A stretch of DNA of 64,000 bases from NCBI RefSeq assembly GCF_001402915.1, contig NZ_CP012945.1:3139501-3203500 (forward strand). The letters run 5' to 3'. The notes beneath the pieces were generated by a model that did not search any database, was not told where the DNA came from, and worked only from the letters and a program-made list of their open reading frames with translations. Below, piece by piece: positions 1-64,000 of this stretch. The stretch comes from Devosia sp. A16. GTDB taxonomy: Bacteria; Pseudomonadota; Alphaproteobacteria; Rhizobiales; Devosiaceae. Each line of letters begins with the position of its first letter. Within the stretch, counting starts at the first letter, position 1. A program made the position numbers and the translations under genes.

Positions 1-1203
1 GTAGCGCATCTCGGGCTGGATCGAGTACCAGTCCGGACGCTGCGGATCGCGGTCATAGGTGTAGCCGCCGACCTCGCGGTAATGGGCGGCATACTGGGCG
101 AGCTTGTCGCGGTCGACCTCGACGCCGAGCCCCGGCGCCTTGGGCACCGCGATCTCGCCGTCGACATATTTGAGCTTGCCGCCCACGATGATGTCGTCGA
201 GCAGGTGGTGGTAATGGGCGTCCGCCGCAAAGCTCATATTGGGCAGTGCCGCGCCCAGATGCAGCATCGAGGCGAGCTGGATGCCGAGCTCCCCCGAGGA
301 GTGGACGCTGGCCCCGAACTGGAACGTCTCAAGCACCTGGCCGGCCTTGTAGGCCTGGCGCAAGCCACCCCAGAACGTGGTGTCGAGCAGGATCACGTCG
401 ACCGCGTCGTGCTTGATGCAACTGGCCAGCTGCTCGAAATTGACCACTACGGTATTGGTGGCGGTGGGGATGGAAATGCGGTCGCGCAACCGCCGCATGC
501 CTTCGAGCCCGAAGCACGGGTCCTCGAAATAGTCGTTACGGATATGCTCGATCTGTTTGGCGACCCAGATCGAGTCCTCGACCGACCACACCGAATTGGG
601 GTCGAGCCGGAAGCGGTCGCCGGGCAGCGCTTCGGCAATTGCCGAAAACACTTCGACATCGTGCTCGGGAGCGAACACGCCGCCCTTCAGCTTGTGCGAC
701 TTGAAGCCGTGCAGCTGTTTCTGCCGCTTGGCTTCCTTGACCAGCGCATCAGCCGAGAACTCGTCGCCAAAACCGTTCTTCTCGTTGGCGTAGCGGTAGA
801 ACAGGTAGCTGGCGAACGGGATCGACTCCCGCAGCGCCCCGCCGATCAGGTCGCAGGCCCTGACCCCCAGCGCCTTGCCGGCGACGTCCATGCACGCCAT
901 CTCGAGCGCCGCGTGCAGCTGCATGCGTGAGTTGTAGAGGCTCGCCACCGGGTTCATGATTTTCCAGCGCAGCTGTTCGAGCTGCAGCGGGTCATGCCCC
1001 TTCAGGTAGGGCAGCAGACCCTTGATCGCGGCTTCGGCGCTCTCGCCGCCGCCACCGAGCTCGCCCCAGCCGGAAATCCCTTCGTCGGTCACCACCTCGA
1101 CGATGGTGCGCACGAACCGCCCCCAATGGGCGCCCGACGCATGCCGCAGCGGCGCCTCGAGCGGCACGGCGACGGTGGTGGCCTTGATATCGACGATCTT
1201 CAT
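1..1203 (-). CDS. Glucarate dehydratase-like enolase-superfamily protein (3' end off window)
   Basis: 401 codons are visible and the reading frame is still open at the left edge, so the C-terminus is missing. The family dehydrates acid sugars such as D-glucarate to 2-keto-3-deoxy acids, using Mg2+. Seen: the N-terminus begins [20 protein letters not shown]; an SHKLKGG segment matches the K-x-K base of the glucarate dehydratase subgroup; LDPNSVW supplies a metal ligand; and a [12 protein letters not shown] segment matches the catalytic His region. ATG at 1203; no strong ribosome binding site. It is divergent from the lactonase/glycosidase operon at 1430. The subgroup is fairly clear, but the exact substrate is unknown. 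Confidence 0.8.
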
Positions 1204-1314
1204 TCGGTTGCGGTCTCGACGTTTCGAACGGGCCGAGGAGGCCATCCGGTCACCGCTCCGGGTGCTGCTTTTGTCGCATCCCGCATCGGTGTCGTCCTCC
1301 CTTGCCAAGCCGTT

Positions 1315-1329
1315 GTAGGTCTACCATAC
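1315..1329. promoter_or_regulatory. Possible GntR-type operator between divergent operons
   Basis: GTAGGTCTACCATAC contains an inverted GGT-N2-ACC core of the kind bound by FCD-type GntR regulators. It lies in the 226-bp gap between the divergent genes at 1203 and 1430. Only one short imperfect palindrome is visible, so this is weak. Confidence 0.25.
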
Positions 1330-1429
1330 TAGTTGTGTCAATTGCTCTCGATCCTGTTCCAAATGAACGGGCTTGGCAAGCGCCGATGGGCGCGAGGGAG
1401 CAGTGGCAGGGAGAAGCGGGAGGGACGTC

Positions 1430-2527
1430 GTGCCGATTTACGCATTCACCGGGAGCCTGACGCGCTCCATGCCGCAATACGGCGCCGCCAATGGCGAGGG
1501 CATCACCCGGCTGAGCTTCGACGACGAAACCGGCCGGCTGGGCGCGGTGGATCGCATCGGCGGCGTCGACGACACCGCTTGGCTGGTAACCGACGCGGCG
1601 CGCGGCCGGCTCTATTCGACCTGCGAGATCACCGGCACCCAGGAGAGCGCCATCGCCGCCTATGCGGTGGAGGCGGACGGGTTACGGCTGATCAACCGCC
1701 AGCCGACGCTCGGCAACGAGGCCTGCCATGCCAGCCTCTCGACCGATGGAAAATTCCTGCTGGTCGCCAACTATAACGGCGCCAACCCCGAGGGCTGGCC
1801 CGACGCGGCGCTCAGTGTCTTTCCCATTGCCGAAGACGGCTCACTCGGCGCCGCGGTGGCGAGCGTCCGCCACACCGGTAGCGGCCCCAATGCGGCCCGC
1901 CAGACCACGGCGCATGCCCATTGCGTCGTGCCGGCGCCCTCGGGCGACATCATCTATGTCGCCGATCTCGGCATCGACCGGCTTGTCGCATACCGGCTCG
2001 GCGCCGATGGCAGCCTGACCCATGAAGCCGCCCGCGACTTCGCGCTGCCGGCCGGTCTCGGCCCGCGCCACCTGGTGTTCTCCAGTGATGGCCGCGCCAT
2101 CTTCATGGTCAGCGAACTGATCCCCACCGTGGTCAGCCTCGCGGTCGACCCGGCAACCGGCGCGCTCTCGCAGCGCGACGCCTTTGCCATCCCCTCGCTC
2201 GATGGCGGCATCGTCCAGCCGGCCGGCATCGTGCGCAGCGCCGATGGCCGGCACCTGTTCGTCGGCTTGCGGGTCTGCAACGACATCCTGGCGCTCCGCA
2301 TCGACGCGGCAACCGGCAAGCTGACCCAGACCGGCCGCTGGCCGAGCGGCGGCGCCACTCCCAGGGATCTCGCCTTTTCGCCTTCCGGCCAGCACCTCTT
2401 GGTCGCCAACCAGGATTCCGATCGGCTGACGGTGTTCGCCGTCGATCACGCCACCGGCACGCTCTCCGAGCCGCTGCAACATTTCGACGTCGGCACCCCG
2501 ATGTCGGTCAAGCTCGCCGCCTTCTAG
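1430..2527 (+). CDS. Lactonase family protein (6-phosphogluconolactonase-like beta-propeller)
   Basis: 365 aa. Repeated blades with the pattern xGxxLLVANY and GPRHLVFSSDGR match the seven-bladed lactonase family (Pfam PF10282), whose members hydrolyse sugar lactones to the free acids. A GTG start at 1430 is chosen because GGGAGGG lies about six bases upstream and the protein then begins VPIYAFTGSLTR, the usual family start. A longer in-frame reading from 1373 has no such signal. It is the first gene of an apparent operon with the two glycosidases downstream (36-bp gap), so it may act on lactones formed from the oxidised sugars they release. No signal peptide is visible. Confidence 0.8.
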   Translation: MPIYAFTGSLTRSMPQYGAANGEGITRLSFDDETGRLGAVDRIGGVDDTAWLVTDAARGRLYSTCEITGTQESAIAAYAVEADGLRLINRQPTLGNEACHASLSTDGKFLLVANYNGANPEGWPDAALSVFPIAEDGSLGAAVASVRHTGSGPNAARQTTAHAHCVVPAPSGDIIYVADLGIDRLVAYRLGADGSLTHEAARDFALPAGLGPRHLVFSSDGRAIFMVSELIPTVVSLAVDPATGALSQRDAFAIPSLDGGIVQPAGIVRSADGRHLFVGLRVCNDILALRIDAATGKLTQTGRWPSGGATPRDLAFSPSGQHLLVANQDSDRLTVFAVDHATGTLSEPLQHFDVGTPMSVKLAAF

Positions 2528-2563
2528 GCGGCCTCTTCCTTCCTCCGTTCATCAGAGCCTCCC

Positions 2564-5179
2564 ATGATCAACGAAATCCTCTTCGTCCATCACAGCCATA
2601 CCGACATCGGCTACACCCACCCGCAGCCGGTGGTGATGGAGCTGCACCGCCGCTTCATCGACGAGGCGCTCGATATCGCCGAGCGCACCGCCGACTACCC
2701 CGACGATGCGAAATTCCGCTGGACCTGCGAGGTCACCGGCGGAACCATGGATTGGTGGGTCCATGCATCGAACGCCGATCGTGACCGCTTCCTTGCCGCA
2801 GTGAAGCGCGGGCAGATCGAAGTCGCCGGCATGGGCTGGCACATGACCCCGCTGATGGATCATTCGATGGTCCTCGATGTGCTGAAGCCGCTGAAATTCT
2901 TCCGCGAGCTCGGCATTCCGGTGCGCTCGGCGATGAACACCGACGTTAACGGCCTGCCGTGGGGCGTCGTCGATGCGCTGCTCGACCACGGCATCACCGG
3001 CATCTCCATGGCCATCAACGAACATTACGGCCACGCGCTGAAGCCCTGGCCGCGCGCCTTCAACTGGCAGGCGCCGGGCGGCCGCAGCATCACCGCCTAT
3101 AACGGCTTCATCTACGGCGTGACCTCCGATCGCAGCCTGCAGATTCCGACGAACATGGAAGAGGCCCGGGCTCGCGTGCCGCGCTGGGCGAAGAAGTGGG
3201 AGGCGACCGGCTATCCGCATCCCTTCCTGATGATGCAGATCACCAATGTGCGCTACCACGACAACGGCTCGCCCCAGGCGGGGCTCCCCGATTTCATCCG
3301 CAACTTCAACGAGGGCAATGCCTCGACCGGCGGCATCAAGCTAAGGCTCGGCACCATCAGCGAGTTCTTCGACCGTGTCCGCCAGCAGCCGGCCGAGACA
3401 ATGCCGACGTTGCGCGGCGACTGGACCGACTGGTGGAATTTCGGTGCCGGCTCCACCGCACACGAAACCGCGCAGGCGATGCGCGGCCAGCGCGACCTCG
3501 ATGTCGCCACCGGTATCGATGCGTGGCATCCGACCGAGGCGCCGCGCCGTCGCGCCATGCTGCACGACCTCGCCCGCAAGGGCCTCGCGCTCTATGCCGA
3601 GCACACCTGGGGCGCCGACCGCTCGATCAGCCAGCCACACTCGCCCGAAACCCGCACCCAGCAACTGCTGAAGCTCGCGACCGTCGCCGAAGGCGCCAGC
3701 GTCGCCCGCATGCTGCGCCGCGACGGGCTCGAACGGCTCGGCATCGAAGCCGGCGGTGACGCGCCGACGCTGCTGGTCTACAACCCGCACGGTTTTGCGG
3801 TGAAGCAGTCGGTGCGGCTGCCCTACCTGCCGCCGATGACCGACGCACCCGATCCCAAGCGCGGCTTCGGCCTCGAAGACCTGGTGCCCACCGGCCCCTC
3901 GTCGCACCGCATCCAGCGCCAGGACGTGGTGACTTCGGATCTCCCCGAGCACGGCGCCTACTACACCGCCCCCATCGAGGTGCCGGCGCTGAGCTATGTT
4001 ACCATCCCGGCCGCCAAGGCTGCGGTGATGTCCAACGGCAAGCTCCGGGCGAGGGATGGCGTGCTGTCGAACGGCCGCCTCACCGTCAGCCTAGACGCCA
4101 AGGGTGGGCTCGCCTCGCTCAAGCTCGACGGTACCGAGTATGCGGGCGCCGCGAGCGAGCATCTGAAGTTCGGCGTGCCGGTGCTGGAGCGCGTTGCCTC
4201 CGGCATTCGCACCGACATGTTCGACCAGGTCGATCTCGAGTCGCCGGACTGGCACCTTGCCTGGCGTCGCGACTGGCAGGCCGAGCGCTTCGACGGCAAG
4301 CTGGTCACGACCAGCGAGGCGGTGGAACGGGGCAATGCCCGCATCGTCCAGAGTTTCGAATTGCCCAATGGCGATAAGGTCGACGTGCTCTACCGCCTCG
4401 TCGGCGAGGAGCCGGTGCTGCATGTCGAAGCCACTGTAACGAAGCAACCTATCGTCGAGCCGCACGCCATCTACCTGCCCATGCCCACAGCGCTCGCGCA
4501 GGGCTGGGACGCTCACTACGAGACCGGCGGCGCCGTGGTGAAGCTCGATGACGAGCAACTGCCCTATGCCAGCCGTCACTACATCACCGCGCAGCGCTTC
4601 ATCCGCATCGGCGACGCCAGCTCCGAAGTGACGGTCGCCTGCCCGGATGCGCCGCTCTGGCAGGTCGGCGGCTACACCTTCGGCCGCTTCGGCGATCCCG
4701 ATGGCCGTGTCGCTCGCGAGCGGCCGACGCTGGTCGCCTGGCTCACCAACAACTACTGGAGCACCAACTTCCAGGCCGACCAGGGCGGGCAGAGCAAGTA
4801 CCGCTTCACCCTGGTGCCGTCGCCGCGCCGCGAACTCGGGGCTTCGGCACAGGCGGCGCTGAGCTACGCCCAGCCGCTCGCCACCCATGTCTATGCCGAG
4901 CGTGGGCCGGTGCGCAGCACGGCGGCGAGTCTGCTGCAGCTCGAGCTCGGCACGGCGTTGCTGACCCGGCTCGAGGCTGACGGCGACGGCGTGGCGATCA
5001 CCGTGCTCAACCCCGGTGATGCCGCGGTGGAGGCCAAGGTCGGTGCCGGCACGTTCAAGCCCACCAGAGCCAGCCGCACGCCGCTCTCGGGTGGCGCCGG
5101 CGAGGCCCTGCCGCTGGCCGGCGGCAGCGTCGCTTTCACAGTGGCGCCGCGCGCCTGGACCCGCATTGCCCTGAGCTGA
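2564..5179 (+). CDS. GH38/DUF5054-type glycoside hydrolase 1
   Basis: 871 aa. The N-terminus reads HHSHTDIGYT, the His-x-His-x-Asp zinc-binding start of the GH38 alpha-mannosidase fold. A conserved TDVNGLPWG segment follows near residue 127, where GH38 enzymes carry the nucleophile Asp. EHTWGAD near residue 346 is shared with the next gene. The C-terminal half is beta-rich, as in GH38 C-terminal domains. Members of this divergent group are often annotated as DUF5054; their substrates are not established. No signal peptide, so probably cytoplasmic. Second gene of the operon. Confidence 0.7.
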   Translation: MINEILFVHHSHTDIGYTHPQPVVMELHRRFIDEALDIAERTADYPDDAKFRWTCEVTGGTMDWWVHASNADRDRFLAAVKRGQIEVAGMGWHMTPLMDHSMVLDVLKPLKFFRELGIPVRSAMNTDVNGLPWGVVDALLDHGITGISMAINEHYGHALKPWPRAFNWQAPGGRSITAYNGFIYGVTSDRSLQIPTNMEEARARVPRWAKKWEATGYPHPFLMMQITNVRYHDNGSPQAGLPDFIRNFNEGNASTGGIKLRLGTISEFFDRVRQQPAETMPTLRGDWTDWWNFGAGSTAHETAQAMRGQRDLDVATGIDAWHPTEAPRRRAMLHDLARKGLALYAEHTWGADRSISQPHSPETRTQQLLKLATVAEGASVARMLRRDGLERLGIEAGGDAPTLLVYNPHGFAVKQSVRLPYLPPMTDAPDPKRGFGLEDLVPTGPSSHRIQRQDVVTSDLPEHGAYYTAPIEVPALSYVTIPAAKAAVMSNGKLRARDGVLSNGRLTVSLDAKGGLASLKLDGTEYAGAASEHLKFGVPVLERVASGIRTDMFDQVDLESPDWHLAWRRDWQAERFDGKLVTTSEAVERGNARIVQSFELPNGDKVDVLYRLVGEEPVLHVEATVTKQPIVEPHAIYLPMPTALAQGWDAHYETGGAVVKLDDEQLPYASRHYITAQRFIRIGDASSEVTVACPDAPLWQVGGYTFGRFGDPDGRVARERPTLVAWLTNNYWSTNFQADQGGQSKYRFTLVPSPRRELGASAQAALSYAQPLATHVYAERGPVRSTAASLLQLELGTALLTRLEADGDGVAITVLNPGDAAVEAKVGAGTFKPTRASRTPLSGGAGEALPLAGGSVAFTVAPRAWTRIALS

Positions 5180-5203
5180 TCGTAGTTTGAGGAGGACGAC
5201 CCC

Positions 5204-7840
5204 GTGAGCAAGATCAAGACGATCTACATCTGCAACCACGCCCATACCGATATCGGCTTTACCGATTATCAGGAGCTGGCCTTGCGCCAGCACGGCGAGT
5301 TCGTCGGCCAGGCACTCGACCTGATCGAGGCTACCGACCGCTACCCGGCTGAAGCGCAGTATCGATGGACCGTCGAGACCACCGGGCCGTTCCTCCGCTA
5401 CCTCCGGCAGGCCAGCCCTGACGAGGTGGCCCGCTTCCGTCACTGGCACGAGCAGGGCCGCATCGACATCGCGGGCATGCAGTACAACATGACGCCGTTG
5501 CTCAATGTCGAGCAGATGCACCGCTCGCTCTATCCGCTGCGGGCGCTGCGCGATGAGTTCGGTTTCCATGTCGAAGCCGCCATGCAGGACGACGTCAATG
5601 GCGTCAGCTGGCTCTATGCAGACCTGCTCGCCGAGCTCGGCATCAAGTTCTACACCGCCGCCATCAACCCGATCCGTGGCGCCCGCCCCAAGCCGTTCCC
5701 CGGGGCGTTCCGCTGGGAAGGCCCGAGCGGCAAAAAGGTGCTGGCCTGGAACGGCTATCACTACCTCTTCGGTCGTAGCCAGGCCGGGCTCGGCAACTGG
5801 GATCTGGTCGATCGGCTGTTGCCGCGCTGGATCGACGAGCTCGAGAACGACGCGAGCTACCCGTTCGATTTCCTCTATTGCGAATCCACCCACCCGGTGC
5901 GCGTCGACAATGGCCCGCCCGATGCCCGCATGCCTGACTTCGTCCGCCGCTGGAACGACGAGCGCCAGAATGTGCGCATGGAGTTCATCACCGTCACCGA
6001 TTTCGGCCGGCTGCTCGAAGACAACTATGCCAAGGTCATCGGCACGCAGCGCGGCGACTGGACCGACCACTGGGCCGACGGCGTCGGCTCCTCGGCGTTC
6101 GAGGTGGGCGTCAACCGCGCCGCCCACGAGATCGTCGGTATCGGCGAGGCGCTGGAAGCCTGGCGCCGCAGCAACGGGCAAGGCGACTGGAATGCACGCC
6201 GCGCCGCCGATATCTACGAGTCGATGACCCTGTTCGACGAGCACACCTGGGGCGCCTATTCCTCGGTCGAGGCGCCGCATTCCCTGTTCAGCCAGGCGCA
6301 GTGGAACCGCAAGGCGGGCTTCGCCTACACCGCCGCCATGGAAGGCCACGGCGCCGTCGCCAAGGCCGCCAATGCGCTGGCCGCGCCGCTCGGGACCAAG
6401 GGCCCGGAAGGCATCTTCAACCTCGGCAATCTCGACCCCAGGGAAGCCTTCAAGGCCTCAGGGATCGATGAAGTGCTGGTGTTCAACACGCTGCCCTGGG
6501 AACGCCGGGTGATCGTCGAGGAGCCCGAGCCGCGCGGTGGCGCCGCACCAGTGGGCATGCTCGACACCTTCTTCAACCGCCGCAGCACCTGGGGCGGCCC
6601 GCGTCCTTATCCCGAGATCCGCCGCGTCGCCGGCACCATCCCGCCAATGGGCTATGCCTTCCTCGACCTGAAAAAAGGCGTCCCGGTCGACGACCTCAAG
6701 GCCAATGGCGATACCATCGAGAACCGGCATTACCGCATCCGTATCGACGGCAGGACGGGCGCGATTGCCGAGCTGTTCGACAAGACGCAGGGCCACGATT
6801 TCGCCGGCAAGTACCAGGGTTGGGGCCCCGGCGAGTATGTCTACGAGACGGTGGGCTCCCCGGACGATCGCCTGGCCATCGCCGACATCAGCTTCGACAA
6901 GCCGGAATTTTTCACCGGTCACACCGACACGCCCTGGAAGCGCGAAACCGCCACCAAGGTGACCCTCGATGCGGCAAAGATCTTCGAAGGCCGTGCTTCG
7001 ATCACCGTCCACATCGAAGCCCCGGGCGTGTCGGCGGCGACCGTAGTTTATGCCCTCGACGGCGACACCAAGTGCGTCGTCGTCGACTGGAGCATCGACA
7101 AGCTCGAGCACGCCGATGCCGAGGCGGTATTCGTCGCCTTCCCGTTCAACCTGGGGAAGCCGGACTTTCTGCTCGATCTCAACGGCATCCCCGCTGTGCC
7201 CAATACCGATCAGCTCGATGGCGCCGCCAAGGACTGGTATCCGGTCGGGCGCTGGGTCGATGTCAGCGACACCAAGCGCGGCGTCACTGTCGTGCCGCTC
7301 GACGCGCCGCTGGTGCATCTGGGCGGCATCACCACCGGCAAGTGGAACCGCACGCTCGAGCCTGAAGGCCCGACCATCATGAGCTGGGCGCTCAACAACC
7401 ACTGGCTGGTGAACTTCAAGTCGGCCCAGTCCGGCCGCATCCCGCTGCGCTACCGCCTCACCACCCATGAAGGTCCGGCCGATGCGGCGGCCGCCGCGAA
7501 GTTCGCCGCCGAAGTCGCGACCCCGCCAGTGGCGATGCGCGACATCAAGCCGACGGGGAAGCTGAGCGACAGCTTCTTCGGCACCGACGAGAAGTCGCCG
7601 GTGCTGGTCACCGCCAAGCCCGGTGAGGATGGCGGCTGGGTGGCGCTGCGCCTGCAGAACCTCTCAAAGGAGGCGGCGAAGCAGACCGTGACCTTCACCG
7701 GCAATCCCGCGGCAGCGCGCAGCGCCGACCCGATCGAGCATCCGGGTGCGGCGCTTGCGCTCAACGGCAAGGCGCTGACGGTCGAGGTGCAGCCGCTGGA
7801 GATCAGGACGGTGCTGGTGCGGTTTACGCCGGAGGTGTGA
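5204..7840 (+). CDS. GH38/DUF5054-type glycoside hydrolase 2
   Basis: 878 aa, a diverged paralogue of the gene directly upstream with the same block order: NHAHTDIGFT at the N-terminus, MQDDVNGVSW near residue 127, RGDWTDHW, then DEHTWGAYSS. GTG start with GAGGAGGACG upstream, 24 bases after the previous stop. The tandem pair probably arose by an old duplication, since similarity is confined to motif blocks. Expected to be a cytoplasmic, metal-dependent glycosidase. The substrate may be a modified mannoside or another alpha-glycoside taken up by a nearby importer, but that is inference. Confidence 0.7.
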   Translation: MSKIKTIYICNHAHTDIGFTDYQELALRQHGEFVGQALDLIEATDRYPAEAQYRWTVETTGPFLRYLRQASPDEVARFRHWHEQGRIDIAGMQYNMTPLLNVEQMHRSLYPLRALRDEFGFHVEAAMQDDVNGVSWLYADLLAELGIKFYTAAINPIRGARPKPFPGAFRWEGPSGKKVLAWNGYHYLFGRSQAGLGNWDLVDRLLPRWIDELENDASYPFDFLYCESTHPVRVDNGPPDARMPDFVRRWNDERQNVRMEFITVTDFGRLLEDNYAKVIGTQRGDWTDHWADGVGSSAFEVGVNRAAHEIVGIGEALEAWRRSNGQGDWNARRAADIYESMTLFDEHTWGAYSSVEAPHSLFSQAQWNRKAGFAYTAAMEGHGAVAKAANALAAPLGTKGPEGIFNLGNLDPREAFKASGIDEVLVFNTLPWERRVIVEEPEPRGGAAPVGMLDTFFNRRSTWGGPRPYPEIRRVAGTIPPMGYAFLDLKKGVPVDDLKANGDTIENRHYRIRIDGRTGAIAELFDKTQGHDFAGKYQGWGPGEYVYETVGSPDDRLAIADISFDKPEFFTGHTDTPWKRETATKVTLDAAKIFEGRASITVHIEAPGVSAATVVYALDGDTKCVVVDWSIDKLEHADAEAVFVAFPFNLGKPDFLLDLNGIPAVPNTDQLDGAAKDWYPVGRWVDVSDTKRGVTVVPLDAPLVHLGGITTGKWNRTLEPEGPTIMSWALNNHWLVNFKSAQSGRIPLRYRLTTHEGPADAAAAAKFAAEVATPPVAMRDIKPTGKLSDSFFGTDEKSPVLVTAKPGEDGGWVALRLQNLSKEAAKQTVTFTGNPAAARSADPIEHPGAALALNGKALTVEVQPLEIRTVLVRFTPEV

Positions 7841-7860
7841 TCGGCAGGCTGGTGTGTGTG

Positions 7861-8000
7861 GCCACCCCCACCCTTGATCCCTCCCCACAAGGGGGAGGGA
7901 GACCTGACTGCCAGCCTCGCTTCTATCGTCTCCCTCCCCCTTGTGGGGAGGGTAGCGCAGCTAGGGCCAACTGCCCGTAGCGAAGCGGGGTGGGGGTGGG
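7861..8000. repeat. Dispersed palindromic repeat, type 1
   Basis: Two inverted arms (CCCTCCCCACAAGGGGGAGGG and the complementary CCCTCCCCCTTGTGGGGAGGG) are flanked by outer CCACCCCCAC and GTGGGGGTGGG arms, making a nested stem-loop. Related copies are near 17552, 27721 and 40109. With the next repeat it fills the 336-bp gap between convergent genes; nothing else is seen there. It could terminate transcription from both sides. Confidence 0.7.
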
Positions 8001-8029
8001 CAGAACGCTCAGACGGACGTCGCAGCCTC

Positions 8030-8155
8030 CTTTCACCTCTCCCTTGGGGGGGAGGTCGGCGCGTAGCGCCGGGTGAGGGGGCCTTGCCCCAAGCGCGGTG
8101 TTTGCGGCAAGGCCCCCTCACCCAACCCTCTCCCCCAAGGGAGAGGGGCGCTCTA
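8030..8155. repeat. Dispersed palindromic repeat, type 2
   Basis: Inverted arms of the CACCTCTCCCTTGGGGG kind, with a GCGCGTAGCGC core and complementary CCCCCTCACCC flanks. Related copies are at 45432 and 50583, likewise between converging transcription units. Confidence 0.65.
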
Positions 8156-8176
8156 AACGCCGCATCCGGCTTTCCG

Positions 8177-9196
8177 TCAGACGACCTTCGCCGCCTCCAC
8201 TGCAATGCGATAGCGCGTCACAAACCGCTCCCCTGCGCTGAACCGCCTCGCCGTCTTCGTCCCCCGCCGCGAGATCGGGTTGTCCGCCCCGGAAATCTGC
8301 GGCCCGAGGTCAAACGCCGAACAGATCGGCTCGAACCCCAGTGCCAGGTGCCGGCCGTTCCACGGCGCCATCTGCCGGCCGCGGTTCGACATCCAGAGCA
8401 AGGCGCTCGGGAAGTGCTCCTTGTTCCAGCTGAGCCGCACCCGGTAGCCTTCAGCACTGTTCCACAGCGAGGCGGTGCCGGGCATGTCGAGCAGTTGCAG
8501 GATTTCCTCGGTCGCCTGCGGCAGCGGCACTCGGGCGACATCGAGTCGCGACCCATTCTGCAGCGCCACATCGCGCCACGGCGTCTGAAACCGGCCCTGT
8601 TCGAAGATCGAGCTGTCGTCGACCGGTCCGGGGAAAGTCGCCCCGGTGATTTCGTCACCCACTTCGATATGCATGGCGCCAACTTTGCTCGGCAGCCGGA
8701 ACGATGGGTGGAGGCCCAGCGGCAGAGTGCAGTCGGCTCGGGCCTCGATGGTCAATTCGAAGTCGAGCGCCGTCGTCTGGGGATCGGGCGTGACGCGCCG
8801 ATGCAGCGCCTTGATCGGGTGGGCCTCGGGGTAGGCAATGCGCAGCGCGATGCTGCCTTCGGCACCGGTCTCGAACTGCCAGTCATGGTTGGAGCTGAAG
8901 CCGTGCGGATCGGTATCGACCGTCGGGCTTGCCGACGATCGCGGCCAGTCGCCCCTCGCCGCGCGATCCCCATCGACACCGAACGGCACGCATGGCCACT
9001 CGCCGCGCAGCCGTTTGAGGATGCCGGGCAGGGCCTCCCCACCGGCCTCGTTCGCCCATGGCGCCACCTGGAACGGCGCCACCGGCCTTCCGTCGGGCAA
9101 CACGAACAGCGTCGGCCCGATCATCCCGCCCAGGCTCTCGACGCTGACCACGCCATGCGCCCACACCAGCGACCGCGCCTCACCCAACCTGGTCAT
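8177..9196 (-). CDS. Aldose 1-epimerase-superfamily (galactose mutarotase-like) protein
   Basis: 339 aa. The beta-sandwich mutarotase pattern is visible: an early GGMIGPTLF strand, SSNHDWQFE in the middle, LGLHPSFRLP (the His-Pro strand typical of the fold) and a late WNGRHLALGFEPICSAF stretch. Family members equilibrate sugar anomers or bind related sugars. ATG at 9196 preceded by GCGAGGGAGTGACG. It stands alone, converging on the glycosidase operon. It is not a canonical GalM, so the sugar is unknown. Confidence 0.6.
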   Translation of the reverse strand: MTRLGEARSLVWAHGVVSVESLGGMIGPTLFVLPDGRPVAPFQVAPWANEAGGEALPGILKRLRGEWPCVPFGVDGDRAARGDWPRSSASPTVDTDPHGFSSNHDWQFETGAEGSIALRIAYPEAHPIKALHRRVTPDPQTTALDFELTIEARADCTLPLGLHPSFRLPSKVGAMHIEVGDEITGATFPGPVDDSSIFEQGRFQTPWRDVALQNGSRLDVARVPLPQATEEILQLLDMPGTASLWNSAEGYRVRLSWNKEHFPSALLWMSNRGRQMAPWNGRHLALGFEPICSAFDLGPQISGADNPISRRGTKTARRFSAGERFVTRYRIAVEAAKVV

Positions 9197-9317
9197 CGTC
9201 ACTCCCTCGCTTTGTTGCCGCGAAAGTGAGCCATTGCATCGCCGGCGACAACCGGGGACGTGACGTTTTCGATGCAACTGGCTGGCGACGCAGACTTAGG
9301 AGCTGCCTGGGCCCGGC

Positions 9318-10025
9318 TCAGCGCTTCGTCGCCTCGTACGCCGCCAGCACGTCACCGAGCGTGCCGCGCACATGCTGCGCATTGATCTTCGCCGCTGCGT
9401 CCGGGTCGCGCCGGCGGAAGGCATCGAGCAGTGCGTGGTGCTCCGCTTTCACGCGCTGCGCAAACGCCGCTGTGCGACCGCGCTTGTTCATCAGGCTTTC
9501 GCTCAGTCCGTAATAGCGGGCGATCAGGTCAGCCGCTTCCAGGTTGCCGCCATGGGTGTTGATGAAGCGGTGGAAGGCGTGGTTGGCGGCATCGATCCGG
9601 ACCCAGTCCATCGCGTCGATGGCCGCATCATGCTCGACTTGCAGCGCCTCGAGTTTCCTGAGCGAGGACAGTGAGGCTTCCTCGGCGAACTGCCGCGCCA
9701 GGAACGATTCCAGCGCCTCGCCGATCTCGTGCGAATAGACCAGCCGGTTGCGGTCGATCTCGCGCACCCGCGCTCCGTGGTTGGGGATCATTTCGACCAG
9801 CCCTTCGCCCTCGAGCTGCTGCAATGCCTCGCGCACCGGCTGCACGCTGACCCCGAAGCGCTCAGCGATGGCCGTCATCCGCAGCCAGCCGCCCAACGGG
9901 ATGTCGCCGGCAATGATCTCGGTCCTCAGCAGGTTGGTGACCCGCTGATAGGTGGTCTCGGTCTTCGCCTCCGAAGCGCCGTTTCGCCTGCGGGGCTTGG
10001 CTACCGGTGGCGCGTCCTGATCCAT
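9318..10025 (-). CDS. GntR family transcriptional regulator, FCD type
   Basis: 235 aa. An N-terminal winged helix-turn-helix (residues about 20-85, with ERFGVSVQPVREALQQLEGEG) is followed by an all-helical FCD ligand domain with acidic and His residues likely to bind a metal and a small carboxylate. ATG at 10025 with GAGGA upstream; a longer frame would run through the operator region. Divergent from the sugar importer/aldolase operon at 10278, which it most likely represses until a sugar acid binds. Confidence 0.85.
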   Translation of the reverse strand: MDQDAPPVAKPRRRNGASEAKTETTYQRVTNLLRTEIIAGDIPLGGWLRMTAIAERFGVSVQPVREALQQLEGEGLVEMIPNHGARVREIDRNRLVYSHEIGEALESFLARQFAEEASLSSLRKLEALQVEHDAAIDAMDWVRIDAANHAFHRFINTHGGNLEAADLIARYYGLSESLMNKRGRTAAFAQRVKAEHHALLDAFRRRDPDAAAKINAQHVRGTLGDVLAAYEATKR

Positions 10026-10044
10026 GGCATCCTCGGCACAATGT

Positions 10045-10098
10045 CGTATCGTATACGATGTTGACAGGTTTGATACGATCTTGCATGTTCGTATACGC
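10045..10098. promoter_or_regulatory. GntR operator cluster between regulator and importer operon
   Basis: A perfect 12-bp palindrome ATCGTATACGAT lies at 10048-10059, a half-site GATACGATC at about 10072-10080, and a second palindrome CGTATACG at 10090-10097. A TTGACA hexamer at 10061-10066 sits between them. GTATAC cores are typical of GntR-family sites. The spacing suggests control of both divergent promoters. Confidence 0.6.
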
Positions 10099-10277
10099 AC
10101 CTGCTGTCGGGCGGTCCAGCGGAAATCCCACAACACGCCGCTGGGCGTCGTCTCACGTCAGGTGATTAGCAACGCGATGGGCGATTGCAACGGCATTTCA
10201 GGCCGCGGCGGAACTTTGCGCTTGTTTTGAAAGGCGGACCAGCAAGTCCGCCGAAATGGCTTACTGGGAGGATCATT

Positions 10278-11522
10278 GTGATCAAGAAGCTATTGTTGGC
10301 CGCCGCCATCGGGCTGGGGGCCAGTCTCGCTGCGCTGCCCGCGCAGGCGCAGACCATGCTCGACTTTTCGTCGTGGCAGCTAGAAGAGCCCGGCAACTCC
10401 GACTGGTGGAAGGCCGTGATCAACGCCTTCGAGAAGGAGAACCCGGATATCAAGATCGGCCGCGTCTACGTGCCGTTCGCCGACTACCTGACGCAAATGA
10501 CCATCCGTTTCGCCTCCAACCGCGCGCCGGCCGTGTTGCAGATATCGGAGCAGAATTTCGGCGCCTATGCGGCGCAGGGCTGGCTTGCCGGGCTCGACGA
10601 GCACATCAAGGGCACCGACATCGAAACCGGCTGGGCCGGGGCGCAGGCGGGCCTGACCTGGGATGGCGAGACACGCGGCGTCGTCATTTCGAATAGCGCC
10701 CTGATGCTGTTCTACAACGAGAAGCTGCTGGCCGACGCCGGCGTCGCCGTGCCGACCAATTTCGCCGAGTATCAGACGGCCGTGGCGGCGATGAGCAAGC
10801 CGGCCGATGGCGTGTTCGGCCTTTCCGCCGTCACCACCGAACACCCCACGGTGATGGAAGACCTGCACCGCTACATCAAATATGCCGGCACCGACGTGAT
10901 CGTCGACGGCAAGTACAACCTCACCTCGCCCGAGGTGATCGCGGCGGTCGAGACCTACCGCAAGACCGTCGGCAAGAATGCCCCGCTCGGCAACAACTCC
11001 GCCGTGGCGCGCCAGCTCTTCGTCGACGGCAAGACCGCCTTCCTCATCGATGGGCCCTGGGTCTGGTCATGGCTCGAGAAGGCCACGCCCGAGATGCGCC
11101 CCAACCTCAAGATGGTGCGCGTGCCGTGGGATCCGCAGCAGGCGCCGGGTGGCATCACTATCCACATTGCCGAGGGGCTCGACGAGGCGACCGAAGCTGC
11201 TGCCTGGAAGTTCATCGAGTTCGCGACCAAGCCGGAATGGCAGCGTGAGTATCTCATCATCACCGGCCAACCCTCGGGTCGTGCTGCTTCGGTGCTGACC
11301 GCTGAAGATGAAGCCCAGTCTCCGCATCTGGCGCTGATCAGCGACGCCGCCAGGGACGGTCTGCCGCTTTTCTCGTCGGAGCAGGCCGTGCGCGCCAACT
11401 TCGCCGAATATTCGGCCATCCTCCGCACCGCTGCGCTCAAGGTGCTGACCACCGAGGATCCGATCGACAGGATCCTGGCTGACGCTCAGGCCGAACTCGA
11501 GCGCGCCGTTCCCTTGAACTGA
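10278..11522 (+). CDS. Sugar ABC transporter substrate-binding protein (family 1)
   Basis: 414 aa. It has an N-terminal signal peptide (positively charged start, Leu/Ala-rich core, APAQA-like cleavage site near residue 24) and the family 1 solute-binding fold. The GTG start is supported by GGGAGG seven bases upstream. It captures an oligosaccharide, polyol or similar solute in the periplasm and hands it to the two permeases that follow. No ATPase gene lies in the operon, so a shared MsmK/UgpC-type ATPase encoded elsewhere is likely. Confidence 0.85.
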   Translation: MIKKLLLAAAIGLGASLAALPAQAQTMLDFSSWQLEEPGNSDWWKAVINAFEKENPDIKIGRVYVPFADYLTQMTIRFASNRAPAVLQISEQNFGAYAAQGWLAGLDEHIKGTDIETGWAGAQAGLTWDGETRGVVISNSALMLFYNEKLLADAGVAVPTNFAEYQTAVAAMSKPADGVFGLSAVTTEHPTVMEDLHRYIKYAGTDVIVDGKYNLTSPEVIAAVETYRKTVGKNAPLGNNSAVARQLFVDGKTAFLIDGPWVWSWLEKATPEMRPNLKMVRVPWDPQQAPGGITIHIAEGLDEATEAAAWKFIEFATKPEWQREYLIITGQPSGRAASVLTAEDEAQSPHLALISDAARDGLPLFSSEQAVRANFAEYSAILRTAALKVLTTEDPIDRILADAQAELERAVPLN

Positions 11523-11533
11523 CGCGCTCCCCG

Positions 11534-11561
11534 GGCGCGACCCGCCTCCCTGGGTCGCGCC
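11534..11561 (+). terminator. Stem-loop after binding-protein gene
   Basis: A perfect 10-bp stem GGCGCGACCC/GGGTCGCGCC with an 8-base loop starts 12 bases after the binding-protein stop and ends before the permease gene. No long T run follows. It probably acts as an attenuator or 3' stabiliser that raises binding-protein mRNA over permease mRNA. Confidence 0.6.
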
Positions 11562-11582
11562 TCCCATTCTTCCAGGACCAGG

Positions 11583-12533
11583 ATGCAGCGAATGACGAAT
11601 ACGTCCTCGCTCGACAGCAGCGCGCTGAAGCCGCGGCTGTTCGACATCAACTATCACCGCCGGCAGACGCTGCTGAGCTTCGCCTTGCTGCTGCCCGCTG
11701 CCGCGGCCGTGCTGATCCTGATCGTCTACCCGCTGTACCAGGTGCTCGACATCTCGTTCCGCGACGGCAAGGTGATGAACTTCGCGAGGATTGGCGAGCT
11801 GCCGCTCGGCTTCGGCAACTACGCCCGCGTGCTGACCGATCCGCTGTTCTGGCGCTCGACGCTGAACTCGGCGCTTTATGTCGGCGGCAGTGTCGGTGGC
11901 GCCTTCCTCGTGGGGCTCGGCACCGCGTTGCTGCTCAACAAGCAGCTGCCCGGCAACCGCATCCTCCGCACCATCGTCCTGATCCCCTGGGCGGTGCCCG
12001 GGGTGATCGTCGCCATCATGTTCCTGTGGGTGCTCGACGGCTCGTTCGGCGTGTTCAATGCCATGCTGCGCAGCCTTGGGCTGCTACAGGGCGAGATGCC
12101 GTGGTTCGTCGACAGCCGTACTTCGCTCCTCGCGGTCGTCCTGCCGACTATCTGGAAGACCTATCCGCTGATCACTCTGACCATTCTCGCAGCGCTGCAG
12201 TCGATCCCCAAGGAGCTCTATGAGGCCGCCAATGTCGATGGCGCCACCAACCCACAGCAGTTCGGCTACATCACCTGGCCGGGCATCCAGACCGCCTCGT
12301 TCCTCGTCATCATGATCTCGGCGCTGGGCGTGTTCCGCGATGTCGACATCATCTTCGCCACCACCGGCGGCGGGCCGGCGCATGCCACCGAAACGCTGGC
12401 GCTCTATGTCTACAAGGAGGCCTTCCACTATTTCCGCATGGGCACCGCCACTGCCGTCGGCACGCTGATGATCGCCGCCGCCTTCCTGATTGCCGTCAGC
12501 ATGGCCGCGCTGGCGCGCCGCTCGAAGTTCTGA
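11583..12533 (+). CDS. Sugar ABC transporter permease (MalF/UgpA type)
   Basis: 316 aa with about six membrane segments. The EAA loop (EAANVDGATNPQQFGYITWP, near residue 217) is the contact site for the ATPase. ATG at 11583; a second ATG nine bases later is an alternative start. It pairs with the permease downstream, 10 bases away. Confidence 0.88.
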   Translation: MQRMTNTSSLDSSALKPRLFDINYHRRQTLLSFALLLPAAAAVLILIVYPLYQVLDISFRDGKVMNFARIGELPLGFGNYARVLTDPLFWRSTLNSALYVGGSVGGAFLVGLGTALLLNKQLPGNRILRTIVLIPWAVPGVIVAIMFLWVLDGSFGVFNAMLRSLGLLQGEMPWFVDSRTSLLAVVLPTIWKTYPLITLTILAALQSIPKELYEAANVDGATNPQQFGYITWPGIQTASFLVIMISALGVFRDVDIIFATTGGGPAHATETLALYVYKEAFHYFRMGTATAVGTLMIAAAFLIAVSMAALARRSKF

Positions 12534-12543
12534 GGCCACGCCG

Positions 12544-13386
12544 ATGAAACCCGCCCTCACGCCCATGCGCATCCTCGGCTTCCTGGTCCTCGCCGGCTTC
12601 GCTTTCATCACGCTGTTCCCGTTCTACTGGATGGTCATGACGGCGATCATGCCGACCGACGCGATCCTGTCCCGAGAGCCCTCGCTGCTGCCCGACCTCG
12701 GCCGGGTGCGCTTCGATGCCTTCGTGAAAGTGTTCGAGAACCGGCCGTTCTTCACCTGGATCATGAACAGCCTGATCGTCGCCACCGCCTCGACCCTGCT
12801 GAGCCTGTTCGTCTCGACGCTGGCCGGCTACTCGCTGTCGCGTTTCTCGAGCCCGCCGCAGCAGGCGCTGGGGGCGACGCTGCTGGTCAGCAAGCTCATC
12901 CCGGCCAGCCTGATCCTGATCCCGCTGTTCATCATCTACACCAATACCGGGCTGTTCAACTCGCTCGCCGGGATCGTGCTCGCCAACATGACCATCGGCG
13001 TGCCGCTCGCCACCTGGCTGATGAAGGGGTTCTTTGACCGTATCCCGCGCGAGCTCGAACAGGCGGCGATGATCGATGGCGCGAGCCAGCTGCAGGCCAT
13101 GCGCCTCGTGATTCTGCCGTTGGCGAAGCCCGGGCTCGCCGCCTCGACCGTCTACCTGGTGCTGACCAGCTGGTCGGAATTCATCTTCGCCCGCACCCTG
13201 GTCGACAAGCCCGAAGTGCAGGTGCTGACCGTCGGCATGCAGTCCTTCGTGGGTGAGCAGATGGTCGACTGGTCAATGCTGATGGCGGCTGGCACGATCT
13301 CGGTTCTGCCCGCTATCGTCCTCTTCATCTTCCTCGAGCCGTTCCTGGTCTCCGGCATGACCAAGGGCGCCCTCGCCGGCACCTGA
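12544..13386 (+). CDS. Sugar ABC transporter permease (MalG/UgpE type)
   Basis: 280 aa with six predicted membrane segments. The EAA loop reads ELEQAAMIDGASQLQAMR. ATG at 12544 chosen; an upstream in-frame ATG at 12490 would overlap the previous gene heavily. Second half of the heterodimeric channel with the preceding permease. Confidence 0.88.
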   Translation: MKPALTPMRILGFLVLAGFAFITLFPFYWMVMTAIMPTDAILSREPSLLPDLGRVRFDAFVKVFENRPFFTWIMNSLIVATASTLLSLFVSTLAGYSLSRFSSPPQQALGATLLVSKLIPASLILIPLFIIYTNTGLFNSLAGIVLANMTIGVPLATWLMKGFFDRIPRELEQAAMIDGASQLQAMRLVILPLAKPGLAASTVYLVLTSWSEFIFARTLVDKPEVQVLTVGMQSFVGEQMVDWSMLMAAGTISVLPAIVLFIFLEPFLVSGMTKGALAGT

Positions 13387-13408
13387 TCCCACAGAAGGCA
13401 AAGCAAAA

Positions 13409-14332
13409 ATGGATCGCAACGACTACCGCGGCATCTTCGTGATCGTCACGACGCCGTTCACCGACGACTTCCGGCTGGATGAGGCAGCCCTGGAGCGGAC
13501 TCTCGACTTCTGCCTCGCCGCCGGCGTCCATGGCGTCGTCGCCAACGCGCTCGCCAGCGAGGGCTTCTACCTCAGCGAAGCTGAGCGCCGGCGTGCCGCC
13601 GAGATCGTCGTCAACAAGGCCAAGGGCAAGGTACCGGTGATCGTCGCCGTCTCGGCGCCGCACTATCACCTTGCCGTCGAATTCGCCCGCCATGCCGCAG
13701 AGATCGGCGCCGACGCAGTGATGTCGCTGCCGCCGACCCTCCACCCCTCGAGCCCGGCCGATATCAAGGCGCACTACAAGGCCATCGGCGCCGCCACGAA
13801 GCTGCCCCTGGTGATCCAGAACGTCTCGGGGCAGGGCGCTTCGCCACTCAGCGCCGGCCTGATCGCCGAACTGGTCAAGGAAATCCCGACCGCCCGCTTC
13901 GTCAAGGAAGAGTCGGGCTATCCGGCCCAGACCGTCGGCGAGATCATCCGGCTCTGCGGCGACAAGCTCGAGGGCGTGATGGGCGGCAAGGCCGGCAAGA
14001 CCCTGATGGAGGAAGTCCGCCACGGCGTTTCCGGCACCATGCCGGCCTGCGAGATCGCCGACGTGCACGTGGCGTTGTGGAACGCCATCGAGGCCAAGGA
14101 CGACAAGCGCGCCCGTAACATCTTCCAGCGCCTGCTGCCGCTGCTCGACATGGAGAGCAATTACGGCATGCCGCTGATGAAGGAGGTGCTGAAGGCGCGC
14201 GGCGTGATCCCATCCAATGCGGTGCGCCAGTCCGGCTTCCGCGCGCTCGACGACGCGGCTCGCGCCGAGGCCGCCGCCATCATGGATGATCTCGCCGACC
14301 TGATGCTCCCCGCCTACACGCACCGCCGCTGA
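13409..14332 (+). CDS. DapA-family aldolase/synthase (dihydrodipicolinate synthase-like)
   Basis: 307 aa TIM barrel. The double-Thr motif TTPFTDD is at residues 14-20 and the Schiff-base lysine is K166 in RFVKEESG. The Tyr normally found on the YNxP strand is replaced: VIQNVSGQ stands at residues 135-142, so proton transfer must differ from DapA itself. Family members cleave 2-keto-3-deoxy acids or condense pyruvate with aldehydes. It lies between an importer and an enolase-superfamily dehydratase, so a role in cleaving a 2-keto-3-deoxy sugar acid is likely. The substrate cannot be read from the sequence. Confidence 0.75.
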   Translation: MDRNDYRGIFVIVTTPFTDDFRLDEAALERTLDFCLAAGVHGVVANALASEGFYLSEAERRRAAEIVVNKAKGKVPVIVAVSAPHYHLAVEFARHAAEIGADAVMSLPPTLHPSSPADIKAHYKAIGAATKLPLVIQNVSGQGASPLSAGLIAELVKEIPTARFVKEESGYPAQTVGEIIRLCGDKLEGVMGGKAGKTLMEEVRHGVSGTMPACEIADVHVALWNAIEAKDDKRARNIFQRLLPLLDMESNYGMPLMKEVLKARGVIPSNAVRQSGFRALDDAARAEAAAIMDDLADLMLPAYTHRR

Positions 14333-14383
14333 GCGGCCAACCCCTTTGCCGGCTCTGCCGGCCGTGACCAACCGAGAAAGCAA

Positions 14384-15703
14384 ATGACCGACAAGCAGCT
14401 GGGGCGGATCGAAAACGCCATAACCACCCACTCCAACCCGTCCGAGCTCCGCATCACCGATATGCGCCTCGCGGTGGTGGCCGCCAATTACGACTACCCG
14501 ATCCTCAGGATCGACACCAACCAGGGTGTCTACGGCCTGGGCGAAGTGCGCGATGCCGGCCATGCCAGTAACGCGCTGCAGTTCAAGTCGATGCTCATCG
14601 GGCAGAACCCCTGCAACGTCGACATGATCTTCCGCGCCATAAAGCGCTTCGGCAACTGGGGCCGCGAGGGCGGCGGTGTCTCGGGCATCGAGATCGCGCT
14701 GATGGACCTGATCGGCAAGGTCTATGGCGTGCCGTGCTACCAGCTGCTCGGCGGCAAGTATCGCGACAAGGTCCGCCTCTATGGCGATACCCCGACCCCG
14801 GATGATCCGACGCCGGAGGATTTCGTCGAGGCGGTGAAGGGCCGTCGCGACCGCGGCCTCACCTGGATCAAGTTCGACTTGCGTCCCAGCCTGTTCGAAA
14901 CCGGTGACAGCCCGCTGATCGGCCACGATGCGCGGCACGAAACCGATTTTGAAATGGGCAAGTGGTTCAAGGCCCCGATGGCCGGCCGCGGCGTCAAGCT
15001 CACCGAGGAGACCATCGAGCGCGCCGCCCATGTGGTGTCCGAGGTGCGCAAGGCCGTCGGCAATGGCATCCAGCTCTGCGTCGACCATTTCGGCGAGAAC
15101 TACCTCACTGCCGATGAGGTGATCCGGCTCGGCAAGGCGCTCGAACCCTACAACCTCGCCTGGATGGAAGACCCGGTGTCGCGCTTCGATATTCCCGGCC
15201 ACAAGGTGGTGGCCGACGCGCTGCTGACCCCGATCGCCGCCGGCGAGGACCTCTACCTGCGCGACGGCTTCCGCGAAGCCATCCAGACCCGCGCCTTCGA
15301 CATCGTCCACCCCGACCTCTTGACTTCGGGCGGCCTGATGGAGACCAAGCGCATCTCCGACGATGCGGAAGAGCAGGGCATCCCGACGGCGCTCCACTGC
15401 GCCGGCTCGCCCATCGGCTTCATGGCCAATATCCACACCGCCGCGGCGATCTCGAGCTTCCTCGCCTGCGAGCACCACGGCCTCGACCTGCCGTTCTGGG
15501 AGAGCCTCGTCACCGGCTTGCCGAAGGACTACATGGCCGATGGCTACGTCACCGTGCCGGATGCACCCGGCCTCGGCGTCGATCTCAACCTCGAGGCGAT
15601 CGAAGAGAACCTCCGCACCCCCGGCACCATGTTCCTCCCCACCGACGAGTGGAACACCCCCAAGCTCGGCTTCTGGCGCCCGGACGATCGCTGGCCGGAG
15701 TAA
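14384..15703 (+). CDS. Mandelate racemase/muconate lactonizing enzyme-family sugar acid dehydratase
   Basis: 439 aa. Enolase-superfamily features: a capping domain starting near residue 25, the base-carrying strand LTWIKFDLRPS, metal ligands in CVDHFGENY, WMEDP and AAGED, and a late ALHCAGSPIGF segment. It removes water from an aldonate or aldarate in a Mg2+-dependent step, giving a 2-keto-3-deoxy acid. The DapA-family protein directly upstream is a plausible next enzyme. The insert around residues 170-205 is longer than in galactonate dehydratases. Confidence 0.75.
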   Translation: MTDKQLGRIENAITTHSNPSELRITDMRLAVVAANYDYPILRIDTNQGVYGLGEVRDAGHASNALQFKSMLIGQNPCNVDMIFRAIKRFGNWGREGGGVSGIEIALMDLIGKVYGVPCYQLLGGKYRDKVRLYGDTPTPDDPTPEDFVEAVKGRRDRGLTWIKFDLRPSLFETGDSPLIGHDARHETDFEMGKWFKAPMAGRGVKLTEETIERAAHVVSEVRKAVGNGIQLCVDHFGENYLTADEVIRLGKALEPYNLAWMEDPVSRFDIPGHKVVADALLTPIAAGEDLYLRDGFREAIQTRAFDIVHPDLLTSGGLMETKRISDDAEEQGIPTALHCAGSPIGFMANIHTAAAISSFLACEHHGLDLPFWESLVTGLPKDYMADGYVTVPDAPGLGVDLNLEAIEENLRTPGTMFLPTDEWNTPKLGFWRPDDRWPE

Positions 15704-15855
15704 CCCAGCCATGCGACATCCGTGCTGGACTTCGGCCGGAACCGCCGCTATGTGAACGCCGTCATCGGGCTTCGCCGCCCGGTGGCTGAGGCCCAACTGG
15801 AGATTCCACCTCCTGGTTGGGCCTCTCTGTTTCTGCACCCCGTTCCGATTGACGA

Positions 15856-17529
15856 GTGCCGCCGCCGCGTGGTCACTGCGGCGGAGGAGCAGAGGGGGCC
15901 GGGCTGGACACCGAGATCATCGATACCGGGGCGCCGCGCTTCGACTACATCGTGGTCGGGGCGGGCAGTGCCGGCTGTGCGCTGGCCAATCGGCTGACGG
16001 CGTCAGGTCGGCATTCGGTGTTGCTGCTCGAAGCCGGCGGCAAGGATGACTGGATCTGGTTCCACATCCCCGTCGGCTATCTCTACGCCATGGGCAACCC
16101 GCGGGCCGACTGGTGCTATCGCACCGAGCCCGTGCCGGGGCTCAACGGGCGCTCGCTCGGCTATCCGCGCGGCAAGGTGATCGGTGGCTCGTCGGCCATC
16201 AACGGCATGATCTACATGCGCGGCCAGGCCGCCGATTACGATCACTGGCGCCAGCTCGGCAACCCCGGCTGGGGCTGGGACGACGTGCTGCCGCACTTCC
16301 TGCGCAGCGAGCGTCGCGCCGGCGCGCCTGACCCGCTGCATGGGCGGGACGGCGAGCTCAGGGTCGAGAAGATGCGGCTCAGCTGGAAGGTGCTCGACCT
16401 GTTCCGGGCTGCAGCGATCGAGCAGGGCATCCCGGCGACCGCTGATTTCAACAGTGGCGACAACGAGGGTGTCGGCTACTTCGAGGTCAATCAGAAGCAG
16501 GGCCTGCGCTGGTCCGCCGCCTCGGCCTTCCTGAAGCCGGCACTGGGCCGGGCGAACCTGACGCTATGGACCGGTGCCCAGGCGCTGCGGTTGGTGACCG
16601 AGGGCCGTCGCATCACCGGCATCGAGGTCCGGCATCAGGGCCGGATCAAGCTGCTCAGGGTCGGCCGCGAGGTGGTGCTCTCCGCCGGCGCGGTGAACTC
16701 GCCGCAACTGCTGCAGCTGTCCGGCATCGGCAACCCGGAGCGGTTGGCCGAGCACGGCATTGCCACGGTGCATGAGCTGAAGCAGGTGGGCGAGAACCTG
16801 CAGGATCATCTGCAGCTGCGCCTGATCTTCAAGGTCAGCGGCCTGCCGACGCTCAACGTTTCAGCCAACAGCCTCGCCGGCAAGGCCGGCATGGCCATGC
16901 AATATGCGCTGGCGCGGCGCGGGCCGATGACCATGGCGCCTTCGCAACTGGGCGGCTTCACCCGTTCGTCGCCCGAGCGCGCCACGCCCGACCTGCAATT
17001 CCATGTGCAGCCGCTGAGCCTCGACAGGTTCGGCGAGCCGCTGCATCGCTTCCCGGCCTTCACCGCAACGGTCTGCAACCTTCGCCCGCAGAGCCGCGGT
17101 CACATCCGGCTCGCCAGCGCCGACCCGACGGCCGCGCCGCTGATCCAGCCGAACTACCTGTCCGCCGCCGCTGACCGCGAGGTGGCGGTGGAAGCGATCC
17201 GGCTGGTGCGGCGCATCGTGCTGGAGAGCAAGGCCTTCGCCCCCCACCGACCCGAGGAGTACCGGCCGGGGCCGAGCTTCAGCACCTATGCCGAACTGGA
17301 GCAGGCCGCCGGCGATATCGGCACCACCATCTTTCATCCGGTCGGCACCTGCCGCATGGGCAGCGACCCCGCCGCGGTGGTCGACCCGCGACTGCGCCTC
17401 AATGGCCTCGCCGGGCTGCGCATCGCCGACGCCTCGGTGATGCCGACCATCACCTCGGGCAACACCAATGCGCCTACCATCATGATCGCCGAGAAGGCCG
17501 CGGCGATGCTGTTGGAGGACGCGGGCTAG
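15856..17529 (+). CDS. GMC family FAD-dependent oxidoreductase (choline dehydrogenase-like)
   Basis: About 540-557 aa. Seen: the FAD-binding DYIVVGAGSAG near the N-terminus, both GMC signatures (PRGKVIGGSSAINGM and GAVNSPQLLQLSGIG), and the C-terminal catalytic region with IFHPVGTCRMG and SGNTNAP. It oxidises a primary or secondary alcohol of a sugar, polyol or choline-like compound. The start is uncertain: GTG at 15856 has no good ribosome site, while a CTG at 15904 sits behind a purine-rich GGAGGAGCAGAGGGGG. A 152-bp gap follows the dehydratase; it may still belong to that operon. Confidence 0.82.
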   Translation: MPPPRGHCGGGAEGAGLDTEIIDTGAPRFDYIVVGAGSAGCALANRLTASGRHSVLLLEAGGKDDWIWFHIPVGYLYAMGNPRADWCYRTEPVPGLNGRSLGYPRGKVIGGSSAINGMIYMRGQAADYDHWRQLGNPGWGWDDVLPHFLRSERRAGAPDPLHGRDGELRVEKMRLSWKVLDLFRAAAIEQGIPATADFNSGDNEGVGYFEVNQKQGLRWSAASAFLKPALGRANLTLWTGAQALRLVTEGRRITGIEVRHQGRIKLLRVGREVVLSAGAVNSPQLLQLSGIGNPERLAEHGIATVHELKQVGENLQDHLQLRLIFKVSGLPTLNVSANSLAGKAGMAMQYALARRGPMTMAPSQLGGFTRSSPERATPDLQFHVQPLSLDRFGEPLHRFPAFTATVCNLRPQSRGHIRLASADPTAAPLIQPNYLSAAADREVAVEAIRLVRRIVLESKAFAPHRPEEYRPGPSFSTYAELEQAAGDIGTTIFHPVGTCRMGSDPAAVVDPRLRLNGLAGLRIADASVMPTITSGNTNAPTIMIAEKAAAMLLEDAG

Positions 17530-17551
17530 GTGGCCGGCGCCGGTGCGGGCC

Positions 17552-17660
17552 GACCCCCACCCTTGATCCCTCCCCGCAAGGGGAGGGAGACGCCAGAAGC
17601 GGGATGTCGGTGTGAGGGTCCCCCTCCCCCTTGCGGGGAGGGGACAGGGGTGGGGGGCCA
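17552..17660. repeat. Dispersed palindromic repeat, type 1
   Basis: Nested inverted arms (CCCTCCCCGCAAGGGGAGGG and CCCCTCCCCCTTGCGGGGAGG, with outer CCCACCC/GGGTGGG) fill the gap between convergent genes, as at 7861. Likely bidirectional terminator. Confidence 0.65.
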
Positions 17661-17682
17661 CAGCCACCGGCCGCAGCGGTCT

Positions 17683-20600
17683 TCAGCCCTCCACCTCCAG
17701 CAGCAAGGTCGCGATCTCGAACGGCCTCAGCTGCAGCGTCACGCTGTTGCCGCTGACCGCCACCGGCTCGCCGCCCTCTTCCATCAGGTTGACCAGCCTC
17801 GCCGATTTCACCGGCACGCCGAAGCTGATGGTGGCGGTGGCGCGGGCATTGGCGTGCTCGAACACCCGCAGCACCAGCGCATCGCTCTTTTCGGCCTTCT
17901 TCACGGTCTCCAGCGTGACATTCGGCTTGTCGACCGAGGCGAACGAGAAGCTGGTGCTTTCGAGCGCACTGGAGGCGCGCGTCGAGCTGTCGCCGATCAC
18001 CGCCACCGGATTGTTGAACCGCTCGGCCGCCACCGGCACGCTGGCGAGGTCGCTCGTCCCCTCATGCACCAGCAGCGCATATTTGATGCGGTGCTCGCCG
18101 CGGTCCGAGGCCGGATCGGGGAAGGTGGCGCCACGCAAGAGCGTAATGCGCACCAGTTGCTCGACCGCGTCATAGCCGTACTTGCTGTCGTTGAGCAGCG
18201 CAGCGCCGAAATCCGGCTCGCTGATGTCGACCCAGCGATGCATGCTGGCCTCGAACCGGGCCCGGTCCCAGCTGGTGTTGCGGTGCGTCGCGCGCTTCAC
18301 ATGGCCGAACTGGATCTCCGAGCGGATCTCGGAAATATTGAGATCGAACGGGAACTCCGCCTTGAGCACGGTCTGGCGTTCCTGCCAGTCGATGAAGGTG
18401 TCGAACTCGACCTGGCGCGCACCGGCTTCCAGCGACACCACCTGCACCACCTTCGAGCTCAGATACTGCCGTTCGATGCGCAGCGCGGCGCGATAGGGGC
18501 CGGTTTCCACCACCTCGATCTTTGCCTTGCCGTCGCTGAGCCGCCAGAACTGCTCCTCGAAATAGCGGTCGATATCCCAAGCGTCCCAGTTGAGCGGCTT
18601 GTCCTCGTAGGCGACCAGCCGATTGGCCGTCTCGCCCTGGGCGATCAGCTCGCGGCCAAACTGCTTGTCGAACACCGAGGTGATTTCGCCCTGCTTGTCG
18701 AAGCTGACGCGGATCAGCTCGTTCTCCAGTTGCCTGGACGAAGCCTTGAGGCTCGATTTCGGTGCGGTGCCGCCGGCCACCAGCGAGGCAGAGGCCCAGC
18801 CGAGTGCCGGCAGGTCGGCTGGCGCCGCCAGCGTGACGCTGCCATCTGCCCCAACCAGCTTCTGCAGCGGCAGGGCTGCGTCGCCCTGGCTGAGCGCCGA
18901 ACCTTCTGTCGCACCCTCGACGCGGACCAGCGCCTTGTCGCGCCTGTGGCCAGTGAAGTTGAACAGCTGCAAGCCGCCCTTCTGCGTCGGCGCCACTGCT
19001 TTCGCCGCGCTGTGCCACGGCCCGTTGCCCGAGGCGAGCGTCGAGAACAGCCCGGCATATTCGGCGTCGCTGTCGACATAGACTTCGGCGATCGAGGTGC
19101 CGGGCAGGATGTCGTGGAACTGGTTGATCAGCACCAGCTCCCAGAACTCGTTGAGCTTCTCGCTGGGGTAGGGCGCTCCGCTCCGCATCGACATGGCGCT
19201 GAGGAATTCGAGCTCGCGCAGCACCCGTTCGGCGCGGCGGTTATTGGCCTTGTTCTTGGCGACGTTGGTCAGTGTGCCGCGGTGGTATTGCAGGTAGAGC
19301 TCGCCGTTCCAGGTGGGGAACCGCATGGCGTTCTCGTCCATGCGCTTGCTGAGCCGCTTGAGGAACGGTCCGATGCCTTCGAGCTTCACTTTCGGCGCGC
19401 CGGGGATGCCGCGCTCGAGCCGGGTGCCGCGCTCGATCATGGCGCGGGTCGGCCCGCCACCGCCATCGCCATAGCCGTAGCAGACCAGCACTTCGTCGTT
19501 CACCGCTTTCGGCTCATAGCGCTTCCAGGCGCCCATCACTTCGGAGACCGACAGGTCGGAATTGTAGGTGGTGAAGATCCGCTCGCTGTCGAACTTCTGC
19601 GCCGTGATCAGCTGCGCCTTGGTTTTGGTGCCGTCGATGCCGCGCCAGAAGAACGTGTCGTAGGGATGCCGGTCGGTGTCGTTCCAGCTGAGCTTCGAAG
19701 TAATGAAATACTCGAGCCCCGAGCGCTCGAGGATCTGCGGCATGTTCGCCGAATAGCCGAACGTGTCGGGCAGCCACACGGTATTGGGCACCACGCCGAA
19801 ATGCTCGAGGTGGAAGCGGCGGCCGCGCATGATCTGGCGCACCATGGATTCGCCCGAGACGATGTTCGCGTCGGGCTCCACCCACATGGCGCCTTCGATC
19901 TCGAACTGGCCCGACTTCACCCGCTCGACCACCCCGGCCCAGATCTCCGGGTAGTCCTTCTTCAAGAAGTCGAACAGCACCGACTGGTTGTACATGAAGA
20001 CGAATTGCGGGTACTCGGCCATCAGCGCCAGCACCGTCGCAAAGCTGCGGCCGGTCTTGTCGCGAGTATGCATCACCCGCCACAGCCAGCCGACATCTAG
20101 ATGGGTGTGCCCCACCGCCGAAACCGTCGGCTGCACTTCGGTATCGACCAGCTCGTAGATCTTCCTGGCGATCTTTTCCGCCGCGCCGAGCGAGGCCTCG
20201 AATTCCGGCGTCACTCCGCCGCGCCGGTCGAGCGCCCGCAGTGATTGCTCGACGAGGTTCATGATGGCGTGGCGGCGGCCGTCGATCTGGGTGAGGCGGG
20301 TCGCGACCTCGAGCGGGGTCAACAGGTCGAAATAGAGCTTTTCCGCCCGCTCGTGCCGCACCAGCAGTTCCACCTTGAAGCCGACCAGCGGCCGGTCGAA
20401 GAAGGTGAAGGCGTTGACCAGCAGCGTGCGCCTGGTTCCGGGTTTCGCGTTCTGCGCGATCACCAGTTCGGTGTGGTTGCCGTCGATCGCCTGCGCCACA
20501 TGGCCGTCCAGATAGGCGAGGCACTGCGGATCGGTGGTGCCAGGCCGATCCTGCCACTGCGAAGAGAAGCGCAGGACGAACGTCTTGCCCTTGGCGGCCG

Positions 20601-20862
20601 GTGGCACCGTGACCTCGGCGGCGAACCAGGTATGCCCCTGCTTTTTCGCCCATACCGTCTTGTCGGTGAAGGGCTGCCAGCTGCGAATATCGGCCTTGAG
20701 CGCGGCCTCGGCATCGAGGTCGGCTTCGGTGTAACGCCAGGCGAACTCACCCTCGATCGGCGTCAGGATCTTGGCCTTGAGGTCCGCGCAGAGGCGAAAC
20801 AGCTTCTCCTCCTGCTTGATGTCATCGTCGAGGAGACCGAGCTTGGTCGCGAGAATGTTCAT
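17683..20862 (-). CDS. Alpha-mannosidase (GH38)
   Basis: 1059 aa, a normal length for class II GH38 mannosidases. The N-terminal accessory domain precedes the catalytic GHTHLDVGWLWR (zinc ligands H252 and D254-256 region) and LPDTFGYS with the probable nucleophile D367. The central helical domain and long C-terminal beta domain follow. It releases mannose from alpha-mannosides. ATG at 20862 lies five bases after the permease stop, giving translational coupling; the open frame extending to 21378 is only the permease region read in another frame. No signal peptide: a cytoplasmic enzyme acting on imported mannosides. It is the last gene of the operon. Confidence 0.9.
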   Translation of the reverse strand: MNILATKLGLLDDDIKQEEKLFRLCADLKAKILTPIEGEFAWRYTEADLDAEAALKADIRSWQPFTDKTVWAKKQGHTWFAAEVTVPPAAKGKTFVLRFSSQWQDRPGTTDPQCLAYLDGHVAQAIDGNHTELVIAQNAKPGTRRTLLVNAFTFFDRPLVGFKVELLVRHERAEKLYFDLLTPLEVATRLTQIDGRRHAIMNLVEQSLRALDRRGGVTPEFEASLGAAEKIARKIYELVDTEVQPTVSAVGHTHLDVGWLWRVMHTRDKTGRSFATVLALMAEYPQFVFMYNQSVLFDFLKKDYPEIWAGVVERVKSGQFEIEGAMWVEPDANIVSGESMVRQIMRGRRFHLEHFGVVPNTVWLPDTFGYSANMPQILERSGLEYFITSKLSWNDTDRHPYDTFFWRGIDGTKTKAQLITAQKFDSERIFTTYNSDLSVSEVMGAWKRYEPKAVNDEVLVCYGYGDGGGGPTRAMIERGTRLERGIPGAPKVKLEGIGPFLKRLSKRMDENAMRFPTWNGELYLQYHRGTLTNVAKNKANNRRAERVLRELEFLSAMSMRSGAPYPSEKLNEFWELVLINQFHDILPGTSIAEVYVDSDAEYAGLFSTLASGNGPWHSAAKAVAPTQKGGLQLFNFTGHRRDKALVRVEGATEGSALSQGDAALPLQKLVGADGSVTLAAPADLPALGWASASLVAGGTAPKSSLKASSRQLENELIRVSFDKQGEITSVFDKQFGRELIAQGETANRLVAYEDKPLNWDAWDIDRYFEEQFWRLSDGKAKIEVVETGPYRAALRIERQYLSSKVVQVVSLEAGARQVEFDTFIDWQERQTVLKAEFPFDLNISEIRSEIQFGHVKRATHRNTSWDRARFEASMHRWVDISEPDFGAALLNDSKYGYDAVEQLVRITLLRGATFPDPASDRGEHRIKYALLVHEGTSDLASVPVAAERFNNPVAVIGDSSTRASSALESTSFSFASVDKPNVTLETVKKAEKSDALVLRVFEHANARATATISFGVPVKSARLVNLMEEGGEPVAVSGNSVTLQLRPFEIATLLLEVEG

Positions 20863-20867
20863 TGAGG

Positions 20868-21680
20868 CTACCCTTTGACGCCGACACCGGCGAACCCGGT
20901 GTTCATGTTCCGCCGCAGCAGGAAGTACACGCCGACTGCCGGCGCCGCATAAATGATGGAGAAGGCGGCAAGGAACCCGTAGTCGATGGCTCCCATCCGC
21001 CCGAACGCGCCGTAGAGCCCCACCGACATCGGAAAGCCCGCTTCGACGCGTGAAAAGATCAGCGGCAGCAGGAACTCGTTCCAGGCGCCGGTGAAGCTGA
21101 AGAACCAGACCACCGCGAGCCCCGCCCGCGACATCGGCAGCACGATGCCGGTGACGATCTGCCAGAGCGAAGCGCCGTCGACATAGGCCGCCTCTTCCAG
21201 TTCGATCGGCACTGTGTCGAAGAAGTTCTTCAAGAGCAGCAGCGTGAACGGCAGGTTCAGGCAGCTCAGCGCCAGCATGACGCCGAACTGGTTCAGCAGC
21301 CCTGACCGCTGCGCGGCGAAATAGAGCGGCACCAGCACGCCGACCGAGGGCAGCATGCGCAGCAGCACCAGCGTCCACAGCAAGGCATTCTTGCCCGGCA
21401 TCCTGAGCCGCGACAGCGGGTAGGCCGCGGCGGCGCCGACCACCACGCTGATGGTCGCGGTTCCCGCCGCAATCAGCAGCGAGTTGAGGAACATCCGGCC
21501 GGCGTCGCCGCCGATCGCCCCGATGAAGTTGTCGACGCCGAAGCGCTGCGGCCAGATGAGCCGCCCGGTCGCGGCGGTATCGAAGGCGTTGCTGAGCAGC
21601 CAGGCGAACGGGCTGACCCAGATCACCGCCATGAAGGCCAGCGCGATCGCCATGGGTCGCGAGAGCGTCGTGCGTTCCAT
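20868..21680 (-). CDS. Carbohydrate ABC transporter permease (MalG type)
   Basis: 270 aa, about six membrane segments. The EAA loop reads ELEEAAYVDGASLWQ. Its ATG at 21680 overlaps the stop of the preceding permease (TAATG), so translation is coupled. Part of the putative mannoside importer. Confidence 0.88.
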   Translation of the reverse strand: MERTTLSRPMAIALAFMAVIWVSPFAWLLSNAFDTAATGRLIWPQRFGVDNFIGAIGGDAGRMFLNSLLIAAGTATISVVVGAAAAYPLSRLRMPGKNALLWTLVLLRMLPSVGVLVPLYFAAQRSGLLNQFGVMLALSCLNLPFTLLLLKNFFDTVPIELEEAAYVDGASLWQIVTGIVLPMSRAGLAVVWFFSFTGAWNEFLLPLIFSRVEAGFPMSVGLYGAFGRMGAIDYGFLAAFSIIYAAPAVGVYFLLRRNMNTGFAGVGVKG

Positions 21681-22570
21681 TACTTGGGCTCCCGCAGCAT
21701 GCGCAGATAGACGAGGGAAAGGGCGCCGACGATCAGCAGCATGGCCACCGAAATGGCGCTGCCGAAGCCAAGATTGCCGCGGGCAAAACTCTGGTTGTAG
21801 AGGAACAGCGCCAGCGTTTCGGTCTGCCGGCCCGGCCCGCCCCCCGTCATCGCGAAGATCAGCGGGAAGTAGGTGAAGGTCCAGATGGTGATGAAGAGGA
21901 GGTTCGTCGCGATGTGCGGCCGGATGATCGGCAGCACCACGAGCCAGGCGCGCTGCCAGCGCGTCGCGCCGTCGATCTTGGCCGCCTCGATGATCTCCCT
22001 CGGCACCGAGTCGAGCGCCGCGACGAACAGCAGGTAACTCCAGGCCGTGCCCTTCCAGATATTGGCGATGGTGACGACCGGCAGGGCGAAATCGTTGATG
22101 AAGTTGATCGGCTGCAATCCGAACGGCACGACGAACAGCGAGTTGATCAGTCCGGTCTGCGAGGTGGTGGCGGACCAGAGGAACGCTGCCACGATGTCGG
22201 GCAGCAGCCAGCCGAGCATGATGCAGACTTCGACCACACTGCGCGTGGTGGAGATCGTGCCGCGCAGCGTCGCCGCGAGCAGGAAACCCAGCACCGACTG
22301 GCCGACGATCGCCGAGAAGAAGACGAAGACCACCGTGGTCCACAGCGACTCGAGAAAGCCTTTGCGGGTGAACAGCCGCTCATAGTTTTCGAGGCCCACC
22401 CAGGACCATTCGACTGCCTTGCGGCCGGTCAGCCCCAGGTCGGTGAAGCTGAAGGTGAAGGCCCAGCCGGTGAAATAGAGCAGCGCCCCGACCAAGACGA
22501 TCGCCGGCAGCATGGCGGCACTGAGCACCCACAGGTTGCTGGTGATCCAGGGGTTGGCCTGGTGTCTCAT
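21680..22570 (-). CDS. Carbohydrate ABC transporter permease (MalF type)
   Basis: 296 aa with about six membrane segments and an EAA loop REIIEAAKIDGATRWQRAW. It forms the channel with the permease immediately downstream. No ATPase gene is present in this operon either. Confidence 0.88.
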   Translation of the reverse strand: MRHQANPWITSNLWVLSAAMLPAIVLVGALLYFTGWAFTFSFTDLGLTGRKAVEWSWVGLENYERLFTRKGFLESLWTTVVFVFFSAIVGQSVLGFLLAATLRGTISTTRSVVEVCIMLGWLLPDIVAAFLWSATTSQTGLINSLFVVPFGLQPINFINDFALPVVTIANIWKGTAWSYLLFVAALDSVPREIIEAAKIDGATRWQRAWLVVLPIIRPHIATNLLFITIWTFTYFPLIFAMTGGGPGRQTETLALFLYNQSFARGNLGFGSAISVAMLLIVGALSLVYLRMLREPK

Positions 22571-22609
22571 GGACGGCTCGTTCGAATAGAGGACGAACTG
22601 GCCCCGCTC

Positions 22610-22627
22610 GCGGGGCCGGCATCAACC
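22610..22627 (-). terminator. Stem-loop after binding-protein gene
   Basis: A 7-bp perfect stem GGCCCCG/CGGGGCC with a CTCG loop lies in the 107-bp gap between the binding-protein stop and the permease start, with a second GC-rich inverted repeat (about 22632-22665) beside it. Probably limits read-through and stabilises the binding-protein message. Confidence 0.5.
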
Positions 22628-22677
22628 GTCACGGCGGCGCCCGGTCGTCGGGGCGTCGCCGTGTCGGGGAGGATCGC

Positions 22678-23991
22678 TTATTCGTACGTGATCACCTTGT
22701 CCTCGCCGAACTCGTCGACGAGTGCGTCGTGGTAGTTCTTGACCGTCTCTTCGACGCTGGCGCCGTCGAGGATTTCCGTGGTCATCTGCTGCACCAGGGC
22801 CGAGACCGTCTGGTAGCCCGGGATGGTATCGCGGCCGGTGGTATCGGCCGCCAGCGCCGTCGCCTTGGCGAGGTAGGCGTCGGCCGTATATTCCGGCGAC
22901 TCCGAAATGTCGGTGCGGACGCCCATCCGGTGGTTCTTGATGGTCCAGTCCTTGAAGTTACCGACATCGAAGATGGTGGTGAGCAACTGGAACGCCTTGG
23001 CCTTGTCGGCGGCCTTGGAGTTCACCGCAATGGTCCAGCCGCCGGAAATGTTGGTGGTCGCCTTGGTGCCCGGATCTCCCGAGCCCGGCCACGGGGTCCA
23101 GCCGACCATGGCGTCGCGCTCTTCGCGGCTGGGCAGGTTCACCCCGTTGCAGTCCCACAGGCACGCATCTTCCCACGAGCCGGAAGCCAGGATGCCCAAC
23201 TGATCGTTGGCCAGTGCCTCACGCACCGCGGCGCCGGGGTCGGCGGCGTAGTTGAGGTCGGCCGGCTGACCGATGTCGTGATAGACCTTGCGATAGAGCT
23301 CCAGCGTCTTGCGGATCGCCGGGCTGTCGCCGATCCACTGGCCGGTTTCACGGTTGAGCAGGCGGTTGCGGTCGCCTTCCGGCACGTCGGCGCCGAGCAG
23401 CGCCATGTAGAAGCCCTGCATCGTGGCGCCTTCGCCCTGCTTGATGCCGGCCGGCAGCTGGAACGGGTACTTCACACCCGCGTCCTTGAGCTTCTGCGCC
23501 GCGTCGAGCACGTCGGCCCAGCTCTTGGGCTCCCATGGCAGCGCGATGCCGGCCTTCTCGAAGTTGGATTTGTCGTACCACAGCATGCGCACGTCGGTGT
23601 CGGTGGGCAGCGCGTAGACCTGACCGTCATAGGACGCCACCTCGAGCAGCCCGGGCATGTAGTACTGGTACTGGTCCCAGCCCTTGGCGGACTCGGTCAG
23701 GGGCTCGAGGTAGCCGGAAGAGGCGAACTCGGAGACCATGAACGAGTCGAGCTGGATCACGTCGGCGGCGGTGCCGGCGGCGAGATCGAGCGAGGTGCGC
23801 TGGTCGTAAGCCGCGCCGGGCAGCTTGATCGCCTCGACCTTTTCGCCGGTCGCCGCTTCGTAGTTGGCGATGCCAGGCTCGACCAATGAGGCCAGCCACT
23901 CGGCATACATGATGCTCACCGCCTGCGCGGGAGCCGTGGCGGCCAGCAGAGCAAGCGCCGCCGCAGACGCCAGCAGAGTCCGTTTAAGCAT
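22678..23991 (-). CDS. Carbohydrate ABC transporter substrate-binding protein (family 1)
   Basis: 437 aa. ATG at 23991 follows GGAGGAGG at good spacing; the signal peptide is MLKRTLLASAAALALLAATA with cleavage near APAQA. Long family 1 fold with a PTDTDVRMLWYDK segment in the middle. First gene of the operon with two permeases and alpha-mannosidase, so mannosides are the probable ligands. Divergent from the LacI-type regulator at 24274. Confidence 0.87.
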   Translation of the reverse strand: MLKRTLLASAAALALLAATAPAQAVSIMYAEWLASLVEPGIANYEAATGEKVEAIKLPGAAYDQRTSLDLAAGTAADVIQLDSFMVSEFASSGYLEPLTESAKGWDQYQYYMPGLLEVASYDGQVYALPTDTDVRMLWYDKSNFEKAGIALPWEPKSWADVLDAAQKLKDAGVKYPFQLPAGIKQGEGATMQGFYMALLGADVPEGDRNRLLNRETGQWIGDSPAIRKTLELYRKVYHDIGQPADLNYAADPGAAVREALANDQLGILASGSWEDACLWDCNGVNLPSREERDAMVGWTPWPGSGDPGTKATTNISGGWTIAVNSKAADKAKAFQLLTTIFDVGNFKDWTIKNHRMGVRTDISESPEYTADAYLAKATALAADTTGRDTIPGYQTVSALVQQMTTEILDGASVEETVKNYHDALVDEFGEDKVITYE

Positions 23992-24078
23992 GAATTCCTC
24001 CTCCAAGGGTTTGGCGTCGCAGTCCTCATGCGCGGGCTGCGCGGCACCTCCTGAGTGCGCGCCGAGCTAAGCGCATTT

Positions 24079-24094
24079 ATTGCAACGTTGCAAT
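24079..24094. promoter_or_regulatory. LacI-type operator O1 of the mannoside operon
   Basis: ATTGCAACGTTGCAAT is a perfect 16-bp palindrome with the central CG step typical of LacI-family operators. It lies 88 bp upstream of the binding-protein start. Confidence 0.8.
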
Positions 24095-24196
24095 GATCGG
24101 CTGGAAATTGTTCGAGTGACGTACGTCAGGCGTATTTACTACATGAAAATCAATATGATGAAGGCTAGCCTCCCATTCCGCGACGATCAAATGGAG

Positions 24197-24212
24197 ATTG
24201 CATCGATGCAAT
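24197..24212. promoter_or_regulatory. LacI-type operator O2, near the regulator gene
   Basis: ATTGCATCGATGCAAT is a second perfect 16-bp palindrome differing from O1 only at two symmetric positions. Centre-to-centre distance is 118 bp, about 11 helical turns, which would allow looping by a tetramer or two dimers. It lies 62 bp upstream of the regulator start, so autoregulation is likely. Confidence 0.8.
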
Positions 24213-24273
24213 TTTCTCTGGTTCCCGCCACCCGATGGCCGGTGTATGAGGAGGCGGGGTCCAAGAAGCGACG

Positions 24274-25317
24274 ATGACGAAGTTCAGGCCAGACGCCGGC
24301 AGAGGCATCCGCAAGCCATCGGGCAAGCGGGCAACGTTGAAGACCATCTCGGAGCTGACCGGGCTGAGCCTGTCGACGGTGTCGTTGTCGCTGCGCGGCG
24401 GCGCCTCGCTGAAGGAAGAGACCCGTAAGAAGGTTGCCGAAGCCGCGGCGCAGCTCGGCTATGTTCCGGATCGGGCAGGCGTGCGCCTGCGCACCGGCAA
24501 GACCAATGTAATCGCCCTGGTGCTCGACGGCTCCGACGAAGCCATCGACTTCTCACGCCATATGATCCGCGGCATCGGCGATGCCATCAGCGGCACCCGC
24601 TACCACCTTACCGTCATGCCGGAGTTCGACCGCAGCCGGTCGGTCGAGACGGTACGCTACATTCTCGAGAACCGCACCGCCGACGGCGTCATCATCACCC
24701 ATACCGGGGCGCGCGATCGCCGTGTGCAGCTGATGATGGATCACGATTTCCCCTTCGTCAGCCATGGCCGGACGGAGTTCTTCACACCACACGCCTTCCA
24801 CGACTTCCACTCGGAGGCCTTCACCGAACTGGCGGTGGAGCGGCTGGCCGACACCGGAGCGCGCGACATCCTGATCTCGGTCGGCGACGCCACCACCAAC
24901 AACTATCACAACATCGCCCGCACCTTCGAGCGTACCGTCGCGCGCCGGGGCATTGCCGGCCGCGTCGTGGTGCAGGACAGCATCCGCCCGGCCTCGGCCG
25001 AGATGCGGCAGTTCGGCCGCGATCTCGCCGACCGGCCGGACCGGCCGGACGGCATCATCTGCGACAGCGAAACCCGCGCTATCTCGATGCTCTGCGGCCT
25101 CGAGGATGGCGGCGTGCTGCTCGGCCGCGACATCGGCTTCATCTGCAAGCAGACCTCCGACATCCTGTCGACCGTGTTCCCCAATGTCGACACCATCGAG
25201 GAAGACGTCTACGCCGCCGGCCTGGAACTCACCCGCCTGCTGCTCCGCCGCATCGAGGGCGAACCGGCGGAAGCGCTGCAGACCTTGAGCGAACCAGTGG
25301 CGCACTGGCGGAGCTAG
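24274..25317 (+). CDS. LacI family transcriptional regulator of the mannoside operon
   Basis: 347 aa. Helix-turn-helix near residues 22-45 (TISELTGLSLSTVSLSLRGG) and a periplasmic-binding-like sensor domain to the C-terminus. ATG at 24274 after GGAGGCGGGG. Divergent from the binding-protein/permease/alpha-mannosidase operon with two palindromes between, so it is very likely that operon's repressor. Confidence 0.88.
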   Translation: MTKFRPDAGRGIRKPSGKRATLKTISELTGLSLSTVSLSLRGGASLKEETRKKVAEAAAQLGYVPDRAGVRLRTGKTNVIALVLDGSDEAIDFSRHMIRGIGDAISGTRYHLTVMPEFDRSRSVETVRYILENRTADGVIITHTGARDRRVQLMMDHDFPFVSHGRTEFFTPHAFHDFHSEAFTELAVERLADTGARDILISVGDATTNNYHNIARTFERTVARRGIAGRVVVQDSIRPASAEMRQFGRDLADRPDRPDGIICDSETRAISMLCGLEDGGVLLGRDIGFICKQTSDILSTVFPNVDTIEEDVYAAGLELTRLLLRRIEGEPAEALQTLSEPVAHWRS

Positions 25318-25339
25318 ACCTGATAGTGCCGGCGGCGGC

Positions 25340-25490
25340 CCCTCTCCCCTGAGGGGAGAGGGTAGTGGAGCTAGGACCGAAGGTCGCTAGCGGAACTAGG
25401 GTGAGGGGTTCAGCTTCTCAGCGAGCGCGTATGGCGCCGCTTCACCCCTCATCCGGCGCTTCGCGCCACCTTCTCCCCTGAGGGGAGAAG
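25340..25490. repeat. Dispersed palindromic repeat, type 3 (intact copy)
   Basis: Two CTCTCCCCTGAGGGGAGAG-type hairpins frame a middle part with GGAGCTAGGACCGAAGGTC, AGCGGAACTAGGGTGAGGGG and TTCAGCTTCTCAGCGAGCGC. The same order occurs at 63693-63831, where an insertion sequence has separated the left hairpin arm. Lies between convergent genes. Confidence 0.75.
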
Positions 25491-25512
25491 CGAAGAAGAG
25501 CCGACGTCGGGG

Positions 25513-26316
25513 CTAGGCGCCAAGCCCCGCGAGAAACTTCAACACCTCCGCATTGAACACCTCAGGCCGCTGCAGTGGCGCAAAGTGGCTCACACCCCGC
25601 AGCGTCACCAACTGCGCCCCCGGAATGGTCCGCGCCAGATATGCCGCGTGCTCGGGCCGGATGAATTCCTCGTTCTCGCTCTGCGCAACCGTCACCGGCA
25701 CACCGATCTCCTCAAGATCGTCCGCCGTCAGGTTCGGCTGCGTTCGCTGCATCAGTCCGACCGCGTCGGAAAACTGCTGGAACGCCTCGGGCGTCGCCGA
25801 CAGCCGCTGATAGTCCTTCACGTGCCGATTGAAACAACGACCGATCACCGGCGTCATTTCGAACGGGTAGGTGCCGCTGTCATCGACATTGCAGGCAAAG
25901 AAGAACAGCCCGCTTACCCGCTCCGGCGCCTGGTCGGCCATGATCAGGCCGGTGCAGGCGCCATCGCTCCAGCCGACAACCGCAGTCCTCTCGAGCCCCA
26001 GCGCGTCCATCACCGCGAAGACGTCGGTTGCCATCAATTCGTAACTGTAGGGGCGTTCGTCACGCGAGCTGCGGCCATGTCCCCTGCTGTCGACCACCAC
26101 CACCTGGTGGCCGGCATCGACAAGCGGCTGTATCTGATGCTGCCAGTTGCCGGCATGGCCAAGCCCGCCATGCAGCAGGATCACCGGCGGTCCGGAGCCG
26201 AAGCTCATGTGCCAGATCTGCGCGCCGTCATTGTCCACATAGGCGGAGATGCCGCCGGGCGGCAGTTCCGCCCCCACGGCTTCGAAGTGCTTCAGTTCGT
26301 CATCGTTGAAAGTCAT
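25513..26316 (-). CDS. Alpha/beta hydrolase
   Basis: 267 aa. Oxyanion strand VILLHGGLGHAGNW, nucleophile elbow GWSDGA (Ser), acid on a later strand, and the catalytic His in GVSHFAPLQRPE. ATG at 26316 after an ACGAGGGA ribosome site; a longer frame from 26382 lacks support. Cytoplasmic esterase, lactonase or hydrolase of unknown substrate; single gene with its own promoter region. Confidence 0.8.
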   Translation of the reverse strand: MTFNDDELKHFEAVGAELPPGGISAYVDNDGAQIWHMSFGSGPPVILLHGGLGHAGNWQHQIQPLVDAGHQVVVVDSRGHGRSSRDERPYSYELMATDVFAVMDALGLERTAVVGWSDGACTGLIMADQAPERVSGLFFFACNVDDSGTYPFEMTPVIGRCFNRHVKDYQRLSATPEAFQQFSDAVGLMQRTQPNLTADDLEEIGVPVTVAQSENEEFIRPEHAAYLARTIPGAQLVTLRGVSHFAPLQRPEVFNAEVLKFLAGLGA

Positions 26317-26439
26317 GGTCCCTCGTTGCTCGTTTCCGGTTGGCAACGCAACTGGTCGAGCGGGCCGAGGGCTATTCGACATCCCGGAGTCACTGATTTG
26401 CTCGTGCCTACCGGAAAGGTCTGCGACCTGTCCGGAAGA

Positions 26440-27582
26440 TCAAGCCAACTGTTTGCCGCCGACCCAGATGCCGCGGATCACCGGCTGCTCGCCGACCAGC
26501 CGCACTCGCAGCAGGTCGGCCCTGAGGCCCGGCACGAGCCGGCCGCGATCGGCCATGCCGACCGCGTCGGCAGCATTGGCCGTGACCTTGGCGATCGCCT
26601 CGTGCAGCGGCATGCCGCGCCCGGCGAGGATGAACGGCGCGTGCAACAGGCTGGCCGGCACGTAATCGGAGGTGAGAAGGTCCAGCAGCCCGGCATCGGC
26701 GAGGCTCGCGGCGCTGGCATTGCCCGAGTGCGAGCGGCCGAGCACCACGTTGGGCGCCCCCATGACGATCTGCATCTTCAATTCGCGCGCCCGCTGCGCC
26801 GCGACCAGCGTGGTGGGGAACTCGCTGATGGCGATGCCGTCGGCGTAGGATTCCTCGACATCGGCGATGGTGGTGTCGTCATGGCTGGCGATGCGGAGGT
26901 TCCGCGCCCGGCCGAGCGCGCCGATCGCGGCGCGGCCCGGCACCACGTAGGTGGTCTGGTCGGCCCGCCGTCCGGCGAGATACTCGTCGAACTCCTCGTC
27001 GGTCCACACCTGCGAGTTCTTCTTGCGGCGGAATTCGCGATAGAGCTGGGTGTTGTGCCACTGCCGCTGTCCCGGCGTGTGGTCCATCACGCTGAGCAGG
27101 CGCAACGCCGGATTGTCGATATGGCGCTCGACGATACCGAGCAGCGCCGGGTCGGACAGCTCGCAGCGGAAATGCAGGTAGTGGTTGGCCTTCACCAGGC
27201 CGGCATCGCGCGCCTCGGTGAGCCCGGTGATCGCCGCGTCGAGCATCGCAGTGCGCGCCCCGCCGCTGTCATAGTCGCCCAGTGACAGCGCATCGAGCAC
27301 CGTGGTGACGCCGGCGCCCAGCATCTGCCAGTCATGCGCCAGTACGGCGCTGATCGTCGACGGCCAGCGCACCCCCGGCCGGGGTTGGAAGTGGTGCTCC
27401 ATATTGTCGGTATGAAGGTCGATAAGCCCCGGCAGCAGCAAATCGCCTTCGAGGTCGATATCGGCGCCCCCGCTCGCTTCCCCCACCGCCGTAATCTGGC
27501 CATCGGCAATCGAGAGGTCCCCGTCGATGACGGCGTCCGGCAAGACGAGGCGGGCATTCCTGAAGGTGGTGTTCACGAGCAT
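26440..27582 (-). CDS. phnM: PhnM-like alpha-D-ribose 1-methylphosphonate 5-triphosphate diphosphatase
   Basis: 380 aa amidohydrolase-superfamily protein. LLLPGLIDLHTDNMEHH near residue 50 carries the first metal ligands; SVMDHTPGQRQ, ASHDDTT, ISEFPTT and LTSDYVPASLLHA are PhnM hallmarks. PhnM cuts pyrophosphate from the C-P lyase intermediate. ATG at 27582 after GGAAG. No other phn genes are in this window, which is unusual, so it may belong to a distant C-P lyase set or act on another phosphate ester. Confidence 0.8.
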   Translation of the reverse strand: MLVNTTFRNARLVLPDAVIDGDLSIADGQITAVGEASGGADIDLEGDLLLPGLIDLHTDNMEHHFQPRPGVRWPSTISAVLAHDWQMLGAGVTTVLDALSLGDYDSGGARTAMLDAAITGLTEARDAGLVKANHYLHFRCELSDPALLGIVERHIDNPALRLLSVMDHTPGQRQWHNTQLYREFRRKKNSQVWTDEEFDEYLAGRRADQTTYVVPGRAAIGALGRARNLRIASHDDTTIADVEESYADGIAISEFPTTLVAAQRARELKMQIVMGAPNVVLGRSHSGNASAASLADAGLLDLLTSDYVPASLLHAPFILAGRGMPLHEAIAKVTANAADAVGMADRGRLVPGLRADLLRVRLVGEQPVIRGIWVGGKQLA

Positions 27583-27720
27583 AGCTTCCGGGTCGGGCGG
27601 CGGCGCGGCGGAAGACTCACCGCGCCTGGGAGGGGGAACCGACGCCTGATATGACATGTCCATGACGAATTGACGTCAGATGGGGGCGCCTTCCTAACTT
27701 CCAGGCTGGTGGGTGCCGAC

Positions 27721-27820
27721 CTCCACCCCTGTCCTCTCCCCGCAAAGGGGGAGGGAGACGATGGACCGCGATCAGCGTGAGGGTATCCTCCCCTTGCGGG
27801 GAGGGATTAAGGGTGGGGGG
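27721..27820. repeat. Dispersed palindromic repeat, type 1
   Basis: Inverted CTCTCCCCGCAAAGGGGGAGG and CCTCCCCTTGCGGGGAGGG arms with outer CCACCCCTG/AAGGGTGGGG. It occupies most of the 265-bp gap between phnM and the NIPSNAP gene on the same strand; the rest holds the phnM promoter region, including a TGACGTCA palindrome at 27671. Confidence 0.6.
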
Positions 27821-27847
27821 CAGCCCGCACCGGCTAACCCGCCGTGC

Positions 27848-28174
27848 TCACTTCACGCTCGAAAAGCTCGTCGGCGTCAGGAACTGACTTGATGCGTTGG
27901 CGATCAGCGGCCCGTTGGCCTCCGATGCCTTGCGCGCCGCCTGCCATTCCGGGTCGGCCATGAACGCGGCCCATTTGGTTTCGCGCTCGGCCATCGAGTT
28001 CCAGCGCAGCATGTAGGTGAGGTCGTTGTTGGAGGTGCCGATCGCGGTGGTCCAGAACCCGGCCTGCTCGATGCCGTGCCGCTTCCAGATATTGAGCGTG
28101 TGGTCCTCGAACCGGCGCTGCAGATCGGCCATGCGGCCCGGCAGGCAATTATAGATGCGCAACTCGTAGATCAT
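27848..28174 (-). CDS. NIPSNAP family protein
   Basis: 108 aa. The start MIYELRIYNCLPGRM, followed by HGIEQAGFWTT and YMLRWNSMAERE, is typical of the small ferredoxin-like NIPSNAP fold, of unknown biochemical function. ATG at 28174 with GAGGGAAAA upstream. It may lie at the end of the transcript that contains the lactonase and ribose-type importer upstream. Confidence 0.8.
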   Translation of the reverse strand: MIYELRIYNCLPGRMADLQRRFEDHTLNIWKRHGIEQAGFWTTAIGTSNNDLTYMLRWNSMAERETKWAAFMADPEWQAARKASEANGPLIANASSQFLTPTSFSSVK

Positions 28175-28323
28175 GCTTTTCCCTCGGCGGCTGTCTTGCG
28201 CCAGCCGCACTTAGCCCAGTCCCGGCGCGATTGACAAACCCTCCGCCATCCCGCAGCAGGCCCCACGGTCGCAACGCCCGCGGCAGGGGCGATGGGAAAC
28301 CCGGCGCCGGGACCGGCGAATTC

Positions 28324-29202
28324 TCACCCCCCAAACGCCGGAAGCACCAGACCCGTCACCCCCACGTCGACGGCAAACAATCCGCCCGGATTGCTCTGGC
28401 CGACGAAATGCTCCGCCGGGCGCTTCAGCACGGCGGTGGTGACATAGAGGATATCGAGGTTGTCGCCGCCGAACTCGCAGCAAGTGGGCAGATCCGTCGG
28501 GAGGACAATCGACTGCATCAGCTTGCCCTTGGGGTCGTACTGGTTCACCCGGCTGGTCACCGGGATGGTCACCCAGTAGCAGCCATCGGCATCGACCGTT
28601 GCACCATCGGCGATGCCGCCGCTGCCATCGAGATCGATGAAGGTGCGCTGGTTCTCGATGTTGCCGGTCACCGGGTCGAAGTCATAGGCGCGGACGATCG
28701 TCGTGTGACTGTCGGAGAAGTACATCGTCCTGCTGTCCGGGCTCCAGGCGAGCCCGTTGCAGCAGCCGACGCCCTCGATCATCCGATGTACCGACAGATC
28801 CTTGTCCATCCGGTAGAGCGAGCCGATAAACTCCACTTTCTTTCCCGGCGCTTCGAACATCGAGCCCGACCAGAAGCGGCCCTGCCGGTCGGGCTTGCCG
28901 TCGTTGAAGCGGGTATCGGCGAGGTGCGCTTCGGGATCGACGATCGCCTCGAACGAACCGGTCGCCGGGTCGAAGAAATAGAACCCCGACACCATGGTGA
29001 CGATGAGTCCGCCTTTCTGCCTGAGTCCGATGCAGCCGAGGAATTCCGGCGACTCCCAGGTGTCGTCCTTGCCGGTTTTCGGGTTGTAGCGGTGGATCAG
29101 CTTGCTCCAGATATCGATCCACCACAGCACCCCCGCCTCGGGGTCCCAGATGGTGCCTTCGCCGAGTTCGGCCCTGGCGTCGACGACGCAGGTGATGTCC
29201 AT
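28324..29202 (-). CDS. SMP-30/gluconolactonase family protein
   Basis: 292 aa six-bladed propeller. Metal ligands are visible: Glu in ELGEGTIWD, Asn in RFNDGKPD, Asn in NGLAWSPD and Asp in GIADGATVDADG. It hydrolyses aldonolactones to aldonic acids. Placed immediately after the ribose-type permease (3-bp gap) in the 33.8-28.3 kb operon, it suggests that the imported sugar is oxidised to a lactone. Confidence 0.85.
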   Translation of the reverse strand: MDITCVVDARAELGEGTIWDPEAGVLWWIDIWSKLIHRYNPKTGKDDTWESPEFLGCIGLRQKGGLIVTMVSGFYFFDPATGSFEAIVDPEAHLADTRFNDGKPDRQGRFWSGSMFEAPGKKVEFIGSLYRMDKDLSVHRMIEGVGCCNGLAWSPDSRTMYFSDSHTTIVRAYDFDPVTGNIENQRTFIDLDGSGGIADGATVDADGCYWVTIPVTSRVNQYDPKGKLMQSIVLPTDLPTCCEFGGDNLDILYVTTAVLKRPAEHFVGQSNPGGLFAVDVGVTGLVLPAFGG

Positions 29203-29205
29203 GCG

Positions 29206-30192
29206 CTACTCCCCCTCGCGGTTCGGTTTCTTGCTCTTGGTTCCGAGCCGCCACAGGCTCGAGAAGGTCTCGCTGCCGAGCGAGACGGTGACGAGGATCA
29301 CCGCGCCGTAGACCACCAGCAGCGCGCCGTTCGAGAGGTTCAATGCCGGCAGCAGCCCGGTCAGGATGGTCAGCACCAGCGCGCCCGCGATCGTGCCGAG
29401 ATAGTGCCCGCTGCCGCCCAGGATCGACGCACCGCCGATCGCCACAGCGGCAACCGAGGTGAACAGGTATGGGTCGCCCATCCCGAGATAGGCCTGGCCC
29501 GAATAGCCCGTCAGCAGCATGCCGGCAAACGAAGCGGTGAGCCCGCTGGTAACGTAGGTGAGGATGATGGTGCGGCTGGTCGGCACACCGGAAAACTCCG
29601 CCACGGTGGCGCTGCTTCCCAGGGCATAGAGGTGCCGCCCGAACGCCGCCTTCGACAGCAGTACCGAGGCGACGATGGCGAGGCCGCCCCAGATCAGCGC
29701 GATCACCGGCACCGGCCCCAGCCGGCCGACCGCCAGGAACTTGATCAGCTCGGGCGCCGACGGCGTCGGCGAGCCGCCGGTGAACACCAGGATCAGGCCT
29801 TGCAGGATGACGTTGGCAGCGAGGGTCATGATGATCGGGGGGACGCCGAACAGCGCAACGCCGACCCCGTTCACCAGGCCGATCAGCGCCCCGCCGGCGA
29901 GGATCAGCGGGCCCACCCACACCAGCGGCAGGTCCTGCCCGGCGCAGAACAAGGTCATCAGCACGGCCGCCGAGTTGAGCACCCACGGAATGGAGAGGTC
30001 GATGCCGCCGCCGATGATGACGAAGGTCTGCCCCAGCGCCACGATGCCGACGAAGGCGGCGAGCACCAGCGTCGAGCGCAGGTTGCTCTCCGACAGGAAG
30101 CCCGGCGAGAACAGGGCGGTGAGCAGCAGCAGCGCCACCATGCCGAGATAGGCAAGGAGGATCAACCGGTTGCGCGAGACGAAGCCGCTCAT
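29206..30192 (-). CDS. Ribose-type ABC transporter permease (BPD_transp_2)
   Basis: 328 aa, about 8-10 membrane segments. It carries the family GGGIDLSIPWVLNSAAV loop and the GGASILGGSG motif. ATG at 30192 overlaps the stop of the permease upstream by four bases (ATGA). Confidence 0.88.
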   Translation of the reverse strand: MSGFVSRNRLILLAYLGMVALLLLTALFSPGFLSESNLRSTLVLAAFVGIVALGQTFVIIGGGIDLSIPWVLNSAAVLMTLFCAGQDLPLVWVGPLILAGGALIGLVNGVGVALFGVPPIIMTLAANVILQGLILVFTGGSPTPSAPELIKFLAVGRLGPVPVIALIWGGLAIVASVLLSKAAFGRHLYALGSSATVAEFSGVPTSRTIILTYVTSGLTASFAGMLLTGYSGQAYLGMGDPYLFTSVAAVAIGGASILGGSGHYLGTIAGALVLTILTGLLPALNLSNGALLVVYGAVILVTVSLGSETFSSLWRLGTKSKKPNREGE

Positions 30193-31205
30193 TGCGCCTG
30201 CCCTCGCGCCGCTTTCTCGGCCACCGAGCTCGCCAGCACGGCAAGCAGCAGGATGACCCCGGAGGCGACTGGCTGCCAGTAGCTCGAGACGCGCATGACG
30301 AACACCAGGTTGCCGATCAGCGTCAGCACGAAGGCTCCGACGATGGTGCCGGCGAGATGGCCGCGCCCGCCGAAGAGGCTCACTCCACCGATCACCGCGG
30401 CGGCCACCGAAGGAAGGATGTAGTCCTTGCCGATGGTCGGCGAGCCGCCGCCGGTCTGCGTCGTGAGATAGATCGCCGCTGCAGCGGCGAACAGTCCCGA
30501 GAGCCCATAGGTCAGGACGTTGACCCGGGTGAGTGAGACGCCGGACAGGATCGCGGACTTTTCGTTGGAGCCGGTCGCCTGGATGGTGAGGCCCACCCGC
30601 GTCGCGCGGAACCAGGTCCAGAACAACAACAGGCCGATCAGCACCCACACCGGACCCGACAGGCCGAACAGCGTCGAATAGCTGAAGCCGATCCACCAGC
30701 CCGGCACCTGCCCGCCATCGGTGGGCAGGATCAGCATCGCCGCCCCGTTGAGGATCGACCAGGTTGCGAGTGTCACGAGGAACGGCTGCAGCTTCAGCAC
30801 CGAGATCAACAACCCGTTGATCGCCCCGATCGCCGCGCCGAGCAGCAGGATGATCGCCACCCACAGCACGACGTTGAGGGGATCCTCGCCGAACTGAGTC
30901 GCCGCGATCACCGTCCCGAGGCTGATCATCCCGCCGATCGACAGATCGATCCCGCCGCGTATCAGCACGATCGTCTGTCCGGTCGCCGCGAGGATCAGCG
31001 TCATCGCCGCCGCGGTGTCGAGGTTGAGTTCGTCCAGCGTGAACACGCCGCGCTGCAGCGTGCCATAGACGAGCACGATCGCCAGCAGCATCAGGCAGGC
31101 GACCAGGAACGGGGCCCGATCGAGCCACCTGGCGCGCCAGCTGCTGGTTAAGGGCTTCTTCGGCTCTAGGCCGACCTGCTGTTCGAGCGCCGGGGCCGTC
31201 ATCAT
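30189..31205 (-). CDS. Ribose-type ABC transporter permease (BPD_transp_2)
   Basis: 338 aa with many membrane segments; IRGGIDLSIGGMISLG and GGVSLFGGRGHLAGT are family hallmarks. It starts with two consecutive Met codons; the first overlaps the ATPase stop by four bases. It forms a heteromeric channel with the next permease. Confidence 0.88.
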   Translation of the reverse strand: MMTAPALEQQVGLEPKKPLTSSWRARWLDRAPFLVACLMLLAIVLVYGTLQRGVFTLDELNLDTAAAMTLILAATGQTIVLIRGGIDLSIGGMISLGTVIAATQFGEDPLNVVLWVAIILLLGAAIGAINGLLISVLKLQPFLVTLATWSILNGAAMLILPTDGGQVPGWWIGFSYSTLFGLSGPVWVLIGLLLFWTWFRATRVGLTIQATGSNEKSAILSGVSLTRVNVLTYGLSGLFAAAAAIYLTTQTGGGSPTIGKDYILPSVAAAVIGGVSLFGGRGHLAGTIVGAFVLTLIGNLVFVMRVSSYWQPVASGVILLLAVLASSVAEKAARGQAQ

Positions 31206-32704
31206 GCCGCCTCGCTCTCGAGTACGGCGGCGCGGAGGATGCCTTCCTCCGAGATACGCTCGCCTTCGAGCATCGCCGCGATGCGCCCGTTCTGCAGCAC
31301 CAGCACCCGATCGGCGACATGCACCAGCTCGGGCAGGTCGCTCGAATAGAAGAGGATCGCGTAGCCCTTGGCCGCGAGGTCACGCATCAGCTGGAAGATC
31401 TCGCCTTTGGTCCCGACATCGACGCCGCGCGTCGGATCGTAGAGCAGCAGCACCCGGGCCTCGGTCAGCAGCATCTTGCCGAAGATCACCTTCTGCTGGT
31501 TGCCGCCCGACAGTGTCCCCGCCGGCTGCTCCGGCGTTCCCGCCTTGATGCGCAGGAAGTCCATCATCTGGTTGACCAGGGCCGCCTCGCGTTTGTCGTC
31601 GAGCAGGCCGTGCGAGGAGAACCGCCGGATCACCGAAAGCGTCAAGTTCTCGCGCACGCTCTTGCTCAGGAGCAGGCCCTGGCCGCGCCTGTCCTCCGGC
31701 ACCAGCGCGATGCCGTCGCGTCCGATCAGTGCTTCGCGTGGATTGCGGATGCTGGACGGCTTGCCCCATAGTTCGAGCGTTCCGGTGGAACGGCTGGCTC
31801 CGAACAAGGCCTGGAACAGCTCGCGCTGCCCGTGCCCCTGCAGCCCGCCGACGCCGAGCACCTCGCCTTCGCGCAGCGCGAAATCGACGCCGGCCAACCG
31901 CGAGCCGCTGCCGAACCCGCTGACCCGCAGCGCCACGCGTTCTGTCGCCGTCGCGATGCGCTCGGGATAGAGCCGGTCGAGGTGCCGGCCGATCATCTGC
32001 GTCACGATCTCGTCGTCGCTCACCGCATTGGCCTCGTGCGCCGCCACTGTCTTGCCGTTGCGGAAGATCGTCAGCCGGTCGGCGATGGCGCGCACTTCGG
32101 CCATGCGGTGCGAGATGAAGATCACCAGCCGCCCTTCGGCGGCGAGTTGCCGGGTGAGCGCCAGCAGCCATTCGGCCTCGCGCGCCGGCAGCGCAGAAGT
32201 CGCCTCGTCGAGGATGAGAATGCGCGGGTCTTTGGCCAGCCCCTTGGCGATTTCGACGATCTGCCGTTCGGCGAGAGTCAGCCGCCGCAGCTCGCGTTCC
32301 GGCGCGAGGACGGGAAACTTGTACCTGCCGAGGAGTTCGAGGGTCCGCCGCCGCAGCTCGCGGCGATCGACCATGCCGATGCGGTTACGCGGTTCGCGCC
32401 GGAACCAGATGTTCTGTTCGACCGTCAGGTCGGGGATCAGCGACAGTTCCTGGAACACTGCGGCGATGCCGCGCTCCTGCGCCGCGTCCGGGTTCGGAGG
32501 GCGGTAGTCGGCGCCCTCGAGCCGGATGCTGCCGCCGTCATGCCGCACGGCGCCGGAGAGGATCTGGATGAAGGTGCTTTTGCCCGCGCCATTCTCGCCG
32601 AGCAGCGCGTGCACCTCGCCGGCGCGGGCCGAAAAGCTGGCCTCGCTCAGTGCGACGATGCCGCCATAGCGCTTGGTCAGCCCGTTGACTTCGATAAGCT
32701 GCAT
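31202..32704 (-). CDS. Sugar ABC transporter ATPase (RbsA/XylG type)
   Basis: 500 aa with two ATPase halves. The N-terminal half has Walker A GENGAGKST and signature region LTLAERQIVEIAK (a variant of LSGGQ). The C-terminal half has a degenerate Walker A (GLQGHGQRE), as is usual in this family, and an LSGGNQQK signature. It drives import together with two permeases and the binding protein. Confidence 0.9.
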   Translation of the reverse strand: MQLIEVNGLTKRYGGIVALSEASFSARAGEVHALLGENGAGKSTFIQILSGAVRHDGGSIRLEGADYRPPNPDAAQERGIAAVFQELSLIPDLTVEQNIWFRREPRNRIGMVDRRELRRRTLELLGRYKFPVLAPERELRRLTLAERQIVEIAKGLAKDPRILILDEATSALPAREAEWLLALTRQLAAEGRLVIFISHRMAEVRAIADRLTIFRNGKTVAAHEANAVSDDEIVTQMIGRHLDRLYPERIATATERVALRVSGFGSGSRLAGVDFALREGEVLGVGGLQGHGQRELFQALFGASRSTGTLELWGKPSSIRNPREALIGRDGIALVPEDRRGQGLLLSKSVRENLTLSVIRRFSSHGLLDDKREAALVNQMMDFLRIKAGTPEQPAGTLSGGNQQKVIFGKMLLTEARVLLLYDPTRGVDVGTKGEIFQLMRDLAAKGYAILFYSSDLPELVHVADRVLVLQNGRIAAMLEGERISEEGILRAAVLESEAA

Positions 32705-32726
32705 TGACGTCGCCCCGACAGACGGA

Positions 32727-32752
32727 CCTCCCGGGAGCGGGCTCCCGGGAGG
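32727..32752 (-). terminator. Stem-loop after binding-protein gene
   Basis: CCTCCCGGGAGC and GCTCCCGGGAGG form a 12-bp perfect inverted repeat with two bases between, in the 67-bp gap between the binding-protein stop and ATPase start. Probably attenuates expression of the downstream transporter genes relative to the binding protein. Confidence 0.55.
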
Positions 32753-32771
32753 GATGGAAATGACCGTTGTC

Positions 32772-33836
32772 CTACTTTGCGACGCCGGCGGCTTCCGCGG
32801 CGGTGATCTCCACCCAGTCGGGCGAAATCGGCAGCGTCAGTCCCGGCGGCTGGTCCGGGAAGGCATTCACGCCGAGCTCGATGGTCTGCATCTTGGCGCC
32901 GGGGAAGAGCTTCGACTCGAACGGCGTGGTGGTGATGAAGTCGCCTTCGACCTCCACCGAGCGGTTCTCCGGACGCTTGCCGGTATCGAGGATCTCGACC
33001 GCCAGCTTGATGGCTTCCGACGAGAGGAACGCCGGGTTGGAGCCGAGAATGCATTTCGCGCCGCTGTCGGCGCAGGTCAGCGCGGCGACGTTGTAGGAGA
33101 AACCCACCACGGGGACCATCGGCCGACCGGCATCCTTAAGCGCCTGGATGGCGCCCGAGCCATAGCCCTGGGTCAGGATGCCGTCGACCTGCGGGTTGGC
33201 CGCCAGCAGCGAGGCGACGCCGGCCTGCTCGGGCCCGAGCGCATAGTCGCCGTTATAATAACCCACGACCTTGATATCGGGATAGTTCTTCAGGACGGCC
33301 TCGTAGCCTTCCTGCAGTTGCGCCGAGATCGGCGCACCGGCGAGGCCACGATCGACCAGCACGTTGCCCTTGCCGCCGAGCTGCACTGCCATCCACTCGG
33401 CCATCACTGCCGGGATGCGCGCCCAGTTCGAGGCGAGGGTGAGGGCACACGTCTCGGTCACCACCTGGTCGAAGCTGATCACTACGATGCCGGCATCGCA
33501 GGCCCGTTTGATCGTCGGATTGAGCGCCGTGTCGGACGCCGCATCGACCAGGATCGCGTCGGGCTTTTCGCGGATGATATTGTTGAGCGAGTTGATCTGC
33601 GCCTGAACGGTGTTCTCGACCACCTCGATATGCAGTTCGACCCGGCCGGCCAGCGGTCCCTTGTCCACCGAGACCTGCGCGACGCGCTGCATCTGCTGTC
33701 GCCAGTCGTTCCCGACGAAGTTGTTGCTGAGATAGATGACGTACGGCTTCTTGTCCTGTGCCACGACCGGCGCCACGCCTGCCGACAAGGACGTGACGGC
33801 CAGCGCCGCACACATCAGCACTGAGTGCAGTTTCAT
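32772..33836 (-). CDS. Ribose-type ABC transporter substrate-binding protein
   Basis: 354 aa. ATG at 33836 with GGGAGGATC eight bases upstream; signal peptide from MKLHSVLMCAALAVTSLSAG to about VVAQ. The type I periplasmic-binding fold (LSNNFVGNDWRQQMQR start, INSLNNIIREKPDAILVD) matches the ribose/xylose family. First gene of the importer operon that also has the SMP-30 lactonase. Its promoter carries one LacI-type and one GntR-type site. Confidence 0.88.
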   Translation of the reverse strand: MKLHSVLMCAALAVTSLSAGVAPVVAQDKKPYVIYLSNNFVGNDWRQQMQRVAQVSVDKGPLAGRVELHIEVVENTVQAQINSLNNIIREKPDAILVDAASDTALNPTIKRACDAGIVVISFDQVVTETCALTLASNWARIPAVMAEWMAVQLGGKGNVLVDRGLAGAPISAQLQEGYEAVLKNYPDIKVVGYYNGDYALGPEQAGVASLLAANPQVDGILTQGYGSGAIQALKDAGRPMVPVVGFSYNVAALTCADSGAKCILGSNPAFLSSEAIKLAVEILDTGKRPENRSVEVEGDFITTTPFESKLFPGAKMQTIELGVNAFPDQPPGLTLPISPDWVEITAAEAAGVAK

Positions 33837-33902
33837 CAGATGATCCTCCCATGTGCGGGTCGCGACGGTCCCTCCCGTCTTCACTGCGATGCCCGCGGCC
33901 AA

Positions 33903-33918
33903 TTGATACCGGTACCAA
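33903..33918. promoter_or_regulatory. LacI/gluconate-repressor-type operator, importer promoter
   Basis: TTGATACCGGTACCAA matches the TGGTACCGGTACCA motif shared with sites at 41525, 46661 and 46695. It lies 67 bp upstream of the binding-protein start. Confidence 0.7.
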
Positions 33919-34054
33919 TCGACCCTGTCAAACAGGGCCGGGCCGGCTCAGACGTCAGAAATGGACTACCAGTCTCCCTCGAAAGCGGGCGTAGACCGCC
34001 GGCGCTCCAGTCCGAGCGGCGCTACTTTCCTGCGCACGTCTCGAGCCAGCTATG

Positions 34055-34067
34055 ATGCTATTATAAT
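34055..34067. promoter_or_regulatory. Shared AT-rich operator, site A
   Basis: ATGCTATTATAAT; its reverse complement ATTATAATAGCAT is repeated near 39241, 46772 and 52993. It lies between the end of the gntR-type gene and the importer operon. Confidence 0.65.
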
Positions 34068-34115
34068 TTTACTGGACTGTCTATCCGGCATGGTGCCATG
34101 CAGACCGACACGCCC

Positions 34116-34886
34116 TCAGACGAGATCGTTCGGCGCGTCGTAGGTGATCGAGAAGATGTCGGCCGGGTGCCGGGCGATCGAGAACTCGACGTTCTGCTGG
34201 TCGGCCGACTGATACAGCATCTCGACCGCTAGAATGGCCGACCCCCTGGCGACGCCGAGATCCGCGGCCACGTCGTCATCGGCAAGTTCGGCCCGCACCG
34301 TGCAATGCGCCACCGCCATGCGGATATTGAGCCGGCGCTGCACCGCGCGGAAGATCAGCACGTCGTTGAAGTCTTCCTTCTTCAGCTGCCCGCCCAGGTC
34401 GGGCGGAAAGTAGGTGGTGATCTGCGCCTTCTTCTGTTTGCCGACCGACAGGATCGAGCGCAGGCAATAACCCGGCTCGTCCTTGCCCAGCCCGAAATGC
34501 CGCTGCAGCAGCGGCGACAGCTCCTTCTTGTAGGATTTGATCTTCAGCGACGCGTCCCTGGTGAAGGCCGCCATGTCGGCGAAGTTCTTGAAGGTCCAGC
34601 TCAGCGTCACCGGCGGCGCTGCCGAGGTGACGACGGCGGGCTTGGCCGAGCGTTTCTTGATCAGTCCGTCGGCCTCGAGATCGCGCAGCGCCTGGCGCAC
34701 GGTGATCAGGCTGACCCCGAAGCGTTCGGCAAGCATCGCTTCCTTGGGGAGCTCGCCACCGACCGGAAACGCCCCGGAAGCGATCGGCTCTCGCAGGATG
34801 TCGGCGAGCTGCCGGTACAGCGGTCCCTGCGCCCGCGCCAGCACGCGCTTGGGCAGGAGGTCGATCGTTGCGCTCAGGTCGTCCAT
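34116..34886 (-). CDS. GntR family transcriptional regulator, UTRA type
   Basis: 256 aa. Winged helix near residues 30-80 (EAMLAERFGVSLITVRQALRDLEADG), then a UTRA ligand-binding domain ending EFSIARHPADIFSITYDA, the usual HutC-subfamily C-terminus. ATG at 34886 is chosen because a longer frame to 34994 would run through a palindrome at 34912 that is likely its own operator. It probably controls the AT-rich operator set found at five promoters around it. Confidence 0.85.
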   Translation of the reverse strand: MDDLSATIDLLPKRVLARAQGPLYRQLADILREPIASGAFPVGGELPKEAMLAERFGVSLITVRQALRDLEADGLIKKRSAKPAVVTSAAPPVTLSWTFKNFADMAAFTRDASLKIKSYKKELSPLLQRHFGLGKDEPGYCLRSILSVGKQKKAQITTYFPPDLGGQLKKEDFNDVLIFRAVQRRLNIRMAVAHCTVRAELADDDVAADLGVARGSAILAVEMLYQSADQQNVEFSIARHPADIFSITYDAPNDLV

Positions 34887-34911
34887 ATACTCAGCCAGCC
34901 CCACAGGTGTG

Positions 34912-34926
34912 GCTATGATAATAGCA
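34912..34926. promoter_or_regulatory. Shared AT-rich operator, site B (autoregulatory)
   Basis: GCTATGATAATAGC is a 14-bp near-perfect palindrome containing ATAATAGCA, the conserved half of the shared motif. It lies 26 bp upstream of the UTRA regulator start. Confidence 0.6.
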
Positions 34927-35049
34927 CGATCTATGACTCGCGAACCGCTGTGTTCACGCCGTCCCCGAGTAAGTGAGGGCGGATGAGATAACACTGCGCG
35001 CTCACACGCGGTGGATGGGCCAGTGTTGTGGCTCGCCCTGCCGAAATTG

Positions 35050-35736
35050 CTAAGCCAACAATCGCAGCGGCAGCTCCAGATACGCCTTGAAGCGCGTCAG
35101 CAACGCCGTCGCCGCTTCCTCGCTCACCTGCGCCGCGTCGAACGACAACAGGCATTCTCCTGTCGCCGGTCCGGTCGCCAGCACCAGCCGCATGTTGCGG
35201 CCGGGCTTCAACGGCATCACCACGGGCCGGATGTCCGAGGCGGCCAGTAGCTTCAGCGACAGCGCCGCCGGTTCCGACGACTGGTCGCCGCCGGCCTCGA
35301 GCGCCTTGAGCCGCCTCGCCCGCAACGGCCCGAGCGAGCCCTTGCGGATCTCGGCAAACACCAGTTGCCCGGCCTGCTGCTCCAGCGCCACGGGGGCGCC
35401 GGCGAGGCTATGGCTCTCCGGCACGTCGTCGAGCGCGCATCCGGCCGCGCGCAGCACCACGTCTTCGACGGTGAACGGCGTATCGGCATCGGCAAAGCCG
35501 GCGAGCAGTTGCAGCAATGTCGTGAGCTGAACGGTGGTGCCGAGCGCCGACGTCTGCGGACCGCTCGCTGCCACGGGGGCAGGGGGGCGGGTCACATAGG
35601 CCTCGATATCGGCCGCGACGATGCGACCGTTCGGCCCGGAGCCTTTGAGCTCCTCCAGCGTGAGGCCGCGCTCGCGCGCCAGCCGACGGGCATAGGGCGA
35701 GGCGGCGCGACGCGGCTGGAGCACGGTGGCGGGCAT
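35050..35736 (-). CDS. E2-like protein: peripheral subunit-binding domain with degenerate acyltransferase domain
   Basis: 228 aa. Residues 12-48 (ASPYARRLARERGLTLEELK and GSGPNGRIVAADIEAY) are a clear E1/E3 peripheral subunit-binding domain. The rest resembles a shortened 2-oxoacid dehydrogenase acyltransferase domain ending FKAYLELPLRLLA. The catalytic DHRxxDG motif is replaced: DAAQVSE stands at about residues 200-206, so the His and Asp needed for acyl transfer are lost. There is no lipoyl domain; that domain is fused to the E1 protein of the same operon. ATG at 35736 overlaps the upstream stop by one base. It may be a scaffold that holds the E1-lipoyl fusion and E3 together. Confidence 0.75.
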   Translation of the reverse strand: MPATVLQPRRAASPYARRLARERGLTLEELKGSGPNGRIVAADIEAYVTRPPAPVAASGPQTSALGTTVQLTTLLQLLAGFADADTPFTVEDVVLRAAGCALDDVPESHSLAGAPVALEQQAGQLVFAEIRKGSLGPLRARRLKALEAGGDQSSEPAALSLKLLAASDIRPVVMPLKPGRNMRLVLATGPATGECLLSFDAAQVSEEAATALLTRFKAYLELPLRLLA

Positions 35737-36749
35737 CAGCGCTGCAGGTATTCGCGGTTGACGCAGTTGGTGAGCCGGCCCTCGGTCAGGTAGGCGTGGA
35801 TCACCTCGATCGACTTGAGCCGCAAGTCGATCATCGAGGCCGGGCTGTAGAAGGCCGCATGCGGAGTGACGATCAAGCGGTCCTTGATCCACGGCTCGTT
35901 GGCGCGCCAGGCCTTGAGCAGCGGATGCTCGAGATCGCCCGGCTCGTTCGGCAGCACGTCGAGCCCGGCGCCCGCTACTGTTCCGTTGCGCATCGCCGCT
36001 TCCAGCGCCGACACATCGATGATCGGCCCGCGCGCCGTGTTGACCACGATCAAGCCGGGCTTGGCCGCGGCGAACGCCTCGGTGCCGAGCAGTCCGCGCG
36101 TCTCGCTGCTGAGCGGCGCGTGCACGGACACCACGTCGGCCCGCGCCATCAGTTCGTTCAGCGAATGCACCCGCTCGTAGCCGGTCGAGAGGTCGACGCC
36201 CGAAAGCAGGTGCGGATCGTAGAACACCACCTTCATGTCGAAGGCGGCGGCGCGCCGCGCTGCGGCGAGCCCGATACGGCCGAGCCCGATGACGCCGAAC
36301 GTCGCGTTCTTGTGCCGGCGGATCAGCGGTGCCTTGGAGAAGTGCCAGCCTTCAAGGCCGTCCACGGCGATCTCGGCCGGATAGGTGTAGGTGCCGCGGG
36401 TCAGCGCCAGCATCAGCGCGATGGCGTGGTCGGCGACTTCCGTGGTGCCGTAATCCGGTACATTGCAGGCCGGGATGTTGCGGGCCCCCCAGCCGGCGGT
36501 GTCGATGTTGTCGAAGCCGACACCCGAGCGCACCGCGATCCTGGCATTGGCAAACGCCGTCGGCGGCAGCGGCACGTTCAGCGTCGGCGAGTGGTTGATC
36601 ACGGCGTCGACGGTCTTGGCCACCTCTGGATCGAGCACCGCTGCGACATCCGCCGTCGAACGGGCGAGGATGAACTCGACATCCGGGTAGTGCTGGCGTT
36701 CCAGCTCGGCATCGTCGGCAGCCTGCCAGTTGACGCACAGAATCTTCAT
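35736..36749 (-). CDS. D-isomer specific 2-hydroxyacid dehydrogenase (C-terminal-binding-protein-like)
   Basis: 337 aa. NAD-binding GLGRIG, the active-site Arg in VNTARGPIID, Glu in LPNEPGD and the His in TPHAAFYSP are all present. It reduces a 2-oxo acid or oxidises a D-2-hydroxy acid with NAD(H). ATG at 36749 after GGAGGAAG; a longer frame from 36827 overlaps the upstream gene. Placed between the E1 fusion and the E2-like gene, it may supply or remove the 2-oxo acid substrate of that complex. Confidence 0.85.
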   Translation of the reverse strand: MKILCVNWQAADDAELERQHYPDVEFILARSTADVAAVLDPEVAKTVDAVINHSPTLNVPLPPTAFANARIAVRSGVGFDNIDTAGWGARNIPACNVPDYGTTEVADHAIALMLALTRGTYTYPAEIAVDGLEGWHFSKAPLIRRHKNATFGVIGLGRIGLAAARRAAAFDMKVVFYDPHLLSGVDLSTGYERVHSLNELMARADVVSVHAPLSSETRGLLGTEAFAAAKPGLIVVNTARGPIIDVSALEAAMRNGTVAGAGLDVLPNEPGDLEHPLLKAWRANEPWIKDRLIVTPHAAFYSPASMIDLRLKSIEVIHAYLTEGRLTNCVNREYLQR

Positions 36750-36780
36750 TGCTTCCTCCGCTGCCCTCGGCAGTCGCTGA

Positions 36781-39177
36781 TTATTTCCGGATACCGCCGA
36801 TGCGGCCGCCCATCGGCACCACCGCACCGACCGGCTGGTCGATGGCGCAGAGGGTACCCGAAGCCGGCGCCTCGATCTCGACCACCGCCTTGTCGGTCTC
36901 GATCTCGGCGACCACGTCGCCTTCCTTCACCGCGTCCCCGACCGCCTTCAGCCATTTGACCAGCGTGCCCTCGGATACCGTGAGGTCGCCGAACGGCATG
37001 TTGATCGGCTCGTCGTCGCTGTTCGGGGCAACGACCGGCGCCGCCGCGGGGGCCGGCACCGACACCGGAGCAGGGATCGCGGCTGCAGCCTCGGCGATGA
37101 TGCCTGTGGTGTGCCAGTGGTCCGGCACCGGCGCCCTGCCGGCGATGATGTTGCGCACGCCCTCCATGATCTGCGCCGCATCGATCAGCATGGCGCGCTC
37201 CAGCACCGGTGCGAACGGGTGCGAGACCGGCGCGGTGTGCAACCGACCGACCGGACCGTCGAGCTCGTCATAGGCCAGTTCATTGATGGTCTGGGCGATT
37301 TCGCCGCCCATGCCGCACATCGCCCAGGCCTCGTCCACCACCAGCAGGCGGTGGGTCTTCTTCACGCTCTCGACGATGGTGTTGACGTCGAGCGGCATGA
37401 TGGTGCGGAGGTCGACCACTTCGACATCGGTGCCCTGAGCGGCCAGCAGGTCGGCTGCTTCCAGCGCCCGCGCCACCATCTGTCCGGCCGCGACGACGGT
37501 GATATCCTTGCCGGCGCGCGCGATGCGGGCCGAGCCGAACGGCACGTAGTGCTCTTCACCGACCGGCACCGGGCCCTTCGAGGCAAACAGCGCCTTGGGC
37601 TCCAGCATGATCACCGGATCGGCGCCGCGCAGCGCCGTCTTCATCAGCCCCTTGGCATCGGCGGGGTTCGACGGCACGCAAACGATCAGGCCCGGCATGT
37701 GCGCGAACAGCGGATGGTACATGCCCGAATGGTGCGGGCCGGAACTGCGCAGCGCGCCGGCGCCGGCGCGCACCACCATCGGGGCGCTCATCTCGCCATT
37801 GCTCATGTAGCGGAGCTTCGCCGCCTGCAGGAAAATCTGCCCGGTGGTCTCGAAGGCGAAATCGGCGAACATCAGGTCCGACACGGTGCGCGTGCCGGTT
37901 GCCGAAGCGCCGACCGCGGCGGCGGTAAAGCCCTGCTCTGAGATCGGCGTGTCGACCATCCGGTCGGCTCCGAACTCGTGCCAGAGGTTCTTGGTGTGGG
38001 CGAAGCTGCCGCCGCGCTCGCCGGTACCTTCGCCGAAGTAGAGGATCGCCGGGTTGGCCCGCATTTCCTCGGCAATGCCGTCGCGCACCGCCTCGAGCCA
38101 ACCCTGCACCCGGGTCTCGCCAACGGCGCGCGCCTTGAGCGCTTCCGGCGGGTTGATCGGATTGGCATAGACATGCCGGCGCACCGTCGAAGGGTCGGGT
38201 TCGGGCGAGCTGCGGGCGAACTCCAGCGCCTCCTGCACCACCTTGTCGATATGCGATTCGATATCGGCGAGATCGTCGGCGTCGGCGATGCCGTAATCCT
38301 CCACCAGGCGCTTCCTAAACATGTCGATCGGATCGCGCTTCAGCCAGGCGTCGACTTCTTCCTGTGTGCGGTAGGTGCCGATCACCGGGTCGCCCTCGTG
38401 GTGTCCGACGGTGCGATAGGTCTTGGCTTCGATCAGCGTCGGACCCTTGCCCGAGCGGGCCCGCTCGGTGGCTTCCTTCATCGCCAGCCACACCGCGAAC
38501 ACATCGTTGCCGTCCACGGCCACGCCCGGCATGCCGTAGCTGGCGGCCTTGCTGGCGATCTCGGGGTTGAGGGTGATGGATTTGAGCGGCGTCGCCGTGG
38601 CGTAGAGGTTGTTCTCGCACACGAACACCGTTGGCGCGCGGTTCACCGCCGCAAAGTTCAGGCCTTCGTGGAAGGCGCCGTGATTGGCGGCGCCATCGCC
38701 GAAAAACGCCACCCCGATATCGTCGCGACCCTGCGCCCGGGCGCTCATGCCGATGCCGACGGCGTGGCCGATGCCGGCCCCGACAATGCCGTTGGTGCCG
38801 AACAGCCCGACCGAGCGATCATAGAGATGCATGGTGCCGCCGCGGCCGCCGCAGATGCCGTCCGCCCTGCCGAACAGCTCCGCCATCACCCGCCGGGGGT
38901 CGGCGCCCTTGGCCAGCGCGTGCCCGTGCCCACGATGTGTCGAGGTGACCCAGTCGCTGCGCCGCAGATGTGCGCAGACGCCCACACCGGTTGCTTCCTG
39001 GCCGATATACAGATGCAGAAATCCGGGGGTTTCGCCCTTGCGACAGGCGACCTGTGCGACGCTCTCGAACTTGCGCAGCAGCACCATCTGCTCGAACAGG
39101 CCCATCAGCACCTGCCTGTCGGGCAGATTGCCCGCGCCAGCCTGCTGCGTGCCCTTGCGCATCGCCGAAATCGCCAC
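36781..39177 (-). CDS. 2-oxoacid dehydrogenase E1 alpha-beta fusion with C-terminal lipoyl domain
   Basis: 798 aa. Residues about 20-340 are an E1 alpha domain with the thiamine diphosphate motif GDGAANHGAFHEGLN; about 355-690 are an E1 beta domain (YFGEGTGERGGSF, SEQGFTAAAVGA, MYHPLFAHMPG). An Ala/Pro-rich linker follows, and the last 75 residues are a lipoyl domain with EIETDKA; the lipoylated Lys is about residue 763. This joins functions normally on three chains. The GTG at 39177 is preferred because GGGAGG lies seven bases upstream; another in-frame GTG exists at 39195. It decarboxylates a 2-oxo acid; the substrate is unknown. No E3 gene is nearby. Confidence 0.85.
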   Translation of the reverse strand: MAISAMRKGTQQAGAGNLPDRQVLMGLFEQMVLLRKFESVAQVACRKGETPGFLHLYIGQEATGVGVCAHLRRSDWVTSTHRGHGHALAKGADPRRVMAELFGRADGICGGRGGTMHLYDRSVGLFGTNGIVGAGIGHAVGIGMSARAQGRDDIGVAFFGDGAANHGAFHEGLNFAAVNRAPTVFVCENNLYATATPLKSITLNPEIASKAASYGMPGVAVDGNDVFAVWLAMKEATERARSGKGPTLIEAKTYRTVGHHEGDPVIGTYRTQEEVDAWLKRDPIDMFRKRLVEDYGIADADDLADIESHIDKVVQEALEFARSSPEPDPSTVRRHVYANPINPPEALKARAVGETRVQGWLEAVRDGIAEEMRANPAILYFGEGTGERGGSFAHTKNLWHEFGADRMVDTPISEQGFTAAAVGASATGTRTVSDLMFADFAFETTGQIFLQAAKLRYMSNGEMSAPMVVRAGAGALRSSGPHHSGMYHPLFAHMPGLIVCVPSNPADAKGLMKTALRGADPVIMLEPKALFASKGPVPVGEEHYVPFGSARIARAGKDITVVAAGQMVARALEAADLLAAQGTDVEVVDLRTIMPLDVNTIVESVKKTHRLLVVDEAWAMCGMGGEIAQTINELAYDELDGPVGRLHTAPVSHPFAPVLERAMLIDAAQIMEGVRNIIAGRAPVPDHWHTTGIIAEAAAAIPAPVSVPAPAAAPVVAPNSDDEPINMPFGDLTVSEGTLVKWLKAVGDAVKEGDVVAEIETDKAVVEIEAPASGTLCAIDQPVGAVVPMGGRIGGIRK

Positions 39178-39240
39178 CTGAACGCCTCCCTGCACCGTCC
39201 CGATTCCGGGTCCGATCTACGTGCTCACTTTCGAACATAG

Positions 39241-39256
39241 ATTATAATAGCATAAT
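39241..39256. promoter_or_regulatory. Shared AT-rich operator, site C
   Basis: ATTATAATAGCATAAT lies between the divergent E1-fusion operon and the HpcH/HpaI aldolase gene. It contains the full TTATAATAGCATAA near-palindrome and is the best match of the five sites. Confidence 0.7.
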
Positions 39257-39329
39257 GTCTAGGCGGAAAGTTCCTGTCGCCTGGACCCGCGACCCGAGCT
39301 AGGAAGAGGCCGCAACAGGGAGGCTGCCC

Positions 39330-40088
39330 ATGCCATTGCCACCGCTTCGTGCGCGTCTCAAAACCGCTGCGCCGCTGCTGGCGCCGTTCTCGATCATTCC
39401 GTCGGTGGAACTGGTCGAACTGATCGCGCTCGCCGGCTATGACGGCGTCATCCTCGATCTCGAGCATGGCGCGCATGGCAGCGAAGCACTCGGCCCGCTG
39501 GTCCTCGCCGCCATGGCGCGCGGCATTTACCCGCTGGTGCGGGTGCGCAGCAGCGAGCCCACCGAGATCGGCGCCGCGCTCGATGCCGGCGCCGCCGGGG
39601 TGATCGTGCCGCAGATCGGCTCCGTCGCCGAGGCCGAACGCGCCGTGCGCGCTGCCCGGTTCGCCCCTGACGGCAATCGCGGCGCCAACTCCTTCGTCCG
39701 CGGCGCCGACTATTCCGGCCGCACCGAATGGTTCGCCGACGCCAATCGCGACGTCGCCGTGCTGCTGATGGTGGAAGGCGCCGGCGGCGTCGCCGCTCTG
39801 CCCGGGATCCTGCAGCTGCCGAGCCTCGACGGCATCTTCCTCGGCCCGCTCGACCTGTCGCATGCCCTCGGCGTGCCGGGCGAGATGGGGCACCCCAAGG
39901 TCGTCGCGACGATCGAGCAGGTGATCGATGCCTGCAAAGCCGCGGGCGTTACCACCGGCATCTTCGCCGGCACCGCCGATGCCGCCCGCCGGTGGATCGG
40001 TCGCGGCGTGACGCTGGTCGGAGCTGGGGTGGATACTGCGCTGGTGCTCAAGGGGCTGAAGGCAGCGGTGGGGGAGTTGCGGGGGTAG
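39330..40088 (+). CDS. HpcH/HpaI family aldolase
   Basis: 252 aa TIM-barrel class II aldolase. DLEHGAHGSE, VRVRSSEP, GVIVPQIGS, a metal-ligand Glu in MVEGAGG and FLGPLDLSHALG match the family. It splits 2-keto-3-deoxy acids or 4-hydroxy-2-keto acids into pyruvate or oxaloacetate plus an aldehyde. ATG at 39330 after CAGGGAGGC. Divergent from the E1-fusion operon with a shared operator, so pyruvate-type products may feed that complex. Confidence 0.82.
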   Translation: MPLPPLRARLKTAAPLLAPFSIIPSVELVELIALAGYDGVILDLEHGAHGSEALGPLVLAAMARGIYPLVRVRSSEPTEIGAALDAGAAGVIVPQIGSVAEAERAVRAARFAPDGNRGANSFVRGADYSGRTEWFADANRDVAVLLMVEGAGGVAALPGILQLPSLDGIFLGPLDLSHALGVPGEMGHPKVVATIEQVIDACKAAGVTTGIFAGTADAARRWIGRGVTLVGAGVDTALVLKGLKAAVGELRG

Positions 40089-40108
40089 GCCGGGCGCGAT
40101 CCCGCGAC

Positions 40109-40245
40109 CCCCACCGGTCCAACACCTCCCCCTTGATGGGGGAGGGCGGGAGGGGGTGGAGCCGCAAGCTCGATGTTGGTGCCCGACACGGAGCCGGTGC
40201 ACGTGGCTCCCCCCTCCCAGCCTCCCCCACAAGGGGGGAGGTGCC
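40109..40245. repeat. Dispersed palindromic repeat, type 1
   Basis: Arms ACCTCCCCCTTGATGGGGGAGG and CCTCCCCCACAAGGGGGGAGGT, with outer CGACCCCCACC, fill the gap between convergent genes; no coding sequence is seen there. Confidence 0.6.
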
Positions 40246-40267
40246 GCTCAGTGTGTGCGGCGAGTCC

Positions 40268-41491
40268 TCAGATCGCCCCCGTCCGTCGCACCGTCGCATC
40301 TGCCCGCGTGAACAACTCGTCCCGCAACCGCATCCCCAGTCCGGCGCCATCGAGCGGCGCCACCCGGCCATCCGTCACCGGCGGCAGATCGGCGACGATC
40401 TCGGTGTACCAGCCGGTGAAATAGGCCCGCACCGCTTCCTGGTAGATGGCGTTGGGCAGCGTCGCCGACAGTGCGCAGCTCGCGGCATAGACGATCGGCC
40501 CGGTGCAATCGTGCAGCGTCACCGGCAGCTCGCTCGCTTCCGCCAGGTTGGCGATCTTGCGGGCCTCGGAAAGTCCGCCGCACCAGGCGAGGTCGATCAT
40601 GATCACCGATGCGGCGCGCTTGTCGATCAGCTGCTTGAACATCTGCCGCGAGGCCAGCCGCTCGCTAGCGGCAATCGGGATCGAGGTATGCCGCGCCAGC
40701 TCCGCCATTGCGTCGAACTCGTTGTAGCGGATCGGCTCTTCCAGCCACGCCACGTCATAGGGCTTCAGTGCCTCGGCGATGCGCAATGCCGGTGGCAAGG
40801 TCCAGAGCCCGTGCAGCTCGACCATGATTTCCATGTCGCGCCCGACCGCGTCGCGGATCCGCTTGAACGGCTCCAGCGCCTTGTCGAGGTCGCCGAGCGA
40901 AATGCGCGTGCCGTTCGAGGCCTCGGCGGCGATGTCGAACGGCCAGATCTTCATTGCGCCGATGCCTTCCGACAGCAGGCTCTTCGCCAGCTTGCCCGCG
41001 TCGAACCGCCAGGCCAGCAGATCCTCATATGGTCCGTCGTTGGAGTCGCCGGCCGTCAGCGACCAGTCCTCGGTGCGCTCGAACAGCGCGTTTCTTTTGC
41101 TCGCGCGCACATGCTTGTAGCCGGCGCAGGTATTGTAGATCGGCACCGACTGGTGCGTCCGCCCGCCCAATAGCCGCCGCAGCGGCTCGCCCAGCGCCTG
41201 GCCGTAAATATCCCACAGCGCGATGTTCACCGCCGAGTTGCCACGCACCTCGGCGCCCGAGTCGCGCGCCCCGACGTAGACGCTCCCGAGCGTCCGGTCG
41301 TGCAGCTCGATATCCCTGGGGTCCTTGCCGATCAGGTAGGGCGCCACATTGTCGTGGATGTAGCTCGCCACCGGTCCCGGCGCCCAGAACGTCTCGCCGG
41401 TGCCGACGATCCCCACGTCGGTATGTACCCTGAGCCAGAACAGGAACGGGAACTCGGCGATCATCAGTGTCTCGAGCGCAGTGACTTTCAT
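40268..41491 (-). CDS. Mandelate racemase/muconate lactonizing enzyme-family sugar acid dehydratase
   Basis: 407 aa. The base strand is GAMKIWPFD, with metal ligands in VELHGLW, WLEEPIRY and AASERLASR; the late TLHDCTGPIVYAA segment closes the site. ATG at 41491 after GGGAGGG. Divergent from the SDR/transketolase operon with a TGGTACCGGTATCA site between them. It probably converts an aldonate to a 2-keto-3-deoxy acid, which the HpcH/HpaI aldolase could cleave. Confidence 0.8.
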   Translation of the reverse strand: MKVTALETLMIAEFPFLFWLRVHTDVGIVGTGETFWAPGPVASYIHDNVAPYLIGKDPRDIELHDRTLGSVYVGARDSGAEVRGNSAVNIALWDIYGQALGEPLRRLLGGRTHQSVPIYNTCAGYKHVRASKRNALFERTEDWSLTAGDSNDGPYEDLLAWRFDAGKLAKSLLSEGIGAMKIWPFDIAAEASNGTRISLGDLDKALEPFKRIRDAVGRDMEIMVELHGLWTLPPALRIAEALKPYDVAWLEEPIRYNEFDAMAELARHTSIPIAASERLASRQMFKQLIDKRAASVIMIDLAWCGGLSEARKIANLAEASELPVTLHDCTGPIVYAASCALSATLPNAIYQEAVRAYFTGWYTEIVADLPPVTDGRVAPLDGAGLGMRLRDELFTRADATVRRTGAI

Positions 41492-41524
41492 TCGAACCCT
41501 CCCAAGCCCGTTGACTTCAATTTA

Positions 41525-41538
41525 TGGTACCGGTATCA
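41525..41538. promoter_or_regulatory. LacI/gluconate-repressor-type operator, divergent dehydratase-SDR promoter
   Basis: TGGTACCGGTATCA lies in the 79-bp gap between the divergent dehydratase and SDR genes; one base breaks the palindrome. Confidence 0.7.
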
Positions 41539-41570
41539 GTCGCGTCAAGACGTCCAGGGGGGATGCGGAT

Positions 41571-42362
41571 TTGAGTACCAACACGGCGATCCTGAAACGC
41601 GCGCTGGTCACCGGCGCGGCCGGTGGCCTGGGGCGCGAGGTTGCCATCCAGCTGGCGGGCCGCGGTTGCGCCGTCGCCATTGCCGACATCAACGCTGCCG
41701 GCACGGCGGAAACGGCCCGCCTGGTCGAGCATGCCGGCGGGCAGGTGCTCGAGATCGTCGGCGATTTCACCCTCGAGGGCGCCCCCGAAGCGGCCGTCGA
41801 CAAGGTGGTGGCGCACTGGGACGGCATCGACATCCTGGTCAACAATGCCGGCTACGGCGTCATCGAGCCGTTTCTCGAGTCGAGCTACAAATCCTGGACC
41901 CGCACCCTGGCGCTCAACGTCACGGCGCTCGCCATGGCGTCGAAGGCCGCCGGCCGGGTGATGCGCGAGCAGCGCGCCGGCCGCATCGTCAACATCACCT
42001 CGCCGGGCTCGCGCATGGCGCTGCCCGACTACACCGCCTACACCGCCAGCAAGGCCGGGGTGGATTCGATCACCCGGGCGCTCGCGGTGGCGCTGGCGCC
42101 CTATGGCGTGCTGGTGAACTCGCTGGCGCCCGGCATGATGGATACCGAGATGCAGCGCTCGACCGAAGTCGAGCTCGCCCGCGTCAACGGCCGCAGCAAC
42201 GACCTCAAGGCCTTTCTCGACGAGCGCACCCGCCGCGTGCCGCTCGGCCGTCGCGCCGAGATCGGCGAGGTGGCGGAAGCGGTGGTGTGGCTCTGCCTCG
42301 ATTCCCCGCGCTACATGACCGCCGAGCGGCTCAACATGTCCGGCGGCCTCGACAAGGATTGA
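41571..42362 (+). CDS. SDR family NAD(P)-dependent oxidoreductase
   Basis: 263 aa. Rossmann motif TGAAGGLGRE, NNAGYG, and the catalytic YTASK are all intact. A TTG start at 41571 is chosen: AGGGGGGA lies seven bases upstream, and any earlier start would be inside the promoter and operator. It oxidises or reduces a sugar, polyol or keto acid. First gene of an operon continuing with split transketolase (4-bp gap). Confidence 0.85.
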   Translation: MSTNTAILKRALVTGAAGGLGREVAIQLAGRGCAVAIADINAAGTAETARLVEHAGGQVLEIVGDFTLEGAPEAAVDKVVAHWDGIDILVNNAGYGVIEPFLESSYKSWTRTLALNVTALAMASKAAGRVMREQRAGRIVNITSPGSRMALPDYTAYTASKAGVDSITRALAVALAPYGVLVNSLAPGMMDTEMQRSTEVELARVNGRSNDLKAFLDERTRRVPLGRRAEIGEVAEAVVWLCLDSPRYMTAERLNMSGGLDKD

Positions 42363-42366
42363 TCTG

Positions 42367-43215
42367 ATGACCCGCAACTCGCCGCCCGCCGAGGCCGATA
42401 TCGGCGCGCTCAAGCAGCGCGCCACAGCGCTGCGCCGCCATATGCTGACCATGGCTCGGGGCCAAGGCGCCGGCTATATCGGCCAGGGCCTCGGCATCGC
42501 CGATGCGCTCACCGCGCTCTATTTCCACGAACTGCGCTATGATCCGGACAATCTGGGCTGGGCCGACCGCGACCGCTTCCTGTTGTCGACCGGACACTAC
42601 TCGATCGCACTCTGGGCGGCGCTGGCCGAAGCCGGCATCATCCCGGTGGCGGAACTCGTCACCTATGGCGCCGACAACAGCCGGCTCGAGATGTCGACCC
42701 TCGATACGACGCCCGGGGTCGAGGTGATCGGCGGCTCGCTCGGCCACGGGCTGGGGCAGGGGGTCGGGCAGGCGCTCGGGCTGCGGCTCGATCGTTCGGA
42801 CGCCCGCGTCTTCGTCGAACTCTCCGATGGCGAAATGCAGGAGGGCTCGACCTGGGAGGCTGCGATGTCCGCCAGCCATTTCCGGCTCGATGGGCTGGTG
42901 GCGCTGGTCGACTGCAACGGCATTCAGGCCGATGGCCCCGTGGTGCTCGACATGGAGCCGGTCGCCGACAAATGGCGGAGTTTCGGCTGGGAAACCTTCG
43001 AGATCGACGGCAACGATATGGACGCCGTGGTGACGACGCTGTCCAGTGCCCGTCACCGCAACGGCAAACCCAAAGCCATCGTGCTTCGCACTCTCCCCGG
43101 CAAGGGCGTTCGTCGCATCGAACAGAGCGAGAAATCGCACTTCTTCCGCGTCGATGTCGGCCAGTGGGATTCGATCATCGCCGAATTCGAGCAAAGCGTG
43201 GGAGCCACGCAATGA
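42367..43215 (+). CDS. Transketolase, N-terminal subunit
   Basis: 282 aa. Thiamine diphosphate-binding half: GGSLGHGLGQGVGQALGL and ELSDGEMQEGSTWEAAMSA with DCNGIQADG. Its stop overlaps the start of the C-terminal subunit (ATGA), so the two chains are made together. It transfers a two-carbon ketol unit between sugars. Such split transketolases are common in specialised sugar pathways. Confidence 0.88.
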   Translation: MTRNSPPAEADIGALKQRATALRRHMLTMARGQGAGYIGQGLGIADALTALYFHELRYDPDNLGWADRDRFLLSTGHYSIALWAALAEAGIIPVAELVTYGADNSRLEMSTLDTTPGVEVIGGSLGHGLGQGVGQALGLRLDRSDARVFVELSDGEMQEGSTWEAAMSASHFRLDGLVALVDCNGIQADGPVVLDMEPVADKWRSFGWETFEIDGNDMDAVVTTLSSARHRNGKPKAIVLRTLPGKGVRRIEQSEKSHFFRVDVGQWDSIIAEFEQSVGATQ

Positions 43216-44198
43216 GCCGCGTCATGGAAGCCGGCCGCACCCTGGCCATGGGCGAGAACGAAGCCCCCGGCGGCGGTCGTCAATCGGTCGATGCCCCATT
43301 CGGCAAGGCACTCGTCCGGCTCGGGCAGCAGCGGCAGCACATTGTCGGGCTCACCGCCGATCTCGGCAAATATACCGACATCCACCCGTTCCGCGACGCG
43401 CACCCCGATCGCTTCTTCAATGTCGGCATGGCCGAGCAGAACCTCGTCGCCGTCGCGGCGGGGCTGGCGCGGACGGGCAAGCAAGCCTTCGCCACCACCT
43501 ATGGCGTGTTCGCCAGCCGCCGCGCCTTCGATTTCGTCGCCATCGCGCTGGCCCACTCCAACCTCGATGTGAAGATCATCGCGGGGCTGCCCGGGCTGAC
43601 CACCGGCTATGGCGGCACCCATCAGGCGATCGAAGATTTGGCGCTGATGCGGATGGTCCCCGGCCTCACCATCATCGATCCGATGGATGCCACCGAAATC
43701 GACGCGGCCACGATGGCGATGTCCGACCATCACGGCCCGGTCTATATGCGCCTGTTGCGCGGCGCCGTGCCGGTGGTGCTCGAGCCCGGCTACAGGTTCG
43801 AGATCGGCAAGGCCCGGCCCCTGCGTGATGGCAAGGACGTCGGCATCATCTCCACTGGCTTCATGAGCGAACGCGCCATCGACGCCGCAACCCTGCTGGA
43901 AAAACGCGGCATCTCTGTCGCGGTCCTCCATGTCCCGACCATCAAGCCGTTCGACAGCGAAGCCGTCGCTGGCTTTGCTGCGTCGGTCGGCCAGGTGGTG
44001 ACCGCCGAGAACCATGTAATCGTCGGCGGACTCGGCAGCCTGGTGGTCGAGGCCTTGTTCGATGCCGGGATCGTGAGGAAGGTCACCCGCATCGGCCTGC
44101 CCGACCGCTACATCGAATGCGGCGCCGTCCCGACCCTGCAGCAAAAATACGGGCTGACGGTCGAAGCGGTGGTTGAGAGGATAGCGGGGCTGCAATAG
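43212..44198 (+). CDS. Transketolase, C-terminal subunit
   Basis: 328 aa. Pyrimidine-binding domain with GMAEQNLVAVAAGLA and TTYGVFASRRAFD, then the C-terminal transketolase domain. ATG at 43212 overlaps the N-subunit stop by four bases; a longer open frame is only an overlap with that gene. Partner of the preceding subunit. Confidence 0.88.
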   Translation: MSRVMEAGRTLAMGENEAPGGGRQSVDAPFGKALVRLGQQRQHIVGLTADLGKYTDIHPFRDAHPDRFFNVGMAEQNLVAVAAGLARTGKQAFATTYGVFASRRAFDFVAIALAHSNLDVKIIAGLPGLTTGYGGTHQAIEDLALMRMVPGLTIIDPMDATEIDAATMAMSDHHGPVYMRLLRGAVPVVLEPGYRFEIGKARPLRDGKDVGIISTGFMSERAIDAATLLEKRGISVAVLHVPTIKPFDSEAVAGFAASVGQVVTAENHVIVGGLGSLVVEALFDAGIVRKVTRIGLPDRYIECGAVPTLQQKYGLTVEAVVERIAGLQ

Positions 44199-44241
44199 CG
44201 CCATCGAGTTTGGGGCCCACGCGCCGAGGGGAAGAAAGCAC

Positions 44242-45426
44242 ATGAAAATCACCGAGATCGAAACCTTCACCGTCGGCGCCGGCTGGAAGAACTGGCTGTT
44301 CGTCAAGGTGCATACCGATGCCGGTATCTACGGCATCGGCGAGGGCACGCTGAACGGCTTCATCGCCACCACCGAAGCCGGGGTGCATGAGCTGAAGCAT
44401 CTCGTCATCGGCCAGGATCCGCGCCGCATCAGCGCGCTGTGGAAGCGCATGCTCGACAGCGTGTCGCTCGATGGCGGCCATATCCATCGCACCGTGATGG
44501 CGGCGGTCGAAGTCGCCTGCTGGGACATCCTCGGCAAGAGCCTCGGCGTGCCGATCCACCAGTTGCTCGGCGGCCAGGTGCGCGACAGCGTGCTCGGCTA
44601 TGCCAATGGCTGGTATCGCACCGAGCGTACGCCGGAGCACTTCCTCGAGGCGGCCAAAGCCGTGCTGGCGAAGGGGTTTAGAGCGTTCAAGCTCGACCCG
44701 TTCGGCACAGCGCAGGGCTTCATCTCGCGCGACGAGCTCGAACTCAGCTACGAGATCTGCCGCAAGCTGCGCGACGAGCTGCCGGGTGACACCCGCATCC
44801 TCATCGACGTGCATGCCCGTTTCACCGAAATTGCCGCACTGAAGGCGGCTGAGCGCTTCGCCGATCTCGATATCTACTGGTGGGAGGAACCGACCTCGCG
44901 CGACCGGCAGGAGACCGTGCATGAGGTGGCGCATCGCTCGCCCATTCCGGTGGCGACCGGCGAAATGTTCGACACCGTCGGCCAGTTCTATGCGCTCGCC
45001 GCCGGCGGCGGCGTCAACATCTTCCAGCCCGAGCCCATGTCGCTGGGCGGCATCGGCCCGTCCATGCAGGTGGCGAACCTCGCCTTGGCGCATGGCAGTC
45101 ACATCGCGCCGCACCAGAGCGGTGGACCGGTAGCGACGGCGGTGTGCCTGCAGTTGGCGGCGGCCGTGCCGAACTTCCTGATCCAGGAGCATTTCGACGC
45201 CTTCAACGACGCCTGGACCTTCGACCTCGTCACCTGGCGGCCGAGCATCGATCCCAGGAACGGCCACCTGTCGCTGCCGGATGCGCCGGGCCTCGGCATC
45301 GATCTCAACATCGACGCCATCAAGCAACATCCATACGACCCGCATGCCTATCTCAACGTGCACACCGAGGGCTGGGAACAGCGGCTGGGGACGGATGCGC
45401 AGAACAAGGCGAAGGTGAAGGGCTAG
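44242..45426 (+). CDS. Galactonate dehydratase-like enolase-superfamily protein
   Basis: 394 aa. Base strand FRAFKLDPFG, metal ligands in IDVHARF, WWEEPTS and ATGEMFD, then IAPHQSGGPVATAV near the C-terminus. This pattern is closest to D-galactonate-type dehydratases. It follows the transketolase pair by 43 bp with GGGGAAGAAAG upstream of the ATG, so it is probably in the same operon. Confidence 0.82.
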   Translation: MKITEIETFTVGAGWKNWLFVKVHTDAGIYGIGEGTLNGFIATTEAGVHELKHLVIGQDPRRISALWKRMLDSVSLDGGHIHRTVMAAVEVACWDILGKSLGVPIHQLLGGQVRDSVLGYANGWYRTERTPEHFLEAAKAVLAKGFRAFKLDPFGTAQGFISRDELELSYEICRKLRDELPGDTRILIDVHARFTEIAALKAAERFADLDIYWWEEPTSRDRQETVHEVAHRSPIPVATGEMFDTVGQFYALAAGGGVNIFQPEPMSLGGIGPSMQVANLALAHGSHIAPHQSGGPVATAVCLQLAAAVPNFLIQEHFDAFNDAWTFDLVTWRPSIDPRNGHLSLPDAPGLGIDLNIDAIKQHPYDPHAYLNVHTEGWEQRLGTDAQNKAKVKG

Positions 45427-45431
45427 GAAAA

Positions 45432-45562
45432 GGCTCCCTCACCCGGCCTTCGGCCGACCTCTCCCCCCAGGGAGAGGTGACCGGGTGGCGAGATCGTGCC
45501 CCTGCGCCACCTCTCCCTTGGGGGAGAGGTCGCCGCGTAGCGGCGCTTGAGGGGGCCTTTCC
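45432..45562. repeat. Dispersed palindromic repeat, type 2
   Basis: Flanking AAAAGGCTCCCTCACCC and GAGGGGGCCTTTC, with inner GACCTCTCCCCCCAGGGAGAGGT and CACCTCTCCCTTGGGGGAGAGGT arms, between convergent genes. Probable bidirectional terminator. Confidence 0.65.
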
Positions 45563-45567
45563 GACCC

Positions 45568-46605
45568 CTAAGCACTCTCCCGATCGACAATCTCGAACCC
45601 CAGGCTGGTGATCGTCGCGAGCTTCTGCTTGCCGCCGAGACGATCGAGCAGCTGCCGAACGGCGCGCCGGCCCATCTCGTAGCGGTTGACCTTCACCGTG
45701 GTGAGTGGCGGGTAGAGTTGCGCCGCAAGGTCCATGTCGCCATAGCCGGCAATGCCGATCCGGTCCGGGATAGCCCAGCCGCGGCGGTGGCATTCCTGCA
45801 CCGCGCCGATCGCCAGCGTGTCGGAAGAAAAGAAGATCGCGTCGATATCGGTGTGTCGCTCGGTCAGCGTTGCCAGCGCCTGCGCCCCGCCGGCGGCGGT
45901 GATCGGCACCTCCACCTCCATCGAGGCGTGGTTCTCGATGCCCAGTTCGCTGAGCGCCGCATGGTAACCGGTGCGGCGCTGCTGCAGCCGGTCATTGCCG
46001 TGGATCGGCGTCGACACGAACCCGATGCGCTTATAGCCCTTGGCGGCGAGATGCATGGTCATCGCGTAGGCGGTCTCGAAGTTCGACACACCCACCACCA
46101 TGTCGATCGGCTGCCGACCCTTGATCTCGGAGATTTCCACCACCGGCGCGCCACTCGATACCAATAGCTGCCGCGCCACTTCGCTCTGCACGAAGCTCTG
46201 GAGGATCATGCCCGCCGGCCGCCAGCCGAGCAGGGTGCGGATCGAGGCCTCCTCTGCTTCCATGGTGAACTCGCCCTGCACCAGCAGCATCGAGTAGCCG
46301 CCCTGCTGGCACTCGTCCGACATGCCCTGCACCTGTTCGGCGATGCCCGAATTGATCAGCGGCGGCACCACCGTGCCGATCATCCGGCCATTGCCTTTCA
46401 TGCTCGAAGCCAGCCGGTTGGGCACGAAGCCCGCCGCTTCGATGGCTTCCAGCACCTTGGCGCGGGTGGCGGGGGCGACCATGTCGGGGTTGGAGAGCAC
46501 GCGCGAAACGGTCATCGGCGCAACGCCGACCCGCTTGGCGATCTCGCGCACTCCCAACCGCTCCAGCGGCTTCTTTTCGTTGCCGCCGTCTTCCGATCTG
46601 GCCAT
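45568..46605 (-). CDS. LacI family transcriptional regulator (gluconate-repressor-like)
   Basis: 345 aa. Helix-turn-helix near residues 18-42, VREIAKRVGVAPMTVSRVLS, resembles the E. coli gluconate repressor, whose known site TGTTACCGGTAACA is close to the TGGTACCGGTACCA motif here. A sensor domain follows. Two such sites lie 56 and 90 bp upstream, so autorepression is likely. Divergent from the second ribose-type importer and convergent with the dehydratase/transketolase operon it probably controls. Confidence 0.87.
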   Translation of the reverse strand: MARSEDGGNEKKPLERLGVREIAKRVGVAPMTVSRVLSNPDMVAPATRAKVLEAIEAAGFVPNRLASSMKGNGRMIGTVVPPLINSGIAEQVQGMSDECQQGGYSMLLVQGEFTMEAEEASIRTLLGWRPAGMILQSFVQSEVARQLLVSSGAPVVEISEIKGRQPIDMVVGVSNFETAYAMTMHLAAKGYKRIGFVSTPIHGNDRLQQRRTGYHAALSELGIENHASMEVEVPITAAGGAQALATLTERHTDIDAIFFSSDTLAIGAVQECHRRGWAIPDRIGIAGYGDMDLAAQLYPPLTTVKVNRYEMGRRAVRQLLDRLGGKQKLATITSLGFEIVDRESA

Positions 46606-46660
46606 GCGTCGCTCTCCGAAACGCCGGAATCATAGCCCCGGCAACCGCTTCGCGCCAGCG

Positions 46661-46676
46661 TTGGTTCCGGTACCAA
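46661..46676. promoter_or_regulatory. LacI/gluconate-repressor-type operator 1, importer-regulator gap
   Basis: TTGGTTCCGGTACCAA, one mismatch from a perfect 16-bp palindrome, 56 bp upstream of the regulator start. Confidence 0.75.
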
Positions 46677-46694
46677 AGTCTTTGACGGTAGCTG

Positions 46695-46710
46695 ATGGTT
46701 CCGGTACCAT
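46695..46710. promoter_or_regulatory. LacI/gluconate-repressor-type operator 2, importer-regulator gap
   Basis: ATGGTTCCGGTACCAT, same core as operator 1, 34 bp away centre to centre. The pair would allow cooperative binding. Confidence 0.75.
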
Positions 46711-46771
46711 TGATGTTGTTACGGGGACTTGCTGGAAAGTGGTCTGACCACTGCACGAGAGGTCTTGACAC

Positions 46772-46788
46772 TTATAATAGTATAATAG
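46772..46788. promoter_or_regulatory. Shared AT-rich operator, site D
   Basis: TTATAATAGTATAA (46772-46785) is a near palindrome and contains a tandem TATAATAG-TATAATAG. It lies about 75 bp upstream of the permease start. It differs by one base from site C. Confidence 0.65.
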
Positions 46789-46858
46789 CTGATGGAGGGG
46801 CGACGAAGCGCTGACCGGAAACTCCGCAACAGCGCCGCCGCATCAGGGAGGACCAGTT

Positions 46859-47929
46859 ATGAACAGCGCGGCGCCAGCCACGACCGACGACCCGAACACG
46901 CCCTCGCTGCGCAGCCGGGCGATCGGCTTTATCGCCATCGGCGAGGTCGGGGTTATCGCGGCGCTGCTGCTGCTGGTCGCCTTCTTCTATTTCCTGCAAC
47001 CGGCCTTCCTGTCCGAGCGAAACATCCGCGCCATCCTCAATGTGGTCTCGTTCGTCGGCATCATCGCCATCGGCCAGACCATCCTGCTGGTCGCCGGCGA
47101 GTTCGACCTGTCGGTCGGCTCGGTCGCCGGCGTTTCGGCGGTGATCGCCGCGCAACTGATGACGGCGCTCGCATGGCCGGTCCCGCTTGCCATTCTCGGC
47201 GGCATGGGCGTCGGCGCCTTGATCGGGCTGATCAACGGCATCATCGTCGTCAAGTTCAGGATACCGGCCTTCATCCAGACCCTGGGCATGCTGTTCATCG
47301 GGCAGGGGCTGATCCAACTCGTCACCGGGGGCTACCCGGTCTATCCGCTGCCCAAGGAAGTCTCCGATTTCGGCATGAGCACCTTCGCCTTCGGGCTGGG
47401 CTGGAGCTTTGCCTTCTTCATCGTCGCCGCCATCGTCGCCGATTTCGTGCTGCGCCGCACCGTGCTCGGCCGCAACCTCTATGCCACCGGCGGCAACCCC
47501 GAAGTGGCGCGCCTCGTCGGCATCAACACCACCATCTACAAGATCGGCGCCTTCATCACTGTCGGCGCGCTGTCGGCCGTCGCCGGCATGTTCGTGATGG
47601 CGGACCTGCAGTCAGGCACCACTTCGATCGGCTCGGGCTGGGAGCTCATCGTCATCGCCGGTGTGGTGGTGGGCGGCGTCAGCCTGTTCGGTGGCGCCGG
47701 CACCATTGCCGGCGGTGTCGTCGGTATCCTGATGCTCAAGGTGGTGCAGTCGGGCCTCGTGGTCATCGGGGTGAACTCCAACTGGCAGCAGATCGCGGTG
47801 GGCGTGATCATGGTGCTCGCGGTCGGTCTCGACATCCTGCGCCGCCGCTATTTCACCGTCGGCGCCGGCGCCAAGACCGCTGCGGCCAGGAAGGCCGGCA
47901 CCCAGGCCAGCAAGACATCCGGCGCCTGA
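46859..47929 (+). CDS. Ribose-type ABC transporter permease
   Basis: 356 aa, about 8-10 membrane segments. LVAGEFDLSVGSVAGVSAV and GGVSLFGGAGTIAGG are family motifs. ATG at 46859 with CAGGGAGGACC upstream. First gene of a permease, binding protein, ATPase order, which is unusual but complete. Only one permease gene, so the channel is probably a homodimer. Confidence 0.88.
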   Translation: MNSAAPATTDDPNTPSLRSRAIGFIAIGEVGVIAALLLLVAFFYFLQPAFLSERNIRAILNVVSFVGIIAIGQTILLVAGEFDLSVGSVAGVSAVIAAQLMTALAWPVPLAILGGMGVGALIGLINGIIVVKFRIPAFIQTLGMLFIGQGLIQLVTGGYPVYPLPKEVSDFGMSTFAFGLGWSFAFFIVAAIVADFVLRRTVLGRNLYATGGNPEVARLVGINTTIYKIGAFITVGALSAVAGMFVMADLQSGTTSIGSGWELIVIAGVVVGGVSLFGGAGTIAGGVVGILMLKVVQSGLVVIGVNSNWQQIAVGVIMVLAVGLDILRRRYFTVGAGAKTAAARKAGTQASKTSGA

Positions 47930-47992
47930 GCGGGCGCCGCACAACCGTTCAATGCCACGCGAAAACCCGCGGGCCAATGGAGGAGAGGAACC

Positions 47993-48964
47993 ATGAACAT
48001 CTCGAAGCGCAGATTGGTGAAAGGCCTGCTCGGCGTCACGGCGCTGCTCGCCGGTCTCGGCACTGCCGGGGCCAGCTCTGCCCAGGAGGTCAAGCTGCTC
48101 TGGGTGCAGGCGATGAAGGATCACCCGGTGCACCGGCTGATGCAGGCGGGCTTCCTCGATAAGTGCAAGGAGCTCGGCTACACCTGCGAAGTGGTGGGCG
48201 ACCCCTCCGCCACCAACTGGGACATCCCGGCCACCCTGCCGCTCGCCGAAGCCGCCCTGTCGCGCACCAAGTTCGATGCGGTCGGCGTCTATGGTCCCGA
48301 TCCCGCAATCTACTCCTACATCACCAAGCTCGCCAAGGAAGGCCTGCCGGTCGTCACCTGGCACGTCCTGCCGCCCGAGGGTTCGGTCGAGGGACTGAAG
48401 GCCGCTGCCGCGCAGGATATCGCGGCTGCCGGCACCAATGCGGCCATCGCCATCGGCGATAAGCTCGGCGGCAAGGGGACCGTCGCCCTGACCCAGGGCG
48501 CCTCCAACGACACCGAAAACGCCATGTCGGACGCCTTCCGCAAGACCATTGCGGAAAAGTACCCCGATATCAAAGTGCTCGAGACGCAGATGGAAGGATT
48601 CGAGCCTTCTGCCGCCGAGGGCAAGGCCATCGCTATCCTCCAGGGCAACCCGGATGTCACTGCTGCTTTCGGCACCACCGGCAACTCGATCCAGACCTGG
48701 TCCGGCGCTGCCCGCAAAGCCGGCCGCGACGTGGTGATCATCGGCATGGATTACATCCGCCAGAACCTCGACCTGGTGAAGTCCGGCGCCGCCTACGGTA
48801 TCGTCGCGCAGCCGCTCTATGAAGAAAGCGCCAAGGTCGCTGAACTGCTCGGCGCCTTGGCCAAGGGCGAGACGGTCCAATACATGAACGTGCTGCCTTC
48901 GAAGGTGATCACCGCGGCCGACCTCGACCCCTATTACGCGATGCTCGAAAGCGCCGGCCAGTAA
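47993..48964 (+). CDS. Ribose-type ABC transporter substrate-binding protein
   Basis: 323 aa. Signal peptide of about 31 residues (Lys/Arg-rich start, LLGVTALLAGLGTAG core). WVQAMKDHPVHRLMQAGF and VALTQGASNDTENAMSDAF match the type I sugar-binding fold. ATG at 47993 with GGAGGAGAGG upstream. Confidence 0.87.
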   Translation: MNISKRRLVKGLLGVTALLAGLGTAGASSAQEVKLLWVQAMKDHPVHRLMQAGFLDKCKELGYTCEVVGDPSATNWDIPATLPLAEAALSRTKFDAVGVYGPDPAIYSYITKLAKEGLPVVTWHVLPPEGSVEGLKAAAAQDIAAAGTNAAIAIGDKLGGKGTVALTQGASNDTENAMSDAFRKTIAEKYPDIKVLETQMEGFEPSAAEGKAIAILQGNPDVTAAFGTTGNSIQTWSGAARKAGRDVVIIGMDYIRQNLDLVKSGAAYGIVAQPLYEESAKVAELLGALAKGETVQYMNVLPSKVITAADLDPYYAMLESAGQ

Positions 48965-48977
48965 GCCGGCCCTCCCG

Positions 48978-49011
48978 CCGCGCCGGTCCCCCTGACCCGG
49001 GACCGGCGCGG
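48978..49011 (+). terminator. Stem-loop after binding-protein gene
   Basis: A perfect 13-bp stem (CCGCGCCGGTCCC and its complement) with an 8-base loop, followed by TTTCC, begins 14 bases after the binding-protein stop. It sits before the ATPase gene, as in the other importer operons here. Confidence 0.65.
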
Positions 49012-49043
49012 TTTCCTCCCGGACAGATCAACCAAGGCAGCCC

Positions 49044-50579
49044 ATGGACCCGATCTTTTCCGCTCGCGGCATCGTCAAGGCCTTCGCCGGCGTACAGGCG
49101 TTGCGCGGCGTCGATTTCAACGTCTTGCCGGGCGAAATCCACGCGCTGCTCGGCCAGAACGGCGCCGGCAAGTCGACGCTGGTGAAGATCCTCAACGGCG
49201 TCCACCCGGCCGGCTCCTTCAGCGGTGAGATCACGCTTGCCGGAGCCAGCGTCAGTTTCGCCTCGCCGGCTGCGGCGCGCGCTGCCGGCGTCGGCTATGT
49301 GCCGCAGGAGATCGAGGTGCTGGAGCAGCTCTCGGTCGCCGAGAACGTCTTTGCCGGCCATACCGGGCTGGGCGAAGGTGTGCTGATCTACCGGCACAAG
49401 CTCGAGGATCGTACCCGCGCCATCCTCGATGATCTCGGCCTTACGATCGATCCCAAGGCCATCGTCGCCTCGCTCACTTCGGCGCAGCGCCACCTGGTGA
49501 TGATCGCCCGCGCCCTGGCGCTCAAGCCGCGGGTGCTGATGCTCGACGAGCCGACCGCCTCGCTCTCGGGCGCCGAGGTCGAAGCGCTGCTCGAGGTGCT
49601 GCGCCGTTTGAAGCGGCAGGGCGTCACGATGATCTACATCACTCACCGGCTGCCAGAGGTGCTGGAGGTCTGCGACCGCGCCACCGTGCTGCGCGATGGG
49701 CGCGTCGCTGCCGAGCTTGGCCGTGCAGAATTCGAGGAAGAGCGCTTCATCTTTGCCATGTCGGGTCAGCGGCTGCAGAAGCTGTTCCCCGCGCACGAGG
49801 CGCCGGTCGGCGCCCGCCCGATGCTGGAGGTCGAGCACCTCAATGTCGCCGGCAAACCGGGCGCCATCTACGGCGCGCGCGACGTCGGCTTTTCGGTGGC
49901 AGCGGGTGAGATCGTCGGTCTCGCCGGGCTGCTCGGTTCGGGCCGCAGCGAGATCCTGCACGGCATTTTCGGCCGGGTTCCCGCCGAGGGGACGGTGACG
50001 GTCGATGGCCGGCCGGTGGCTATCCGCTCGCCCCGCGATGCGCGCGACGCCGGCATTGCGCTCCTCACTGAGGATCGGAAGCGCGACGGCTTGCTGTTCA
50101 ACCTGCCGGTCGGTGCCAACATCACCATTGGCAATCTCGATCCGCTCTCGGCCCGCGGCATGGTCCGCGGCGATCGTGAGCGCAGCGCCATCCTCCAGGC
50201 GATGCGCCAGCTCAACGTCAAGGCGTCCTCGCCGCAGGCGTCGGTGGCGCACCTCTCCGGCGGCAACCAGCAGAAGCTGCTGTTCGCCCGGGTGCTGATG
50301 CGCGCCCCCAAGGTGCTGCTGCTCGACGAGCCGACCAAGGGCGTCGATGCAGCGACCCGGCAGGAGATCTACCGTCTCGTCGTCGAGCTGGCCGACAAGG
50401 GCGTGGCGCTGATCGTCGTCTCGTCCGAACTCGAAGAAGTGCTCGGCCTCTGCGACCGCTGCCTCACCATCGCCGATGGCCGCGTCGTCGACGCGTTCAA
50501 GCGCGGTGAAGGCGGTGAAGATCGCGTGCTGCGTGCCGTCGCCGCAGCGCAGGCGGAGACGGTTCGGGCGGCGTCCTAG
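49044..50579 (+). CDS. Sugar ABC transporter ATPase (RbsA/XylG type)
   Basis: 511 aa, two ATPase halves. The first has Walker A GQNGAGKST and LMLDEPTASLSGAE; the second has the degenerate GLLGSGRSE and LSGGNQQKLLFARVLM. Energises the importer encoded just upstream. Confidence 0.9.
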   Translation: MDPIFSARGIVKAFAGVQALRGVDFNVLPGEIHALLGQNGAGKSTLVKILNGVHPAGSFSGEITLAGASVSFASPAAARAAGVGYVPQEIEVLEQLSVAENVFAGHTGLGEGVLIYRHKLEDRTRAILDDLGLTIDPKAIVASLTSAQRHLVMIARALALKPRVLMLDEPTASLSGAEVEALLEVLRRLKRQGVTMIYITHRLPEVLEVCDRATVLRDGRVAAELGRAEFEEERFIFAMSGQRLQKLFPAHEAPVGARPMLEVEHLNVAGKPGAIYGARDVGFSVAAGEIVGLAGLLGSGRSEILHGIFGRVPAEGTVTVDGRPVAIRSPRDARDAGIALLTEDRKRDGLLFNLPVGANITIGNLDPLSARGMVRGDRERSAILQAMRQLNVKASSPQASVAHLSGGNQQKLLFARVLMRAPKVLLLDEPTKGVDAATRQEIYRLVVELADKGVALIVVSSELEEVLGLCDRCLTIADGRVVDAFKRGEGGEDRVLRAVAAAQAETVRAAS

Positions 50580-50582
50580 GCC

Positions 50583-50726
50583 AAAAAAGGCCCCCTCCCC
50601 CGGCGCTTCGCGCCGACCTCTCCCCCAAGGGAGAGGTGGGCTGTGGCACGATCTCGCCCCACCGATACCTCTCCCTGGGGGGAGAGGTCGGATTGCGCAG
50701 CAATCCGGGTGAGAGGGCCTTTTTCT
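50583..50726. repeat. Dispersed palindromic repeat, type 2, with A and T flanks
   Basis: Opens AAAAAAGGCCCCCTC and closes GAGAGGGCCTTTTTC, with two inner CTCTCCCNNNGGGAGAGGT hairpins. A-rich and T-rich flanks make it a good bidirectional intrinsic terminator between the converging importer and epimerase units. Confidence 0.7.
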
Positions 50727-50727
50727 T

Positions 50728-51621
50728 CTAGATTCGGAACGGCGTGAAGGTCAGCGTCCCCTCAGCACTCTCGCCAGGCTCCAGCACGATCACCCCATCC
50801 TCAGGATCACCGAACCCGTCCGGCCGATTGAACGCCCCGGAGGCATTGGTCTGCGGCTCGACGCAGAACACGTTGAGCGCCGGATCGGCGTAGAACATCA
50901 CGTGCCTGTAGGGCGCATCGCCTCTCATGGTGATCCCCGCCCCGCGGCCTGGAAAGCGCAGCGTCGCTTTGCCGTCCCAGCCGCCATAGTCGCTGCAGCG
51001 CCAGTGGATCGGCAGTGGCGCGGCCATATTGAAGGACACTTCCGGCGGCAGTGACACCCGTTGCCCAATCATTCCTTCCGGCTCGTTGAGGTGAAAGCTC
51101 GTCGCGCCGAACTCAACCGTCGTATCGGCGTCCCGCTCGAACCAGGGGTGGTGCCCGAAACCAAAAGGCATGCGGCGCGCCCCGGTATTCGTGACCCGCG
51201 TTGCCAGCTCCAGTGCGCTCTCGGTGAGCGTGAACCGCTGCTCGGCGCGATACGAGTAGGACGAGGGATCCGCCACCTCCAGCGTCAGCACGGCCTGTCC
51301 GGGGGCCAGTTGCTCGGCCGCCCACGGCCGATGCCAGGCAGTGCCATGTACATGGTAGATCTCCGGCGGATTGTTCGCGGTGAAACCGTAGCGCTGCCCC
51401 TCGAAGGTGAAGGCGTTGCCGCCGATCCGGTTGGCGAACGGGATCATCGGAAACGAGGCGACGCCGAGCACATTGCCGGCCTGCCGGTTGGCGTCCGAGA
51501 GCGGCCGCATCACGTCGATGCCGTCGATCCGAAAGCTGGCAATGCTGCCGCCGATACGAGGCGCGAGGTCGACCGCCAACGGCCCGGAGCGGAGCTCGAG
51601 ATGCTCAGAAATTGCGGCCAT
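50728..51621 (-). CDS. Aldose 1-epimerase
   Basis: 297 aa. FPMIPFANRIGG, the catalytic-region HVHGTAWHRPW, GFGHHPWFERD and late Glu in VIVLEPGE match mutarotases. ATG at 51621 overlaps the last 17 bases of the SDR-like gene upstream, so translation is coupled. It speeds anomer exchange of the sugar handled by the two SDR-family proteins of the operon. Confidence 0.82.
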   Translation of the reverse strand: MAAISEHLELRSGPLAVDLAPRIGGSIASFRIDGIDVMRPLSDANRQAGNVLGVASFPMIPFANRIGGNAFTFEGQRYGFTANNPPEIYHVHGTAWHRPWAAEQLAPGQAVLTLEVADPSSYSYRAEQRFTLTESALELATRVTNTGARRMPFGFGHHPWFERDADTTVEFGATSFHLNEPEGMIGQRVSLPPEVSFNMAAPLPIHWRCSDYGGWDGKATLRFPGRGAGITMRGDAPYRHVMFYADPALNVFCVEPQTNASGAFNRPDGFGDPEDGVIVLEPGESAEGTLTFTPFRI

Positions 51622-52177
51622 AGCCGGCACTCCATCCCCCGTCGACCGACAGCAGCTGACCGGTGGTGTAGCTATTGAGCGGATCGCAGAAGAACAGCGC
51701 CGTGTCGGCAACCTCCGACACCGTGCCCGGCCGCTTCACTGAAGCATGCCCGAGCATCGCCGGGTCGCCCGCCAGCAGCGGCTCCCCCACCGCGCCAACC
51801 CCAAGCGCGTTCACCAGCACCTTTGGCCCCAACTGCATCGCCATGGTGCGCACCGTCGCCAGCACCCCGGCCATCGCCACGGAGAATTCCGCGTGCCGCC
51901 GCATCGGCATCCCTGCCACGGCCGAAACGAGGAACAGCACCCGTCCGCTGCCCCGTGCAAACATCGCGTCGCCGGTCGAGCGCGCAGCGAACAGTTGCGC
52001 CCCCGGGTCGAACCCGGCAACCGGCAACAGCGGCAGCGACACGATGAGGATATCAGGCACCGGCGCGACCGCGCCGACCGTTGCCCCGTTGGTGCGCAGC
52101 GCGTCGAGCACCGCCGTCGCTATTGCGTTCTGCTCACCGCGCAACTCGACGAAACTGTTCTGAAGCTCGATCCGCAT
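51605..52177 (-). CDS. Degenerate SDR-like protein
   Basis: 190 aa, about 70 residues shorter than normal SDRs. The C-terminal part is recognisable (GPKVLVNALGVGAVG, SEVADTALFF, TTGQLLSVDGGWSAGY), but the N-terminal TGxxxGIG nucleotide-binding motif is absent and the catalytic YxxxK position reads FSVAM. So it probably has no dehydrogenase activity and may be a subunit or ligand-binding partner of the SDR encoded just upstream. ATG at 52177 with GAGGCGAC upstream. Confidence 0.7.
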   Translation of the reverse strand: MRIELQNSFVELRGEQNAIATAVLDALRTNGATVGAVAPVPDILIVSLPLLPVAGFDPGAQLFAARSTGDAMFARGSGRVLFLVSAVAGMPMRRHAEFSVAMAGVLATVRTMAMQLGPKVLVNALGVGAVGEPLLAGDPAMLGHASVKRPGTVSEVADTALFFCDPLNSYTTGQLLSVDGGWSAGYGRNF

Positions 52178-52185
52178 CTGTCGCC

Positions 52186-52965
52186 TCACATCATGTAGCC
52201 GGCGGTCCAGCCGCCATCGACAGCCAGCACCTGGCCGTTGATGTAGCCGGCGCCGGGAGAGCTCAGAAACAGCACCGCCTCGGCTATTTCCTCGGGCGTG
52301 CCGGGGCGGCCGAGCGGCAAATGCTGCATGAACTCGGCGGTACGGCCGGCGAACGTGCCGTCGGCGCCGTAGAACAGCGAGCGCGTCCCTTCGGTCATGA
52401 TCGAACCGGGTGCGATGGCGTTGGTGAGGATGCCCTGTGGCCCCAGTTCCAGCGCCATCGAGCGGGTCATGTGGATGATGCCGGCCTTGGCGGCGACGAA
52501 CGGGCTCTGCAGCCGCATCGCTGCCAGGCCCACCACCGAGGCAATGTTGATGATCCGACCGCCTTCCCCCTGCGTCACCATCGGCTGCAGGGCCGCATGG
52601 CTCATCAGGTAGAGCCCGTCGAGGTCGATGCGAGTGATCCGCTCCCATTCCTCGAGTGGGAAGCTGTCAATGTTCACCCGATGGACGAAGCTGTTGACCC
52701 CGGCATTATTGACCAGGATGTCGATCCGGCCGTAGCGGGCGATCGTCTCGGCGACGCCCGCCTCGGCGGAGTCGCGGCTCGAGATGTCGATCATCGCCGC
52801 CATGGCGCCGGGCAGGGTGGCCGCATAGGCTTCGGCGCCGTCGCGGTTGATGTCGGCGACGACGACCCTGGCGCCATTGTCGCTCAGCCGTCGTGCAATG
52901 GCGCGGCCGATCGCTCCCGCCGCGCCGGTGACCAGGGCCACCCGCCCGCTCAACTCAACCTGCAT
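52186..52965 (-). CDS. SDR family oxidoreductase with Phe in place of the catalytic Tyr
   Basis: 259 aa. The nucleotide-binding TGAAGAIGRA, NNAGVN and GPQGILTNAIAPG are intact. The YxxxK site reads FVAAK (SPFVAAKAG), so the usual proton-donor Tyr is missing. ATG at 52965 chosen: GGAGGAG is eight bases upstream, while the GTG at 52971 is too close to it. First gene of a three-gene operon with the degenerate SDR and epimerase; operator site E lies 28 bp upstream. Confidence 0.8.
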   Translation of the reverse strand: MQVELSGRVALVTGAAGAIGRAIARRLSDNGARVVVADINRDGAEAYAATLPGAMAAMIDISSRDSAEAGVAETIARYGRIDILVNNAGVNSFVHRVNIDSFPLEEWERITRIDLDGLYLMSHAALQPMVTQGEGGRIINIASVVGLAAMRLQSPFVAAKAGIIHMTRSMALELGPQGILTNAIAPGSIMTEGTRSLFYGADGTFAGRTAEFMQHLPLGRPGTPEEIAEAVLFLSSPGAGYINGQVLAVDGGWTAGYMM

Positions 52966-52992
52966 TGGCACGACTCCTCCAGCCCCGCGCCA

Positions 52993-53005
52993 ATGCTATT
53001 ATAAT
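52993..53005. promoter_or_regulatory. Shared AT-rich operator, site E
   Basis: ATGCTATTATAAT, identical over 13 bases to site A at 34055, directly upstream of the SDR/epimerase operon. Confidence 0.7.
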
Positions 53006-53089
53006 ATCTCGCCCGAAGCGGCAATTGCGCTTTGGGATGAGGGGGGGGTGGTGTCACAGCTCGCCGTTTCGCATCGACCTTTCAGTCGT

Positions 53090-53119
53090 CGCTTCCCCTC
53101 CCCTCAAGGGGAGGGGAGC
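53090..53119 (-). terminator. Hairpin downstream of the heme operon
   Basis: CCCCTCCCCT (53095-53104) and AGGGGAGGGG (53107-53116) pair almost without a loop. It lies about 20 bases after the HemS-like stop and could end the receptor operon transcript. Confidence 0.5.
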
Positions 53120-53137
53120 GCCTGCATCTGCGAAAAA

Positions 53138-53842
53138 CTAGTTCGCCCTGAGCAGCGTCAGCCCCATTGGCTCGCCGTCGGCGTTGAACGCTTCGCGCTC
53201 GCCGGTCACCGAGTCCCGGCGCCATTCGGCCACTGCACCGGCCTTCAGGTGCAGATGGAAATCCGACCGCATCACGTTGATGAAGCCCATGGCCGGCTTC
53301 ACCGTCTCGATGGTGCCGCGCCAGAACTGCTGGAAGCCGGGGCGCTTGAAGCCGATGACCACCGGGGATTGCGCCGCCTGTGCATCTTCCAGCGGCAGGC
53401 GACCGGGGTCGGTTTCGCTGGCCTCGACCCGCTCGCCCGGCGGCGTGTCCGGCTTGGCGTCGATGGCGGTGCCGACGCCCAGCGCAGCCACCGCCGCATC
53501 GAACGGCTCGATCCCGTCGAAGCCGACAATGCCGCAGATGTAGCTGCCGTCGGCGCGGTTGAGGTCGATGCGTGGATAGGCCTTGTCCTTCATCACGCTG
53601 GTGCGGTCGATGATGATCTCGGCGACCGAGCCCAGTTCGATCCGGCTTTCGTGCTCGGCGCCGCCGATCACTGCCCAGCCGTTCTCGAAGCTTACGCTCT
53701 CGACGACGCCGATGCGCTCATGCGTAGCGCCGAGGTGCCGCGCCGTTACCATCAGCTTGCCGATGGCGGGGAGGCTAGCAAGGACATCCTGGGCGCTTGC
53801 GTCGAGGCGGGCGCGGGACAGGGGGGTGGGCTTGTCGAGCAT
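53138..53842 (-). CDS. Short HemS/HmuS-like heme utilisation protein
   Basis: 234 aa. The pattern VTARHLGATHERIGVVESV, an RIELGSVAEI strand, then SDFHLHLKAGAVAEW followed by an FNADGEPMG turn, resembles one lobe of the HemS/ChuS/HmuS cytoplasmic heme-handling family, at about two thirds of its usual length. The match is by eye and moderate; the ChuX/HutX family is the other candidate. ATG at 53842, 10 bases after the ABC gene, last gene of the heme receptor operon. Confidence 0.5.
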   Translation of the reverse strand: MLDKPTPLSRARLDASAQDVLASLPAIGKLMVTARHLGATHERIGVVESVSFENGWAVIGGAEHESRIELGSVAEIIIDRTSVMKDKAYPRIDLNRADGSYICGIVGFDGIEPFDAAVAALGVGTAIDAKPDTPPGERVEASETDPGRLPLEDAQAAQSPVVIGFKRPGFQQFWRGTIETVKPAMGFINVMRSDFHLHLKAGAVAEWRRDSVTGEREAFNADGEPMGLTLLRAN

Positions 53843-53852
53843 CGGGGAATCC

Positions 53853-55616
53853 TTATGCAAGTGCGGGTTCGAGTGAGGGGGAGGGCGCCGGCGAAGCGAC
53901 ACTCAGTTCCACGATGGTCAGGGCGCCGATGCCCTGCGGTTTGCGGTGCGCCACGATGACGAAGCCGGTGTTCGGCAACTCGCGCCTGAGCAGCGCCAGC
54001 AGCGAGGCTTCCGCTGCCGCATCGAGGGCGCTGGTTGCTTCATCGAGGAATGCCCAGTCGGGCCTCAGCAGCAGCAGGCGCGCCAGCGCCAAACGCTGCT
54101 GTTCGCCGCCAGAAAGTCCCAGGCCCCGTCCTTCGGCGTTGCCGTCGCTCTCCAGCCGGTCCCCCAGTCCCACTGCCTGCAGTGCGGCGATCCGTCCGGC
54201 CAGCGGGAATGTTTCGGGGGCGTGTGGATAGGCGACGATCTCGGTGAGCATCCCCGGCGGAAAGTAGGCCTGCTGCGGCAGGAAAAGGGCGTTGCCGGAG
54301 GGCTGGCCGATCAGTCCCTTGGCGTGCGGCCACACCCCGGCGATGGTTTTGATTAACGTGGTTTTCCCCAGGCCCGACGCCCCGGAAAGCCAGATCGCCT
54401 CGCCCGTTTTCAGCTTCAGCGCGTCGATGCCGAGCAGCGCCGCACCATCGGGCGTGAATACTTCGATCTTGCTCAGCGCCAGGGCACCGTCGTTCGAAGG
54501 GGTTCTCTCCGGGCCTCCAGCGAAGATCGGCGCCTCGCCAGTCGCGTCGAGGAACGCGTCGAGGCGCGACGAGGCGGCCACGAGGTCGGCGAGCGGTCGG
54601 TAAGAGAAGATGAACCATGACAGCGTCGTCACCACCTGGCTGAACGCCGATGCCAGTTGCATCAGTCCGCCGAAGGTCACCGAGCCGGCAAAGAACGCCG
54701 GCAACGCAAGGAAGGTGGGGATGCGGAGCACCGTGTAGCGATAGGGATAGGTGAAGCTCATCAGCCGCGTCTCGCGCCCGATCAGCCGCCGGCCATTGTC
54801 GAGCAGCCGCGCAAACCGTCCATTGAGATCGCGCGTCTCTGCCGCCTCGCCGCCGGTCAGCGCAATCGGCTCGGCATTCTCGCGCACGCGCACCAGACCG
54901 AAGCGGAAATCTGCCTCGCGTCGCTGCTGCTCCCCATAAAGCCGCCGCAGCGGCCGACCCAGCAGGTGAGTGAGGCTGGTGGAAAGTGCCACATAGAGGA
55001 ACGCGGCCCACACCATGTAGTGCGGAATTTCGGCGTCGATGCCGATGAAACCGAGCGGCAGCGAGAAGGTCGAGAGTCCCCACAGCACGGCCACGTAGGA
55101 AAAGATGGCGACCACGTTGGTGATGAGGTCGAGTGATAGCGGGATAATGCCGCTGCCGCCGCCATGCTCGCCTTGCGGGCCTGCAAGAAAGAAGCGGCAG
55201 TCTTCGGCAATGCGTTGGTCTGGATTGTCGAGCGGGGTGTTGCTCCCCTTGCCGCGCTCACGCTCCAGCCGCAGGAATGCCTTGCTGTTGAGCCAGCGGC
55301 TCATGAAGGCGGTCGTCAACGTCGTACGCCAGCGCAGTTCGAGATGCCGCCGCACGTAGTTCGAGCCGACTGTCAGGGTTACCGCGATCACCATGATGAC
55401 GGCGAAGATCCCCAGTTGCGTCAGCGCCTCGGCTGCATCGATCTGTTGCAAAGCATCGTAGAACGCTTTGCTCCACTCGATCATCCGCAGCGATACGAGG
55501 ATCTGGCTGAGCTCGAGCGCCAGCACCACGGCGTAGAGCACAATCCCGAGTTTTCCGCCCGTCCCTCCGATGGAGAGCCCGAGAAGTCGCCAGAACTGAC
55601 CAAGGACGCGGACCAT
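53853..55616 (-). CDS. SbmA/BacA-like ABC transporter, fused membrane and ATPase domains
   Basis: 587 aa. N-terminal ABC_membrane_2 domain with about six membrane segments (EWSKAFYDALQQ near the start, then LDNPDQRIAEDCRFF, the family hallmark), then an ATPase with Walker A SGASGLGKTT, signature LSGGEQQRLALARLL and Walker B FLDEATSALD. This family imports peptides, cobalamin or bleomycin and includes Rv1819c. ATG at 55616 after GGAGG. Its position between heme receptor and HemS-like genes suggests a role in moving heme or another TonB-receptor ligand across the inner membrane. Confidence 0.82.
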   Translation of the reverse strand: MVRVLGQFWRLLGLSIGGTGGKLGIVLYAVVLALELSQILVSLRMIEWSKAFYDALQQIDAAEALTQLGIFAVIMVIAVTLTVGSNYVRRHLELRWRTTLTTAFMSRWLNSKAFLRLERERGKGSNTPLDNPDQRIAEDCRFFLAGPQGEHGGGSGIIPLSLDLITNVVAIFSYVAVLWGLSTFSLPLGFIGIDAEIPHYMVWAAFLYVALSTSLTHLLGRPLRRLYGEQQRREADFRFGLVRVRENAEPIALTGGEAAETRDLNGRFARLLDNGRRLIGRETRLMSFTYPYRYTVLRIPTFLALPAFFAGSVTFGGLMQLASAFSQVVTTLSWFIFSYRPLADLVAASSRLDAFLDATGEAPIFAGGPERTPSNDGALALSKIEVFTPDGAALLGIDALKLKTGEAIWLSGASGLGKTTLIKTIAGVWPHAKGLIGQPSGNALFLPQQAYFPPGMLTEIVAYPHAPETFPLAGRIAALQAVGLGDRLESDGNAEGRGLGLSGGEQQRLALARLLLLRPDWAFLDEATSALDAAAEASLLALLRRELPNTGFVIVAHRKPQGIGALTIVELSVASPAPSPSLEPALA

Positions 55617-55677
55617 AAAGTGCCTCCGAAAAGAAAAGCGGGAGAGCCATGGCCGGCTCTCCCGCGGAATGAGCGGA

Positions 55678-57990
55678 TCAGAACTTCACTGAGGCGCCGA
55701 CCTTGAAGGTGCGGCCGGGTCCGGTCTGCAGCTCCGGCGGCGCATTGCCGGCATTGGTGCCGCCCGGGACGCCCGGCAGGTTGTAGCCGTTGAGCGTGTT
55801 GGGGAAGTAGCGGGTGTCGAAGATGTTCTGGATGCCGGCGGTGATCTCGATGTCCTCGGTCGGCTTCCACTTGGTGAAGGCGTCGAAGATCGCGTAGCCG
55901 TCCGGCTTGAAGGCATCGGGGTTGTTGCGGTGCTCGGGGCCGGCGGCGAAGGTGCCGAACACTTCGAATTCGAGGTCGTTTTCGGGCAGCTCGTAGCGGA
56001 GGCCCAACACCGTGGTCAGCGGTGTCGCCGGCTCGTACCAGCCCTCGGCCGCGTCCGGCGACGCCTGCTGACGGCCGTACTGGTAGGTGACGGCGGTGTT
56101 GAAGAACAGGTTCTCGTAAACTTCGAACTCGCTGGCGAGCTCGATGCCCGAGAGTTTCACCTTCGACAGGTTGACCGAGGTGTAGGTATCGGGCGCCACT
56201 TCCTGCAGGCGCTGGATGAAATCTGTGTAGTTGGAGTGGAACGCCGTGGCGCTGATCCAGCCCGTCTCGAACTCGCCGCGGACGCCGACTTCGTAGCTCT
56301 TCACCGTCTCGGGACGCAGGTTCGGGTTGGGGATCACTTCGCCGCCCGAGAACGGATCGAGGCTGGAGACGAACAGCTGCTGGCTGGTCGGCATCTTGTA
56401 GCCTTCGTTGTAGGCGACATAGGCCGAGATCGCGTCGGTGAACTGGTACTTGGCCGAGATGCTCTTGATCAGCGTCTGCGAGTCGATCTTTTCCGGCTTG
56501 AAGCCGGGCAGGTAGGGTGGCGCCTTCCCCTTGGTCGGATCGATCGAATAGGTGGCGTAGCGCAGCCCCGGCGTGATCGTCAGCTTCTCGTCGAAGAGCT
56601 TGATCTCGTCCTGGATGTAGAGGTCGGCCCGCACCGTCTCGACATCCGGGAAGCTGAAACCGCTATACTCGGCGTGGCCCGACACCCCGGTGCGCGAATT
56701 GTAGGTGTCGGTGTAATCGTCATAGAGCGTGTTGGCGATGTCGCCGTCGAAGCCGTAGGTCAGCGTGTGGCTGCTGGCCCCGAGCTCGAAGCTGGAGATC
56801 GCCTGGATCTCGGCTTCGAGGAACGCCTCGCGATAGTCCCGCACCGCGTGGTTGGTGGTGTAGTAGGAGACCGGCAGCGCGTAGCTCTGCTTCTTGAAGC
56901 TGTCGGTGCCGCGACGCTGCGGCGAATAGCTCAGGTCCCACTTCAGGCTGTCGATGAAGCCGTTATTGACCTGCCACTCGTGCTCGATGGCAAAGCGCGG
57001 GCGCTCGACGATCACCGAGCGGGTCCACTCATCGACATTGTACTGGCTGCTGGTGGTCGGGGTGCCGCTGACCGCGTTGGCCGCGGTATCGACCTGGTAC
57101 ACGTCGGTCTTGCGGTTGTTCCATTCGGCGGTGACTTCGATGCGGTGGTCGGCGTTGGGCGTCCACACCGCCTTGGCCATGCCGTTATAGGCCTCGGCGT
57201 CGGTGGGGAAAAACCTGTCGCATGACCAGTTCGGCGCCCGGGCGCAGCCCCAGATGCCGCCATCGGCGCGGGCGTTGGACAGCGTCGCCTCATGCGACGA
57301 GACATGCCCGAGCGAGCCCAGTACTTTCAGGCCGTTGCCGAAATCGTAGGCGGCGTTGATCTGCTGGCGGAAGCTGCGATCGTAGCTGTCGAAGGCGGTC
57401 TTGATCTCGACGGCCCACGGCTTTTCGCTGTCGTCGAGCAGGTCCTCGGGATCGAGCGTCTGGAACGACACCACGCCGCCGAGCGCTTCGGCGCCCCACA
57501 GCACGCCGGCCGGCCCCTTGACGATCTCGACCTGCTTCATGTTCCACGGGTCGATCACGTCGCGACCGCCGTCGATGATGCTCTCGATGGTGCGCGATCC
57601 GTCGACCTGCATCTGCACGCGATTACCGCTGACGCCGCGGATGGTGAAGCCACCCAGTTGCGCCCAGGGTTGCGTCGCCGACGACGACCGGTCCACCTGC
57701 ACGCCGGGCTCGAGCCGGACCAGGTCCTGGATGTCGCGGATCATCCGCTTCTCCAGCGTCTCACCGTCGATGACGGTCACCGTCGCCGGCACATCCAACA
57801 CGCTCTTGGCGTTGCGCTGCGCGATGAAGGTGATGCGCTTGAGGATAGTGGTCTGTGCCTCGGTCAGCTCCTGCGCCGCGACCGGCTGCGGCATGGCGCA
57901 CAGCAGCGTCGCAACGCTGATGCCGACCAGTGACCAAGGTGAGATACGCGCGCGCGCCGATGCACGCGCGACATGCGGCCGATAAGACAT
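55678..57990 (-). CDS. TonB-dependent heme/hemoglobin receptor
   Basis: 770 aa with a signal peptide ending near VAAQ. The plug domain (VLDVPATVTVIDG, LVRLEPGVQVDRS, MKQVEIVKGPAG) is followed by the beta-barrel. The NPNL motif typical of heme receptors is present (VIPNPNLRPE); the FRAP motif reads YKMP. The C-terminus ends in Phe, as outer-membrane barrels do. ATG at 57990. It carries heme across the outer membrane using the TonB-ExbBD complex encoded just upstream. Confidence 0.9.
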   Translation of the reverse strand: MSYRPHVARASARARISPWSLVGISVATLLCAMPQPVAAQELTEAQTTILKRITFIAQRNAKSVLDVPATVTVIDGETLEKRMIRDIQDLVRLEPGVQVDRSSSATQPWAQLGGFTIRGVSGNRVQMQVDGSRTIESIIDGGRDVIDPWNMKQVEIVKGPAGVLWGAEALGGVVSFQTLDPEDLLDDSEKPWAVEIKTAFDSYDRSFRQQINAAYDFGNGLKVLGSLGHVSSHEATLSNARADGGIWGCARAPNWSCDRFFPTDAEAYNGMAKAVWTPNADHRIEVTAEWNNRKTDVYQVDTAANAVSGTPTTSSQYNVDEWTRSVIVERPRFAIEHEWQVNNGFIDSLKWDLSYSPQRRGTDSFKKQSYALPVSYYTTNHAVRDYREAFLEAEIQAISSFELGASSHTLTYGFDGDIANTLYDDYTDTYNSRTGVSGHAEYSGFSFPDVETVRADLYIQDEIKLFDEKLTITPGLRYATYSIDPTKGKAPPYLPGFKPEKIDSQTLIKSISAKYQFTDAISAYVAYNEGYKMPTSQQLFVSSLDPFSGGEVIPNPNLRPETVKSYEVGVRGEFETGWISATAFHSNYTDFIQRLQEVAPDTYTSVNLSKVKLSGIELASEFEVYENLFFNTAVTYQYGRQQASPDAAEGWYEPATPLTTVLGLRYELPENDLEFEVFGTFAAGPEHRNNPDAFKPDGYAIFDAFTKWKPTEDIEITAGIQNIFDTRYFPNTLNGYNLPGVPGGTNAGNAPPELQTGPGRTFKVGASVKF

Positions 57991-58102
57991 GCCTGCCCCC
58001 GAAAGAAACCGAAGATGTTGGCTGGCTGTCGGCGCGCCGCACGCCGCATGGCTTGCTGGTGTTACGGCCCCTCGCGGGCCGATGCTCACGCTCTATTAAA
58101 GG

Positions 58103-58117
58103 TGAGTATCTGAGTCA
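58103..58117. promoter_or_regulatory. Candidate iron-responsive (RirA-type) operator, receptor promoter
   Basis: TGA-N9-TCA spacing (TGAGTATCTGAGTCA), the form reported for rhizobial iron-responsive operators. About 110 bp upstream of the heme receptor start. Confidence 0.5.
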
Positions 58118-58127
58118 AGTTTAAATG

Positions 58128-58640
58128 CTATTGCGCCAGCTCCGCCGTGCGGTTGTAGGCGGCGGTGAAGCCGGCAAGCGACAGCGGCACGGTGACCGGC
58201 TGCCCGTCGTCGACCTTCACCCCGGTGACCTCGAGGGTGGTGCCGACCTTCATGGCGCTCAGCGCCACCTCGTCGAGATCGAGCGGCACCAGGCATCCGG
58301 TCGAAACACAGGTGAGGAAGGGCAGGGCCTCGCCCAGCTGCTGGCCGTCGATACCGAGCCGGACGCCGGCGTCGAGCCTCAGCCCGAACGCCGTCAGCAG
58401 CATGCCTTCGGCCTTGTTGCCGCTGGGAGCCGCCAGCTCTACCGCCACCAGCGCGGTACCGGTCTGCGGATTCCCCGCGGTCTGCGAGAACGCACAATCC
58501 TTGCCGGCTTCGACCAGCGTGCAGTTCACCGTCCAACTGCCATGCGCTTCGTTCAGTGCCGAGGCGCCGCCCGGCAGCGTCGCCTGCGCCAGGGCCGGGG
58601 AAGTCGTCACCAACAGGGCGGCCGCAAGAGCCCGCCTCAC
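58128..58640 (-). CDS. Invasion-associated locus B (IalB) family protein
   Basis: 170 aa. Signal peptide (VRRALAAALLVTTSPALAQ), then GSWTVNCTLVEAGKDCAFSQ with two Cys, and a CVSTGC pair, matching the small exported IalB family found in Bartonella and rhizobia. GTG at 58640 overlaps the previous stop (GTGA). Its role in a heme operon is unclear. Confidence 0.8.
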   Translation of the reverse strand: MRRALAAALLVTTSPALAQATLPGGASALNEAHGSWTVNCTLVEAGKDCAFSQTAGNPQTGTALVAVELAAPSGNKAEGMLLTAFGLRLDAGVRLGIDGQQLGEALPFLTCVSTGCLVPLDLDEVALSAMKVGTTLEVTGVKVDDGQPVTVPLSLAGFTAAYNRTAELAQ

Positions 58641-59434
58641 GACCCCACCCTCGCATCCTTCAGCGGACGGTTGAGGGCGCGACGGGCCTCGCCGGCCATC
58701 TTCACCAGGGTCGTATGCATGTCCTTGGACGAGGTGAGTTCGGTGTCGAACCAGACGCGGCGGACCTCGTCGCCATCGGCAAGGTCCATGCCCTCGGCGT
58801 CGACGCCGATCAGCCGCCATTTGCCCGGCGCGGCCTTGGCGAAGTGCTCGGCATAAAGCCCGACCGCCTCACCGTGATCGTCGTTCATGTGCTCGACGGC
58901 GCTCGGCTCGGTCTCGGCCAGTTCGGGGTTTGCCGGGTTGGTGTTGAGCAGGTGCTCGCGCGTCAGCGCATAGGCGCGCCCGAAGCCGCCATTGTACGAT
59001 GCGCTTTTCGGCTCCAGCCGGAAATAGCGGAAGTCGCTCAGCCCCGAATAGAGCTTGGCCTTCTGCTGGTGGATCAGGTAGCGCGTGTCGAGCCGCCGAT
59101 GCTCCTCGCTGTCGCGCGCGACTTCACGCGCCTCGCAGGCGATGGTGACGCGGGCATGCGCCAGCGGGTCCCCTCGGCCCGGATAGCCGATCAGCAGCGA
59201 ACAGCGCGGATCGTTCAGCAGCGCCCCGGTATGGGCAGCGAGCTTTGAGATCAGGATGATCGGCGCGCCGTCGAAATCGGTGGACACGCCGACCCGAGTG
59301 GCGATCGGCCAGCCGGTGCCCGGCTCGAGCGTCGCCAGGGATCCCGACCTTGCGGTGCGGATCAGCGTCTTGGCCTCGCGTACCGCTTCGGCCGTGGTTT
59401 CGAGGAGCACGTCCTTCTTCTCTTCTTCCTGCAT
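58637..59434 (-). CDS. HugZ-type heme utilisation protein (FMN-binding split-barrel fold)
   Basis: 265 aa. The N-terminal pyridoxamine-phosphate-oxidase-like barrel begins SGSLATLEPGTGWPIATR; the C-terminal DUF2470-like domain contains EHMNDDHGEA. HugZ proteins degrade or hold heme. GGAGG lies seven bases upstream of the ATG at 59434, so this start is preferred to 59452. Confidence 0.85.
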   Translation of the reverse strand: MQEEEKKDVLLETTAEAVREAKTLIRTARSGSLATLEPGTGWPIATRVGVSTDFDGAPIILISKLAAHTGALLNDPRCSLLIGYPGRGDPLAHARVTIACEAREVARDSEEHRRLDTRYLIHQQKAKLYSGLSDFRYFRLEPKSASYNGGFGRAYALTREHLLNTNPANPELAETEPSAVEHMNDDHGEAVGLYAEHFAKAAPGKWRLIGVDAEGMDLADGDEVRRVWFDTELTSSKDMHTTLVKMAGEARRALNRPLKDARVGS

Positions 59435-59459
59435 CGCAATGCCTCCGAACATGAACTGA

Positions 59460-60593
59460 CTAGAACCCGAGCGGGACGTCGAACTGCCAGGACGAACGAC
59501 CGGCGGCCTCGGGAATGGGGGGGAAAGGGGCTGCGCGCTTCACCGCGGCGAGCGACGCCTCGTCGATAGCGGCGTTGCCCGAGCTGCGCAGCAGCGCAAC
59601 CTTCAGCAGATTACCCTCGGCGCCGACCACGAACCTTACCGTGGCCTCGCCCCTGGTGTCTCTGGTCTTCGGCGCTCGCGCGGCGCGCACCACCTTGGTC
59701 TGCACGAGACCCGGATATTTGCTTGCGGCCGCACTGCCGCCGTCGTTCTGCTTGCCGGCGCCTCCACCGGATTTCTTTGCAGCGCTGTCGGCTTCCGCCG
59801 CGCCGCCATTGCCGAGGCTCGCCTGTTTCGACGGCGGCTTCTTCTCAGGTTTCTTCTCGGCGGGCTTTTCAGCTTGCTTCGGCCTTTCCTCGGCCCGTTC
59901 CTTCGGCGGCTCTTTGGCTGGCTCGAGCGTCTCGGCCACCGGCTTGCGAACAATCCGGGGCTTCGGGATCGGCGCGACCTGGAGCTCTTCTTCGATCACC
60001 GGCGACAGGCTGGCGGTTTCCAGCGGTTTCATCACTTCGGCCGGCTTTGCCAGCGCCGGCGGAATCTGCTGGACCGGCGGCTCCGGCGTAAGTTGCCCGA
60101 TCGTCGCCGTGCGCACCGCTTCGAGTGGATCGGACTGTGATGGCGCGACACTGTCGGCAACCCCCATTGCCGCGGCATCGATCATCTGCGGCAACACGGC
60201 TTCGACGGGCGCGATCGGATCGGTGGCCACGGTCAACACGTCGGCCGAGGGGATCTCTTCGGTTTCAGTGGGCATGATCTTCGCCACCTCGACCCGCGCC
60301 GCGACCGCTTCCACGGCTCTGGCCGGCTCGGTCTCCGCCACTTCGATCGGCTCGGCTTCTGCGATCTCCGGCACCTCTTCCGCCTCGACCTCCGCCCCGG
60401 AAGAAACCAGCGTTTCGGTCGCCTCGCTGATCTCCTCGGTCGGGTTGCTCGTGGCCGTGTCGACCGAGATGATCTCGACGGCGACCGATTCCGCCGCGGT
60501 CTCGTCGACCACGGGTTCGAGGTTCAGGAACACGAAGGCTCCGGCGATCAGCCCCATATGGATGCCGGCGGAGGCGAGGGCGGCCCGCTTCAT
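59460..60593 (-). CDS. tonB: TonB
   Basis: 377 aa. One N-terminal membrane anchor (IHMGLIAGAFVFLNL), a long acidic then Pro/Lys-rich linker (about residues 40-285) that spans the periplasm, and the C-terminal TonB domain (RGEATVRFVVGAEGNLL, ending SSWQFDVPLGF). It passes proton-motive energy to the heme receptor. Confidence 0.88.
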   Translation of the reverse strand: MKRAALASAGIHMGLIAGAFVFLNLEPVVDETAAESVAVEIISVDTATSNPTEEISEATETLVSSGAEVEAEEVPEIAEAEPIEVAETEPARAVEAVAARVEVAKIMPTETEEIPSADVLTVATDPIAPVEAVLPQMIDAAAMGVADSVAPSQSDPLEAVRTATIGQLTPEPPVQQIPPALAKPAEVMKPLETASLSPVIEEELQVAPIPKPRIVRKPVAETLEPAKEPPKERAEERPKQAEKPAEKKPEKKPPSKQASLGNGGAAEADSAAKKSGGGAGKQNDGGSAAASKYPGLVQTKVVRAARAPKTRDTRGEATVRFVVGAEGNLLKVALLRSSGNAAIDEASLAAVKRAAPFPPIPEAAGRSSWQFDVPLGF

Positions 60594-60594
60594 C

Positions 60595-61032
60595 TCACGG
60601 CTCGCGCTGCTGCGTGATCAGCCCGATGCGGGCATAGCCGGCGCGGCTCAAGTCGCTCATCACCTGCATGATCAGCCCGTAATCGGCCGTGGCGTCGCCA
60701 CGGATGTAGAGCCGCTGCTGCGTGCCGGCGTCGCCCGCGGCGGTCGCCACCGAGGTCAGCAGCGTGTCGAGCGAGATCTGGTCCTCGCCGAGATAGACCT
60801 GGCCCTCAGGGTCCACCGAGATAGTAAGGGGCTTGGTGCCCTCGACCTTCATTTCCGGCGCGTTGGTCTCCGGCAGGTCGAGCGGCACGCCCGAGGTGAG
60901 CAGCGGCGCCGTCACCATGAACACGATCAGGAGCACCAGCATCACGTCGACCAGCGGCGTCATGTTGATCTCGCTGATCGCCTCGCCGCGCCGGCCGCGC
61001 CGCCCCCGCGTGCTCTGCAGCGACATGCTCAT
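60595..61032 (-). CDS. exbD: ExbD
   Basis: 145 aa. SEINMTPLVDVMLVLLIVFM holds the single membrane helix with the essential Asp. The ATG at 61032 overlaps the exbB stop by one base (TGATG). Starts at 61032 or 61026 are possible. Confidence 0.9.
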   Translation of the reverse strand: MSMSLQSTRGRRGRRGEAISEINMTPLVDVMLVLLIVFMVTAPLLTSGVPLDLPETNAPEMKVEGTKPLTISVDPEGQVYLGEDQISLDTLLTSVATAAGDAGTQQRLYIRGDATADYGLIMQVMSDLSRAGYARIGLITQQREP

Positions 61033-61748
61033 CAGACATTCCCCCGCGCATCGAGCTGCCGCGACAGCAGCACCGAAACCCGGTCGGCGAACGCCTCGAG
61101 CCGGCCGATCAGCCGTCCGGCATCGCCCGAAAGCTTGTTGTAGGCGATCACCGCCGGAATGGCGGCGAGCAGCCCGAGCGCCGTCGCGAACAGCGCTTCG
61201 GCAATGCCCGGCGCGACCACGGCAAGACTGGTGGATTTGGCTGCGGCAATCGAGGTGAAGGCATTCATGATGCCCCACACCGTGCCGAACAGCCCGACGA
61301 ACGGCGCCGCGCTGCCGACCGTCGCCAGCAGCGACAGGCTGCGATCGAGCTTCTCGCTCTCGGCCGCAACCGTGGTGTCGAGCACGATGCGGAGCCTAGC
61401 CTGCAAGCCGCCGGAATTGGCGGCGTTTTCGGCGTGGCTGCCGTTCCACTCTTCCATCGCCGCGGCGAACAGCGCGCCCAGCCCGGTCCGCGGGCCGTCC
61501 TTCAGCCGAGCATAGATCTGCGGCAGCGGCTCGCCCGAGGCGAAGATCCTGTCGAACGCCTGCATCTCGCGCTTCGCGCGGGCGTAGGCGGCGGTCTTGG
61601 CAAAGATCACCGCCCAGCAAGCGATCGAGGCGAACAGCAGCCCCAGCATCACCGACTTCACCACCCAGTCCGCCTGCATGAACAGCGCGAACATCGACAT
61701 GTCATGTGCCGCCGCAACCGGCTCGACAGCTTCGACGATCGTTTCCAT
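61032..61748 (-). CDS. exbB: ExbB
   Basis: 238 aa with three membrane helices; GSAAPFVGLFGTVWGIMNAF is the MotA/TolQ/ExbB channel motif. ATG at 61748 overlaps the preceding stop by one base. Forms the proton channel with ExbD. Confidence 0.9.
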   Translation of the reverse strand: METIVEAVEPVAAAHDMSMFALFMQADWVVKSVMLGLLFASIACWAVIFAKTAAYARAKREMQAFDRIFASGEPLPQIYARLKDGPRTGLGALFAAAMEEWNGSHAENAANSGGLQARLRIVLDTTVAAESEKLDRSLSLLATVGSAAPFVGLFGTVWGIMNAFTSIAAAKSTSLAVVAPGIAEALFATALGLLAAIPAVIAYNKLSGDAGRLIGRLEAFADRVSVLLSRQLDARGNV

Positions 61749-62161
61749 CAGATGCCGAACTCCACGCCCTTGAGCCGCGACACGGTGCTGAGGCCGGCGA
61801 GACAAAGTTTCGGGTCGAGCCCGCTGCCCTCGCGGGCGACGACATCGTTGATCAGCACGCGGCTGACCTTGTCGCAGCCGAGTTCGCCGATGTCGAACTG
61901 CAGCACCCGCGTCTTGCCTTCGGGCATGGCCTTGAAATCCAGCGACACCAGCCGCTCGATGCCACCGCCGGCGCCGAACAGCGCAATCTCGAAGGCGGAG
62001 CGGGTGAGCTCGGTGCCGAGCTTGTTGGTGGCAAGGAAGGTGACGCGACAGCCGGTGTCGTTCGGGGTCAGCGCGTTCAGTTCGAGCGTCAGCGCCGGCG
62101 CGTCCTGGGCGAGGGCCGGCGTAACGCATAGCGCCGCCAGCAGTGGGAAAACGAGGCGCAT
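61748..62161 (-). CDS. Exported hypothetical protein of heme/TonB operon
   Basis: 137 aa with a signal peptide (MRLVFPLLAALCVTPALAQ) and a mature part with three Cys (GCRVTF, LGCDK, LCLAG). It resembles no family I can name. Translationally coupled to exbB, so probably a periplasmic partner of the TonB system. Confidence 0.7.
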   Translation of the reverse strand: MRLVFPLLAALCVTPALAQDAPALTLELNALTPNDTGCRVTFLATNKLGTELTRSAFEIALFGAGGGIERLVSLDFKAMPEGKTRVLQFDIGELGCDKVSRVLINDVVAREGSGLDPKLCLAGLSTVSRLKGVEFGI

Positions 62162-62171
62162 GGCGGCGCTC

Positions 62172-62339
62172 CTATTTGTTGAGGACGAGTTTGCCCTGCC
62201 GCGTGATCCGCAGCCGGTAGACGAGACCCTGGTGGGCGATGCCGATCTCGGTGGCGCCGCCGAACAGCTCCTCGGTGGTGAAGCTCGGCAGGCCGACCTG
62301 CTGATCGGCCCTGGCTGCCGTCTCCGGTAGCGCCGTCAT
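62172..62339 (-). CDS. hemP: Hemin uptake protein HemP
   Basis: 55 aa. LPSFTTEELFGGATEIGIAH then YRLRITRQGKLVLNK is the HemP signature. ATG at 62339 with TTGAGGAC upstream. HemP in rhizobia and Burkholderia aids heme receptor expression. First gene of the operon running to the IalB gene. Confidence 0.88.
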   Translation of the reverse strand: MTALPETAARADQQVGLPSFTTEELFGGATEIGIAHQGLVYRLRITRQGKLVLNK

Positions 62340-62400
62340 GTCCTCAAGATCCTCAAGTCGCACCCTGGTTACCCCGACCGCTCGCCGTTCGATTAAAACA

Positions 62401-62415
62401 TGAGTCTGGTTATCA
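62401..62415. promoter_or_regulatory. Candidate iron-responsive (RirA-type) operator, hemP promoter
   Basis: TGAGTCTGGTTATCA has the TGA-N9-TCA form, extended to ATGA-N9-TCAT. About 62 bp upstream of hemP. Confidence 0.55.
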
Positions 62416-62494
62416 TAATTTATGTGGCACGCAAGAGCCACAATGTCGCCGGGTGAGGAAGGGGTGAGGAGTAGGGATCAAACCAGCGCCGAGG

Positions 62495-62523
62495 AAGGCG
62501 CCCCCTCGCCCCTCTGGGGAGAG
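62495..62523. repeat. Left fragment of a type 3 repeat, cut by the insertion sequence
   Basis: GCGCCCCCTCGCCCCTCTGG followed by GGAGAG matches the left hairpin of the intact copy at 25340; the remaining part of the repeat resumes at 63693. Confidence 0.65.
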
Positions 62524-62538
62524 CATCTGTGTTTGCGG

Positions 62539-63692
<1,154 letters not shown>

Positions 63693-63831
63693 GGTAGAGG
63701 AGCTAGGACCGAAGGTCCGTAGCGGAACTGGGTGAGGGGTTCAGCTTCTCAGCGAGCGCGCGTTGCACCGCTTCACCCCTCATCCGGCGCTTCGCGCCAC
63801 CTTCTCCCCTGGGGGGAGAAGGGACAAGGCT
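63693..63831. repeat. Right part of a type 3 repeat, cut by the insertion sequence
   Basis: GGAGCTAGGACCGAAGGTC, AGCGGAACTGGGTGAGGGG, TTCAGCTTCTCAGCGAGCGC and CTTCTCCCCTGGGGGGAGAAG follow the same order as the copy at 25340. Together with the IS end it fills the 322-bp gap before the last gene. Confidence 0.75.
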
Positions 63832-63865
63832 GGCTGCGCCACCCACCGGAAGGGCGCGCGCTCGC

Positions 63866-64000
63866 CTAAGCGATCCGCCCGAACCACAGCATCGACAGCC
63901 CGGCGGCGGCCATCGCCAGCAAGGCGCCGACCCCGGCGTAGATGAAGGCGATTTCGGTCAGCTTCTTCTCGCTGACCAGCCGGGTGGAGAGCGAGTCGTA
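63866..64000 (-). CDS. C-terminal end of an unidentified membrane protein
   Basis: Only the last 44 residues are in the window. They contain a charged stretch (RLVSEKKLTE) followed by one hydrophobic helix (IAFIYAGVGALLAMAAAGLS) and end GRIA. Family not recognised. Stop TAG at 63866-63868. Confidence 0.5.
   Translation of the reverse strand, partial: YDSLSTRLVSEKKLTEIAFIYAGVGALLAMAAAGLSMLWFGRIA

Follow-up and report, generated by a model that had tools for sequence, protein, structure and literature searches.

The window analysed here is a stretch of 64,000 nucleotides from Devosia sp. A16, whose genome (G000) consists of a single contig of 5.03 Mb. An operon on the minus strand of the window, belonging to a cluster for sugar degradation in soil bacteria, encodes, in this order, an E1 fusion, a D-2-hydroxyacid dehydrogenase and an E2-like protein. 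The E1 fusion (36781..39195) has 804 amino acids and unites E1 alpha, E1 beta and a lipoyl domain. The dehydrogenase (35736..36749; PF02826) has an ATG start and finds its best solved-structure matches in CtBP. The E2-like protein (35050..35736) comprises 228 amino acids, made up of a subunit-binding domain and a degenerate, shortened CAT domain; its reading frame extends on the minus strand from an ATG at 35736 to a stop at 35050, and in the sequence the start shares one base with the stop codon of the dehydrogenase gene that precedes it (TGATG). Beyond the E2-like gene, and also on the minus strand, lie a GntR/UTRA regulator assigned by Pfam (34116..34994), a sugar ABC transporter with a periplasmic sugar-binding protein (32772..33902; PF13407, E 3.4e-46), an ATPase (PF00005) and two permeases (PF02653; together 29206..32704), and then an SMP-30/gluconolactonase-type lactonase (28324..29202; PF08450, E 4e-85). 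Further sugar-acid genes occupy positions 39330..45426 and code for an HpcH aldolase, two MR/MLE dehydratases, an SDR and a split transketolase, the N and C halves of the latter being located on the plus strand at 42367-44198. A NIPSNAP-family protein (PF07978) is encoded close to the cluster at 27848-28210 on the minus strand, and a copy with 52% identity was also seen near the E1 fusion in another locus (L160). The window holds no E3 gene, all five PF02852 places of the host genome being situated outside; the genome further encodes two complete E2s, one of the OGDH type and one of the PDH type.

The original prediction, made from the window alone, described the E2-like protein as one that had kept the subunit-binding domain and lost both the lipoyl domain and the acyltransferase active site. 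The peripheral subunit-binding domain was identified at residues 12-45 (35602..35703, minus strand; PF02817, E 3.5e-15), and its phmmer matches are solved E2 binding domains. Besides PF02817, Pfam gave no match to the protein at E<=0.1, neither to the lipoyl domain (PF00364) nor to the acyltransferase domain (PF00198). Among the features of an E2 acyltransferase the protein hence presents the subunit-binding domain, and lacks a PF00198 match, the DHRxxDG motif and a lipoyl domain. AlphaFold2 was run with the E2-like protein and seven other sequences of 79-91% identity as input; mean pLDDT values of 38 for the whole protein and 43 for the CAT-like part render the models too poor for use.

The relationship to E2, assumed in the original prediction, was established by profile comparison. 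A family alignment of 25 copies, eleven from Devosia including that of the window and 14 from elsewhere in the order, was set against a reference profile of 21 ordinary E2s, two from the host genome and 19 from its family. In hhalign, the CAT-like part (35053..35550, minus strand) matched the ordinary E2s with a probability of 94-95% and an E-value of 2e-8 to 2e-7, the latter being the value for comparing one pair of profiles. The alignment covers 137-142 columns and reaches the last residue. The insert-free score was 49.6, compared with at most 19.9 for 100 column shuffles and 14.2 for the reversed alignment. By its sequence, the C-terminal part of the E2-like protein is a shortened descendant of the E2 CAT domain. 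With about 165 residues against 227 in the template, an ordinary E2, it has lost about 60 residues, approximately a quarter of the domain. The C-terminal end itself is preserved: PLRLLA (35053..35070, minus strand) belongs to a P-L-x-L motif present in all 25 copies, with the arginine in 24 of them.

Since the alignment runs to the common C-terminus, the aspartate of the family pairs with the first aspartate of DHRxxDG. In the window, DAAQVSE (residues 200-206; 35119..35139, minus strand) stands in place of this motif, as had been read from the sequence. The first aspartate is conserved in 25 of 25 aligned copies. The histidine, equivalent to His375 of the E. coli E2o, is absent from every copy and replaced by alanine in 17, glutamate in five, proline in two and serine in one. 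The second aspartate, the equivalent of Asp379, is retained in five copies and gone in 20. The sequence observations of the original prediction are thus confirmed, and they are stronger than could be known from a single window. In the available text of a mutational study on the E. coli E2o, alanine exchanges left 2.1% of the complex activity for His375, 2.1% for Asp374 and 9.5% for Asp379, and assembly was unaffected by these three changes (PMC5986005). According to the same text, H375W retained 59% and H375G 13% of the activity (PMC5986005), hence the loss of the histidine alone is no proof of inactivity. Because this loss is combined with that of about 60 residues, the CAT domain of the E2-like protein is likely inactive. 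A transferase that operates by way of other residues is improbable. The invariant aspartate leaves room for residual chemistry, and the tolerance of E2o to tryptophan and glycine agrees with such an activity, yet neither of these two residues occurs at the histidine position in the family, about a quarter of the domain is missing, and in a 16-row alignment of CAT-like parts no other histidine is invariant or nearly so.

The lipoyl arm had been proposed to reside on E1 instead, and a lipoyl domain was indeed detected at residues 739-799 of the E1 fusion (36799..36981, minus strand; PF00364, E 2.3e-15; EIETDKAVVEIEAP). The remainder of the fusion comprises PF00676, PF02779 and PF02780, that is the combination of E1_dh, Transket_pyr and Transketolase_C which characterizes the PDH type (alpha2beta2), and phmmer matched chains of 1w85 and 1um9. 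All 25 related E1 fusions carry ETDK, the motif of the lipoyl lysine; 24 were recognised by pattern and one (L069) was read from the sequence. This conservation suggests that the arm on E1 is probably functional. A second E1 alpha-beta-lipoyl fusion is encoded in the host genome at about 4794283 (G000:C1; L082, L086 6242-9565, plus strand). It is 28% identical to the first and has an additional C-terminal tail; Pfam revealed no E2-like protein among the seven downstream ORFs, and the two PF00198 proteins of the host are located away from it. A scan of viral contigs with E1 yielded a single fragment (L176), which matches residues 177-431 at 47% identity.

Among the matches listed, a full or near-full copy of the E2-like protein was found in eleven of 19 genomes of the genus, including that of the window. 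The other matches listed among 136 genomes of the family end by query residue 102, covering the binding domain and linker, and nearly all of them are situated in frames of ordinary E2 length. In the order, a profile of the CAT-like part matched 16 of 397 genomes, and 15, including that of the window, after removal of one genome (G024); its match (L056, E 1.8e-4) was rejected as an E2-like copy, as by eye it reads as a TetR-like regulator. The E1-lipoyl fusion was detected at E<=1e-220 in 15 of 387 genomes of the order, of which 14 also possess the E2-like protein; a single genome (G386) has the fusion without it. In the loci read, the E2-like gene follows the E1-lipoyl gene directly or is separated from it by a hydroxyacid dehydrogenase alone; in L066 it was located by the CAT-like profile, and in L068 the sequence ends before E1. 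The neighbourhood is conserved as well. Outside the genus, nine of ten loci in the order have a GntR gene near the system, eight have an ABC transporter and a lactonase, and six an aldose 1-epimerase (five labelled by Pfam). An SMP-30-type lactonase gene is part of the cluster in all seven Devosia loci read.

Selective constraint was estimated for Devosia. The dN/dS of the CAT-like part was 0.12-0.32 (seven pairs; seven of ten genomes), compared with 0.09-0.22 for the regulator and 0.05-0.14 for the dehydrogenase (six pairs measured). The CAT-like domain is therefore maintained, less strictly than the neighbouring dehydrogenase: purifying selection acts on an inactive-looking CAT domain. That the gene is merely the relic of an E2 in decay is consequently highly improbable. 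The weaker constraint in comparison to the dehydrogenase would agree with decay, as would an identity of the E2-like protein to f15-type loci of 34-39% (full matches) versus 70-77% for E1 alpha and beta, but the dN/dS values of the CAT-like part and a frame that is open in 15 genomes of the order, including that of the window, contradict it.

A 16-row profile of the CAT-like part, with at most nine candidates scored per genome, had matches in 156 of 385 genomes of the class and in 56 of 398 of the phylum. With the exception of the window's own and that in one further genome (G431), the matches listed were weak (best 2.8e-7 and 8.0e-7), and they were taken for ordinary E2s on account of frame length, mostly 300-600 amino acids, and the region matched. 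One genome outside the order (G740) may represent an instance of the dead form. A copy 87% identical to the Devosia protein was encountered on a contig binned as a Burkholderiales MAG (L038; MKTG01000110.1), and either a mis-binned contig or a transfer would account for it. A plasmid search with the CAT-like part gave no match.

Two plasmids deserve mention in their own right. The Phaeobacter plasmid pGal_E78 (NC_023141.1; L057 8953-10248 and 11705-12583) may carry a bacterial pair resembling E2 and E3BP. One protein combines two lipoyl domains with a partial binding domain whose score of 23.6 bits (E 6.1e-5) falls just short of the 23.7 cut-off. Its C-terminal stretch shows a weak likeness to the dead family, with an hhalign probability of 15-26% compared with 7% to CAT, and a score of 26 against a shuffle maximum of 21.5. 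The same operon also encodes a live CAT protein (DHRVING) and lpdA. On a Thermus thermophilus plasmid (AP031324.1; L058 6992-9182), genes for E1 alpha, E1 beta and an 82-aa lipoyl protein precede a TRAP transporter, and no E2 or E3 is annotated within the 16 kb shown.

The gene slot of the E2-like protein is filled differently in more distant relatives. A search of 289 genomes of the class with E1 (E<=1e-150) revealed full-length orthologs of the E1-lipoyl fusion, 65-68% identical, in four genomes besides that of the window; the other 17 matches end by residue 710, short of the lipoyl part. In one genome outside the order (G783), genes for GntR, SDR, the E1-lipoyl fusion and a hydroxyacid dehydrogenase are followed by a lipoyl-less E2 of the PDH type, with an intact DHRVVDG and a match to PF00198 (E 1.1e-86). 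A second genome of that genus (G688) has the identical gene order, with an E2 that breaks off at a contig end ahead of the motif. In G740 the gene, likewise interrupted by the contig end, codes for a pair of binding domains and for the beginning of a CAT-like part in which PF00198 found no match. In G638 no E2 is present between the dehydrogenase and the TRAP transporter behind it. Within the order, G386 (L175 10810-12138) carries after the E1 fusion a malate/L-lactate dehydrogenase (PF02615) where the D-2-hydroxyacid dehydrogenase and the E2-like protein would otherwise be encoded, and the stretch read contains no E2. The subunit is therefore not indispensable, since an E2-like gene next to the fusion is missing in G638 and G386.

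In the E1 tree, G783, G688, G740 and G638 group together (100/100 in one tree, 81/99 in another). For the groupings below, which were named after the tree had been seen, approximately unbiased tests rejected a single clade of all dead rows including G740 (p-AU 1.9e-9), the motif of G740 lying beyond its contig end; they did not reject a clade of the dead rows of the order without G740 (p-AU 0.157, rising to 0.58 when G386 is included). Both an E2 that was live first and died later and a dead form first, with a live E2 recruited subsequently, are compatible with these tests.

A transferase-like protein which has no active site and is yet maintained by evolution is probably a part of the assembly and not an enzyme. 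We moderately favour the interpretation of the E2-like protein as an E2 reduced in size and devoid of catalytic activity that acts as assembly subunit in the manner of the eukaryotic E3-binding protein. A 2-oxo acid would probably be produced from a sugar acid by the D-2-hydroxyacid dehydrogenase of the operon. The E1 fusion would decarboxylate this 2-oxo acid and reductively acylate the lipoyl arm at its own C-terminus. E3, encoded elsewhere in the genome, would be recruited by the subunit-binding domain of the E2-like protein for re-oxidation of the arm, and the CAT-like part with its invariant C-terminus would keep the assembly together by oligomerisation. In the available text on canonical E2s, a C-terminal helix docks in a pocket of the facing trimer (PMC10415282). 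A structural role fits, because the lipoyl arm is on E1, the histidine is lost in 25 of 25 copies, the protein co-occurs with the E1 fusion and it is under purifying selection. The two relatives that have the fusion without a neighbouring E2-like gene, the lower constraint on the CAT-like part than on the neighbouring dehydrogenase and the first aspartate, conserved in all copies, count against it. The original prediction, partly supported as a whole, had pictured a stripped core that only assembles E1 and E3; of this the structural role is plausible, but a strictly transferase-free form is challenged by the live E2 in G783.

Without a local transferase, the acyl group could be transferred in trans by a housekeeping E2, be released independently of CoA, or still be transferred at a residual level by the E2-like protein. 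As acyl acceptor, transfer in a hybrid complex appears slightly more likely than CoA-free release. In such a hybrid, which would be a more specific form of the assembly role and overlaps with it, the E2-like protein would join the housekeeping PDH core, and the PDH E2 would pass the acyl group from the E1 arm to CoA, yielding an ordinary acyl-CoA. We consider this a tentative possibility. The two complete E2s of the host could act in trans for the E1 fusion, the E2-like family has kept an E2-type C-terminus, and a live PDH-type E2 occupies the same slot in G783. A precedent is seen in the actinobacterial OdhA, which needs lipoyl-lysine in trans and, in the available text of the source, works in a mixed PDH/ODH supercomplex (PMC10415282). 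The Phaeobacter plasmid would also fit by pairing a possibly degenerate CAT protein with a live one and lpdA in one operon, but the likeness is weak, and a sugar-derived acyl group may be unsuited to the PDH E2.

CoA-independent release, which we regard as rather unlikely, would require no transferase: the acyl-dihydrolipoyl thioester would be hydrolysed, or a gamma-hydroxyacyl group would close to a lactone that is opened by the lactonase of the cluster, and E3 would just re-oxidise the arm. It is compatible with the assembly role as well. The slot is dead in 14 of 15 genomes of the order, G386 and G638 leave it empty, and all 25 related E1 fusions nevertheless retain the motif of the lipoyl lysine. 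A 2-hydroxyacid dehydrogenase adjoins E1 in Devosia and some others (PF02826) as well as in G386 (PF02615), and the lactonase accompanies the system in most loci, as given above. On the other hand, G783 has a live E2 with the same E1 fusion, and the stretches of L060, L062 and L157-L160, some of them short, yielded no lactonase homologue. Where present, the lactonase could just as well belong to a sugar-dehydrogenase step, a role suggested by the six loci of the order that carry an aldose 1-epimerase. The lactone route is our own proposal and may apply. A 2-oxo acid dehydrogenase complex free of transferase seems unlikely, in which the arm is in E1, a dead E2 is the scaffold and the acyl group leaves without CoA, either through hydrolysis or because a gamma-hydroxyacyl thioester closes spontaneously to a lactone that the lactonase then opens. 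If true, it would shorten the chains of sugar acids by oxidation without CoA.

The assembly subunit that we favour shares with ordinary E2s (PF02817 and PF00198) the domain order after the lipoyl part, the descent of the CAT region and the C-terminal end, and differs from them in the missing lipoyl domain, DHRxxDG motif and PF00198 match and in the shorter CAT domain. Eukaryotic E3-binding proteins (PDHX or protein X, fungal E3BP) likewise combine a subunit-binding domain with a catalytically inactive CAT descendant. In the available text on the E3BP of Ascomycota, the core-binding domain has a CAT-derived fold described as reduced (PMC10156792). The Devosia protein differs in being bacterial, in having no lipoyl domain and in having no dedicated live E2 beside it. 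It would resemble E3BP in its working, and its sequence includes a CAT-homologous domain that looks inactive; by the definition in the available text of PMC10156792, which includes an E2-like domain order with lipoyl domain, a subunit-binding domain with E3 specificity and an M3-like motif, it appears not to be a member. E3BP also has its place in a core with an active E2, and the host of the Devosia protein encodes two complete E2s. As E3BP is considered there to be likely a eukaryotic gene (PMC10156792), a bacterial counterpart would be convergent.

The actinobacterial OdhA/AceF supercomplex, as far as described in the available text, is similar in that an E1-containing protein borrows a missing E2 function in trans (PMC10415282). 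The two systems are mirror images in their losses: OdhA is devoid of the arm but has a transferase, whereas in Devosia the arm was kept and the transferase lost. A shift of the lipoyl domain onto E1 is also known from the PDH E1 beta of NF008854, where we take this domain to be N-terminal; in Devosia the E1 is an alpha-beta fusion with a C-terminal lipoyl domain, and it scored 379.5 bits against NF008854, below the cut-off of 454. In the titles and abstracts that searches of open PMC papers brought up, with most of the subscription literature outside, no dead E2-like protein beside an arm-bearing E1 was found for bacteria. Textbook 2-oxo acid dehydrogenase complexes are constructed around the E2 transferase core as their centre. 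The Devosia system contrasts with these E2-centred complexes as a conserved bacterial lineage with the arm on E1 and an E2 without active site. It raises the questions whether bacteria evolved dead E2 scaffolds independently and whether complexes of this kind can hand the acyl group to an acceptor other than CoA.
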